Positions 1 through 64,000 of a stretch of 64,000 nucleotides of DNA are shown here, piece by piece. The number at the start of each line of letters is the position of its first letter. Position 1 is the first letter of the stretch. Source of the stretch: Protonemura montana (taxonomy: Eukaryota; Arthropoda; Insecta; Plecoptera; Nemouridae); the NCBI GenBank assembly GCA_947568835.1, contig OX387609.1:14501708-14565707 (forward strand). The letters are read 5' to 3'. Both the position numbers and the translations under genes were made by a program. The notes under the pieces are model-generated. The model searched no databases, was not told where the DNA came from, and saw only the letters and a list, made by a program, of their open reading frames with translations.

Positions 1-139
1 ACCCAGCTGTACACATCCATGCTTGCACCATGCCCTATACCTTGACACACATGTCCCTGGCTCCCATTGAAGATGCCAACCCAGCTGTACACATCCATGC
101 TTGCACCATGCCCTATACCTTGACACACATGTCCCTGGC
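1..139. repeat. 78-bp tandem repeat, two copies, cut by window edge
   Basis: Positions 1-61 and 79-139 are the same sequence with period 78. The array enters from the left edge and stops 14 bp inside the intron after exon 8. Total copy number is unknown. Confidence 0.9.
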
Positions 140-153
140 GTTCATAGACTCAC

Positions 154-306
154 GTTATATCTAGCCTTTGGGTGAACCACCAGGTTCCGCTGCTTGAGGG
201 ACCCCATCGACCCCTTGACCACGTCTGGCTTGTCGATTTCAGGTCCGCCGAATTCCTGCAGCTGTTGGAGCCAGCAACAAAGCATCGCTTCCATGCCCTC
301 GTCAAC
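154..306 (-). CDS. Guanylate cyclase exon 8: kinase-homology domain, partial
   Basis: 153 bp, acceptor GCGTTGCAG|GT, donor ATAAC|GTGAGT, phase 0 in and out, so it joins exon 7 in frame. Encodes 51 residues: VDEGMEAMLCCWLQQLQEFG, a linker, and KGSMGSLKQRNLVVHPKARYN. The G.S..SL segment resembles the Ser-rich loop before the first strands of the receptor-cyclase pseudokinase domain. Less conserved than exon 7; the call rests on splice sites, phase and position. Confidence 0.68.
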
Positions 307-3300
307 CTGCAACGCAGAGGCGACGGATGTTGAAGGTCTGTAACATTGCGATGGCTGGTTGTGTGAATGTGTATGATGCATTGATGATTTGAAAAAATTT
401 GATCACACTAAAATCAAAGAAAAAATATTGGCATTGCCATCGGTGTTTTTAGTGTTCCTAGACGTGGGTTTGAAATATTTATGATGTGTTCTAAGATTAT
501 GTAAATTAACTCCTAATCTTAGGTTGTAATGAAAACTAGAATGGGTCACGGTCAGTTGTGAAATTCGTCAGTCTAGGGGAAACACAGGGTTGCCCAAATA
601 GTGGCTGACATTTGTTGGAATAATTCTGTCGGCTCTTCAACTTGCAAGTCGTCGAAAATCCACCAAAATGGTGTCTTTGGGAATTTCTGTGTGAATGATG
701 GCCAGTGGGCAGTTGGGACATTGGTTGAGATGGGATTTTCTGGGCTTTTGGTCGCTCACCCTTAGCCCGTCGCTGACTGGTGGGAAGACGAAGTCTGTAG
801 GAGTCAGCAGGATCTTGTACGGTCCCTTGGACATTCGCTTCTGCATGATTTGTCTCCTGAGGAACAACAAGGACTCTTGTACCTGGAGGAAACAGTCGGT
901 AAGACTCGCTGGAAGGCTCTTAGATCATATTTAAAGCGAAGAAACGTTCTTATTCTGTCCTACTTTAGCATCGAAAATTTAAACTCACTCTAAACACATT
1001 TCACAGGGAATATTTTACATATTTTACTGCCAGGCAAAACAATGCGATGAAAGTAAGGATAAAAACACATTTTTCGAGAGAAAAAAACTTTTCTCCTCAT
1101 TAACGGGGGTAATGATCTAGGATCAAGGGTGATGATGACTCAACCAGCTAGCACATGGAGGGTGATGATGACTCAACTGGCTAGCACATGGAGGGTGATG
1201 ATGACTCAACCAGCTAGCACATGGAGGGTGATGATGACTCAACCAGCTAGCACATGGCGGGTGATGATGACTCAACCAGCTAGCACATGGAGGGTGATGA
1301 TGACTCAACTGGCTAGCACATGGAGGGTGATGATGACTCAACTGGCTAGCACATGGAGGGTGATGATGATTCAACCAGCTAGCACATGGAGGGTGATGAT
1401 GACTCAACTGGCTAGCACATGGAGGGTGATGATGACTCAACTGGCTAGCACATGGAGGGTGATGATGACTCAACTGGCTAGCACATGGAGGGTGATGATG
1501 ACTCAACCAGCTAGCACATGGAGGGTGATGATGACTCAACTGGCTAGCACATGGAGGGTGATGATGACTCAACTGGCTAGCACATGGAGGGTGATGATGA
1601 CTCAACTAGCTAGCACATGGAGGGTGATGATGACTCAACCAGCTAGCACATGGAGGGTGATGATGACTCAACCAGCTAGCACATGGAGGGTGATGATGAC
1701 TCAACTAGCTAGCACATGGAGGGTGATGATGACTCAACCAGCTAGCACATGGACGGTGATGATGACTCAACCAGCTAGCACATGGAGGGTGATGATGACT
1801 CAACCAGCTAGCACATGGAGGGTGATGATGACTCAACCAGCTAGCACATGGAGGGTGATGATGACTCAACCAGCTAGCACATGGAGGGTGATGATGACTC
1901 AACCAGCTAGCACATGGAGGGTGATGATGACTCAACCAGCTAGCACATGGAGGGTGATGATGACTCAACCAGCTAGCACATGGAGGGTGATGATGACTCA
2001 ACCAGCTAGCACATGGAGGGTGAGGATGACTCAACTGGCTAGCACATGGAGGGTGATGATGACTCAACTGGCTAGCACATGGAGGGTGATGATGATTCAA
2101 CTGGCTAGCACATGGAGGGTGATGATGACTCAACTGGCTAGCACATGGAGGGTGATGATGATGACTCACCTCGCCAGCATTCCAAGGGCGATGATGCTTC
2201 CCGCGACGACCGCCGAACAAATGACGATCGTCGCTATTTGTGCACTTTTAGTGAGCGCTTCTGAAGAATCTGTAAAAACAATTGTAGACTCGAGTCATTG
2301 GATCAAAAAACATTTCGGAGAAAAGTATATAAAAACAAAGCAGTATTTTCAGTAAACTTCAGCCAACTGGATAGTTCCTTGTGGCGCTGGACAATGTTAA
2401 GTGAATCGATTGTTGATTGGTGGAGGAGCCGAGTTTGTATTGCGGGTTGCGTTCAGGGGTTTCAAACTTGAGAGTGGTAGAACAACAGGTGTAATCAAGG
2501 CGTGGGTGGAGAGAGGGGTGGGGGGGGGGCTTCAGTCATGTGAATTTAAATTATGTAGTGACACAAAAAAAAAATTGAAAATCAACGAGACCCTTGCCAG
2601 AGTTCTTTTTGGCTCAAGAAATCTTTAGATTTCTTTTAAAGGCTAACGCTGTCGAAAGCATAGGATAAAGTCAGCGAGCCAACGTTAATGTTAAACGTTC
2701 CACTGAGCCAACGAGACCGGCAACACGTGGTAACGGTAAGTGCCACCCGATTGCGCTTGCGACCGTATTTTTTTTTAACAAATCTTTGTTTCAAAGAAAT
2801 AATGACAACTCGTAATATCGAAAAATGTTTTTAAATTATATAATTTGGCATCAATAATTAATTGAGCGTAAACCAGTCTCAAAAGCGAGAAAGAACGAAG
2901 GGAAATTGCTCAACACTCGACACGACGGTGGCTCCACCTGGCGGCGTCCTTTATTTTGTGCAGTTATCATTTAGCTGCCATTTTTCACGAAGATAGTGTA
3001 ACATTAGTGCTATGCCAGTACAATATTAGTGCATTTAATGTAAAACTGTCATGAAAGCATATCACAAAACAGCTGTCCCTTGCAACAAACTTCCCTCACC
3101 TGTCACCAGAGTATCACAGTCGTCGCCTTCGCATTCCTCCACGAACAGCTGATTGTCCCCGCGCCCTCTCCGCCTGCCCCTCGCCCACTGAGAAACAGGC
3201 CCCGCCCCCGCCACGTCAGTCACCACGAACCCTTCCCGCACTGCCCCGCCCACTTCCCGCCCCTCCACTCTCAAGACACGCCTCCACGAGGCCACAGACT

Positions 3301-6300
3301 CCGCCCCCACACAGTCAAAGAGCACGAACTTAACGCCTCCAGAGACACGAGTCTCGTTCGAGAAAGTTTGGTTTTGTTTCGATTCACCGCTGAGTGTCAT
3401 ATTTTGATTGGTTTTTATTGCGTTTAGCGCTCTTCTGAGTTGTCTGGCGACGGCGTGGGTTGGCTCGACGTCGTCCAGATCGGCTTCGGAGGCGGCGAGG
3501 ACCAGGAGGTTGTCGGCGAGGTTGAGGGTATCTGTTGGGAGGACGCCGTCGAAGAAAGTGCGCTCGAAGAGGCTAGGGGGGTACTGTACGGACGGCGATG
3601 TTGAGTTTGGCGGAGACCTGTGGAAGGAAAACGAATTTGGTGGTATTGTTTGTTGAAATTAGCTGGAAAATGGGTCTTAATATGTCTTAATAGTTTAGGT
3701 TAGGTTGAAAAAAATGCGACTTTTTTTTATGTTTGAAGAACAAACAAACTATAACTGGCGGATAATCTTTGAGGAAAATAATTTGAAAATAAGTTTCAAT
3801 TGAGACAAATAGCGTATCAGTAAAAGGTTTTATAGAAAAACCATTCTCAAGTTTGTCTTTACAAGTTTTCTTTGTCGGTTAGCCTTTAGAAAATTCCCAG
3901 AAAATCTTATTACAAGACAACGGTAGCTCACCCCGACGCTTTCCTGTCCTTAGGCAGCCGTCGCGACGCTGGCGACGCTGGCGTCGGCGCAAGGTGCAGC
4001 GCCAGTAGCGCCGTGGCAGGCAGCTGTAAAGCGGCCAACGCGCGAATCACGCTCAGCGTGACGGCAGCGCCCAGAGGAAGGCACAACACGAGCACTGGCC
4101 AACGCAAAAAAAATTAACTTGCTGTGAAATGTGATTTAAATCGCAAAACACTTGCAATGCGCGAAGCATTTTATTATTATGGAACACTATTAACCTCTCA
4201 GAAATTTCTCTCCCCGAAAATTTTCACAACCTCTTGGTTCTACTCCTTGGAGATCCGTTATTCTCATCAAATACACTAAAATCATCTCAAAAAATTGATA
4301 TTTCCATGTAGCTCAATTGGTTAGAGCTACAACAGGTGGAAAATGGGACGTGTCCCCGTTTGGGCGTACATTTTTTGAGAGGTTATCAGTGTTCCTAATA
4401 ATAAAATAAATTCAAACAATTTATTAGTTAGGAAAACATTGAATCAATTGTGGAAGATCAGCAGGAAGCTTGAATTCAGTTTTTTTTAGAGCAAAACTTA
4501 CTAATTCCGATTTTATCGTTATCTTCAACATGAGCTTCTGTTGTTTTATGCGACACAGGTTTTATTTCCTCATCTTAATGTAAAGCATTTTGTTGGGTTA
4601 TTTGTGATATTAAATGTGGAAACTATTTTGTATTTCAAAATATTGCAATGCCACAGGAAATACTTAACAGCTGTCTTCATCAACCCTGAACTAATTACTC
4701 TAGTCTGCCATTGTTTGGTGTTAAGTGTACCTGAAATATTTACATAACTGTAACTACTTTTAGAAGTCCCAATAATAAAACTAGTGTTTTTTTAATATTT
4801 AACAAAACTTCCAAATAAATACAAATACGTTGATATTGGCTTACAATTATTCATATTAGACAAAGTAATCAATATATTAAATATCAAGTTAAATCAGTAT
4901 CATGGTACCAATACTAAAAATACTATTTTAATAGAAAATAATCCTATACAAATTTAACATACGAAAATGTGGGGTGCAAAGAAGTAACGCTAACGCTACT
5001 CGTTGAACCTACCCCTAGCGGGCGTCACTTGAAGCGCTTGCAGTAGCTGGCCAGCCGAGTCGATCGAGAAAGTGACTGCGTTTACCGACATGTGATGTCT
5101 CACCATCACCCCTCGCCGCCGCAGCTGCACGTCGACAGAATGCGCTAGCATCGGCCAGAAACCGACGTCTGAAAATTGAACAAATATTTACTTGTGCGTT
5201 ATAGAACATAAATCGGAACACGCGAAGGAAAACTGACAACAAAACATGTGGGTAAAGACCATAAGGAGATAGCAAACTTTCAGATGCATAGAAATCAATA
5301 TTTACAAGTTAATGCCCTTTAAAACTCGTGTCGAAACTGCAAAAGAGCAAGACAGTAAAAGACTCCATTAAAAGCAAAAAAAGCACCAAAATATTATTTT
5401 GCATTTTTTAATAGTAATCCCACGCCTTACTAACCAGAAGTGTAACAATGCATTTTACTAGATTTTTAAAAGGCTCTATGCTTTTTCTAAAATAGGGGAA
5501 AAATGTCAAAAATTGATCTTTTAGTGGATTCCGCGACTCACGATTGTCAGATTTGATTCTAAATCGAACACAAAGACAATTTTAGTAAATGTTGGATGAC
5601 CGAACAGTTTGGCGTGTTGGAATCACCGGTCCTCATGAGATCACCAAAGTTAAGCAACACTGCGCTGGGTCAGGTATTGGATGGGTGACCACCGAACGGT
5701 TTGGCGTGTTGGAAACACCGGTCCTCGTGAGATCACTAAAGTTAAGTAACACTGCGCTGGGTCAGGTATTGAATGGGTGACCATCATACACATGACCAGT
5801 TCTGTTCGGGAGAGAAGTTGGAGGGATGAAAGTTAAGCAACACTGCGCTGAGCCAGGTGTTGAATGGGTGACCATCATACACATGACGAGTTCTGTTCGG
5901 GAGAGAGGTTGGAGGGATGAAAGTTAGTACAGCAACTTCATTCGGCTTGCTTATCAACCTCTCGACAGCATGGATTTGTGGAGGAATCGTGTTGTTCGCG
6001 TTGTACCGTCCTTCGGAAGGGACGTTTAGCCGGTGGTTCCCTTGGTGATCTTCGACAGGAGTAGGCTACGTGCTGGCACCGGGTTTCCCCTCCTCCCTTC
6101 ATAGGCTAGGTTAGGTTCATCATCATCCTCATCATCATCCACTCATTCACCGACGCCATTAGACCAGTGCCACATGGCCAGTTGTCAAAACAGTGCGTTG
6201 TTATACACCACAAATAAATAATAAATGTTGGATGCTGCGTACCGGCACCTGGTTCACTCTCGGCTGCCTGCCACGCCGGGCTAGATTGTCAACAACGTCA

Positions 6301-9300
6301 GCAACCAAAAGTAAGGGTCTTACCGAGAGCGAGCACAGCGGCGTTCTTCCACTTCATCCGTTCAACGACGGCGACAACAGCGCTGGAAAGGCTGCCCAAC
6401 GACGGCGGCAAATTGATGAACAACGGCGTTGGCGGCAGCTGCGGACAAGTCCACGTGACCAGGGGACGTGACGTCATTGCAGCTGCCAACGCTGCCGTCT
6501 CGCACAACGCTGGCTCGACGCTGGCGACCAGCGCTCTGGTCTCGGCGTTGGCCAGCGCTCGAAGCAGCGCGGACATTCGCGAGTGCAGTTCACCAACGCA
6601 CAAGTCTGAAAGTAAGAAGATGAGATGAGATGAAGTTGAATCATCGATTAAATCTTTAAGACCTCTCTACTTTCTTTCGACTCGGGTATTGGATGGGTGA
6701 CCACTAAATTGTTTTGCGTGTTGGTAACACCGGTCCTCGTGAGATCACAAAAGTTAAGCAACACTGCTCTGGGTCAGGTATTGGATGGGTGACCATCATA
6801 CACATGACCAGTTCTGTTCGGGAGAGAGGCTAGAGGGATGTAAGTTAAGCAACACTGCGCTGGGTCAGGTGTTAGATAGGTGACCATCATACACATGACC
6901 AGTTCTGTTCGGGAGAGAGGTTGGAGGGATGAAATTTAGTACAGCAACTTCACTCGCCTTGCTTATCAACCTCTCAACAGCATGGATTTGTGGAGGAATT
7001 CTGTTGTTCGCGTTGTACCGTCCTTCGGAAGGGATGTTAAGCCGGTGGTCCACTTGGTGCTCTTCGACAGGAGTAGGCGACGTGCCTGCACCGGGTTTCC
7101 CCTCCTCCCTTCTAGGCTAGGTTAGGTTCATCAACATCATCTACTCATTCACCGACGCCATAAGACCAGTGCCACATGGCCAGATGTCACAACAGTGCGT
7201 CGTTGAATACAAGAAATCATCACTTAATCCACTATCGATCTACGTTCGGCTGATTGTCAGTAAAATCACAGAGTGGCAATCATTTATAATAGCAACTTAA
7301 AGTTACAAAGTTGTATTTACTGGTCAAGACGGGCATTAATTCTGTCATCACGTTTACGTTGCAAGCAGTTAAATTGTAGCTATTATCCAATAGTAGAGCA
7401 CACCGATGAAACGCAGCACAATGATTGCTTGAGTTATTACGGCCAAGCTTTGGGGAAACCGAGCAAAGTTTGCCCCATTCTGATTCGTCCATATAAAACA
7501 CGATCACCGGAAGAAAATAAAGAAAACGGAGCATGAAATGTTAGGGTTTCAGACGCATTTCATCGCGTTAAGAAAAGTTGCAATAGTTTGCACTGGAGAC
7601 ATATATCCTAATGTTGAAACTGGTTCATTTGCCATGATGACATTTGATATGGGAATGTTCAACCGCTTCTTTTGATCACTTAGTCAAAACTAAAACCAAT
7701 GTTTAGCAAACCCATGTTTTACACTAAGCCTGTTTAGTGCTGCACAAGAACAAGGTTCATGATATTGAAGCAGGTGACCAGACTAGGCAGTGATATTGTA
7801 TTCCTGTCCCGTCAAAACCAAAAGAGGAACAAATCACTCGTTTGTACCTCAATACTACCGTTGAGTGTAGGTTATAGGTAGAGAAACAACGTCAATGTTA
7901 CAGTCTCTGCGTGAAAGATGGCCGCCAAATGACTACCTTACCGAAAAAAATGCAGAGTACCTGAACATCACGTTAAGTGGAGCCACTGTCGTATGAATTT
8001 TAATTTCGATATTTCTCGTAGGTTACTCGATTTTGAGACTTTTCATGCTTAAAAAAATCTCCATCAATGTTTACCTCAACGATTGATAAACACGTAACGA
8101 TATTAAAAAGCGAGTAACCTACGAGAAATATCGAAATTAAATTTCATACGACAGTGGCTCCACTTAACGTGATGTTCGGTAAGGTAGTCATTTGGCGGCC
8201 ATCTTTCACGCAGAGACTGTAACATTGACGTTGTTTCTCTACCTATAACCTACACTAAACGATACTACTAAACATTCGTCTTCCTTTCAAATCAGGACAG
8301 CATATTACAAAGCGGTCACCCCCAAGAAATCAACCCTCCCCGTCCTATTTGCTTGACAGAGACGTCCGACTCCACGTGGCCGACGCCGAAGTCGACGCCT
8401 GAGCAAGGGCGTCTGCCCTAACGACAGTAATTGACTTTGATACACGAACCCTGGCGTCCCGTTATTGAACCTTTCAGCACTTGTTGAGTGCCCCCAATTA
8501 AGTCGGCGCCCGTCACAGGGGTCGCCGTGGGGGTGGGGGACAAGAAGACTGACGACTTTGCCATCGCAGTGGTGTACCGTGGCAAGATCCCAGTGGCGCA
8601 GTGTATGGGAGGTCGTCAATATTTATTTGTGGTGTTTCGCGACGCACTGTTGTGACATCTGGCCATGCAGCACTGGTCTAATGGCGTCGGTGAATGAGTG
8701 GATGATGATGAGGATGATGATGAACCTAACCTAGCCTAGAAGGGAGGAGGGGGAAACCTGGTGCCGGCACGTAGCCTACTCTTGTCGAAGAGCACCAAGG
8801 GGACCACCGGCTTAACATCCCTTCCGAAGGACGGTACAACTCGAACAACAGGATTCCTCCACAAATCCATGCTGTCGAGAGGTTGATAAGCAAGGCGAGT
8901 GAAGCTGCTGTACTGACTTTCATCTCTCCAACCTCTCTCCCGAACAGAACTGGTCATGTGTATGATGGTCACCCATCTAATACCTGACCCACGCAGTGTT
9001 GCTCAACTTTCATCCCTCTAACCTCTCTCCTGAACAGAACTGGTCATGTGTTTGATGGTCACCCATCCAATACCTGACCCAGCGCAGTGTTGCCTAACTT
9101 CGGTGATCTCACGAGGACCGGTGTTTCCAACACGCCAAACCGTTCGGTGGATCGTCAATACTGGAGACGCTTGTATGCGCGCGCAATGTATTTAGACATG
9201 TTTCCAAAGCGCATCCAACGTCAAATTGTAGTTACTCGAGATTGACAGGTTGTGACGTGGTATAGCGTCACTAGAATCAGAGTGACTGTGAGTATTCACA

Positions 9301-12300
9301 GCCTCTTGGTTCTACTCCTTAGAGATCCGTCATTCTCATCAAATACACTGAAATCCTCTCAAAAATTATCTGTCTAAGTAGCTCAATTGGTTAGAGCAAC
9401 ACCCGGGACAGGTGGAGTTCGAGGTTCGAGTCCCCGATTGGGCATCAATATTTTAAAGGTAATTAGGTTTCCTGATAATAATAAACGTGATCTCTGTCAT
9501 GTCCTATTTCTCTCTCCCACCAACTCCCAGATTATCGTGGCCATGTGACATGACTTTAGTGCTAACACAGATCGGGATCGATCGGGAATACCCGGCAGAC
9601 TTCGGCCAGCACAGATTACCGAGCGGAGAGCGGCACTGCTTAGCGCTCACTGATGCAAGGCCGGCAAAGCCTCTCGGATCAAAGCTATGTTGACGTCACA
9701 AGGCTCAAAGGGTGGATGGATAGTGAGAGGAAATGGAGTTTGGAAGTAAATTTGAAAGGAAAAGTTGAAAAAATCTGACTTTCATGAACATTTTGTAAAA
9801 AGGGAGAAAGTAAACTGACTTTTTTGGCTGCAGTTCAAACGTCCCCCGTGAAAATAGCTGGGTCAGATATTGGATGGGTGACCACCGAACGGTTTGGCGT
9901 GTTGGAAACACCGGTCCTCGTTAGATCACCGAAGTTAAGCAACACTGCGCTGAGTCAGGTATTGGATGGGTGACCACCGAACGGTTTGGCGTGTAAGACT
10001 GGCGTGTTCTTCACTAAAACAAAACGAGTTACATTCCTTGTATTGAATTGAAGCGTTCACTACGCTGAATTCCGAAACAAAATTTCGAGTTCGGTCGACC
10101 ACGCAACATACGTGATACGTGATCCACGATTTCAACAAAGCTTTGAAACCCCGAAGCTAGACTTTTCACAACGCGCTCCACAACAGACTGTCAAACGTTG
10201 GAAAACTCGGAAAACTCGGGAAAATTCGATTGACGAGAGCGACGTTCACATTGTGCTCGCTCACTGCACATCGAAGCTTAAAATCTCCGCTTTCCTGGGC
10301 ACTTTTCTCTCGAGAGACAGACTTTTCCGTCGCTTGCCGCGTCTCAATTTCTCAAAGTGGATGACGTCATGTAAATCGAGAGAAAAGCGTTGGCGCGTTG
10401 GCCAGTGACGTGAAACAACAGGTTGCAACGCAGAAGAATTGTCTCAAGTCTGGCAGGGAGCCGAGGATTAACCCGGTGCCGGCATGCAACCTGCTCCTGT
10501 CCAACAGCACCAAGGACCAGCCACCGCTTAGTCTTGTCTCTTTGACACACTGTGTTGGCTGCTCCTGTCCAACAGCACCAAGGACCGGCCACCGCTTAGT
10601 CTTGTCACTTTGACACACTGTGTTGGCTGCTCCTGTCCAACAGCACCAAGGACCGGCCACCGCTTAGCCTTGTCACTTTGACACACTGTGTTGGCTGCTT
10701 CTGTCCAACAGCACCAAGAACCGGCCACCGCTTAGCCTTGTCACTTTGACACACTGTGTTGGCTGCTCCTATCCAACAGCACCAAGAACCGGCCACCGCT
10801 TAGCCTTGTCACTTTGACACACTGTGTTGGCTGCTCCTGTCCAACAGCACCAAGGTTCAGCCACCGCTTAGCCTTGTCACTTTGACACACTGTGTTGGCT
10901 GCTCCTGTCCAACAGCACCAAGGACCAGCCACCGCTTAGCCTTGTCACTTTGACACACTGTGTTGGCTGCTCCTGTCCAACAGCACCAAGGACCGGCCAC
11001 CGCTTAGCCTTGTCGCTTTGACACACTGTGTTGGATGCTCCTGTCCAACAGCACCAAGGACCGGCCACCGCTTAGCCTTGTCACTTTGACACACTGTGTT
11101 GGCTGCTCCTGTCCAACAGCACCAAGGACCGGCCACCGCTTAGCCTTGTCGCTTTGACACACTGTGTTGGCTGCTCCTGTCCAACAGCACCAAGGACCAG
11201 CCACCGCTTAGCCTTGTCACTTTGACACACTGTGTTGGCTGCTCCTGTCCAACAGCACCAAGGACCGGCCACCGCTTAGCCTTGTCGCTTTGACACACTG
11301 TGTTGGCTGCTCCTGTCCAACAGCACCGAGGACCGGCCACCGCTTAGCCTTGTCACTTTGACACACTGTGTTGGCTGCTCCTGTTCAACAGCACCAAGGA
11401 CCGGCCACCGCTTAGCCTTGTCCCTTTGACACACTGTGTTGGCTGCTCCTGTCCAACAGCACCAAGGCCCGGTTACCGCTTAGCCTTGTCACTTTGGCAC
11501 GCTGTGTTGGCTGCTCCTGTCCAACAGCACCAAGGACTGGCCACCGCTTAGCCTTGTCACTTTGACACACTGTGTTGGCTGCTCCTGTCCAACAGCACCA
11601 AGGACCGGCCACCGCTTAGCCTTGTCACTTTGACACACTGTGTTGGCTGCTCCTGTCCAACAGCACCAAGGACCGGCCACCGCTTAGCCTTGTCTCTTTG
11701 ACACACTGTGTTGGCTGCTCCTGTCCAACAGCACCAAGGACCGGCCACCGCTTAGCCTTGTCTCTTTGACACACTGTGGTTTTCTTCTTGGTGGCTGTAA
11801 GTGAATGGCAGGCTTATGATGAAGCTAACCCGGCCTGGCAGGGAGCTAACGGTGAATCCGGCATCTTTTTCCTGCTCTTAGGTAGTTCAAAGTTCAAATC
11901 GAGGACATCTATTTCGAAAAGCACGATGTTATATTTCCGAAAGTTTTAGTTTTAATTTTGAATAATGAGTCACTTCGCACCCAGATAGCGTACTCGTGGC
12001 CGGCTTCAGTTTTACCAACTTTGCTCGCTGATGAAACTGATTAAAACTGACTTAGCCAGCTAATTACTTAAACTTAGGTCCTCGGAGAACCAAAGGGCAA
12101 GCGACTAAAAACACTCTCATGCCCGGAACCGGGTAGTGCGCAAAAATATCCCTTAAGTACGTGAAAATCGAGTGATTTCGTATGCACAAAAAGAAAGGAT
12201 TACTTGGGTGAATGTCAAAGGGCGGCTGGAACAAAGGGGTGCGACGAAGATCCAAAGTGGTGGTAGTTCGGCGCGAAGAGAGAGAAGCGACGCTGTGAAA

Positions 12301-13271
12301 TTAAAGCGGCTTCCTCGCCTATCGTTCCATCGAACACGTAAAGATGCTTGTCAAGAGTTTGCTAGAATGTTTGAAAGTGTTCGCGTGGATAGAGGGTGCC
12401 GTGCCTGGAAGGGAAAGACTTTCTCTGATATTTCGAAAGTTATTTACTCGCTCGCTCGGTGTCTGCCACTCAGAAAATAACGGCTCTTGTTTCAAGATTT
12501 GACGCGACGGCATGCGGAGGTCGGCACCTCTTGGAATGTCTTGAGATTGGTTGAACTTTCCCATGGGGAGAGGCGCTGGCTTTTTTTAAGGCCCCGGCAG
12601 TCGAAGGATTTACCAAATATAATTTTCTATGCCAAAAAATGAATGTCTTAGCACTGTTTTTGCTTTTAAGAGAAGTAATATTTATAAGTGGTTGGAAGAA
12701 GGTAGGCAATTCTAAGGTTCTTAGAGAGCATTCATCATTGACAACATTATTTGTTGGATTTAACCTTTAAGAACTGTTTGGCTTCATCCTACAAGGACTT
12801 TACTTTATCATCAAGGACTTAACTTAGCTTTATCTGTATATTATCAAGATACTCTCATTATATACCTTGTGTCTTCTTGTTAGTCGTATCTGGTAAAGTA
12901 TCTAGATTATAGCTGTTACCATGGAGATGAGTCATTAACTTGTCGTTATCTTTTTAATCAGTCATTTAACTGTCCTCAAATATGAAGGTAAAAATTAAAA
13001 AAACATAAACCTTGCTAACCTCCACTTTCCATGACGTCCACTTACCTGTGACCTCCGCAAACTCCAATCTCCATCCATCTTCCATCTCGTCGCCATCTTC
13101 TGCCAGCATCTCCTCGACGAGGCTGACGTTGAACCCTTGGTCACAAGCCTCGCGCAGCATGATCACGATCTTGCCACCCTCCGACCTCTCGTCGACGGCG
13201 ACCCCCTCCAACGGCGTCCCGGCCAGCACCAGCAGGGCAAGATAGAGAGGAACCAGTGCTCGTCCGGCCAT
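154..13271 (-). CDS. Receptor (retinal-type) guanylate cyclase, 5' half, 8 exons, runs off left edge
   Basis: Single-pass membrane receptor guanylate cyclase, expected to make cGMP from GTP. Eight exons (listed separately) give about 570 residues: signal peptide (1-25), extracellular type-1 periplasmic-binding-like (ANF receptor) domain (about 30-455), transmembrane helix (460-480), then the juxtamembrane and first part of the kinase-homology region. The motifs REACD near the N-terminus, CETAALAA followed by LVTWTCP, ERMKWKN, and the cytosolic SKGPYKILLTPTDFVF match the layout of vertebrate retinal GC-E/GC-F better than natriuretic-peptide receptors. The extracellular length is also typical. 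All introns are GT-AG, and junctions 1-2, 2-3, 3-4, 4-5, 5-6 and 7-8 keep frame. Junction 6-7 does not with the strongest sites. The cyclase domain would lie left of position 1, so catalytic residues cannot be checked. Family assignment is from remembered motifs, not a search. Confidence 0.88.
307..759. other. Intron 7 of the guanylate cyclase, no repeat recognised
   Basis: 453 bp of AT-rich intron between exons 7 and 8. I see no element in it apart from the splice sites. Confidence 0.6.
760..882 (-). CDS. Guanylate cyclase exon 7: juxtamembrane, start of kinase-homology domain
   Basis: 123 bp, acceptor TTTCCTCCAG|GT, donor CTAAGG|GTGAGC, phase 0 in and out. Encodes VQESLLFLRRQIMQKRMSKG and then PYKILLTPTDFVFPPVSDGLR. 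The basic stretch followed by KGP.KILLT..D..F is the hallmark juxtamembrane motif of retinal-type receptor cyclases. Exon 6 ends in phase 2, so the two strongest sites do not join in frame. A weaker acceptor at 905-906 (exon 760-904) or a 22-nt micro-exon at 1005-1026 would restore frame. Confidence 0.8.
1127..2163. repeat. 33-bp minisatellite in intron 6 (about 31 copies)
   Basis: Unit on the plus strand: GGTGATGATGACTCAACC then AGCTAGCACATGGAG. The main variants are ACCAGCT, ACTGGCT and ACTAGCT at one site. Because 33 is a multiple of three, the array is stop-free on both strands (repeats of MMTQPASTWRV on plus, HHHPPCASQLS on minus); this is not evidence of coding. On the minus strand the unit resembles the last bases of exon 6 plus its donor, about 20 of 25 positions. 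The array abuts that donor. Confidence 0.95.
2170..2269 (-). CDS. Guanylate cyclase exon 6: transmembrane helix
   Basis: 100 bp, acceptor TTTTTACAG|AT, donor GCGAG|GTGAGT, phase 1 in and phase 2 out. With the base left over from exon 5 it reads D-SSEALTKSAQ followed by a 21-residue hydrophobic helix (IATIVICSAV, VAGSIIALGML), then Ala. This is the single transmembrane span. The intron that follows starts at once with the 33-bp minisatellite, and the donor itself is part of the duplicated sequence. Confidence 0.85.
2401..2460 (+). repeat. Short dispersed repeat (GGTGGAGGAGCCGAG family)
   Basis: About 48 bp reading GGTGGAGGAGCCGAGTTTG, then GCGGGTTGCGTTCAGGGG. Related copies lie at 48929-49013 (a direct dimer) and near 54122 in each 2,849-bp unit. 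Function unknown. Confidence 0.6.
2641..3045. mobile_element. Degenerate foldback DNA element (family B)
   Basis: The left part contains CCGGCAACACGTGGTAACGG and the right part GGTGGCTCCACCTGGCGGC. The same modules occur in opposite orientation at 43385-43685 and in part at 45180-45470. They share motifs with the better-preserved palindromic elements at 7859 and 15852 (AACATTGACG-type ends, GATTGATAAACA core). It lies in intron 5. No ORF is visible, so it is non-autonomous. Confidence 0.65.
3100..3617 (-). CDS. Guanylate cyclase exon 5: membrane-proximal extracellular region
   Basis: 518 bp, the largest exon seen, acceptor TTCCACAG|GT, donor ACAG|GTGAGG, phase 2 in and phase 1 out. Encodes about 172 residues open throughout, including PPSLFERTFFDGVLPTDTLN, LADNLLVLAASEAD and HAVARQLRRALNAI. 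A cluster of N-glycosylation sequons (NMT, NQT, NET) follows, then a beta-rich Val/Gly/Arg region with two close cysteines (VEECEGDDC). This fits the membrane-proximal lobe. The last third is very GC-rich. Confidence 0.83.
3932..4094 (-). CDS. Guanylate cyclase exon 4: ligand-binding domain
   Basis: 163 bp, acceptor TTGGCCAG|TG, donor TCGGG|GTGAGC, phase 1 in and phase 2 out. Encodes VLVLCLPLGAAVTLSVIRAL, then AALQLP and LLALHLAP. This resembles the segment of receptor cyclases with a hydrophobic strand (vlvlClp), a helix with AL.LP, and a strand before the variable loop. The tail is a basic Ser/Pro-rich stretch. Confidence 0.82.
4131..4206 (-). mobile_element. tRNA-SINE 3' tail fragment, inverted
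   Basis: Contains CACTTGCAATGCGCGAAG and ATTTTATTATTATGGAACAC, matching the tail of the fuller copy at 51289-51486. It lies head-on to the next SINE copy. Confidence 0.6.
4225..4410 (+). mobile_element. tRNA-derived SINE copy
   Basis: Starts with CTCTTGGTTCTACTCCTTGG. A box A-like TAGCTCAATTGGTTAGAGC is at 4311-4329. The box B region is decayed. It ends in TGTTCCTAATAATAAAATAA. Same family as the copies at 9296, 30248, 44053 and 51289. Confidence 0.75.
5013..5168 (-). CDS. Guanylate cyclase exon 3: ligand-binding domain
   Basis: 156 bp, acceptor TTTTCAG|AC, donor AGGG|GTAGGT, phase 1 to phase 1. Encodes 52 residues including DVGFWPMLAHSVDVQLRRRG and SAGQLLQALQVTPARG. It has no stop in the joined frame, while the surrounding intron is AT-rich with many stops. 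It corresponds to the middle of the ANF-receptor fold, where motif conservation is low; the call rests on phase, splice sites and position. Confidence 0.8.
5599..6221 (+). mobile_element. Complete 5S rRNA-derived composite SINE with 13-bp target-site duplication
   Basis: Flanked by the direct repeat TAAATGTTGGATG (5586-5598 and 6222-6234). Order: two about 92-bp monomers copied from the internal part of 5S rRNA (CGGTCCTCGTGAGATCAC, AAGTTAAGCAACACTGCGC, TATTGGATGGGTGACC). Next come two units in which the same 5S core is joined to another linker (CATACACATGACCAGTTCTG), then a body of about 270 bp containing CCTTCGGAAGGGACG and CTTCGACAGGAGTAGGCTACG. The A-rich end is CACCACAAATAAATAA. The target-site duplication shows it moved as one piece, presumably by borrowed LINE machinery. 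It lies in intron 1-2 sequence and has no coding capacity. Confidence 0.88.
6324..6605 (-). CDS. Guanylate cyclase exon 2: ligand-binding domain
   Basis: 282 bp between acceptor TTTCAG|AC and donor CTCG|GTAAGA, phase 1 to phase 1. With exon 1 it reads EVT-D-LCVGELH and then residues 77-169. Key motifs are VASVEPALCETAALAAAM and LVTWTCPQ (the conserved GP..C...A.LAA and W.CP region of receptor cyclases), followed by SSAVVAVVERMKWKN, the usual strand-helix leading to the next lobe. It is GC-rich compared with the flanking intron, as are the other exons. Confidence 0.88.
6684..7212 (+). mobile_element. 5S-derived SINE, 5'-truncated copy
   Basis: Starts inside a 5S monomer (GGGTATTGGATGGGTGACC), then one 5S monomer, two 91-bp-type units, the body, and an end near GTCGTTGAATACAAG. 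No clear target-site duplication. In intron 1 of the cyclase gene, same orientation as the copy at 5599. Confidence 0.82.
7859..8261. mobile_element. Palindromic foldback element (family A) with 7-bp target-site duplication
   Basis: 403 bp that is almost one long inverted repeat: the left arm CGTTGAGTGTAGGTTATAGG pairs with CCTATAACCTACACT at the right end, and the arms continue for about 170-190 bp each. Flanked by ATACTAC (7852-7858 and 8262-8268). It contains no ORF and must be moved in trans; the superfamily is not clear. A transcript would fold into one long hairpin. Second copy at 15852-16275. Confidence 0.88.
8622..9151 (-). mobile_element. 5S-derived SINE with 9-bp target-site duplication
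   Basis: Flanked by TCGTCAATA (8613-8621 and 9152-9160). From right to left: 5S monomer (ends CCGTTCGGTGG), 91-bp-type units, body, A-rich end read as TTATTTGTGGTGTTTCGCG on plus. About 530 bp, shorter than the 5599 copy because it has fewer repeat units. Confidence 0.87.
9296..9484 (+). mobile_element. tRNA-derived SINE copy
   Basis: Head CTCTTGGTTCTACTCCTTAG, box A-like TAGCTCAATTGGTTAGAGC, box B-like GAGGTTCGAGTCCCC, 3' end CCTGATAATAATAAAC. The tRNA part is decayed (mismatched anticodon arm, no T33), so it is a SINE head and not a tRNA gene. Confidence 0.8.
9855..9995 (+). mobile_element. 5S-derived SINE fragment (about 1.5 monomers)
   Basis: GCTGGGTCAGATATTGGATG, then a full 5S monomer and the start of the next, without body or tail. 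Ends abruptly at GTTTGGCGTGTAAGACTG. Confidence 0.75.
10491..11779. repeat. 68-bp minisatellite, locus 1 (about 19 copies)
   Basis: Unit GCTGCTCCTGTCCAACAGC, ACCAAGGACCGGCCACCGC, TTAGCCTTGTCACTTTGACAC, ACTGTGTTG, with scattered single-base variants. Just before it, AACCCGGTGCCGGCATGC and the first unit align with the body of the 5S SINE. Short ORFs on the minus strand (MAGPWCCWTGAANTV) are only the repeat. It lies in intron 1. Confidence 0.95.
11780..13045. other. Remainder of intron 1, no element recognised
   Basis: Single-copy looking sequence. The first 80 bp (GATGAAGCTAACCCGGCCTG, GGCAGGGAGC) are SINE-body-like flank of the 68-bp array. Overlapping short ORFs on both strands near 12172-12709 have no recognisable domain or splice context. 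Confidence 0.45.
13046..13271 (-). CDS. Guanylate cyclase exon 1: signal peptide and start of ligand-binding domain
   Basis: Encodes 75 residues plus one base. The start ATG (13271-13269) has G at +4 and opens a typical signal peptide: MAGRA, a Leu/Ala-rich core to about residue 19, and a likely cleavage after GVA. The frame stays open upstream for at least 30 codons without another ATG, so this is the best start. After cleavage comes GGKIVIMLREACD, the first strand and conserved Cys of the ANF-receptor fold, then one N-glycosylation site (NVS) and an acidic stretch. The donor is ACAG|GTAAGT, phase 1. The 5' UTR and promoter are not recognisable in the upstream sequence. Confidence 0.85.
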
Positions 13272-14760
13272 CAGAGCCCACGACAGTGCAAGGATGCAGA
13301 TGGAGGCTGCAGGACCTGACAGGTGCTGGCGATATGGGTATGCAATATTGGGGCCATACAGGATTAGATAAGTTCCTTCATTAGTTCAGTCCCAAAATCT
13401 CGGCAGGGTTCGACACACTTTAGGCAGAGCAGAAAACTGTTTTTATTTTTAGTTTTCAGCGTTTTGCAATGCAAGTTCCATTAACATTTGTCCAGTTTTT
13501 CAGCGCTTTTGGTCAATTTTGGCTTCCAGTTTACCATATTTAGCACTTTTTAGCTCACAGCAAAGGAAGACAAATCTACTGTGTTGTTACTAAACCCACT
13601 AATCGTACTTTCTTTCTCTGCCGAGTTTTCTTTCTTATTTTCCACGCACTTTCACCGCACGACTTGCTGATCCTCGCGATGCAGAGAAAATTAATCTCGG
13701 TCACATGCGCTGCGAAGACGCCGTTAATCTTTTGCGCGAAATCAGCGTTTTCACTCCCGAGATGACTCGGGGTTGTTTGCAATTCGCGTCGTTATTTGCT
13801 GCCGCTTCGCAGGGTGGCAAGGTAATTTCAGTCGGGACTCTGCCGAGCCCAGGGGTAAACATTCCAGAAATAGTTGCTTGATTTTGAGCGTCTTTGATCG
13901 CGCTGGATACCTAGGTTCAGGATTCACACTAGTCAAAGCGACCCGAAATTGCACGCCTTGCAAAACGGCTTGAATGGACACTTGAATTCATTGCTAAGAT
14001 TGAAATTGGTAAGAAGCAAACTTGATCGTTTTACAGGTTATGACAAAATGTCAGACTTTTCAAAATCTTCTGCGAATATTAGTCAGTATTTTTGTTCGTG
14101 GACCAGCTCAGCTGGGACGTCATACTTCTAACGAGACGTCAGTTGAACATATCGCCCGTCTTCGGCACCGGCGACTTCAAAGACTTCAAAGACGTTTGTA
14201 GTAGTCACTTCTGAGCTTAACCATCACTCGTCGTTTGAACCTCGCTAAGCTCTCGGTGATCGAATATTTCAGTCTGAACCTTCTCAATCCCATAGCGCAC
14301 GGGAACCAAGAAAGAGAACCACACCCAGGTATCTGGTTTCAGACTGTCACAACTGCGTTAAAATAGCACAAGTCTTTTGTGGAAAACGCATTATTTTTAT
14401 AGGTTATATTTGATTGCTTGTCGATATCACGGGAAATGCAATGCATTTAGATTTACTTGACCGCTATTTTGTGCAACTTTCTTGATCTAAGCGGTGATTC
14501 ATTGAAAACTGAACAATTTCTTTTGGTTTCCACTATGCACTTCACTTCCACACCCGTCTTGATGCTGTTCGACTTGACGGAGATTGATGCAGCTGTCTCA
14601 AACTAGGCACTTAACAAATGCGTCGACTTGCATGTGCAGCGTTGGCGAGTGCATCACGCTCTATAGTGCATGCAAGTGCATCACGCTGCATCTCACGGGT
14701 CCTCCATTAAGCTGCAACAAACAAACAAATGCATTCCATTAGGGAGTTTATTGATTGATT
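13272..14760. other. Upstream region of the guanylate cyclase, no element recognised
   Basis: 1.5 kb upstream of the start codon. It should hold the 5' UTR or an upstream non-coding exon and the promoter, but I see no TATA or initiator signal that I could defend. Confidence 0.4.
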
Positions 14761-14772
14761 GATTTAATTGAT

Positions 14773-15455
14773 TTGTGGTGTTTAGCGATGTACTGTTTTG
14801 ACATCTGGCCATGCGGCACTGGTCTAATGGCGTCGGTGAATGAGTGGATGATTATGATTATGATGATGAACCTAACCTAGCCTAGAATGGAAAAGGGGAA
14901 ACCCGGTGTCGGTACATAGCCTACTCCTGTCGAAGACCAAGGGGACCACCGGCTTAACGTCCCTTCTGAAGGACGGCACAACGCGAACAACAGGATTCCT
15001 CCACAAATCCATGCTGTCGAGAGGTTGATAAGCAAGGCGAGTGAGGTTGCTGTACTAACTTACATCCCTCCAACTACTCTCCCGAACAGAACTGGTCATA
15101 TGTATGATGGTCACCCATCCAATACCTCACCCAGCGCAGTGTTGCTTAACTTTCATCCCTCCAACCTCTCTCCCGAACAGAACTGGTCATATGTATGATG
15201 GTCACCCATCCAATATCTGACTCAGCGCAGTGTTGCTTAACTTTCATCTCTCCAACCTCTCTACCGAACAGAACTGGTCATGTGTATGATGGTCACCCAT
15301 CCAATACCTGACTCAGCGCAGTGTTGCTTAACTTTCATCTCTCCAACCTCTCTCCCGAACAGAACTGGTCATGTGTATGATGGTCACCGATCCAATATCT
15401 AAGTGTTTTCGCTGATCCTATAAGAACCGGTGTTTCCAGCACGACAAACCGTTCA
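14773..15455 (-). mobile_element. 5S-derived SINE, long copy
   Basis: Reading leftward: a decayed 5S monomer (CCGGTGTTTCCAGCACGAC at 15428 on plus), four 91-bp-type units, the body (CGAAGACCAAGGGGACCACC on plus), and a tail at ATTTGTGGTGTTTAGCGATG. The GATT-rich left flank hides any target-site duplication. Confidence 0.82.
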
Positions 15456-15851
15456 GTTTAGGTTTCATCGATCAAAGCCTGATCAAGCTTTACTTTGTCT
15501 TCAGGAAAGTCTCATCTCGATATCAGCATTTGTTTATCTTTTATTCACTCAGCTGTATTTTTGTGCTCGATGCTTTCCTTTACATCCGTTATTCTCTGTC
15601 AGTTTTTGTCAAATGGAACGTTGTCTCAACTGAAGTTATGATCTTGGATGAGCTGAAATGTGCTCGTATCTCGATAGAAGAGGAAACACATTATCCTCGT
15701 GTGACGCCTCAGTAACGGATTGTCAACAGAGGCGCCAGAAAACAAAGCGAAAACTCGACAGAACGCATTTTATTCTTCACGCTTGCTTGGCAAGAACTCT
15801 TATTTAGCTTAAAGACAAGGATACTATTCGCCGTAATAGAAAGAGTATTAC

Positions 15852-16275
15852 TGTTGAGTGTAGGTTCTAGGTAGAGAAACAACGTCAATGTTACAGTCTC
15901 TGCGTGAAAGATGGCCGCCAAATGACTACCTTACCGACAAAAATGCAGAGTACCGGAACATCACGTTGAGTGGAGCCACTGTCGTATGAATTTTAATTTC
16001 GATATTTCTCGTAGGTTAACTCGCTTTTGAGACTTTTCCTGCTCAAAAAATCTCCATCAATGTTTACCTCAACGATTGATAAACACGTAACGATATTAAA
16101 AAGCGAGTTAACCTACGAGAAATATCGAAATTAAATTTCATACGACAGTGGCTCCACTTAACGTGATGTTCCGGTACTCTGCATTTTTGTCGGTAAGGTA
16201 GTCATTTGGCGGTCATCTTTCACACAGAGACTGTAACATTGACGTTGTTTCTCTACCTATAACCTACACTCAACG
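15852..16275. mobile_element. Palindromic foldback element (family A), second copy
   Basis: 424 bp, over 90 percent like 7859-8261 by eye, with the same arm ends (TGTTGAGTGTAGG and CCTACACTCAACG). Flanked by GTATTAC (15845-15851) and GTTTTAC (16276-16282), a 7-bp duplication with one mismatch. The matching arms carry the same GTTAACTCGC change, so the arms evolve together. Confidence 0.86.
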
Positions 16276-18769
16276 GTTTTACCACAGAAAATTTAAAACC
16301 TACTTCATCAGACATAAACTAGAAGAGAGTCTGCAAAACAAAACGCGTTATTTAGAGCTCGTTTTATTATATGAATAGAACATCAAGGAAAGACTGAGAC
16401 CGAACAAATATTGGACGCAGAAGAAAATGCCTTGTTATGTCTGCGAGCTGAGCGACTTGCTCGGAAAAGTGTTTTTCTTTCTCAAAGTGCACTACTGCAG
16501 GGCGCGCCGTCATTTAATATTCGCTGAAAGGAAAAGACTGAAAACTAAACGGGTTACGTTCTGCAAGTGAACGTACATTATATGACCTGTCAGAAAGGTA
16601 ATGGTGAAGATCCCTCGTCTTCTCACTACGTCGCTGTAAAGATCACGTTCGAGAAGTTTCCTAGCATTTTCTTTTGTAGCTCGTGATATTGTTTCGATGT
16701 AAGGTAGGTTTTGTCTTTACGTGTCTCAAGAAAGATTTTTACACCACCTTAAATCGGAATGCAGACACGGGCAGAAAGATTGGTTCTTTAGACCGATTCC
16801 TTTGAAACAGAAATTCACAAATGTGGTTGTGATTGACACTCAAATCTTGCGGTCGCCATCTTTGCTTCAAATAAGTTTCTCAATTTGACGGTTGAAATAT
16901 TGGTCTTCTGTGATTTTCTAAGCAGAAATCATTGGATTCAAACAAGCAAGTTATGGCATTTATTCGTCGTCAGCCCACAACTAGGAGTTGATCATTCCTT
17001 ATGAAGGTCTACTTGATTTATCCTTAGCACTAGTTTTAACACAAACTATTTGTAGTTTGAGGAATACTCAAACCTCTGAAGAAGTAACTAGTACATGTTG
17101 CGAAAAGTCGGGAAATTTAGTAGCCCTTTACTTAGCATTCAAAACTCAGTTCAAATAGTTTTTCTTAATTGTAATCATTCTTCTTTGCTGAGCTTACAGG
17201 AAAGTACTATACCTACTCTAGCTACCTTCGTTAATGTTAAGGTAATGCAATGTAATAAAATTATAATGGTAAATTATTAAATGAAGAGAGTGAAAAAATT
17301 ACTCTAAAGTCCATATTGGTTCCCGTGCTGAAATTTCAGAATTTTACCACTTTTTCCTGCCGAATGACTTTGAGCTAAGACTAATAAAGGTTTAAAAAAA
17401 CTGCCGTAACCACCATTTTGATTAATATTTTTAGAAATAACAAGCAAAATGGCGTAGAATCGATACCTGAAAGTGGAGGTACCAACTTTCCAGCCCTACT
17501 GACCTACTTATATAACACTAACCTGGTTCAGATCTACCACCTTGATAAGAAGTTAACACAGGTAAAGTTTCTCCTTTGTATTAAAGTTATACAGAGACTA
17601 CTTTATCATATCTCCAGCGTGAACATGCACGATATCAGCTGGACTCGGTCTTCGGTGCTGTTTAACGACGCACTGGCAATGAGCCATTTGGCTTTGGCAG
17701 CACTAAAAGTGTATTCAGTATTTTAAAATGATGCTCCAAGTCATAAAAAAAACCAATACAATAAAAACCATTTTGCTAGTTAGTCCTAAAATGTCTGTAA
17801 GTATTTCGCACATTGCCCACATGAGCGGAAACGCCAGTGATTTAATAAAAGAGTAACATTTCTAAAACGCTGATTGAAACAAACACAAAATAACAACTCT
17901 TTGGATCTCTTCAGGCGATAAAGAAAAAGCAACCAGCGAGCATCGAAGAGTTTTCTTATTCGCTGTAAAGAAGCTTGTAAAAAGTGTGATAATATATTTC
18001 AGAAGTCTTTCACTGCCAGACGTATTCTTTTTTTTTATATCCTGCACGTTGTGAATTCCTCTTTCCTCTAAGATTGTCTGAAAAGCTAGCTTCCAAATCG
18101 AAACAAAACCCCCGAAGGTACGTGGCGACGACAGAGAAAGAGACACCAAAGATCTTTCCGTCCCTTTGATGTTAATTCATCCGACGCAAAACGGTCTGTG
18201 CATTGTTCTCACATTGCTAAAAGTGAATAATGTACCTCGCTGAAGAGTAGAGAAACGATGGCTATCTACTGGTGCTTTCTTCAAAGGTGCACTTGTTGTA
18301 AATTATACCGGTAAATAGATGCAAGGAGATTACTGCAACTGCAGTTGCAGTACGGGGGTAGCAACTTATTCTCTGGCGGTTTCCCCGAAGTTGAGAGTTT
18401 GTTCTGTTGAAACTTGGTCCGAAAACTTGGGCCCAGGTTTACCTTGCCAAACAAAAAACCTCCACATAATTTAGCATAGGGAATACGTTACGACTTGCGT
18501 TCTATGGCATGGACTGACTGGAAATTCAATCGAAATGGTGGTTTAACGGGAAAGGAAATCAAAAGAGAACATCCACTTTTTTTACCATGTTTTAAGGTCA
18601 CTTGAAAAGGCTGTTTTTTTTTCTTCAAATCAGGAACCGCGAACTGGGAACGCTGACTTATAATTAAATTGCAAACTTTACAAAGCTTCACATTTTCTTT
18701 TGGTCACATGATCTTTTCATCGCTTTCTGATTTAACTTTCTGTTAGCCTTACAATCACAAAATTAACCG
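16276..18769. other. Mostly single-copy sequence, contains a half foldback element
   Basis: About 2.5 kb AT-rich. The segment 17075-17165 (GAAGAAGTAACTAGTACATG, CGGGAAATTTAGTAGCCC) is one arm of the family C foldback element seen at 49600-50570; 16990-17050 carries its outer arm. No ORF with a domain. Confidence 0.5.
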
Positions 18770-19095
18770 TATACCCGTGGTAACATAAGATAGCAGAATT
18801 TAGAAGCTCTGTCAGGCGATCTCAGCATGTCCATGGCTACCAAACGTTGAATCTACCATTGAACCTCCTATGCTAGGCCATGCTATACCCGTGGTAACAT
18901 AAGATAGCAGAATTGAGAAGCTCTGTCAGGTGATCTCAGCATTTCCATGGCTACCAAACGTTGAATCTACCATTGAACCTCCTCTGCTAGGCCATGATAT
19001 ACCCGTGGTAACATAAGATAGCAGAATTGAGAAGCTCTGTCAGGCGATCTCAGCATCTCCATGGCTACCAATCGTGAATCTACCATTGAACCTTC
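18770..19095. repeat. 114-bp tandem repeat, 2.9 copies
   Basis: ATACCCGTGGTAACATAAG starts at 18771, 18885 and 18999, each followed by AGCTCTGTCAGG and CCATGGCTACCAA. The third copy ends at CATTGAACCTTC. Confidence 0.92.
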
Positions 19096-19929
19096 TATTT
19101 TTGGTTTGTCAAATTGTCAGCGAAAATGACCCTAAAAAAACTGTTAGTATATCGAAGTCAGCTAAAGCGTTCGCCTGTAAAACAAGAATGACTGCTACCT
19201 GCATCAATTCTTAACACATTTTTAATGACTACATCCATTTGACTGGCGTGGGGTCGCCTGCAAGTTATTCACTCGATGTTTCACCCATCGCGCATGTTTA
19301 ACCCACTCCAGAATCCCAAGCCAGTCTTCCAGCGAATGCAACTGCTTATCCCGAGGTGTGAATCATTCAATTCCAGGCCAACTCCTTGCAAAGAAACACA
19401 CACTGACACCATAAAAAGCAGATGCGAGCCTGCAATCAATAATTCATCTGTCTTTATCCAATTCTTCGCAAACTCGATCGTAACCTCTCTCTCTCTCAAG
19501 CACACTCGACTTCACATCCCGGACCCAGAGAAACGAATTCACCGATAAATTGTCACTCAGTTTACGATGCTCTCCTTTTCCTAACGGCTTCCACTCCAAG
19601 TGTCTTCTTGTCTCTGTCTATCCTTGATAACTTTTGACTCTCTTTCTCTCTGGTTCATCTTCAAGCGCATTAGAGAGCAGTAATTGCCAGAGAGTAGCGG
19701 GTTACATGTCAGTTTATTGTCTCTGTCGTTACAGTCTCTATTTTGTAGGATGCTACAGATTTGATGGCTCGTTTCATGGCGTTTCACCGCTAGGCTAACC
19801 TTCGGGAAACAGTGTAAGATCGGCCATTTTATATTAACATTTTAACCAAAGTTGGACTGAAATATGAAAGGTCAGTTACTTTTTAGTGTCCCCTAACCTT
19901 TTAGCGCTAAAGATGGGTTCTATTTACAA
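19096..19929. other. No element recognised
   Basis: 834 bp without repeats. Small ORFs on both strands (19276-19548) overlap each other and show no domain. Confidence 0.4.
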
Positions 19930-20356
19930 ATATGGCGTCCACGCTTGGTGTCGGCCACTCTCTGGCTATCAAGGCTTCATGGCTTGACAGTCAGTCTTGG
20001 GGCAAACATGGCGTCCACGCTTGGAGTCGGCCACTCTCTGGCTATCAAGGCTCCATGGCTTGACAGTCAGTCTTGGGGCAAACATGGCGTCCACGCTTGG
20101 AGTCGGCCACTCTCTGGCTATCAAGGCTTCATGGCTTGACAGTCAGTCTTGGGGCAAACATGGCGTCCACGCTTGGAGTCGGCCACTCTCTGGCTATCAA
20201 GGCTTCATGGCTGGACAGTCAGTCTTGGGGCAAACATGGCGTCCACGCTTGGAGTCGGCCACTCTCTGGCAATCAAGGCTTCATGGCTGGACAGTCAGTC
20301 TTGGGGCAAACATGGCGTCCACGCTTGGAGTCGGCCACTCTCTGGCAATCAAGGTA
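19930..20356. repeat. 76-bp minisatellite (about 5.6 copies)
   Basis: Unit ATGGCGTCCACGCTTGGAG, TCGGCCACTCTCTGGCTATC, AAGGCTTCATGGCTTGACAG, TCAGTCTTGGGGCAAAC. The plus strand is stop-free in all three frames, giving up to 141 codons; this is a repeat effect. Confidence 0.95.
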
Positions 20357-22254
20357 CTCTTCTTCTTCACCCTTCCATCTTTCCGCTCCTTTGCTCGCTC
20401 CAGTGACCAGTGGCGCTTCTAGGTTTGTCCCGTGAAACTCTTCAGATCATGAGAGATCTCTAGGGACAATACTTAAAGCCCGGAGCAAGCTTTAAGAAGT
20501 TTAAAGCACACGCTAAGCTTTAGTGCTGGAATTGCCCGGCTACAAATATTTCTCTCTCCATGGCTGATATTGAATTAGCTATGAGGTCGCTGGCTGGCCG
20601 CCTAGATGAGGTTACAGAGGTCCCCGAGGAGAGATCTCGATAATTGCTGGGATGTACGTCTAGTCCAACTAAATCCTGTTGGGCTCCCGACATGAATAAA
20701 GTAGCATCTCTGTGCGCTGCAAAGCGACAATCATTTGGGAATGCAATCTGGAATACTGTACCAGTTTCCAGGACAAGTTTCGAGCGATTTTCTGAAATTG
20801 CTTTGAAAGACAAAGCGAATTTATGAAGTTTCAAAGAGAGCTGATTATTGTGAAATGAAATTTGGGATGATTTCTTTTCATTCTTAATATTTTTACTGTA
20901 TACAAAAATATTGCTTCCCCAATGTAAAATATTCTTACCACAACGAGGCTTGATCTTGAAAAATCTTGTCAGATCTTGACATACTTTAAAAATCTTGCCT
21001 GATTTTGCAGTGATGTTATTTTAAGGATGTTATGTACCCTAAAAGACAAAAACACCTGGACAAGGTTGTATACGAGGCATTAAGAAACGTCATAGGTGTT
21101 AGAAAACATTTCCTAGATATTGTAAATAACTTCCTGTTCGACAAGAAGTTGGTTTTGATCTGTATAATTCTGCAAAGTAGCAATTCAGGATCTTGGTGAA
21201 CCTTGTTATTTTCTTGAAAGGATCTTGCAATTGACCGTATTCATGCAGCAAACAAAAGCTATGGTAAAGAGTTACAAAGGTGATTCAAACAGCAAGATAT
21301 TTCAGCGCATTTCTTCAAGTAATCCATTACCCAAACGTCAACTCAAGAACTTACTCTATTTCTAATTTCATTAAGATTTCATTAAAATAAGCTTCTGAAA
21401 TAAATGACGTGTACACAAAAATAAATGCAATTTCCCTCAGAGCTTTCCCAGGGACTTTCAATCAGAGCACCTCGAAGCCCAAACCAACCTACCGAACTTG
21501 GAAAATCGCTTTTCTTTCTCAACGCGCACAAAAGCGTTCCACTCGGCGAGTTTTCCCCGGTGCAGCGGTCATTCGTCGCGCCGCGCAGGAAAATCGGCGG
21601 AAAGCGCGGACGACTCGATCGCAAGCTTTCTGCAGAAATTGGAAAAAGGTTGAAGGATTCCTCTATTTTTTATTTCTTTCCTTCGGGCAGTGTCTTTTTT
21701 TTTTCGATATTGTATTGAATGAGCCGGATGAATGGTTGCTTGAGAGGGTACGAAGCGACTGCCGTCGGGCGATGAAGGGATTATCGACTTGCGGCCAATC
21801 GCGTGGAAAGTTACCAGGCAAGTCCTCCGAGCACGTCGGTTCTGTGCAAAGCTGGAAAACAGAAGGCTTGTTTCGGGCTAAAACAAGAGCGTCCAAACAA
21901 TTCAAGCACGTGATGAAAATTGGTGAAAAACCCCAACAAATCAAAGTAGAAATTGGAATGATTTTGTTTTTAATCCCCATGCGAATTAAAGGAGTTCTCA
22001 GAGCGCCGGGAAAAATATCAGTTTCTGTTTTGTTTTGTTGGGAAAGTGGCACGTCACTTTTCAGTCGCCTTTCAAGGCGAGTCGGTTGAAGGTCAAGGTC
22101 AGAGCGTGGTGACAGTCGAGGTCATGCATGCATGCATGGAATGATTATAAAAGTGCAAGAAACTAACTAAAATTGGTGTGAAGCCAATTTTCTTATATTC
22201 TCCCAAAAGCTAGACGACCAGAATTGGTAATTTGGAAGATGGTCGACAATTTGA
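20357..22254. other. No element recognised; one 226-codon ORF judged spurious
   Basis: 1.9 kb with no repeats. The plus-strand ORF 21409-22089 has basic, Ser-rich composition and an internal run of F/L, overlaps antisense and out-of-frame ORFs and shows no known domain. CATGCATGCATGCATG lies at 22122-22137. Confidence 0.4.
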
Positions 22255-22425
22255 TATACCCGACCTGGCGCATTGTTGCTTCACTTCGGTGATCTCACGA
22301 GGACCGGTGTTTCCAACACGCTAAACCGTTCGGTGGTCACCCATCCAATACATGACCCAGTGCAGTGTTGCTTAACTTCGGTGATCTCACGAGGACCGGT
22401 GTTTCTAACACGCCGAACCTTGTAC
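22255..22425 (-). mobile_element. 5S-derived SINE fragment, about two 5S monomers
   Basis: Two tandem copies of the 5S core with the native linker (CACGAGGACCGGTGTTTCC, ATCCAATACATGACCCAG on plus). No body or tail. Confidence 0.78.
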
Positions 22426-22498
22426 ATTCTTAGCGGGTCAAATTTCTGCCAGTGATTTATGTAATCTGGCCAAAACTTCAACCATTAACATTCCACGG

Positions 22499-22535
22499 AA
22501 ATCTAATTGACTTACTTATAAAGTCAATTAGATTT
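22499..22535. repeat. Perfect 15-bp hairpin
   Basis: AAATCTAATTGACTT (22499-22513) and its exact complement (22521-22535), with a 7-nt loop. It could be an attenuated foldback remnant or a cruciform; no gene context. Confidence 0.6.
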
Positions 22536-22954
22536 TACATTTATCATTAGTCATACACAAAGTACAGTTCCATACTTTGCTTGCTAATTCCTCAACGTCC
22601 CAGAAAAACTATCGTACCACTTGATAGCGATCCAGTGCCACAGAGAGCATCAAACCTCGTCATAACCTCGCCACTCTGCACCGCGGTTCAACTCATGGAA
22701 TTCATCCAATTTCACGGCGATATGAATCGAATAACTCTCAGAGAAATGCACTCAGCGCCTGCGCGAAAAACAAAAACCACGGAATGAAATTGGAATAAAA
22801 CAGAAAAATGAACCGAGGAATGGACTCAATTCTACCAGATATTATACGGAGCAGAAGGAAAATACGCTTCGAAATATCGCGGCGCGAAGGTGTTTGGTAC
22901 AACGAACGTCAATGAATCACATACTCTTATAATTGGCCTTCATAACCACCACCC

Positions 22955-23366
22955 ACCCACCACCCACCCTTCCCACCGCCCCTTCCCACCGACCACCCAC
23001 CGACCACCCACCGACCACCCACCCACCACCCACCGACCACCCACCCACCACCCACCGACCACCCACCGACCACCCACCGACCACCCACCCACCACCCAAC
23101 CTTCCCACCGCCCCCTTCCAACCGACCACCCACCCACCACCCAACCTTCCCACCGCCCCCTTCCAACCGACCACCCACCGACCACCCACCGACCACCCAC
23201 CGACCACCCACCGACCACCCACCCACCACCCAACCTTCCCACCGACCACCCACCCACCACCCACCGACCACCCACCGACCACCCACCGACCACCCACCGA
23301 CCACCACCGACCGCCCACCGACCACCCACCGACCACCCACCGACCACCCACCGACCACCCACCACA
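22955..23366. repeat. 11-bp CCACCCACCGA satellite, G-rich on minus strand
   Basis: About 410 bp of CCACCCACCGA units mixed with CCACCCAACCTTCCCACCG blocks; no G on plus except in CGA and CGC. The minus strand carries runs such as GGTGGGTGGTGGGTCGGTGGG split over units, suited to G-quadruplex or triplex structure. ORFs in all frames are compositional artefacts. Confidence 0.92.
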
Positions 23367-24443
23367 AAGCCACGATGTTACGTCACGTCTCTCGGTGAAA
23401 ACTTTCGCAGTAGACTAGCAAACAAAATCTCTGGAAAAAAACACAATCTGTGGCGTGCGGGCGTAGTTGGGCACACGGACAAATCACGGCTCTAAAAAAT
23501 GTGTAAATGCATTGAAACGTTGATAAGAAAATGAGACAAATTGTGTGAAAACGTGATTTTTTTTTAGCTTTGCACATCTGTAAACTCAACGGGAGCGAAA
23601 TCTAAACAAATTAAAATTGGTATCAAATTAGTTTTGATTATTAGTGGAGCTAATCATGTGTTTCCTAAATATTTCAGGTGACAATCGGCATCAACCAATC
23701 ATATCAGAGCGCAAAGTAAGCTAGAAATCCGTACAAATCGAAATTTCCCTTTCATTGATTTATTATGTGAGTAAATCTACGAATATTATTATAATCTAAC
23801 AACAAGGAGGTCACCGGCAACAGGAAGGTCCGGGAATCAAACCCCGATTCGGCTGCAAATTTTTCCAGCTTTGCTCAACTTCCAGTATCAATCTTTTACT
23901 AACTTTCTTGACCAATGTCATCGCTGGCTTCCTTTGCGAGTCGATCCTACGGCATTGCCTTTAAATTGCAATGATAGTGGGTCACGTAGGTTATCCCACC
24001 TACTTAACAGATACAAGAAATATAAAAAATATGTTTAATTGGTTGGGCAAACTCGATTTACACGATGGTTGGTAAGGACCATAGTTGCTAAATATATGGG
24101 CCAGTACAGCTGGCATTGGAAGGAAATAAGGTCTTTACCAGCCTTGCCATTAAATCAAGGGAACTCAGACTGACCCGCAAGCCACTACAGCCCTTGGAAA
24201 GCTTTTTGCACTGAAAACTTTTACAGCGATGAAACGACTCTGCCCAGCAACACAAAGACTTTAATCACCGACCACCCAACACTATCAATGTAACCTCTCC
24301 ATCCCCACCCTCACTCACCGCCAATGTCAGGGCGGAGTTTGCAGAACCAAAATCAAACAAACGAGCAGACACCGAACTTGAAGAACAACCTAGACGTCAG
24401 GCGTCGGATGGCGAGCATCTTTACCCCGGCACAGAAAGTGCAA
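23367..24443. other. No element recognised
   Basis: About 1.1 kb of single-copy looking sequence without ORFs of interest, ending at the first unit of the 70-bp array. Confidence 0.4.
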
Positions 24444-26488
24444 AGTAGAGGACACTCGCCGTCGCCTCTGTGCTGGACATTCCGTGACAGGGTGCTTGAT
24501 TCGCTCCACGCAAAGGAGCGGACACTCACCGTCGCCTCTGTGCTAGACATTCCGTGACAGGGCGCTTGTTTCGCTCCACGCAAAGGAGCGGACACTCACC
24601 GTCGCCTCTGTGCTAGACATTCCGTGACAGGGCGCTTGTTTCGCTCCACGCAAAGGAGCGGACACTCGCCGTCGCCTCTGTGCTGGACATTCCGTGACAG
24701 GGTGCTTGTTTCGCTCCACGCAAAGGAGCGGACACTCGCCGTCGCCTCTGTGCTGGACATTCCGTGACAGGACGCTTGTTTCGCTCCACGCAAAGGAGCG
24801 GACACTTGCCGTCGCCTCTGTGCTGGACATTCCGTGACAGGGCGCTTGTTTTACTCCACGCAAAGGAGCGGACACTCGCCGTCGCCTCTGTGCTGGACAT
24901 TCCGTGACAGGGTGCTTGTTTCGCTCCACGCAAAGGAGCGGACACTCGCCGTCGCCTCTGTGCTGGACATTCAGTGACAGGATGCTTGTTTCGCTCCACG
25001 CAAAGGAGCGGACACTCGCCGTCGCCGCTGTGCTGGACATGCCATGCCAGGGCGCTTATTTCGCTCCACGCAAAGGAGCGGACACTCGCCGTCGCCTCTG
25101 TGCTGGACATTCCATGACAGGGTGCTTGTTTCGTTCCACGCAAAGGAGCGGACACTCGCCGTCGCCTCTGTGCTGGACATTCCGTGACAGGGCGCTTGTT
25201 TTACTCCACGCAAAGGAGCGGACACTCGCCGTCGCCTCTGTGCTGGACATTCCGTGACAGGGTGCTTGTTTCGCTCCACGCAAAGGAGCGGACACTCGCC
25301 GTCGCCTCTGTGCTGGACATTCAGTGACAGGATGCTTGTTTCGCTCCACGCAAAGGAGCGGACACTCGCCGTCGCCGCTGTGCTGGACATACCATGTCAG
25401 GGCGCTTATTTCGCTCCACGCAAAGGAGCGGACACTCGCCGTCGCCTCTGTGCTGGACATTCCATGACAGGGTGCTTGTTTCGTTCCACGCAAAGGAGCG
25501 GACACTCGCCGTCGCCACTGTGCTGGACATTCCGTGACAGGGTGCTTGTTTCGCTCCACGCAAAGGAGCGGACACTCGCCGTCGCCTCTGTGCTGGACAT
25601 TCCGTGACAGGGCGCTTGTTTCGCTCCATGCAAAGGAGTGGACACTCGCCGTCGCCTCTGTGCTGGACATTCCGTGACAGGGCGCTTGTTTCGCTCCACG
25701 CAAAGGAGCGGACACTCGCCGTCGCCTCTGTGCTGGACATTTCGTGACAGGGTGCTTGTTTCGCTCCACGCAAAGGAGCGGACACTTGCCGTCGCCTCTG
25801 TGCTGGACATTCCGTGACAGAGCGCTTGTTTCGCTCCACGCAAAGGAGCAGACACTCTCCGTCGCCTCTGTGCTGGACATTCCGTGACAGGGCGCTTGTT
25901 TCGCTCCATGCAAAGGAGCGGACACTCGCCGTCGCCTCTGTGCTGGACATTCCGTGACAGGGCGCTTGTTTCGCTCCACGCAAAGGAGCGGACACTCTCC
26001 GTCGCCTCTGTGCTGGACATTCCGTGACAGGGCGCTTGTTTCACTCCACACAAAGGAGCGGACACTCGCCGTCGCCTCTGTGCTGGACATTCCGTGACAG
26101 GGCGCTTGTTTCACTCCACGCAAAGAAGCGGACACTCGCCGTCGCCTCTGTGCTGGACATTCCATGACAGGGCGCTTGTTTCGCTCCACGCAAAGGAGCG
26201 GACACTCGCCGTCGCCTCAGTGCTGGACATTCCGTGACAGGGTGCTTGTTTCACTCCACGCAAAGGAGCGGACACTCGCCGTCGCCTCTGTGCTGGACAT
26301 TCCGTGACAGGGTGCTTGTTTCGCTCCACGCAAAGGAGCGGACACTCGCCGTCGCCGCTGTGCTGGACATTCCGTGACAGGGTGCTTGTTTCGCTCCACG
26401 CAAAGGAGCGGACACTTGCCGTCGCTTCTGTGCTGGACATTCCGTGACAGGGTGCTTGTTTTTTTTCTTCCACGCAAAGGAGCGGACA
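24444..26488. repeat. 70-bp minisatellite, locus 1 (about 29 copies)
   Basis: Unit GCTCCACGCAAAGGAGCGG, ACACTCGCCGTCGCCTCTGTG, CTGGACATTCCGTGACAGGG, TGCTTGTTTC. A five-unit block (25024 and 25374, marked by CGCTTATTTCGC) is duplicated 350 bp apart. The minus strand has no stop in any frame, so very long ORFs appear; with 70 not divisible by three, one frame cycles through three different peptides. Non-coding repeat. Confidence 0.96.
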
Positions 26489-26883
26489 ACGCTAGAACAT
26501 GGCTACGCATAAAACTTATCTCCATCAAAAGTCCATATCATTTCTTGCTGACGCACACCGTTGGATGAAGTAAGTTGGTTTTGTCAACACAAAGGGCGCG
26601 TTCAAGCAAGATCTTGTATCGACATAATCCACCCCCTACGCTCCGAGTCTGTTTACAAGGGACTCCCGACAAACACGGCCAGCCATAACGACAGCAATTC
26701 ACCTGAGGCTTGTTTTCTTTCTCGCTGGCCGATATCAACAACCGTGAAATACTTAATCAGTGACCCCAGGCTTAATGGACCTGTGAAGGGTGGGATTTAT
26801 TGATTTAAGGCTGAACATTAGGTTTGCTAAATACGTTTCTTTCTTTAATGATGGCGTAAATATTTTAATTGATCGGTTTTACC
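26489..26883. other. No element recognised
   Basis: Single-copy looking sequence between two minisatellites. Confidence 0.4.
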
Positions 26884-27396
26884 CCAGATAAAGCTGGCAT
26901 AGTTACTTCATCCTTATGGGGCAAAGACTACCACAGATAAAGCTTGCACAGATATTCCATCCTTATGAGGCAAAGACTAGCACAGATAAATCTTGCATAG
27001 ATATTCCATCCTTATGAGGCAAAGACTATCACAGATAAAGCTTGCACAGATATTCCATCCTTATGAGGCAAAGACTACCACAGATAAAGCTTGCACAGAT
27101 GTTCCATCCTTATGAGGCAAAGACTAACACAGATAAAGCTTGCACAGATATTCCATCATTATGGGGCAAAGACTACCACAGATAAAGCTTGCACAGATAT
27201 TCCATCCTTATGAGGCAAAGACTACCACAGATAAAGCTTGCACAGATATTCCATCCTTATGAAGCAAAGACTACCACAAATAAAGCTTGCACAGATATTC
27301 CATCCTTATGAGGCAAAGACTACCACGGATAAAGCTTGCACAGATATTCCATCCTTATGAGGCAAAGACTACCACAGATAAAGCTTGCATAGATAT
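26884..27396. repeat. 49-bp minisatellite (about 10.5 copies)
   Basis: Unit CACAGATAAAGCTTGCACAG, ATATTCCATCCTTATGAGGC, AAAGACTAC. The first and last units are the most diverged. Confidence 0.94.
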
Positions 27397-27837
27397 TATA
27401 GGACCTACTGGGACCTTTTAATGACCATTTACAGAGGTCTTGGAAGACATCGAATCACTGAGTGGCCAGGAATGTGGCAAGTATGTAAAGTTCATTAATG
27501 AAAGATAATTATAAGACCTGGCCTTTGGACGTTAATTTGTCGTTAATGGCACCGATCATCTTAAAGCTTTGACCTTTGGGATATAATATAATTTTTAGTT
27601 AAAGTTCATCGAATAATCTTAAGTTTTCTTAAGATAAGACACTTAACTCTCTCTCATAAGAAAAACAAGAGAAGCTGGGGGAGGTTTTTGTTGTTCAAAG
27701 TGGAGTCTATGCTGCCGATCAATGTAATTAAAAAAGCAATTAAAAATGGAGTTGATTGGCAGCACAGTAAAGTTAATAAGAGCTTATGCTTAAATTTATT
27801 ATAAACGTGTTATACGAGTAAAGTAGGTTCGCCACAA
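27397..27837. other. No element recognised
   Basis: AT-rich spacer; two short direct repeats of GAGTTGATTGGCAGCA-like and GCTGCCGATCAATG type only. Confidence 0.35.
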
Positions 27838-28650
27838 TCTCAGCAACATTGCGCTGGGTCAGGTATTGGATGGGTGACCATCATACACATGACCAGTTCT
27901 GTTCGGGAGAGAGGTTGGAGAGATGAAAGTTAAGCAACACTGCGCTGAGTCAGGTATTGGATAGGTGAGCATCATACACATGTCCAGTTCTGTTCGGGAG
28001 AGAGGTTGGAGGGATGAAAGTTAAGCAACACTCCGCTGGGTCAGGTATTGGATGGGTTACCATCATACACATGACCAGTTCTATTCGGGAGAGAGGTTGG
28101 AGGGATGAAAGTTAAGCAACACTGCGCTGGGTCAGGTATTGGATGGGTGACCATCATACACATGACCAGTTCTGTTCGGGAGAGAGGTTGGAGGGATGAA
28201 AGTTAAGCAACACTACGCTGGGACAGGTATTGGATGGGTTACCATCATACACATGACCAGTTCTGTTCGGGAGAGAGGTTGGAGGGATGAAAGTTATGCA
28301 ACACTACGCTGGGACAGGTATTGGATGGGTTACCATCATACACATGACCAGTTCTGTTCGGGAGAGAGGTTGGAGGGATGAAAGTTAAGCAACACTGCGC
28401 TGGGTCAGGTATTGGATGGGTTACCATCACACACATGACCAGTTCTATTCGGGAGAGAGGTTGGAGGGATGAAAGTTAAGCAACACTACGCTGGGACAGG
28501 TATTGGATGGGTTACCATCATACACATGACCAGTTCTATTCGGGAGAGAGGTTGGAGGGATGAAAGTTAAGCAACACTGCGCTGGGTCAGGTATTGGATG
28601 GGTGACCATCATACACATGACCAGTTCTGTTCGGGAGAGAGGTTGGAGGT
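27838..28650 (+). repeat. 91-bp tandem array of 5S-core units (about 9 copies)
   Basis: Each unit joins a 44-bp piece of 5S rRNA (AAGTTAAGCAACACTGCGC, GGTATTGGATGGGTGACC) to a 47-bp linker (CATACACATGACCAGTTCTG, GGGAGAGAGGTTGGAGGGATG). No 5S head and no SINE body flank it, so the array expanded on its own. Variants ACTACGCTGGGACAGG and GGGTTACC alternate with the standard form, which suggests block duplication. Confidence 0.92.
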
Positions 28651-29425
28651 TGTTCGTATGTTTTTTAATAAATTACGTTCCAAAAAACCTACAGTTTGCA
28701 ACGATAACAAGAAAAATACTGTAATTTCATAAAGCAAAAGCTGAAAGCTTGCAAAAACATTAATTCTCACGTGCCCCTTCATGAAACCCACCCTAAACTC
28801 CCTACAACCTCTCACCAAACCCCTTTCAAACCCTCATCAAAACAACCTTTCCATCAACTTCAACCCAATCCAAATAATCAGTACCTCTAATGACTCCATA
28901 GCCAGATCATTTTCCAGCCACCGATCACATTTTCCATTCACTTTGAGTGCGTCCCTCGGGGCACTATGGAGTACTTCGGGGCACTTCGGGGCACTTCGAC
29001 TCGGCTCGCTAATTAGCTTAGCCGCTAGAATGGACAGCAATGGACCAGCGCATTGTGGATCATCAAGTCTGGCCTGGGGCTCATGTACTTCCAACAAGCG
29101 ACGCATTGATTTGATGTCAACACCAATTTACACGGCTTTTGCTGTCGAGTTGGTGTCGACACCAAAGCTGTCGGAGTCATAGCAACCATTTCGGGAAAAC
29201 CCACCTCGTCGCCATCACATGGCCATTGTTTTTCATTTCAGTGTTTTTTTATTTTTTAAGTTCAGTCATTGAAACGAGCAAATTCCAAAATTTCCATGCG
29301 GACTTTCATCGGGCACAATATTTTTTTAAGGGAATAAAAAGAATTATTATTATTGTGATACACAACGCATGCGATATTGAGTGTTTTAAGGCTTCATGCC
29401 TAATAACCAATGATATCAAATAACC
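28651..29425. other. No element recognised; overlapping ORFs on both strands
   Basis: A plus ORF (28781-29182, Pro/Ser/Asn-rich) overlaps a minus ORF (28837-29106). Neither shows a domain or splice sites. GGGGCACTTCG repeats three times near 28975-28998. Confidence 0.35.
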
Positions 29426-30073
29426 TGGTTAGAGCATAGGATCCAGCCTGCTGATCTCAAATAACCTGGATAGAGCATAGGATCCAGCCAGCTGATCTCA
29501 AATAACCTGGATAGAGCATAGGATCCAGCCAGCTGATCTCAAATAACCTGGATAGAGCATAGGATCCAGCCAGCTGATCTCAAATAACCTGGATAGAGCA
29601 TAGGATCCAGCCAGCTGATCTCAAATAACCTGGATAGAACATAGGATCCAGCCAGCTGATCTCAAATAACCTGGTTAGAGCATAGGATCCAGCCTGCTGA
29701 TCTCAAATAACCTGGATAGAGCATAGAATCCAGCCAGCTGATCTCAAATAACCTGGATAGAGCCTAGGATCCAGTCAGCTGATCTCAAATAACCTGGATA
29801 GAGCATAGGATCCAGTCAGCTGATCTCAAATAACCTGGATAGAGCATAGGATCCAGTCAGCTGATCTCAATAACCTGAATAGAACATAGGATCCAGCTAG
29901 CTGATCTCAAATGACCTGGATAGAGCATAAGATCCAGCCAGCTGATCCCAAATAACCTGGATAGAGCATAGGATCCAGTCAGCTGATCTCAAATAACCTG
30001 GATAGAGCATAGGATCCAGCCAGCTGATCTCAAATCACCTGGATAGAGCATAGGATCCAGCCAGCTGATCACA
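29426..30073. repeat. 41-bp minisatellite, locus 1 (about 16 copies)
   Basis: Unit CTGATCTCAAATAACCTGG, ATAGAGCATAGGATCCAGCC, AG. It contains the palindromes CAGCTG and GGATCC. Same family as 48207-48705. Confidence 0.95.
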
Positions 30074-30247
30074 ACTAAATAATTTTACGTAAATTAGTGT
30101 ACTTTTTTGTTATATTTGCCCTACTAGACTATACTAAAATTAAGAACGAACTACACAAAGAGTTCTTGGTGCTTTTGCAAGGATCATTTTGCTTGTCTAT
30201 ACAATCGTTGGGTAACATCTGTTCATGGGGGATGCGAGCATGTAGTA

Positions 30248-30423
30248 TTCTTCTACTTGGAGATCCGTCATTCTCATCAAATGAACTAAAATGCTCTCAA
30301 AAATAAGGTGTCCGACTAGCTCAATTGGCTAGAGCAACACCCAGGATTGGTGGAGACCTGGGTTTGAGTACCCGTACAGACATACATTTTGGAGAGGTAA
30401 TTAGTTTTTCTAATTTAATAAAA
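30248..30423 (+). mobile_element. tRNA-derived SINE copy, diverged
   Basis: Head TTCTACTTGGAGATCCGTC, box A-like CTAGCTCAATTGGCTAGAGC, box B-like GGGTTTGAGTACCC, end TTAATAAAAC. Confidence 0.72.
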
Positions 30424-31739
30424 CTAATTATTATTTGTATCCCATGGACAGGGTCTTGCGGACCCTTCATTGAACTGCCTTGTGCAGAGCAGCCAACATA
30501 ATTTGTCACGAAATACTGGACGTGTTTATAAAAAAAATGAAGAGAGACAAGAGTAACAATTGAAATCCTCAACGTGAGCCAGACTGAGCTACAAAAAAAA
30601 ACATTTGTCTCTCTTAAAATCTCTATTACAAGCATCTTGGAGAAAATGAAAACGAGACAGCAATACCGACTCAATTTCCCCCGGAAAACTTACCGCACGC
30701 TCGGAAAATGAATGGAGCCCATCCGTCAAACCGGCCTCATTGAGCGTTTTCTTTCTCATCCGACAATTTCCCATCCGTGAAAAATCTGTCAGGAAAAAAA
30801 AACACTCGTTTTTCCGACTAAACCCGCCCATGTATGCTCGTAGCGTAGAGAAAAGCTAATACCTCACATAGGGAACAAAATATCTGTCATAGTCAATTAT
30901 TTGCTAGCGCCTTGTGGTTTTGTTCGGGACAGATTTATAACCCAACTTGTTTATCACTGGGCAACCTACACGTACCCCGGCGTTGAGAGTGAAGTCACGT
31001 GACCAAACCAGATGCTGACATGACCTCGTTAGTTTAACCCACGGATTAACGTGTTAACTTGACACGTGGAACAAGACTAAAAGGTTAATAACGTTGTCAA
31101 GGTCAACGCTTTGATATAAAATGAAACATCTGGGAATCACTTTGCCAGAACGTTGGTATTTTTAAGGTTAGGTATAATACTTTATTTATTGGGTATTAAT
31201 ACTCTTTAAGAGTTTTTTCAGTAATGGCTAAAAGCCCTGCAGCAATGAGTGAAGAAATGTCCTGTTATTTCCGATATTAATATATACTAAAAAAATCTTC
31301 ATTTCGAGGCTTTTCGTTTGTGAAATAGCCAATCAAAACGTCAGTAATTCGTCTGTTTCAAGCAGCAAATGACCAAAAAAAAAGTCCTGTCCATCAAATC
31401 AACTCATAATTTTGTCTATTCCTGCTCTGTGTAGCTCCTCTTATAATCTACCAGCGTAAAGCTGTACACGCAAATACATGTAACACTAATTACAAGTACA
31501 GCACATTTACAGAACATTCATTTGACCAGCGCAACGCATCTGGTGTGAATTATTAAATATTCACCTTCTGGTTGTTTGCACGCGTAACATGCACGATCGG
31601 GTGTCCCGCACCGCTATGGTAGAACGAGTTACACCCCTGTTAGACGCAGTCAACGATTCAGCGACAACCGTGTACCTCCAGTGGTGTGCGGTGATAAAGA
31701 ACACTGGCAGGGACCCGAGGGTAAGCCGGTGTCGGCGAG
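30424..31739. other. No element recognised
   Basis: About 1.3 kb. The last 60 bp (ACTGGCAGGGACCCGAGGG, GCCGGTGTCGGCGAGCAGCC) is SINE-body-like flank of the next 68-bp array, as at the first locus. Confidence 0.4.
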
Positions 31740-32437
31740 CAGCCTGCTCCTTTCCAACAGCACCAAGGACTGGCCACCGCTTAGCATTGTCCCTTTGACA
31801 CACTGTGTTGGCTGCTCCTGTCCAACAGCACCAAGGACCGGCCACCGCTTAGCCTTGTCACTTTGACACACTGTGTTGGCTGCTCCTGTCCAACAGCACC
31901 AAGGACCAGCCACCGCTTAGCCTTGTCACTTTGACACACTGTGTTGGCTGCTCCTGTCCAACAGCACCAAGGACCGGCCACCGCTTAGCCTTGTCACTTT
32001 GACACAATGTGTTGGCTGCTCCTGTCCAACAGCACCAAGGACCGGTCACCGCTTAGCCTTGTCCCTTTGACACACTGTGTTGGCTGCTCCTGTCCAACAG
32101 CACCAAGGACCGGCCACCGCTTAGCCTTGTCACTTTGACACACTGTGTTGGCTGCTCCCACCAAGGACCGGCCACCGCTTAGCCTTGTCCCTTTGATACA
32201 CTGTGTTGGCTACTCCTGTCCAACAGCACCAAGGACCGGCCACCGCTTAGCCTTGTCACTTTGACACACTGTGTTGGCTGCTCCTGTCCAACAGCACCAA
32301 GGACCGGCCACCGCTTAGCCTTGTCACTTTGACACACTGTGTTGGCTGCTCCTGTCCAACAGCACCAAGGACCAGCCACCGCTTAGCCTTGTCACTTTGA
32401 CACACTGTGTTGGCTGCTCCTGTCCAACAGCACCAAG
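31740..32437. repeat. 68-bp minisatellite, locus 2 (about 10 copies)
   Basis: Same unit as 10491-11779. One unit near 32155 lacks 13 bp (GCTGCTCCCACCAAGG), the only length variant noticed. Shared left flank with locus 1. Confidence 0.95.
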
Positions 32438-33450
32438 GATCTAGTGGCCTGGTCCGTGATATTAAAAATATTCACTCCCGCACGCCACTGGTCGCTTCAA
32501 TCACTGCCTACCACACGCAGAACGCGAATTGGGAGGCGAACCGATTCAGCGGGCGCCGGCAAAAGTCCCTTGTTTCCTCGATTATGAAATTAAATGTCGG
32601 CCGTCGGGTGCGTTCCACCCGCATCGGGCGCGTTCTCTATTCATAATTAACTCTCAGCGGTGAGCTCATTTTAAAATTAACCTTTTTTTTTCAACTGAAA
32701 AGTGCGGTGAATGGGATTTAAAAGTCTTTTTGTTGTAGTCGGCCTGAAGGGGGAATCGTTTCAAAGCGAGGGCCGGAAAATTAATTGATAATTTTTTTTA
32801 AACACTGGACATAAAATATATCTGCGAATGTTTCACAGCGTTATAATAAAAATACTCACATGAAACTTTAAGAAACCCTTCTTTTGGCGAATCTTTGTGT
32901 CATTAATTCCCAAGTTTAATTTAAAAATAAGAGAATCACGAACTCAGTCGCATTTTCTTGTAGATTAAAAAGCTGATTTATAATTTAAATACAAGAGATG
33001 AGCTTACCACAAAAGATTAGGTAATAAAGCTTGCAAGAAGTTTTTTCATACCACTCGGTCAAGTACTCTTCAAGGACACATGAGTCCGATTTTTCGGATT
33101 AATAAAACATGATAATTAAGCCAGTCAAATAAATTGAGAGCAATAATGAGTTATTTTTCCGAGCGTTCTCTCCGCCTGCATCCCATTCATTCCGACATTC
33201 AATCACTTCATGGGATCCCTCGGTGGGAGCACCTCGCCGCCCTCGCCTAGCGCAGGAACACGCCGAGCAGCGGGCGGAGGATAGGTCCAGGCACCGGCTC
33301 CATCGATTGAAATACTCCCCAAAACCGAGCGTCCCGTTCCCTCTTTCCCGCCCCACCAAACCCCGCACCCAACGCCGGCGACAGCCAAAAACACCAGCCC
33401 CCGGCTTCGAAACCTGCCCGCCAGCTACGTGGGTTATCTAGGTGTACCAC
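32438..33450. other. No element recognised; GC-rich edge next to the large array
   Basis: AT-rich to about 33160, then 290 bp GC-rich with many CpG (CACCTCGCCGCCCTCGCC, GCACCCAACGCCGGCGAC), CpG-island-like. An ORF runs through it from the array on minus, but its unique end shows no domain. Confidence 0.4.
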
Positions 33451-36400
33451 TGCCGTCGCCTCTGTGCAGGACATTCCGTGACAGGGTGCTTGTTTCGCTC
33501 CATGCAAAGGAGCGGACACTCGCCGTCGCCTCTGTGCAGGACATTCCGTGACAGGGTGCTTGTTTCGCTCCACGCAAAGGAGCGGACACTCGCCGTCGCC
33601 TCTGTGCAGGACATTCCGTGACAGGGTGCTTGTTTCGCTCCACGCAAAGGAGCGGACACTCGCCGTCGCCTCTGTGCAGGACATTCCGTGACAGGGTGCT
33701 TGTTTCGCTCCATGCAAAGGAGCGGACACTCGCCGTCGCCTCTGTGCTGGACATTCCGTGACAGGGTGCTTGTTTCGCTCCACGCAAAGGAGCGGACACT
33801 CGCCGTCGCCTCTGTGCAGGACATTCCGTGACAGGGTGCTTGTTTCGCTCCACGCAAAGGAGCGGACACTCGCCGTCGCCTCTGTGCAGGACATTCCGTG
33901 ACAGGGTGCTTGTTTCGCTCCATGCAAAGGAGCGGACACTCGCCGTCGCCTCTGTGCAGGACATTCCGTGACAGGGTGCTTGTTTCGCTCCACGCAAAGG
34001 AGCGGACACTCGCCGTCGCCTCTGTGCAGGACATTCCGTGACAGGGTGCTTGTTTCGCTCCACGCAAAGGAGCGGACACTCGCCGTCGCCTCTGTGCAGG
34101 ACATTCCGTGACAGGGTGCTTGTTTCGCTCCACGCAAAGGAGCGGACACTCGCCGTCGCCTCTGTGCAGGACATTCCGTGACAGGGTGCTTGTTTCGCTC
34201 CATGCAAAGGAGCGGACACTCGCCGTCGCCTCTGTGCAGGACATTCCGTGACAGGGTGCTTGTTTCGCTCCACGCAAAGGAGCGGACACTCGCCGTCGCC
34301 TCTGTGCAGGACATTCCGTGACAGGGTGCTTGTTTCGCTCCACGCAAAGGAGCGGACACTCGCCGTCGCCTCTGTGCTGGACATTCCGTGACAGGGTGCT
34401 TGTTTCGCTCCACGCAAAGGAGCGGACACTCGCCGTCGTCTCTGTGCTGGACATTCCGTGACAGGGTGCTTGTTTCACTCCATGCAAAGGAGCGGACACT
34501 CGCCGTCGCCTCTGTGCTAGACATTCCGTGACAGGGTGCTTGTTTTGCTCCACGCAAAGGAGCGGGCACTCGCCGTCGCCTCTGTGCAGGACATTCCGTG
34601 ACAGGGCGCTTGTTTCGCTCCATGCAAAGGAGTAGACACTCGCCGTCGCCTCTGTGCTGAACATTCCGTGACAGGGCGCTTGTTTCGCTCCACGCAAAGG
34701 AGCGGACACTCGCCGTCGCCTCTGTGCTGGACATTCCGTGACAGGGCGCTTGTTTCGCTCCACGCAAAGGAGCGGACACTCGCCGTCGCCTCTGTGCTGG
34801 ACATTCCATGACAGGGCGCTTGTTTCGCTCCACGCAAAGGAGCGGACACTTGCCGTCGCCTCTGTGCTGGACATTCCGTGACAGGGTGCTTGTTTCGCTC
34901 CACGCAAAGGAGCGGACACTCGCCGTCGCCTCTGTGCAGGACATTCCGTGACAGGGTGCTTGTTTCGCTCCACGCAAAGGAGCGGACACTCGCCGTCGCC
35001 TCTGTGCAGGACATTCCGTGACAGGGTGCTTGTTTCGCTCCATGCAAAGGAGCGGACACTCGCCGTCGCCTCTGTGCAGGACATTCCGTGACAGGGTGCT
35101 TGTTTCGCTCCACGCAAAGGAGCGGACACTCGCCGTCGCCTCTGTGCAGGACATTCCGTGACAGGGTGCTTGTTTCGCTCCACGCAAAGGAGCGGACACT
35201 CGCCGTCGCCTCTGTGCTGGACATTCCGTGACAGGGTGCTTGTTTCGCTCCACGCAAAGGAGCGGACACTCGCCGTCGTCTCTGTGCTGGACATTCCGTG
35301 ACAGGGTGCTTGTTTCACTCCATGCAAAGGAGCGGACACTCGCCGTCGCCTCTGTGCTAGACATTCCGTGACAGGGTGCTTGTTTTGCTCCACGCAAAGG
35401 AGCGGGCACTCGCCGTCGCCTCTGTGCAGGACATTCCGTGACAGGGCGCTTGTTTCGCTCCATGCAAAGGAGTAGACACTCGCCGTCGCCTCTGTGCTGA
35501 ACATTCCGTGACAGGGCGCTTGTTTCGCTCCACGCAAAGGAGCGGACACTCGCCGTCGCCTCTGTGCTGGACATTCCGTGACAGGGCGCTTGTTTCGCTC
35601 CACGCAAAGGAGCGGACACTCGCCGTCGCCTCTGTGCTGGACATTCCATGACAGGGCGCTTGTTTCGCTCCACGCAAAGGAGCGGACACTTGCCGTCGCC
35701 TCTGTGCTGGACATTCCGTGACAGGGTGCTTGTTTCGCTCCACGCAAAGGAGCGGACACTCGCCGTCGCCTCTGTGCTGGACATTCCGTGACAGGGTGCT
35801 TGTTTCACTCCACGCAAAGGAGCGGACACTCGCCGTCGCCTCTGTGCTGGACATTCCGTGACAGGGCGCTTGTTTCGTTCCACGCAAAGGAGAGGACACT
35901 CGCCGTTGCCTCTGTGCTGGACATTCCGTGACAGGGCGCTTGTTTCGCTCCACGCAAAGGAGAGGACACTCGCCGTCGCCTCTGTGCTGGACATTCCGTG
36001 ACAGGGCGCTTGTTTCGCTCCACGCAAAGGAGAGGACACTCGCCGTCGCCTCTGTGCTGGACATTCCGTGACAGGGTGCTTGTTCCGCTCCACGCAAAGG
36101 AGCGGACACTCGCCGTCGCCTCTGTGCTGGACATTCCGTGACAGGGCGCTTGTTTCACTCCACGCAAAGGAGCGGACACTTGCCATCGCCTCTGTGCTGG
36201 ACATTCCGTGACAGGGCGCTTGTTTCACTCCACGCAAAGGAGCGGACTCTCGCCGTCGCTTCTGTGCTGGATATTCCTTGACAGGGTGCTTGTTTCGCTG
36301 CACGCAAAGGAGCGGACACTCGCCGTCGCCTCTGTGCTGGACATTCCGTGACAGAGCGCTTGTTTCGCTCCACGCAAAGGAGCGGACACTCGCCGTTGCC

Positions 36401-39400
36401 TCTGTGCTGGACATTCCGTGACAGGGCGCTTGTTTCGCTCCACGCAAAGGAGAGGACACTCGCCGTCGCCTCTGTGCTGGACATTCCGTGACAGGGTGCT
36501 TGTTCCGCTCCACGCAAAGGAGCGGACTCTCGCCGTCGCTTCTGTGCTGGATATTCCTTGACAGGGTGCTTGTTTCGCTGCACGCAAAGGAGCGGACACT
36601 CGCCGTCGCCTCTGTGCTGGACATTCCGTGACAGGGTGCTTGTTTCGCTCCACGCAAAGGAGCGGACACTCGCCGTCGCCTCTGTGCTGGACATTCCGTG
36701 ACAGGGTGCTTGTTTCGCTCCACGCAAAGGAGCGGACACTCGCTGTCACCTCTGTGCTGGACATTCCGTGACAAGGCGCTTGTTTCACTCAACGCAAAGG
36801 AGCGGACACTGGCCGTCGCCTCTGTGCTGGACATTCTGTGACAGGGCGCTTGTTTCGCTCCACGCAAAGGAGCGGACACTCGCCGTCGCCTCTGTGCTGG
36901 ACATTCCGTGACAGGGTGCTTGTTTTGCTCCACGCAAAGGAGCGGACACTCGCCGTCGCCTCTGTTCTGGACATTCCGTGACAAGGCGCTTGTTTCACTC
37001 CACGCAAAGGAGCGGACACTCGCCGTCGCCTCTGTGCTGGACATACCGTGACAGGGTGCTTGTTTTGCTCCACGCAAAGGAGCGGACACTCGCCGTCGCC
37101 TCTGTGCTGGACATTCCGTGACAGGGTGCTTGTTTCGCTCCACGCAAAGGAGTGGACACTCGCCGTCGCCTCTGTGCTGGACATTCCGTGACAGGGCGCT
37201 TGTTTCGCTCCACGCAAAGGAGCGGACACTCGCCGTCGCCTCTGTGCTGGACATTCCGTGACAGGGTGCTTGTTCCGCTCCACGCAAAGGAGCGGACACT
37301 CGCCGTCGCCTCTGTGCTGGACATTCCGTGACAGGGCGCTTGTTTCACTCCACGCAAAGGAGCGGACACTTGCCATCGCCTCTGTGCTGGACATTCCGTG
37401 ACAGGGCGCTTGTTTCACTCCACGCAAAGGAGCGGACTCTCGCCGTCGCTTCTGTGCTGGATATTCCTTGACAGGGTGCTTGTTTCGCTGCACGCAAAGG
37501 AGCGGACACTCGCCGTCGCCTCTGTGCTGGACATTCCGTGACAGGGCGCTTGTTTCGCTCCACGCAAAGGAGCGGACACTCGCCGTCGCCTCTGTGCAGG
37601 ACATTCCGTGACAGGGGGCTTGTTTCGCTCCATGCAAAGGAGTAGACACTCGCCGTCGCCTCTGTGCTGAACATTCCGTGACAGGGCGCTTGTTTCGCTC
37701 CACGCAAAGGAGCGGACACTCGCCGTCGCCTCTGTGCTGGACATTCCGTGACAAGGCGCTTGTTTCACTCAACGCAAAGGAGCGGACACTCGCCGTCGCC
37801 TCTGTGCTGGACATTCCGTGACAAGGCGCTTGTTTCACTCAACGCAAAGGAGCGGACACTCGCCGTCGCCTCTGTGCTGGACATTCCGTGACAGGGTGCT
37901 TGTTTCGCTCCACGCAAAGGAGCGGACACTCGCTGTCACCTCTGTGCTGGACATTCCGTGACAAGGCGCTTGTTTCACTCAACGCAAAGGAGCGGACACT
38001 GGCCGTCGCCTCTGTGCTGGACATTCTGTGACAGGGCGCTTGTTTCGCTCCACGCAAAGGAGCGGACACTCGCCGTCGCCTCTGTGCTGGACATTCCGTG
38101 ACAGGGTGCTTGTTTTGCTCCACGCAAAGGAGCGGACACTCGCCGTCGCCTCTGTTCTGGACATTCCGTGACAAGGCGCTTGTTTCACTCCACGCAAAGG
38201 AGCGGACACTCGCCGTCGCCTCTGTGCTGGACATACCGTGACAGGGTGCTTGTTTTGCTCCACGCAAAGGAGCGGACACTCGCCGTCGCCTCTGTGCTGG
38301 ACATTCCGTGACAGGGTGCTTGTTTCGCTCCACGCAAAGGAGTGGACACTCGCCGTCGCCTCTGTGCTGGACATTCCGTGACAGGGCGCTTGTTTCGCTC
38401 CACGCAAAGGAGCGGACACTCGCCGTCGCCTCTGTGCTGGACATTCCGTGACAGAGCGCTTGTTTCGCTCCACGCAAAGGAGCGGACACTCGCCGTTGCC
38501 TCTGTGCTGGACATTCCGTGACAGGGCGCTTGTTTCGCTCCACGCAAAGGAGAGGACACTCGCCGTCGCCTCTGTGCTGGACATTCCGTGACAGGGTGCT
38601 TGTTTCACTCCACGCAAAGGAGCGGACACTTGCCATCGCCTCTGTGCTGGACATTCCGTGACAGGGCGCTTGTTTCACTCCACGCAAAGGAGCGGACTCT
38701 CGCCGTCGCTTCTGTGCTGGACAATTCCTTGACAGAGCGCTTGTTTCGCTCCACGCAAAGGAGCGGACACTCGCCGTTGCCTCTGTGCTGGACATTCCGT
38801 GACAGGGCGCTTGTTTCGCTCCACGCAAAGGAGAGGACACTCGCCGTCGCCTCTGTGCTGGACATTCCGTGACAGGGTGCTTGTTCCGCTCCACGCAAAG
38901 GAGCGGACACTCGCCGTCGCCTCTGTGCTGGACATTCCGTGACAGGGCGCTTGTTTCACTCCACGCAAAGGAGTGGACACTTGCCATCGCCTCTGTGCTG
39001 GACATTCCGTGACAGGGCGCTTGTTTCACTCCACGCAAAGGAGCGGACTCTCGCCGTCGCTTCTGTGCTGGATATTCCTTGACAGGGTGCTTGTTTCGCT
39101 GCACGCAAAGGAGCGGACACTCGCCGTCGCCTCTGTGCTGGACATTCCGTGACAGGGCGCTTGTTTCGCTCCACGCAAAGGAGCGGACACTCGCCGTCGC
39201 CTCTGTGCAGGACATTCCGTGACAGGGCGCTTGTTTCGCTCCATGCAAAGGAGCGGACACTCGCCGTCGCCTCTGTGCTGAACATTCCGTGACAGGGCGC
39301 TTGTTTCGCTCCACGCAAAGGAGCGGACACTCGCCGTCGCCTCTGTGCTGGACATTCCGTGACAAGGCGCTTGTTTCACTCAACGCAAAGGAGCGGACAC

Positions 39401-42400
39401 TCGCCGTCGCCTCTGTGCTGGACATTCCGTGACAAGGCGCTTGTTTCACTCAACGCAAAGGAGCGGACACTCGCCGTCGCCTCTGTGCTGGACATTCCGT
39501 GACAGGGTGCTTGTTTCGCTCCACGCAAAGGAGCGGACACTCGCTGTCACCTCTGTGCTGGACATTCCGTGACAAGGCGCTTGTTTCACTCAACGCAAAG
39601 GAGCGGACACTGGCCGTCGCCTCTGTGCTGGACATTCTGTGACAGGGCGCTTGTTTCGCTCCACGCAAAGGAGCGGACACTCGCCGTCGCCTCTGTGCTG
39701 GACATTCCGTGACAGGGTGCTTGTTTTGCTCCACGCAAAGGAGCGGACACTCGCCGTCGCCTCTGTTCTGGACATTCCGTGACAAGGCGCTTGTTTCACT
39801 CCACGCAAAGGAGCGGACACTCGCCGTCGCCTCTGTGCTGGACATACCGTGACAGGGTGCTTGTTTTGCTCCACGCAAAGGAGCGGACACTCGCCGTCGC
39901 CTCTGTGCTGGACATTCCGTGACAGGGTGCTTGTTTCGCTCCACGCAAAGGAGTGGACACTCGCCATCGCCTCTGTGCTGGACATTCCGTGACAGGGCGC
40001 TTGTTTCGCTCCACGCAAAGGAGCGGACACTCGCCGTCGCCTCTGTGCTGGACATTCCGTGACAGAGCGCTTGTTTCGCTCCACGCAAAGGAGCGGACAC
40101 TCGCCGTTGCCTCTGTGCTGGACATTCCGTGACAGGGCGCTTGTTTCGCTCCACGCAAAGGAGAGGACACTCGCCGTCGCCTCTGTGCTGGACATTCCGT
40201 GACAGGGCGCTTGTTTCGCTTCACGCAAAGGAGAGGACACTCGCCGTCGCCTCTGTGCTGGACATTCCGTGACAGGGTGCTTGTTTCACTCCACGCAAAG
40301 GAGCGGACACTTGCCATCGCCTCTGTGCTGGACATTCCGTGACAGGGCGCTTGTTTCACTCCACGCAAAGGAGCGGACTCTCGCCGTCGCTTCTGTGCTG
40401 GATATTCCTTGACAGGGTGCTTGTTTCGCTGCACGCAAAGGAGCGGACACTCGCCGTCGCCTCTGTTCTGGACATTCCGTGACAAGGCGCTTGTTTCACT
40501 CCACGCAAAGGAGCGGACACTCGCCGTCGCCTCTGTGCTGGACATTCGGTGACAGGGCGCTTGTTTCGATCCACGCAAAGGAGCAGACACTTGCCATCGC
40601 CTCTGTGCTGGACATTCCGTGACAGGGCGCTTGTTTCACTCCACGCAAAGGAGCGGACTCTCGCCGTCGCTTCTGTGCTGGACATTCCGTGACAGGGTGC
40701 TTGTTTCGCTGCACGCAAAGGAGCGGACACTCGCCGTCGCCTCTGTGCTGGACATTCCGTGACAGGGTGCTTGTTCCGCTCCACGCAAAGGAGCGGACAC
40801 TCGCCGTCGCCTCTGTGCTGGACATTCCGTGACAGGGCGCTTGTTTCACTCCACGCAAAGCAGCGGACACTTGCCATCGCCTCTGTGCTGGACATTCCGT
40901 GACAGGGCGCTTGTTTCACTCCACGCAAAGGAGCGGACTCTCGCCGTCGCTTCTGTGCTGGATATTCCTTGACAGGGTGCTTGTTTCGCTGCACGCAAAG
41001 GAGCGGACACTCGCCGTCGCCTCTGTGCTGGACATTCCGTGACAGGGTGCTTGTTTCGCTCCACGCAAAGGAGCGGACACTCGCCGTCGCCTCTGTGCTG
41101 GACATTCCGTGACAGGGCGCTTGTTTCACTCCACGCAAAGGAGCGGACACTTGCCATCGCCTCTGTGCTGGACATTCCGTGACAGGGCGCTTGTTTCACT
41201 CCACGCAAAGGAGCGGACTCTCGCCGTCGCTTCTGTGCTGGATATTCCTTGACAGGGTGCTTGTTTCGCTGCACGCAAAGGAGCGGACACTCGCCGTCGC
41301 CTCTGTGCCGGACATTCCGTGACAGGGTGCTTGTTTCGCTCCACGCAAAGGAGCGGACACTCGCCGTCGCCTCTGTGCTGGACATTCCGTGACAGGGCGC
41401 TTGTTTCGCTCCACGCAAAGGAGCGGACACTCGCCGTCGCCTCTGTGCAGGACATTCCGTGACAGGGCGCTTGTTTCGCTCCATGCAAAGGAGCGGACAC
41501 TCGCCGTCGCCTCTGTGCTGGACATTCCGTGACAGGGCGCTTGTTTCGCTCCACGCAAAGGAGCGGACACTCGCCGTCGCCTCTGTGCTGGACATTCCGT
41601 GACAAGGCGCTTGTTTCACTCAACGCAAAGGAGCGGACACTCGCCGTCGCCTCTGTGCTGGACATTCCGTGACAAGGCGCTTGTTTCACTCAACGCAAAG
41701 GAGCGGACACTCGCCGTCGCCTCTGTGCTGGACATTCCGTGACAGGGTGCTTGTTTCGCTCCTCGCAAAGGAGCGGACACTCGCTGTCACCTCTGTGCTG
41801 GACATTCCGTGACAAGGCGCTTGTTTCACTCAACGCAAAGGAGCGGACACTCGCCGTCGCCTCTGTGCTGGACATTCTGTGACAGGGCGCTTGTTTCGCT
41901 CCACGCAAAGGAGCGGACACTCGCCGTCGCCTCTGTGCTGGACATTCCGTGACAGGGTGCTTGTTTTGCTCCACGCAAAGGAGCGGACACTCGCCGTCGC
42001 CTCTGTTCTGGACATTCCGTGACAAGGCGCTTGTTTCACTCCACGCAAAGGAGCGGACACTCGCCGTCGCCTCTGTGCTGGACATACCGTGACAGGGTGC
42101 TTGTTTTGCTCCACGCAAAGGAGCGGACACTCGCCGTCGCCTCTGTGCTGGACATTCCGTGACAGGGTGCTTGTTTCGCTCCACGCAAAGGAGTGGACAC
42201 TCGCCATCGCCTCTGTGCTGGACATTCCGTGACAGGGCGCTTGTTTCGCTCCACGCAAAGGAGCGGACACTCGCCGTCGCCTCTGTGCTGGACATTCCGT
42301 GACAGAGCGCTTGTTTCGCTCCACGCAAAGGAGCGGACACTCGCCGTTGCCTCTGTGCTGGACATTCCGTGACAGGGCGCTTGTTTCGCTCCACGCAAAG

Positions 42401-43138
42401 GAGAGGACACTCGCCGTCGCCTCTGTGCTGGACATTCCGTGACAGGGCGCTTGTTTCGCTCCACGCAAAGGAGAGGACACTCGCCGTCGCCTCTGTGCTG
42501 GACATTCCGTGACAGGGTGCTTGTTTCACTCCACGCAAAGGAGCGGACACTTGCCATCGCCTCTGTGCTGGACATTCCGTGACAGGGCGCTTGTTTCACT
42601 CCACGCAAAGGAGCGGACTCTCGCCGTCGCTTCTGTGCTGGATATTCCTTGACAGGGTGCTTGTTTCGCTGCACGCAAAGGAGCGGACACTCGCCGTCGC
42701 CTCTGTTCTGGACATTCCGTGACAAGGCGCTTGTTTCACTCCACGCAAAGGAGCGGACACTCGCCGTCGCCTCTGTGCTGGACATACCTTGACAGGGTGC
42801 TTGTTTCGCTGCACGCAAAGGAGCGGACACTCGCCGTCGCCTCTGTGCTGGACATTCCGTGACAGGGCGCTTGTTTCACTCCACGCAAAGGAGCGGACAC
42901 TTGCCATCGCCTCTGTGCTGGACATTCCGTGACAGGGCGCTTGTTTCACTCCACGCAAAGGAGCGGACTCTCGCCGTCGCCTCTGTGCTGGACATTCCGT
43001 GACAGGGCGCTTGTTTCGCTGCACGCAAAGGAGCGGACACTCGCCGTCGCCTCTGTGCTGGACATTCCGTGACAGGGCGCTTGTTTTGCTCCACGCAAAG
43101 GAGCGGACACTCGCCGTCGCCTCTGTGCTGGACATTCT
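33451..43138. repeat. 70-bp minisatellite, locus 2 (about 138 copies, 9.7 kb)
   Basis: Same unit as 24444-26488. The left 1 kb is dominated by the GTGCAGGACATTCC variant; the rest mixes variants (GCTGCACGC, GATATTCCTTGAC, CTGTTCTGG, ACATACCGTG). Higher-order duplications are visible: a 12-unit block (34090-34920 with 34930-35760), and a block repeated at about 36.8, 37.8, 39.45 and 41.69 kb with spacings of 1190, 1611 and 2240 bp. One inserted base near 38723 explains the 1611. Stop-free on minus in all frames, giving a 1,350-codon ORF that is not credible as a gene. Confidence 0.96.
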
Positions 43139-43384
43139 CTGCTCAATTCTTTCCGTCTGGGGACCATGTCGAAGGTTTAATGGAAGACTTTGCCGATTGA
43201 CAGGTCGGTGGTGAAGTGTTCTTCATTAGATGAAATGAATGAAACTTGACGAGATGAGAGTTCACCGGTTTTTACAATGGAGTTGATTAGAATTAAACAA
43301 ACAAGCATCAGCCTGAGTAAAAATACACCCGTGAATGTTATATGCTTAATTGATGAGCTCTGTCGTATTTATTCCGTTCATTAA

Positions 43385-43685
43385 CCACGGCAAAAATTTA
43401 GAATGCCGCCAGATGGAGTCACCTTCATTTCGAGTGTTAAGAAAGTTCATTTCGTTATTTCTCGCAGATTACTCGCATTTGAGACTGGTTTACACTTAAA
43501 TAATCTTTATTAATGCTAACCTCGACGATTGATAAACATGTATCCATAATTTAGGTCGTTATAATTTACTTGCCATATGGTGGCACCTACCGTTACCACG
43601 TGTTGCCGGCTCGTTTGTTCAGCAGCTAGTTTAACATTGACGCTGCTCCTCTTATTCTAGTTATATAAACTCAGTGGTTTGCACA
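43385..43685. mobile_element. Degenerate foldback DNA element (family B), second copy
   Basis: Contains the complement of the 2641 element (CCGTTACCACGTGTTGCCGG), a GATTGATAAACATG core, and an end TTTAACATTGACGCTGCTCC that resembles the TIR end of the 7859 element. Confidence 0.68.
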
Positions 43686-44052
43686 AGTTAACAGAGATGG
43701 TTCATACCTCAAGTCGACTAAACGTATCGTTACCAAGCGAACAACTTTTGATAAATCCAATACACTGAAATATAATGAAGCAGAAATCCATCTTCGGCAT
43801 TCGCTGTCAGTTGCAGCTTATCGTCTCTAGGTTGAGGTGAGATTCGATGAGCTCTTCTGCTCTGAACTTGAGCCTGGCAGGATTCCAGTCGCTCACCACT
43901 GATCTACACAAAGTTAACAAGCTTAACAACTTGACAAACATTCAAAGCCACAGCTTGATGGATTCATTGAGCTGGACAAGTGGGTGAAAGGTAAGCACCC
44001 AAGCTTTATGACGTTGCTTCTGAATAAGCAATGAGCAACAGTAGCAAGTTTG
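43686..44052. other. No element recognised
   Basis: Single-copy looking spacer. Confidence 0.35.
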
Positions 44053-44215
44053 AAATTTGATTTAAATTGCAAACGCTTGCAATGCCGAAAGTATTTTATT
44101 ATTAAGATCTTTGCTAGTCCTTTCAAAAACTGATGTCCAAACAGGGACACGATCCCCTATACGTTGCGGGTGTTGCTCTAACTAATTGAGCATCTAAGAT
44201 ATGTGGTATTTTAAT
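44053..44215 (-). mobile_element. tRNA-derived SINE copy
   Basis: Tail AAACGCTTGCAATGCCGAAAG, box B-like GGGACACGATCCCC, box A-like GCTCTAACTAATTGAGCATC on plus. Followed directly by the MITE-like element. Confidence 0.75.
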
Positions 44216-44222
44216 GTTTATA

Positions 44223-44664
44223 AATAGGGAAATCTCCTTAAGATTATTATTTAATTATTATCATTGTGTTCAAATACGCGTTTAAAATAAAATCTGACGT
44301 ATATTTTTTCTTTTTATAATCCGATCATAACTTTTCTATTTCTATTTGTTTTAAGAATGGCTAAAATATGAATTCTCGTGGCGGGATTAAAACGGGCTGT
44401 GATTAACTACACGTAGTTCTGACGTCATTTTGTTGTATCCTTTGCGTTCGCTTCTGTTTCTTGACGTCATACTGACGTCAGATTTCACTTCATGTCATAA
44501 AAAATGGCGACCCTCGTTTTCGTACGAGATTCAAACGCAAACATTTTAAACAGAGATATTTTATTCAAAATTGGATTTAGAAGAAAATAAAAAAATACAT
44601 GTTCATTATTTTCTCACAAAAAAAAATGAAAAAATAGTTTTAAATTTAAAGAGATTTCCCTATT
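44223..44664. mobile_element. MITE-like element with terminal inverted repeats
   Basis: 442 bp bounded by AATAGGGAAATCTC (44223-44236) and its exact complement (44651-44664), with weaker match for about 5 more bases. No ORF. It carries three TGACGTCA palindromes. No unambiguous target-site duplication. Confidence 0.65.
44420..44480. promoter_or_regulatory. Cluster of three CRE-type TGACGTCA palindromes
   Basis: TGACGTCA at 44420-44427, 44462-44469 and 44473-44480, the cAMP-response-element consensus bound by CREB/ATF. It lies inside the MITE-like element, not beside a recognised gene. Another TGACGTCA occurs in each 2,849-bp unit (near 54052). Confidence 0.5.
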
Positions 44665-44671
44665 GAACCCA

Positions 44672-44736
44672 CTGATATTGTCCCCGAATGGGCATCAATT
44701 TTTGAAGCGTAGTTGTGTGGCTTCTAATAATAAAAT
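44672..44736 (+). mobile_element. tRNA-SINE tail fragment
   Basis: TCCCCGAATGGGCATCAATTT then CTTCTAATAATAAAATGACG, the 3' half of the SINE in opposite orientation to the copy at 44053. Confidence 0.55.
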
Positions 44737-45179
44737 GACGGGGTAGTTTAACGAATTCACAAACAAATTATTGGTGACATATTAGGTTGGGTTTTTTGTT
44801 CGAGTAAATAAATCACCGAGCAGAGTGAGACCTTATGGATTGGTTTATTTCTATAACAGTTGTTTGCTATTTGTTCGACTGGTTTTGTGTTTGAATTCTT
44901 GGCGATGTTCCAACTGTAGGTTTGTTCTACATAATTTAATTTAGTGGCTCATGGAGATGAAGTAATTTCAGGATTGCATAAATAATGTCGATTGATTATG
45001 AGTCCCCAATCAGGGAGCTTTATGGTAATTGAATGTCAATAAATTCAATGAAATTAGCATCTTCAATTGAACCTTATATCTTCTTCTCTTGATTTGAGCA
45101 TAAAACCATTGGATTTACAGATTAAAATCAGAAAACTAGCGGTAACATTAAACTTTCTGCAGACTCAAACACTTGAATA

Positions 45180-45470
45180 AAGTGGTGACCACTAGATGGC
45201 GCTTGCAGCCGTCTTTTTTAACAAACCTTTACAATTAAATAATTACAACTCAAAATATGGATACATGTTTATTAATCGTTGAGATTATCATTAATGAAGA
45301 TTAATTGAGAGTAAACCAGTCTCAATTGCAAGTAATCTGCGAGTAATAACGAAATTAAATTTCTTAACACTCGAAACGACGGTATCCCCATCTCTGAGCG
45401 ACTAGGTTTTTTGTCAATGTCATAGCTATCGGTCGGTATTATCAGCAAAGACAGCTTAACATTAGCGCTG
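45180..45470. mobile_element. Degenerate foldback DNA element (family B), third copy
   Basis: AGATGGCGCTTGCAGCCGTC, AACCAGTCTCAATTGCAAG and AACACTCGAAACGACGG match 2641-3045. The right end is CTTAACATTAGCGCTGTGAC, which continues straight into the 53-bp array. Confidence 0.65.
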
Positions 45471-47818
45471 TGACTCTGACTAAACCTGTAAACCCAATGA
45501 CAGGACGTTTAACATTAGCGCTGTGACTCTGACTAAACCTGTAAACCAAATGACAGGACGTTTAACATTATCGCTGTGACTCTGACTAAACCTGTAAACC
45601 CAATGACAGGACGTTTAACATTATCGCTGTAGCTCTGACTAAACCTGTAAACCCAATGACAGGAAGTTTAACATAAGCACTGTGACTCTGACTAAACCTG
45701 TAAACCCAATGACAGGACGTTTAACATAAGCGCTGTGACTCTGACTAAACCTGTAAACCCAATGGCAGGACGTTTAACATAAGCGCTGTGACTCTGACTA
45801 AACCTGTAAACCCAATGACAGGACGTTTAACATTAGCGCTGTGACTCTGACTAAACCTGTAAACCCAATGACAGGACGTTTAACATTAGCGCTGTGACTC
45901 TGACTAAACCTGTAAACCTAATGGCAGGACGTTTAACATTAGCGCTGTGACTCTGACTAAACCTGTAAACCCAATGACAGGACGTTTAACATTAGCGCTG
46001 TGACTCTGACTTAACCTGTAAACCCAATGGCAGGACGTTTAACATTAGCGCTGTGGCTCTGACTAAACCTGTAAACCCAATGACAGGACGTTTAACATAA
46101 GCGCTGTGACTCTGACTAAACCTGTAAACCCAATGACAGGACGTTTAACATTAGCGCTGTGACTCTAACTAAACCTGTAAACCCAATGACAGGACGTTTA
46201 ACATTAGCGCTGTGACTCTGACTAAACCTGTAAACCCAATGACAGGACGTTTAACATTAGCGCTGTGACTCTGACTAAACCTGTAAACCCAATGACAGGA
46301 CGTTTAACATAAGCGCTGTGGCTCTGACTAAACCTGTAAACCCAATGACAGGACGTTTAACATTAGCGCTGTGACTCTGACTAAACCTGTAAACCCAATG
46401 GCAGGACGTTTAACATTAGCGCTGTGACTCTGACTAAACCTGTAAACCCAATGACAGGACGTTTAACATTAGCGCTGTGACTCTGACTAAACCTGTAAAC
46501 CCAATGACAGGACGTTTAACATTAGCGCTGTGACTCTGACTAAACCTGTAAACCCAATGGCAGGACGTTTAACATTAGCGCTGTGACTCTGACTAAACCT
46601 GTAAACCCAATGACAGGACGTTTAACATTAGCGCTGTGACTCTGACTAAACCTGTAAACCCAATGACAGGACGTTTAACATAAGCGCTGTGACTCTGACT
46701 AAACCTGTAAACCCAATGGCAGGACGTTTAACATTAGCGCTGTGACTCTGACTAAACCTGTAAACCCAATGACAGGACGTTTAACATTAGCGCTGTGACT
46801 CTGACTAAACCTGTAAACCCAATGACAGGACGTTTAACATTAGCGCTGTGACTCTGACTAAACCTGTAAACCCAATGACAGGACGTTTAACATAAGCGCT
46901 GTGACTCTGACTAAACCTGTAAACCCAATGGCAGGACGTTTAACATTAGCGCTGTGACTCTGACTAAACCTGTAAACCCAATGACAGGACGTTTAACATA
47001 AGCGCTGTGACTCTGACTAAACCTGTAAACCCAATGGCAGGACGTTTAACATTAGCGCTGTGACTCTGACTAAACCTGTAAACCCAATGACAGGACGTTT
47101 AACATAAGCGCTGTGACTCTGACTAAACCTGTAAACCCAATGGCAGGACGTTTAACATTAGCGCTGTGACTCTGACTAAACCTGTAAACCCAATGGCAGG
47201 ACGTTTAACATTAGCGCTGTGACTCTGACTAAACCTGTAAACCCAATGACAGGACGTTTAACATTAGCGCTGTGACTCTGACTAAACCTGTAAACCCAAT
47301 GACAGGACGTTTAACATAAGCGCTGTGACTCTGACTAAACCTGTAAACCCAATGGCAGGACGTTTAACATTAGCGCTGTGACTCTGACTAAACCTGTAAA
47401 CCCAATGACAGGACGTTTAACATTAGCGCTGTGACTCTGACTAAACCTGTAAACCCAATGACAGGACGTTTAACATTAGCGCTGTGACTCTGACTAAACC
47501 TGTAAACCCAATGACAGGACGTTTAACATAAGCGCTGTGACTCTGACTAAACCTGTAAACCCAATGGCAGGACGTTTAACATTAGCGCTGTGACTCTGAC
47601 TAAACCTGTAAACCCAATGGCAGGACGTTTAACATTAGCGCTGTGACTCTGACTAAACCTGTAAACCCAATAACAGGATGTTTAACATTAGCGCTGTGAC
47701 TCTGACTAAACCTGTAAACCCAATGACAGGACGTTTAACATTAGCGCTGTGACTCTGACTAAACCTGTAAACCCAATGGCAGGACGTTTAACATAAGCGC
47801 TGTGACTCTAACTAAACC
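45452..47818. repeat. 53-bp minisatellite (about 45 copies)
   Basis: Unit AGCGCTGTGACTCTGACTAA, ACCTGTAAACCCAATGACAG, GACGTTTAACATT. Two sites vary (ATTAGCG or ATAAGCG; ATGACAGG or ATGGCAGG) in patterned order, consistent with multi-unit duplications. Confidence 0.96.
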
Positions 47819-48206
47819 TGAACTTTAAAGTAAAAGAAAGTTAAGCGTGACTTCAGGAATCCACTAAAACTATGTTTTGAGAATTCAGACAGCTTCTCAT
47901 TTGACATCCGAGTCAGACTAAACAAGAAGCAGGGAAAACAATTCTTGCCAAGAATGCTTCGACACCGAAATTGAAGATGGTCCAGATAAACTCGAGCATC
48001 GAACATCGACTTTTCCCGCCCGGTCGCATTTTCCGACGCCTGGACGTGACTTTTCCCTGCTAGTTGACTGGACTATGGACCACGACAAGATATTCGCAAA
48101 GAATGAGAATCGAAGTTCATACGAACACCACTTCCCTCTCAGTGTGTGGAGGCTCAAACCAATAACAGAAGTTTTTATCATGTTGCAAGTACGAATGATG
48201 CAAGCT
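47819..48206. other. No element recognised
   Basis: Spacer between the 53-bp and 41-bp arrays. Confidence 0.35.
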
Positions 48207-48705
48207 ATCTTAAATAACCTGTATAGAGCATAGGATCCAGCCAGCTGATCTCAAATGACCTGGATAGAGCATAGGATCCAGCCAGCTGATCTCAAATAAC
48301 CTGGATAGAGCATAGGATCCAGCCAGCTGATCTCAAATAACCTGTATAGAGCATAGGATCCAGCCAGCTGATCTCAAATAACCTGTATAGAGCATAGGAT
48401 CCAGCCAGCTGATCTCAAATAACCTGGATAGAGCATAGGATCCAGCCAGCTGATCTCAAATAACCTAGATAGAGCATAGGATCTAGCCAGCTGATCTCAA
48501 ATAACATGGATAGAGCATAGGATCCAGCCAGCTGATCTCAAATAACCTGGATAGAGCATAGGATCTAGCCAGCTGATCTCAAATAACATGGATAGAGCAT
48601 AGGATCCAGTCAGCTGATCTCAAATAACATGGATATAGCATAGGATCCAGCAAGCTAATCTCAAATAACCTGGATAGAGCATAGGATCCAGTCAGCTGAT
48701 AAAAA
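48207..48705. repeat. 41-bp minisatellite, locus 2 (about 12 copies)
   Basis: Same unit as 29426-30073, with CTGTATAG and ACATGGATAG variants. A short inverted piece (CAGGTTATTTGAAATCA) lies at 48906. Confidence 0.94.
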
Positions 48706-48928
48706 TTAAAGTCGGGCAATCCATTGTATGCAACAGGCAGAAGTTCCTAAATCTGAGGTGCTGCTATGATTTAAATGCTAATTTCAGAGTTTTTTAAACA
48801 CGTTTTTAACCAATTTTGACCATTAAAATGGTAAAAACACTCGAAATAGCACGGACTACCAAGATGGCTGCCTTGGCTTCAAAGTCTGTCCATGAAAACC
48901 GCTAATCAGGTTATTTGAAATCAGTGTG

Positions 48929-49013
48929 GAGGAGCCGAGTCTGCTTTGCGGGCTGCGTTCGGGGGCACTAGGTGGAGGAGCCGAGTCTGCTTTGCGGGCT
49001 GCATTCAGGGGCT
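48929..49013 (+). repeat. Direct dimer of a 41-45-bp dispersed repeat
   Basis: GGAGGAGCCGAGTCTGC then TTTGCGGGCTGC occurs twice in a row. Same family as 2401-2460 and the copies in the 2,849-bp units. Confidence 0.7.
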
Positions 49014-49600
49014 ACGACTCTTATCTGGTTCGTAATATTGACAATCTGCGCCGGTGATCGTTGTCAGCACTGGACAAGCGCTGGAAGTGACGTAAAGCTT
49101 TAAGGCAACGTTTAAAGGTTAATCCTGGCAAGTAGAGTCGAAAATTAAATACAAATGTTCACAAATAATTCAACAGGACCAGTAAACGTCTAGAAAAATT
49201 GGTCTGAGACCACTACGAACTCTTGCTACTTAATGGCAGAACTCAATACAGCAGGCTATCAGCATGTTAAATTATTGACGACTGATTAAAAAGCCCTTTG
49301 CCCCCCCCCCCCCCCCCCTCCCCCTCCACCAGGCACAAGCTACTTAATTATAATCCTGGCACTGCCGGTTAGAGTGGTAACGCCCCGGTTAGACGGTGGT
49401 TAACCATCAGCTGTCTGATTTCATAATCAAGTGTGCAGCGCTGGATTCTTGCGGCGTTCGCTTGTTTTGTTGCGAAATGTAATTAATTTACCGAGAGATT
49501 TACGAGGAAGCAAGTGTCCGGGCAAAGACGTCTCGTGGTTGGCGTGATCTAGACTGTCATCTGTAGACTAAAACATAGACGTGTAATGGTCCATAATAAA
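49014..49600. other. Spacer with poly-C tract
   Basis: A run of about 18 C and a C/T-rich tail lies at 49301-49328. Nothing else recognised. Confidence 0.5.
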
Positions 49601-50570
49601 AACTAGTTGAACTGGGTTTTGAATGCTAAGTAAAGGGCAACTAAATTTCCCGACGTTTCGTTACATGTACTAGTTACTTCTTCAAGGGTTAGAGCAGTCC
49701 TTGAATTATTATTTGTGGTGTTTAACGACGCACTGTTTTTGACAACTGGTCCTGCGGCACTGGTCTAATGGCGTCGGTGAATGAGTGGATGATGATGATG
49801 AACCTAACCTAGCCAAGAAGGGAGGAGGGGAAACCCGTTGCCGGCACGTAGCCTACTCCTGTCGAAGAGCACCAAGGGGACCACCGGCTTCACGTCCCTT
49901 CCGAAGGACGGTGCTACGCGAACAACAGGATTCCTCCACAAATCCATGCTGTCGAGAGGTTGATAAGCAAGGCGAATGAAGTTGCTGTACTAACTTTCAT
50001 CCCTCCAACCTCTCTCCCGAACAGAACTGGTCATGTGTATGATGGTCACCCATCCAATACCTGACTCAGCGCAGTGTTGCTTAACTTTCATCCCTCCAAC
50101 CTCTCTCCCGAACAGAACTGGTCATGTGTATGATGATCACCCATCCAATACCTGACCCAGCGCAGTGTTGCTTAACTTTCATCCCTCCAACCTCTCTCCC
50201 GAACAGAACTGGTCATGTGTATGATGGTCACCCATCCAATACCTGACCCAGCGCAGTGTTGCTTAACTTCCAACACTCCAACCTCTCTCCCGAACAGAAC
50301 TGGTCATGTGTATAATGGTCACCCATTCAATACCTGACTCAGCGCAGTATTGCTGAACTTCGGTGATCTAACGAGAACCGGTGTTTCCAACACGCCAAAC
50401 CGTTCGGTCGCAGTCCTTGAAGAATCCTTGAAGAAGTAACTAGTATATGTTACGAAACGTCGGGAAATTTAGTAGCCCTTTACTTAGCATTCAAAACCCA
50501 GTTCAAATAGTTTTTCTTAAAACTAGTGCTAAGAATAAATTAAGTAGACATGAGTCTGAAAACCATCGTG
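49600..50570. mobile_element. Foldback element (family C), split by a 5S SINE
   Basis: The left arm (49606-49690: GTTTTGAATGCTAAGTAAAG, CCCGACGTTTCGTTACATG) is the inverse of the right arm (50422-50515). An outer arm follows to about 50570 (AAAACTAGTGCTAAGAATAA). The 5S SINE sits between the arms. Simpler copies: 50878-51040 and 17075-17165; a left arm starts each 2,849-bp unit. Confidence 0.75.
49706..50409 (-). mobile_element. Complete 5S-derived SINE with 12-bp target-site duplication
   Basis: 704 bp flanked by GCAGTCCTTGAA (49694-49705 and 50410-50421). Order from right: a 5S monomer with native linker, four 91-bp-type units, the body, and the ATTTGTGGTGTTTAACG tail on plus. Inserted at the centre of a foldback element, so it is younger than that element. 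Confidence 0.9.
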
Positions 50571-50877
50571 TCGTGGTCCCCGTGGTCTAGATTAGGTACC
50601 TGGCATGTTTCGCCGATAGCTCTATGTAAGCTGAGATATTGGCCAGGATAGCCTTGACAATTTCATCAACACCGCGCTTGGACTAACTGCTTCAATTGTT
50701 GATTGATTGCTTGATTGTTTTGTGGTTGATTTCAGAGCCGTGGTATGATTTTGAGATGTGTTTTCCGGTTTTGCTCTGCGTTGAAGAGATTTGCTGTCCT
50801 CGAAAGATTCTTGACTTTTAGACGAGGCACGGCTCGTCATCTTCAGGAAAATGATGTTGTTTCTTAAGAATAACTAT

Positions 50878-51040
50878 TTGAACTAGGTTTTGAATGCTAA
50901 GTTAAGGGCTAATGAATTACGATTATATTGAAATTTATTGAAATTTAGTAGCCCTTTACTTAGCATTCAAAATCCAGTTCAAATAGTTTTTGTTTAAAAC
51001 TAGTGCTAAGGATAAATCAAGTAGACATGAGTCTAATAAC
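50878..51040. mobile_element. Foldback element (family C), second copy
   Basis: CTATTTGAACTAGGTTTTG at the left is the inverse of CAAAATCCAGTTCAAATAG at the right; the outer arm CTAAGGATAAATCAAGTAG follows. Confidence 0.7.
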
Positions 51041-51284
51041 CATCGTGTTGTTGATGTTTTGTCATGAAAATTCCAGGGCCCCCTCTCAGTCCACCCTGGT
51101 GATCGTTTTGCAATACATCGCCTCTGCCTTATAGGTAGCTCATATTTTATAGGTTATTCGCCTCTGCTTTGCAGATTCTGGCTGTGGCTTGATTGATTGA
51201 TTGATTGATTAGGCCATGACCGATCTAAGTGGCATGCAACTGAAATCCTGGACGGAAATTAATAAAAAATAGCCGTTATTAGGA
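51041..51284. other. Spacer with GATT microsatellite
   Basis: GATTGATTGATTGATTGATT lies at about 51191-51210. Nothing else recognised. Confidence 0.5.
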
Positions 51285-51288
51285 TGAT

Positions 51289-51486
51289 ATCTTATTTAAA
51301 TTGCAAACGCTTGCAATGCACGGGGTATTTTATTATTAACAACACTATAACCGTCTCTAAAATTGATGCCCAAACGCGGACTCGAACCCCGATCTCCACC
51401 TATCGCGGGTGTTGCTCTGAACCATTGAGCTATCTGGACACTGACTTTTTGAAGACGATTCTAGTGTATTTGATGAGAATATTTGA
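51289..51486 (-). mobile_element. tRNA-derived SINE, best-preserved full copy
   Basis: Read on minus: head with TTCTCATCAAATACACTAG, box A-like TAGCTCAATGGTTCAGAGC, box B-like GGTTCGAGTCC, then TCTAATAATAAAATACCCC and a distal tail GCATTGCAAGCGTTTGC. The distal tail is itself palindromic (GCAAACGCTTGC). Confidence 0.8.
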
Positions 51487-51637
51487 TGAGAATTTGATTT
51501 AAATTCTAGGCGCAAAGAAACTTACATATTAAAGAATGCAATCAGTTTACAAGAAATGCTTATAACACCGCTTGATTTTGGATTAATGCAGTGATTTCAT
51601 GCACTAATATTGCCGCCATGACAGATTGTCGGTCTAA

Positions 51638-51770
51638 AGAGAGAGAGAGAGAGAGGAAAGACAAGGACTTCTATGGCGCTGTGAGGAGATTGTCTTGACA
51701 ATTATTTCGTGAAGTTTAAAGGGGTTGGTACGGAAAGGGGGGGGCGGGGGGGGCAGGGGGGGGGGGTTTA
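51638..51770. repeat. GA microsatellite and G-rich tract
   Basis: GAGAGAGAGAGAGAGAG at about 51640-51656, and a tract of G runs broken by single C or A at 51737-51768, a candidate G-quadruplex on the plus strand. Confidence 0.8.
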
Positions 51771-51867
51771 ATTTCTTTTAATTGGATCAAGCGACTGGTT
51801 TTATTTCGTTGGCAAATGTTGCTCGTCCTAAATAAACGTTTGAAGAGCTTGTTTCACGGTTGAAATC

Positions 51868-51985
51868 TTATTTAAATTGCAAACGCTTGCAAATCGCGGG
51901 GTATTTTATTATTATGAAATAAATTATTACAAATTTAGGCATCGATTTTTGAGACGGTTTTAGTGTTCACAATGATAATAAAGCT
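51868..51985 (-). mobile_element. tRNA-SINE tail fragment
   Basis: AAATTGCAAACGCTTGCAAAT and GGGGTATTTTATTATTATG; the tRNA head is missing but the upstream TTTTGAGACGGTTTTAGTG is present. Confidence 0.6.
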
Positions 51986-52740
51986 TGTTTCACGTTCTTT
52001 ACGTTGGGTGAGTCGAACTAATATTCAAACAAGACAAGCAACGAGGGCCTCTGACGCTTTACAGGTAAACACAAACATGTGATCTTGATTTGTTAATTTT
52101 TAATTTAAATCTACTGTAATTATACAATTAACATTGGCACCGTACAAGCCTGTTTCAAAAAAAGCTCAAATGAAAACAATTATTATGATGGTTTTTAGAC
52201 TCAGGTCTACTTGATTTATCCTTAGCACAAGTTTTAACAAAAACTATTTGAAATGGGTTTTGAATGCTAAGTAAAGGGCTACTAAATTTCCCTTGGGGAA
52301 ATTTACAACAACAAATATTGCTTAGTTTAGTTTAATTTTTTATTTATTGCTGCGGACGGTAGGTACATTATATCTGTATATAATACGACGTGTGGTGAGG
52401 AAATTGTAAAATAGTGAAAGTAAATAATATAATTAGGAGTAGTGATTAGAAAGTAACATCGATGGTATAAGTTAGACCATGGCTTATAAGTAATAACTAT
52501 AACTATGCAGTCAGTTTTTTTCCAATTTCAGTTCAATTCAATTAATAATTTTAATTAGGTGAGTTCATAAAAGTTGGTTTCATAAGCTTCTGAACGAAAA
52601 TCGATATTCTGGTGCAGCAATCCGAAGCTTTCTTTCTTTGGGCTTGCTTCGGGAAAATTCGTTTTCAAATATTTTTCACGGTATTTTAAATTTGGTTAGA
52701 TGAGGAAACTTTATCGATGAATTGTAGTGGACGTCGTAAC

Positions 52741-53549
52741 ACGAGGACCGGTGTTTCCAACACACCAAACCGTTCGGTGGTCACCCATCCAATACCTGAC
52801 CCAGCGCAGTGTTGCTTAACTTTCAACCCTCCAACCTCTCTCCCGAACAGAACTGGTCATGTGTATGAAGGTCACCCATCCAATACCTGACCTAGCGCAG
52901 TGTTGCTTAACTTTCATCCCTCCAACCTCTCTCCCGAACAGAACTGGTCATCTGTATGATGGTCACCCATCCAATACCTGACCCAGCGCAGTGTTTCTTA
53001 ACTTTCATCCCTCCAACCTCTCTCCCGAACAGAACTGGTCATCTGTATGATGGTCACCCATCCAATACCTGACCCAGCGCAGTGTTGCTTAACTTTCATC
53101 CCTCCAACCTCTCTCCCGAACAGAACTGGTCATGTGTATGAAGGTCACCCATCCAATACCTGACGCAGCGCAGTGTTGCTTAACTTTCATCCCTCCAACC
53201 TCTCTCCCGAACAGAACTGGTCATGTGTATGATAGTCACCCATCCAATACCTGACCCAGCGCAGTGTTGCTTAACTTTCATCCCTCCAACCTCTCTCCCG
53301 AACAGAACTGATCATGTGTATGATGGTCACCCATCCAATACCTGACTCAGCGCAGTGTTGCTTAACTTTCATCCCTCCAACCTCTCTCCCGAACAGAACT
53401 GGTCATGTGTATGATGGTCACTCATCCAATACCTGACCCAGCGCAGTGTTGCTTAACTTTCATCCCTCCAACCTCTCTCCCGAACAGAACTGGTCATGTG
53501 TATGATGGTCACCCATCCAATACCTGACCCAGCGCAGTGTTGCTTAACT
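52741..53549 (-). repeat. 91-bp 5S-core array in macrosatellite unit 1 (9 cores, 8 linkers)
   Basis: Nine 5S cores alternate with eight linkers. On the minus strand the array ends with a native 5S linker (AACGGTTTGGTGTGTTGG, ACCGGTCCTCGTG) at its 3' end, the reverse of the order in complete SINEs, where native 5S monomers come first. No SINE body. Identical arrays at 55590-56398, 58439-59247 and 61288-62096. Confidence 0.93.
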
Positions 53550-54890
53550 ATACACACCTTGTTAATACAACATGAAGAAAAAATTGTCTTTTCTTCAATG
53601 AAACATTTCCAAGTATGCAGAATAATTAAGATATTTACGGTTTTATTTTCCTCTGCTATAAGACTTTGTGGTATAAGATGGTAATTATCTCGTCTCAATG
53701 CTTCGTTGACAAAAGATTGAAAACGCGACTTCCCTTTCAAAATTCCCTAAATACCGTTTTCAAGTCGCTGCCAACGGAAGTAATACAGACAACAAAAAGA
53801 CAAAGCCGACAAGAAAACAAGACCACAATTTCCCGGACTTTCCCTGTGTACTTCCGGCAAGGCAGGGTTCCGGAAAAAACCACACGACACAGCATTTTCA
53901 GCCAGAGTCGATTGGGAAATTTTTAAATTTTAAATACTTTGTTTTAAGGTCGCTAAAAGCTACCTTGTGACACCCCCTGATCACAGAGGCTGTGAATTTT
54001 TCTTAAGTTCGACACTCTTCTAGTGTTTCTCACGAGTCATGGATGAGGATGATGACGTCAGGACGACTCAGGTTCAATGAGAAGATGACGTAAGTTAGTT
54101 CTGAAGGAATTCGATTCTTATTGGTGGAGGTGCCTTGTCTGCTCTGCGGGTTGCGTCCAGGAGCTTGACTCAAAGAAAAGCGGCAACGGTCTTATTTTTA
54201 AATTTATCATATTTGGTAAAAACGCACTTTAATATGAAAAAATCTTCATTTAAGTTAGAATTTCCTGTTTTTAAAGCGTATTCAACAAGGGTCCACTTTT
54301 ATTTCCCTTTCCAAAAACTTATTTCTTGCATCTTTAATTTATTTTCCATTTGGAAGTGTAAATGATTGCAGCTGTTTCCTTGTGATATTTCTCATTAGCT
54401 TACTATGCCTGTTTCGGCAAGCCTGGTCTAAATTACCAACATTTCTTTGCTGGTCTACAAAAAAACATATTTATACTTGCGGGTTTCTTTCTCAGTGGAT
54501 TGTTCAAGATGAAGCCACCTGATTGTGTCAAGACTTCACTGCGTATGCTCTGTCAGGTGACAGATCAGCTGGTCAGATGTCAATCCATGCGGGTTTGAAG
54601 GGGAAAAGTGCAATGAAAAGTGCCAACAAAACAAAGAATCTTTGAAAATGTCACGACTTTTGTTGAGTTTATTTGTCTCCCATTGAAAAAACACATCTAT
54701 TTCCTTTATATCTCCTCGTTTGGTGGCCAGGTGCTGTGTATGAATCGCTCATAAGCAAAAGTCTTACAATTTTTTGCGCTGTAAAACAATTTTACAGTTT
54801 AGTCCGGATGTTTTAATGATGCAGCCTTTTAAAATGTACGAACCCACATTTTTTTAATACTAGGATCACTAAAAACTTATCACAAATTGA

Positions 54891-54965
54891 TGTCCAAACG
54901 CGGACTCGAACCCCGATCTCCACCTGTCGCGGGTGTTGCTCTAACCCAATTGAACTACATGGACA
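54891..54965 (-). mobile_element. tRNA-like SINE head in macrosatellite unit 1
   Basis: 75 nt with acceptor ends TGTCCA and TGGACA that pair, box A-like TAGTTCAATTGGGTTAGAGC, an anticodon-like arm ACACC-CGCGACA-GGTGG, and a T arm with GGTTCGAGTCC. Position 33 is G instead of T and the anticodon stem has a mismatch, so a working tRNA is unlikely. A SINE tail in the opposite orientation (TTCCTAATAATAAAATAC) follows at 54975-55021. Same at 57740-57814, 60589-60663 and 63438-63512. Confidence 0.72.
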
Positions 54966-55589
54966 TGACATTTAGACATGGACATTTTTGATAGGTTATA
55001 AGTGTTCCTAATAATAAAATACTTTCTTCATTATAATGGTTTTTAGACTCAGGTCTACTTGATTTATCCTAAGCACTAGTTTTAAGAAAAACTATTTGAA
55101 ATGGGGTTTTGAATGCTAAGTAAAGGGCTACTAAATTTCCCTTGGGGAAATTTACAACAACAAATATTGCTTAGTTTAGTTTAATTTTTTATTTATTGCT
55201 GCGGACGGTAGGTACATTATATCTGTATATAATACGACGTGTGGTGAGGAAATTGTAAAATAGTGAAAGTAAATAATATAATTAGGAGTAGTGATTAGAA
55301 AGTAACATCGATGGTATAAGTTAGACCATGGCTTATAAGTAATAACTATAACTATGCAGTCAGTTTTTTTCCAATTTCAGTTCAATTCAATTAATAATTT
55401 TAATTAGGTGAGTTCATAAAAGTTGGTTTCATAAGCTTCTGAACGAAAATCGATATTCTGGTGCAGCAATCCGAAGCTTTCTTTCTTTGGGCTTGCTTCG
55501 GGAAAATTCGTTTTCAAATATTTTTCACGGTATTTTAAATTTGGTTAGATGAGGAAACTTTATCGATGAATTGTAGTGGACGTCGTAAC

Positions 55590-56398
55590 ACGAGGACCGG
55601 TGTTTCCAACACACCAAACCGTTCGGTGGTCACCCATCCAATACCTGACCCAGCGCAGTGTTGCTTAACTTTCAACCCTCCAACCTCTCTCCCGAACAGA
55701 ACTGGTCATGTGTATGAAGGTCACCCATCCAATACCTGACCTAGCGCAGTGTTGCTTAACTTTCATCCCTCCAACCTCTCTCCCGAACAGAACTGGTCAT
55801 CTGTATGATGGTCACCCATCCAATACCTGACCCAGCGCAGTGTTTCTTAACTTTCATCCCTCCAACCTCTCTCCCGAACAGAACTGGTCATCTGTATGAT
55901 GGTCACCCATCCAATACCTGACCCAGCGCAGTGTTGCTTAACTTTCATCCCTCCAACCTCTCTCCCGAACAGAACTGGTCATGTGTATGAAGGTCACCCA
56001 TCCAATACCTGACGCAGCGCAGTGTTGCTTAACTTTCATCCCTCCAACCTCTCTCCCGAACAGAACTGGTCATGTGTATGATAGTCACCCATCCAATACC
56101 TGACCCAGCGCAGTGTTGCTTAACTTTCATCCCTCCAACCTCTCTCCCGAACAGAACTGATCATGTGTATGATGGTCACCCATCCAATACCTGACTCAGC
56201 GCAGTGTTGCTTAACTTTCATCCCTCCAACCTCTCTCCCGAACAGAACTGGTCATGTGTATGATGGTCACTCATCCAATACCTGACCCAGCGCAGTGTTG
56301 CTTAACTTTCATCCCTCCAACCTCTCTCCCGAACAGAACTGGTCATGTGTATGATGGTCACCCATCCAATACCTGACCCAGCGCAGTGTTGCTTAACT
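55590..56398 (-). repeat. 91-bp 5S-core array in macrosatellite unit 2
   Basis: Same sequence as 52741-53549, including the private variants TGTTTCTTAAC and GACGCAGCGCAG. Confidence 0.93.
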
Positions 56399-58438
56399 AT
56401 ACACACCTTGTTAATACAACATGAAGAAAAAATTGTCTTTTCTTCAATGAAACATTTCCAAGTATGCAGAATAATTAAGATATTTACGGTTTTATTTTCC
56501 TCTGCTATAAGACTTTGTGGTATAAGATGGTAATTATCTCGTCTCAATGCTTCGTTGACAAAAGATTGAAAACGCGACTTCCCTTTCAAAATTCCCTAAA
56601 TACCGTTTTCAAGTCGCTGCCAACGGAAGTAATACAGACAACAAAAAGACAAAGCCGACAAGAAAACAAGACCACAATTTCCCGGACTTTCCCTGTGTAC
56701 TTCCGGCAAGGCAGGGTTCCGGAAAAAACCACACGACACAGCATTTTCAGCCAGAGTCGATTGGGAAATTTTTAAATTTTAAATACTTTGTTTTAAGGTC
56801 GCTAAAAGCTACCTTGTGACACCCCCTGATCACAGAGGCTGTGAATTTTTCTTAAGTTCGACACTCTTCTAGTGTTTCTCACGAGTCATGGATGAGGATG
56901 ATGACGTCAGGACGACTCAGGTTCAATGAGAAGATGACGTAAGTTAGTTCTGAAGGAATTCGATTCTTATTGGTGGAGGTGCCTTGTCTGCTCTGCGGGT
57001 TGCGTCCAGGAGCTTGACTCAAAGAAAAGCGGCAACGGTCTTATTTTTAAATTTATCATATTTGGTAAAAACGCACTTTAATATGAAAAAATCTTCATTT
57101 AAGTTAGAATTTCCTGTTTTTAAAGCGTATTCAACAAGGGTCCACTTTTATTTCCCTTTCCAAAAACTTATTTCTTGCATCTTTAATTTATTTTCCATTT
57201 GGAAGTGTAAATGATTGCAGCTGTTTCCTTGTGATATTTCTCATTAGCTTACTATGCCTGTTTCGGCAAGCCTGGTCTAAATTACCAACATTTCTTTGCT
57301 GGTCTACAAAAAAACATATTTATACTTGCGGGTTTCTTTCTCAGTGGATTGTTCAAGATGAAGCCACCTGATTGTGTCAAGACTTCACTGCGTATTCTCT
57401 GTCAGGTGACAGATCAGCTGGTCAGATGTCAATCCATGCGGGTTTGAAGGGGAAAAGTGCAATGAAAAGTGCCAACAAAACAAAGAATCTTTGAAAATGT
57501 CACGACTTTTGTTGAGTTTATTTGTCTCCCATTGAAAAAACACATCTATTTCCTTTATATCTCCTCGTTTGGTGGCCAGGTGCTGTGTATGAATCGCTCA
57601 TAAGCAAAAGTCTTACAATTTTTTGCGCTGTAAAACAATTTTACAGTTTAGTCCGGATGTTTTAATGATGCAGCCTTTTAAAATGTACGAACCCACATTT
57701 TTTTAATACTAGGATCACTAAAAACTTATCACAAATTGATGTCCAAACGCGGACTCGAACCCCGATCTCCACCTGTCGCGGGTGTTGCTCTAACCCAATT
57801 GAACTACATGGACATGACATTTAGACATGGACATTTTTGATAGGTTATAAGTGTTCCTAATAATAAAATACTTTCTTCATTATAATGGTTTTTAGACTCA
57901 GGTCTACTTGATTTATCCTAAGCACTAGTTTTAAGAAAAACTATTTGAAATGGGGTTTTGAATGCTAAGTAAAGGGCTACTAAATTTCCCTTGGGGAAAT
58001 TTACAACAACAAATATTGCTTAGTTTAGTTTAATTTTTTATTTATTGCTGCGGACGGTAGGTACATTATATCTGTATATAATACGACGTGTGGTGAGGAA
58101 ATTGTAAAATAGTGAAAGTAAATAATATAATTAGGAGTAGTGATTAGAAAGTAACATCGATGGTATAAGTTAGACCATGGCTTATAAGTAATAACTATAA
58201 CTATGCAGTCAGTTTTTTTCCAATTTCAGTTCAATTCAATTAATAATTTTAATTAGGTGAGTTCATAAAAGTTGGTTTCATAAGCTTCTGAACGAAAATC
58301 GATATTCTGGTGCAGCAATCCGAAGCTTTCTTTCTTTGGGCTTGCTTCGGGAAAATTCGTTTTCAAATATTTTTCACGGTATTTTAAATTTGGTTAGATG
58401 AGGAAACTTTATCGATGAATTGTAGTGGACGTCGTAAC

Positions 58439-59247
58439 ACGAGGACCGGTGTTTCCAACACACCAAACCGTTCGGTGGTCACCCATCCAATACCTGACCC
58501 AGCGCAGTGTTGCTTAACTTTCAACCCTCCAACCTCTCTCCCGAACAGAACTGGTCATGTGTATGAAGGTCACCCATCCAATACCTGACCTAGCGCAGTG
58601 TTGCTTAACTTTCATCCCTCCAACCTCTCTCCCGAACAGAACTGGTCATCTGTATGATGGTCACCCATCCAATACCTGACCCAGCGCAGTGTTTCTTAAC
58701 TTTCATCCCTCCAACCTCTCTCCCGAACAGAACTGGTCATCTGTATGATGGTCACCCATCCAATACCTGACCCAGCGCAGTGTTGCTTAACTTTCATCCC
58801 TCCAACCTCTCTCCCGAACAGAACTGGTCATGTGTATGAAGGTCACCCATCCAATACCTGACGCAGCGCAGTGTTGCTTAACTTTCATCCCTCCAACCTC
58901 TCTCCCGAACAGAACTGGTCATGTGTATGATAGTCACCCATCCAATACCTGACCCAGCGCAGTGTTGCTTAACTTTCATCCCTCCAACCTCTCTCCCGAA
59001 CAGAACTGATCATGTGTATGATGGTCACCCATCCAATACCTGACTCAGCGCAGTGTTGCTTAACTTTCATCCCTCCAACCTCTCTCCCGAACAGAACTGG
59101 TCATGTGTATGATGGTCACTCATCCAATACCTGACCCAGCGCAGTGTTGCTTAACTTTCATCCCTCCAACCTCTCTCCCGAACAGAACTGGTCATGTGTA
59201 TGATGGTCACCCATCCAATACCTGACCCAGCGCAGTGTTGCTTAACT
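58439..59247 (-). repeat. 91-bp 5S-core array in macrosatellite unit 3
   Basis: Same sequence and same private variants as the arrays in units 1 and 2. Confidence 0.93.
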
Positions 59248-61287
59248 ATACACACCTTGTTAATACAACATGAAGAAAAAATTGTCTTTTCTTCAATGAA
59301 ACATTTCCAAGTATGCAGAATAATTAAGATATTTACGGTTTTATTTTCCTCTGCTATAAGACTTTGTGGTATAAGATGGTAATTATCTCGTCTCAATGCT
59401 TCGTTGACAAAAGATTGAAAACGCGACTTCCCTTTCAAAATTCCCTAAATACCGTTTTCAAGTCGCTGCCAACGGAAGTAATACAGACAACAAAAAGACA
59501 AAGCCGACAAGAAAACAAGACCACAATTTCCCGGACTTTCCCTGTGTACTTCCGGCAAGGCAGGGTTCCGGAAAAAACCACACGACACAGCATTTTCAGC
59601 CAGAGTCGATTGGGAAATTTTTAAATTTTAAATACTTTGTTTTAAGGTCGCTAAAAGCTACCTTGTGACACCCCCTGATCACAGAGGCTGTGAATTTTTC
59701 TTAAGTTCGACACTCTTCTAGTGTTTCTCACGAGTCATGGATGAGGATGATGACGTCAGGACGACTCAGGTTCAATGAGAAGATGACGTAAGTTAGTTCT
59801 GAAGGAATTCGATTCTTATTGGTGGAGGTGCCTTGTCTGCTCTGCGGGTTGCGTCCAGGAGCTTGACTCAAAGAAAAGCGGCAACGGTCTTATTTTTAAA
59901 TTTATCATATTTGGTAAAAACGCACTTTAATATGAAAAAATCTTCATTTAAGTTAGAATTTCCTGTTTTTAAAGCGTATTCAACAAGGGTCCACTTTTAT
60001 TTCCCTTTCCAAAAACTTATTTCTTGCATCTTTAATTTATTTTCCATTTGGAAGTGTAAATGATTGCAGCTGTTTCCTTGTGATATTTCTCATTAGCTTA
60101 CTATGCCTGTTTCGGCAAGCCTGGTCTAAATTACCAACATTTCTTTGCTGGTCTACAAAAAAACATATTTATACTTGCGGGTTTCTTTCTCAGTGGATTG
60201 TTCAAGATGAAGCCACCTGATTGTGTCAAGACTTCACTGCGTATTCTCTGTCAGGTGACAGATCAGCTGGTCAGATGTCAATCCATGCGGGTTTGAAGGG
60301 GAAAAGTGCAATGAAAAGTGCCAACAAAACAAAGAATCTTTGAAAATGTCACGACTTTTGTTGAGTTTATTTGTCTCCCATTGAAAAAACACATCTATTT
60401 CCTTTATATCTCCTCGTTTGGTGGCCAGGTGCTGTGTATGAATCGCTCATAAGCAAAAGTCTTACAATTTTTTGCGCTGTAAAACAATTTTACAGTTTAG
60501 TCCGGATGTTTTAATGATGCAGCCTTTTAAAATGTACGAACCCACATTTTTTTAATACTAGGATCACTAAAAACTTATCACAAATTGATGTCCAAACGCG
60601 GACTCGAACCCCGATCTCCACCTGTCGCGGGTGTTGCTCTAACCCAATTGAACTACATGGACATGACATTTAGACATGGACATTTTTGATAGGTTATAAG
60701 TGTTCCTAATAATAAAATACTTTCTTCATTATAATGGTTTTTAGACTCAGGTCTACTTGATTTATCCTAAGCACTAGTTTTAAGAAAAACTATTTGAAAT
60801 GGGGTTTTGAATGCTAAGTAAAGGGCTACTAAATTTCCCTTGGGGAAATTTACAACAACAAATATTGCTTAGTTTAGTTTAATTTTTTATTTATTGCTGC
60901 GGACGGTAGGTACATTATATCTGTATATAATACGACGTGTGGTGAGGAAATTGTAAAATAGTGAAAGTAAATAATATAATTAGGAGTAGTGATTAGAAAG
61001 TAACATCGATGGTATAAGTTAGACCATGGCTTATAAGTAATAACTATAACTATGCAGTCAGTTTTTTTCCAATTTCAGTTCAATTCAATTAATAATTTTA
61101 ATTAGGTGAGTTCATAAAAGTTGGTTTCATAAGCTTCTGAACGAAAATCGATATTCTGGTGCAGCAATCCGAAGCTTTCTTTCTTTGGGCTTGCTTCGGG
61201 AAAATTCGTTTTCAAATATTTTTCACGGTATTTTAAATTTGGTTAGATGAGGAAACTTTATCGATGAATTGTAGTGGACGTCGTAAC

Positions 61288-62096
61288 ACGAGGACCGGTG
61301 TTTCCAACACACCAAACCGTTCGGTGGTCACCCATCCAATACCTGACCCAGCGCAGTGTTGCTTAACTTTCAACCCTCCAACCTCTCTCCCGAACAGAAC
61401 TGGTCATGTGTATGAAGGTCACCCATCCAATACCTGACCTAGCGCAGTGTTGCTTAACTTTCATCCCTCCAACCTCTCTCCCGAACAGAACTGGTCATCT
61501 GTATGATGGTCACCCATCCAATACCTGACCCAGCGCAGTGTTTCTTAACTTTCATCCCTCCAACCTCTCTCCCGAACAGAACTGGTCATCTGTATGATGG
61601 TCACCCATCCAATACCTGACCCAGCGCAGTGTTGCTTAACTTTCATCCCTCCAACCTCTCTCCCGAACAGAACTGGTCATGTGTATGAAGGTCACCCATC
61701 CAATACCTGACGCAGCGCAGTGTTGCTTAACTTTCATCCCTCCAACCTCTCTCCCGAACAGAACTGGTCATGTGTATGATAGTCACCCATCCAATACCTG
61801 ACCCAGCGCAGTGTTGCTTAACTTTCATCCCTCCAACCTCTCTCCCGAACAGAACTGATCATGTGTATGATGGTCACCCATCCAATACCTGACTCAGCGC
61901 AGTGTTGCTTAACTTTCATCCCTCCAACCTCTCTCCCGAACAGAACTGGTCATGTGTATGATGGTCACTCATCCAATACCTGACCCAGCGCAGTGTTGCT
62001 TAACTTTCATCCCTCCAACCTCTCTCCCGAACAGAACTGGTCATGTGTATGATGGTCACCCATCCAATACCTGACCCAGCGCAGTGTTGCTTAACT
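61288..62096 (-). repeat. 91-bp 5S-core array in macrosatellite unit 4
   Basis: Same sequence and same private variants as the arrays in units 1 to 3. Confidence 0.93.
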
Positions 62097-64000
62097 ATAC
62101 ACACCTTGTTAATACAACATGAAGAAAAAATTGTCTTTTCTTCAATGAAACATTTCCAAGTATGCAGAATAATTAAGATATTTACGGTTTTATTTTCCTC
62201 TGCTATAAGACTTTGTGGTATAAGATGGTAATTATCTCGTCTCAATGCTTCGTTGACAAAAGATTGAAAACGCGACTTCCCTTTCAAAATTCCCTAAATA
62301 CCGTTTTCAAGTCGCTGCCAACGGAAGTAATACAGACAACAAAAAGACAAAGCCGACAAGAAAACAAGACCACAATTTCCCGGACTTTCCCTGTGTACTT
62401 CCGGCAAGGCAGGGTTCCGGAAAAAACCACACGACACAGCATTTTCAGCCAGAGTCGATTGGGAAATTTTTAAATTTTAAATACTTTGTTTTAAGGTCGC
62501 TAAAAGCTACCTTGTGACACCCCCTGATCACAGAGGCTGTGAATTTTTCTTAAGTTCGACACTCTTCTAGTGTTTCTCACGAGTCATGGATGAGGATGAT
62601 GACGTCAGGACGACTCAGGTTCAATGAGAAGATGACGTAAGTTAGTTCTGAAGGAATTCGATTCTTATTGGTGGAGGTGCCTTGTCTGCTCTGCGGGTTG
62701 CGTCCAGGAGCTTGACTCAAAGAAAAGCGGCAACGGTCTTATTTTTAAATTTATCATATTTGGTAAAAACGCACTTTAATATGAAAAAATCTTCATTTAA
62801 GTTAGAATTTCCTGTTTTTAAAGCGTATTCAACAAGGGTCCACTTTTATTTCCCTTTCCAAAAACTTATTTCTTGCATCTTTAATTTATTTTCCATTTGG
62901 AAGTGTAAATGATTGCAGCTGTTTCCTTGTGATATTTCTCATTAGCTTACTATGCCTGTTTCGGCAAGCCTGGTCTAAATTACCAACATTTCTTTGCTGG
63001 TCTACAAAAAAACATATTTATACTTGCGGGTTTCTTTCTCAGTGGATTGTTCAAGATGAAGCCACCTGATTGTGTCAAGACTTCACTGCGTATTCTCTGT
63101 CAGGTGACAGATCAGCTGGTCAGATGTCAATCCATGCGGGTTTGAAGGGGAAAAGTGCAATGAAAAGTGCCAACAAAACAAAGAATCTTTGAAAATGTCA
63201 CGACTTTTGTTGAGTTTATTTGTCTCCCATTGAAAAAACACATCTATTTCCTTTATATCTCCTCGTTTGGTGGCCAGGTGCTGTGTATGAATCGCTCATA
63301 AGCAAAAGTCTTACAATTTTTTGCGCTGTAAAACAATTTTACAGTTTAGTCCGGATGTTTTAATGATGCAGCCTTTTAAAATGTACGAACCCACATTTTT
63401 TTAATACTAGGATCACTAAAAACTTATCACAAATTGATGTCCAAACGCGGACTCGAACCCCGATCTCCACCTGTCGCGGGTGTTGCTCTAACCCAATTGA
63501 ACTACATGGACATGACATTTAGACATGGACATTTTTGATAGGTTATAAGTGTTCCTAATAATAAAATACTTTCTTCATTATAATGGTTTTTAGACTCAGG
63601 TCTACTTGATTTATCCTAAGCACTAGTTTTAAGAAAAACTATTTGAAATGGGGTTTTGAATGCTAAGTAAAGGGCTACTAAATTTCCCTTGGGGAAATTT
63701 ACAACAACAAATATTGCTTAGTTTAGTTTAATTTTTTATTTATTGCTGCGGACGGTAGGTACATTATATCTGTATATAATACGACGTGTGGTGAGGAAAT
63801 TGTAAAATAGTGAAAGTAAATAATATAATTAGGAGTAGTGATTAGAAAGTAACATCGATGGTATAAGTTAGACCATGGCTTATAAGTAATAACTATAACT
63901 ATGCAGTCAGTTTTTTTCCAATTTCAGTTCAATTCAATTAATAATTTTAATTAGGTGAGTTCATAAAAGTTGGTTTCATAAGCTTCTGAACGAAAATCGA

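Follow-up and report, generated by a model that had tools for sequence, protein, structure and literature searches.

Minisatellite-like tandem duplications that extend across an exon-intron boundary, be it at the 5' splice site or at the 3' one, are described in amphioxus under the name of mirages (PMC3087553). In that description many units keep the AG/GT of the splice site, RT-PCR suggests that splicing is normal, and units at the edge of an array escape homogenisation. PGBD5 and TnC are reported as further amphioxus cases (PMC3902484), and Adh3 and the globins BflGb6 and BflGb9 are also named. Two other systems come close. Human segmental duplications are reported to contain minisatellites with units of about 30 bp at exon-intron boundaries; they vary in copy number and can create introns (PMC2812944). 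The Rogers model, as presented along with the amphioxus data, explains intron gain by the duplication of a segment carrying an AG/GT proto-splice site (PMC3087553). No mirage outside the cephalochordates was recognised among the matches listed in the openly licensed literature.

The array described here belongs to an arthropod genome, that of Protonemura montana, whereas the mirages were described in amphioxus. It was found within a window of 64,000 nucleotides, which is the whole stretch of DNA analysed and to which all simple coordinates below refer. Like the amphioxus mirages, it is an intronic tandem array located beside a splice site, and its unit combines exon and intron sequence. The dimensions are different: 31 units of 33 bp are present here, whereas the amphioxus globins have up to 6 units of 150-160 bp and the units of Adh3 measure 10-72 bp. 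The donor position is different as well, since GT is found there in many amphioxus units and in none of the Protonemura montana units. The human repeats lie in exons or have been turned into introns via cryptic sites, whereas a single exon copy is accompanied here by intronic copies. A duplicated AG/GT segment is the element in common with the Rogers model, but an existing intron would have been lengthened in the present case and no new intron created. With its splicing predicted from the reading frame, the array is by structure a mirage in the amphioxus sense. It is probably a newly found example outside amphioxus of a kind that was itself already known.

The exon borders used in this work are predictions from sequence alone. 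Predicted exon 6 (100 nt, 2170..2269, minus strand) lies just downstream of the acceptor TTTTTACAG and codes for a predicted membrane helix, IVICSAVVAGSIIALGMLA, which is the most hydrophobic stretch and gives the highest 19-residue hydropathy mean (2.49). It is followed by the predicted 5' splice site of intron 6, GAG/GTGAGT, whose hexamer occupies 2164..2169 on the minus strand with +1 at 2169. Predicted intron 6 (1,313 bp, 857..2169, minus strand) ends at the acceptor TTGTTGTTCCTCAG/G and keeps the frame. Indeed, exon 6 joined to base 856, the first base of exon 7, produces the open frame ...GMLARRQIMQKRMSKGPYKILLTPTDFVF / ...SIIALGMLARRQIMQKRMSKGPYKILLTPTDFVF.

Several domains give an indication of the nature of the host gene. 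The exon at 6298-6603 scores 26.2 bits against ANF_receptor (cut-off 25.4). Past the start of the window, within the next 20 kb, exons match PK_Tyr_Ser-Thr with 26.4, 33.2 and 23.4 bits (cut-off 23.1), and a fourth kinase-like exon reaches 19.9 bits, below that cut-off. Because of this domain order (ANF_receptor, membrane helix, kinase-like exons), a receptor guanylate cyclase-like gene is suggested, and the cyclase-domain pieces detected on the same strand some 53 kb past the last of the kinase-like exons (C12:14430651-14432945) are candidate parts of it. In the domain-family search, exons 5, 6 and 7 gave no match above cut-off. A paralogous intron was sought for comparison with the protein sequence of exons 6-7, which hit nothing but those two exons themselves at E values up to 10. 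Open frames resembling TPR repeats by eye are also seen on the minus strand among the kinase-like exons, at L024:8316-9843 and in neighbouring stretches of L025; situated between kinase-like exons of the same strand, they are perhaps a nested gene.

The 33-bp minisatellite covers 1126..2163 on the minus strand. TRF gives a period of 33, 31.4 copies and 97% matches (window 1126-2161), and 31 units can be delimited. The array represents 1,036 of the 1,313 bases of predicted intron 6 (about 79%). Its first unit comes directly after the GTGAGT donor hexamer plus one CAT; owing to this extra CAT its spacing is 36, the other 30 spacings being 33. An array of about 31 units starting at the donor itself had been reported in the first-pass annotation, and this is borne out. 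So is its claim that every unit read has T at +1 while GTGAGT is confined to the true junction: on the minus strand, the hexamer at the donor position is TTGAGT in 29 units and TTGAAT in 2, so that +1 is T in 31/31 and TT replaces GT throughout (GT in 0/31). The description of this T as the first base after AG is more restricted, since the preceding triplet is CAG in 12 units and TAG in 2 (14/31) but TGG in the other 17.

Variation among the 31 units is confined to 6 of the 33 columns. Common variants are limited to two columns (-3 and -2), and the other four vary in one or two units each. Because so few columns vary, four of them by low-frequency variants, the units are descendants of a recent common copy, and so the T that they share counts as one event. 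On the plus strand, a 430-codon open frame with VMMTQPASTWR repeats runs through window 1063-2355. Since 33 is a multiple of three, the array leaves such a frame behind, and it is probably without meaning.

The repeat unit holds sequence from both sides of the boundary, namely 27 exon bases and the donor hexamer. At the junction itself, the final 27 bases of exon 6 together with GTGAGT (2164..2196, minus strand) make up one complete though divergent boundary unit, unit 0. Compared in register, unit 0 is identical to the CAG form at 24 of 33 positions and to the majority consensus at 23; its exonic part contributes 19 of 27 (binomial P 3.3e-6) and its donor part 5 of 6. The boundary match of about 20 in 25 positions noted at first had the rate about right but was too short for the full register. 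Outside the array, on both strands of about 83 kb, the best score was 20/33 in 165,552 fixed-phase comparisons and 21/33 in 5,463,216 comparisons over all rotations. The comparison with shuffled units that had been named as a possible refutation was also run, and the highest score among 200,000 shuffled units was 20, against the 23-24 observed. Translated in the exon frame, unit 0 gives SIIALGMLAR followed by a stop and the units (V)IITLHVLAS followed by a stop; the comparison script prefixed AG to both, and the V comes from the GT that the array itself has at this place. By reading of the codons, three of the eight exonic differences between unit 0 and the units are synonymous.

These comparisons must be weighed against an origin from intron sequence alone, in which the array would merely abut the donor and its resemblance to the exon would be a product of chance and simple sequence. 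Part of the boundary match is indeed the low-complexity motif CATCATC together with a donor hexamer that any intron could share; when both are removed, 12 of 20 positions are identical (binomial P 0.002). Similarly, the result is only moderately significant when the unit is aligned locally, with gaps allowed, to 130 bases of exon followed by GTGAGT: the score of 22 is equalled or exceeded by 0.45% of 2,000 shuffles, the best of which scored 25. Intron 8 offers a further argument of this type. A 78-bp minisatellite begins there about 14 bp past the predicted exon 8 donor (+1 at window 153), occupying window 1-140 and continuing into L025:8987-10000. No homology between this array and the exon end was detected (a fraction of 0.135 of 1,000 shuffles was as good), which indicates that arrays can adjoin donors without having been copied from them. 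For the same reason, it was rejected as a second mirage. Against an intron-only origin stand the in-register score of 24/33, above the fixed-phase maximum off the array, and the fact that the unit 0 edge ranks first in in-register identity among 102 edges of 54 sampled arrays (0.70, followed by 0.58, with a median of 0.325). Such an origin is considered distinctly unlikely.

The insertion at the donor of a dispersed satellite or minisatellite family was rejected, the unit having been found at this locus only by two whole-genome searches. An exact 22-mer of the unit gave 10 matches, all inside this array, and a 168-bp query gave at least 15, all in this array and the exon. A survey of arrays covered the window, 20 kb flanking it and 20 further stretches of 10 kb each (17 on C12 and 3 on C1). 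In this small sample, not random with respect to the genome, donors were not shown to be generally overrepresented at the edges of the 54 arrays in 284 kb: two GTRAGT sites lay no more than 20 bp outside the edge of an array, where 0.77 would be expected, one being the intron 6 donor and the other standing beside a 20-bp satellite.

Other repeats were noticed in the window and beyond it. Tandem units of 91 bp recur at window 5599-6938, 8916-9100, 15056-15397, 27842-28649 and 49991-62096; they resemble the internal part of 5S rRNA and possibly stem from a 5S-derived SINE. Four arrays between 52778 and 62096 are 2,849 bp apart and have identical statistics, as in a larger tandem duplication. Some 138 copies of a 70-bp unit make up a 9.7-kb array (window 33448-43137), and 29 further copies of it form another array (24440-26488). 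Arrays of a 68-bp unit are present at four places (window 10491-11778 and 31744-32439, L025:3763-4261 and L024:6504-7415), in both orientations and also between the kinase-like exons, as a mobile minisatellite would be. In the genome as a whole TTAGG is abundant, five units of it giving 7,938 and 7,633 matches against 1 for the reversed control, and such repeats point to an arthropod. Among the first 100 places listed, many of the TTAGG runs are deep within contigs and not only at their ends, for instance C1:916562-963948 and C1:11637666-11638095.

Taken in register, the boundary match supports the view that the array grew from the exon-intron boundary, or at least shares descent with it. Growth from the donor had been suggested in the first-pass annotation; the source now appears wider, the unit taking in 27 exon bases beyond the donor. 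The interpretation favored here, with good confidence, is that of a boundary-spanning minisatellite of the mirage kind, derived through a founder copy from the end of exon 6 and its donor. The segment first copied, about 33 bp in length, would have run from CATCATC in exon 6 across the end of the exon to the donor hexamer. Its tandem duplication into the intron would most likely have been brought about by slippage or unequal exchange at short direct repeats. Such a repeat is CATCATC, found at the start of this segment and again right after GTGAGT, 33 bases apart, but the second occurrence may itself stem from the duplication. A founder copy with T at +1 and other changes would then have expanded to 31 mutually homogenised units. 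The exon copy would have stayed apart because one half of the membrane helix is encoded in it. A point against this reading is that exon and units differ at 9 of 33 positions while the units are about 97% alike among themselves; the duplication must then long predate the array as it now stands, unless the founder changed fast.

The sequence match alone carries no direction. The array could in principle be the older element, the end of the exon having been captured from it by a shift of the donor. The exon is nevertheless the more likely source, because the exonic part of unit 0 encodes half of a hydrophobic membrane helix, a part that would have been missing from the protein until such a capture. 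The distal edge of the array (1118..1137, minus strand, beginning CATCATCACCCTTGATCC...) also argues against this reverse direction: it reads CATCATCACCCTTG, with CCCTTG as in the exon, unlike the CCCTCC of the units. This would be expected if array edges keep older states, but with two bases only it is suggestive only. Capture of the exon end from the array is judged very improbable.

The splicing properties of the units can be considered next to those of true donors. A G at +1 is required for the use of a donor. The U1 duplex at the predicted intron 6 donor has an energy of -10.8 kcal/mol, the consensus reaching -12.4, and the units pair with U1 at -5.8 (CAG), -5.4 (TGG) and -4.0 kcal/mol (TAG). 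U1 pairing alone was rejected as a proof that the copies are dead, since the donor predicted for exon 8 in this gene does no better than the CAG units. Because this donor pairs equally with U1, at -5.8 kcal/mol, the decisive defect of the units is the missing G at +1. The pairing retained by all three forms, in the CAG units at a level that a donor of the same gene also displays, could be taken as the sign of a regulatory function in splicing, in which the array would provide weak U1 sites or binding sites for splicing factors. A precedent of this sort may be seen in the C. elegans minisatellite CeRep25B, reported as over-represented near alternatively spliced regions (PMC4039745). However, descent from the donor is enough to account for this pairing, with no function required, and a regulatory array is regarded as extremely doubtful. 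Most likely the array would have no effect on splicing: only the true donor, the outermost, has GT at the proper place and would be used, and the copies would be removed with the intron.

The first-pass annotation had further proposed that copies with a working GT were lost or selected against. This would mean that splicing selection purged every unit keeping or regaining the G at +1. The presence of T in all 31 units agrees with such a purge, and a working downstream copy would add a TGA in the exon's frame and hence be costly. However, the near-uniformity of the units reduces their T to one event, and about 0.04 T-to-G changes are expected at +1, by arithmetic from the four low-frequency variants. 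The absence of G at this position needs no selection: since the units are nearly identical, one founder change suffices. Loss of GT is not even required, because the amphioxus mirages keep AG/GT in many units with splicing reported as normal (PMC3087553). Purging by selection is judged unlikely, and this part of the earlier proposal is not supported; a single change in the founder copy is the better explanation.

If the mirage reading is true, mirages would be extended from amphioxus to an arthropod. With the exon source and the array both still in place, the birth of an intronic minisatellite would be readable here almost base by base. More speculatively, and with the chances clearly against it, minisatellites born at boundaries could be a general means of intron lengthening in animals and no speciality of cephalochordates, slippage between short repeats on either side of a 5' splice site copying the donor inward and a founder devoid of GT being the condition for large arrays. 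If this were true, long arrays would carry dead donors and short arrays live ones, a prediction that is testable across genomes.
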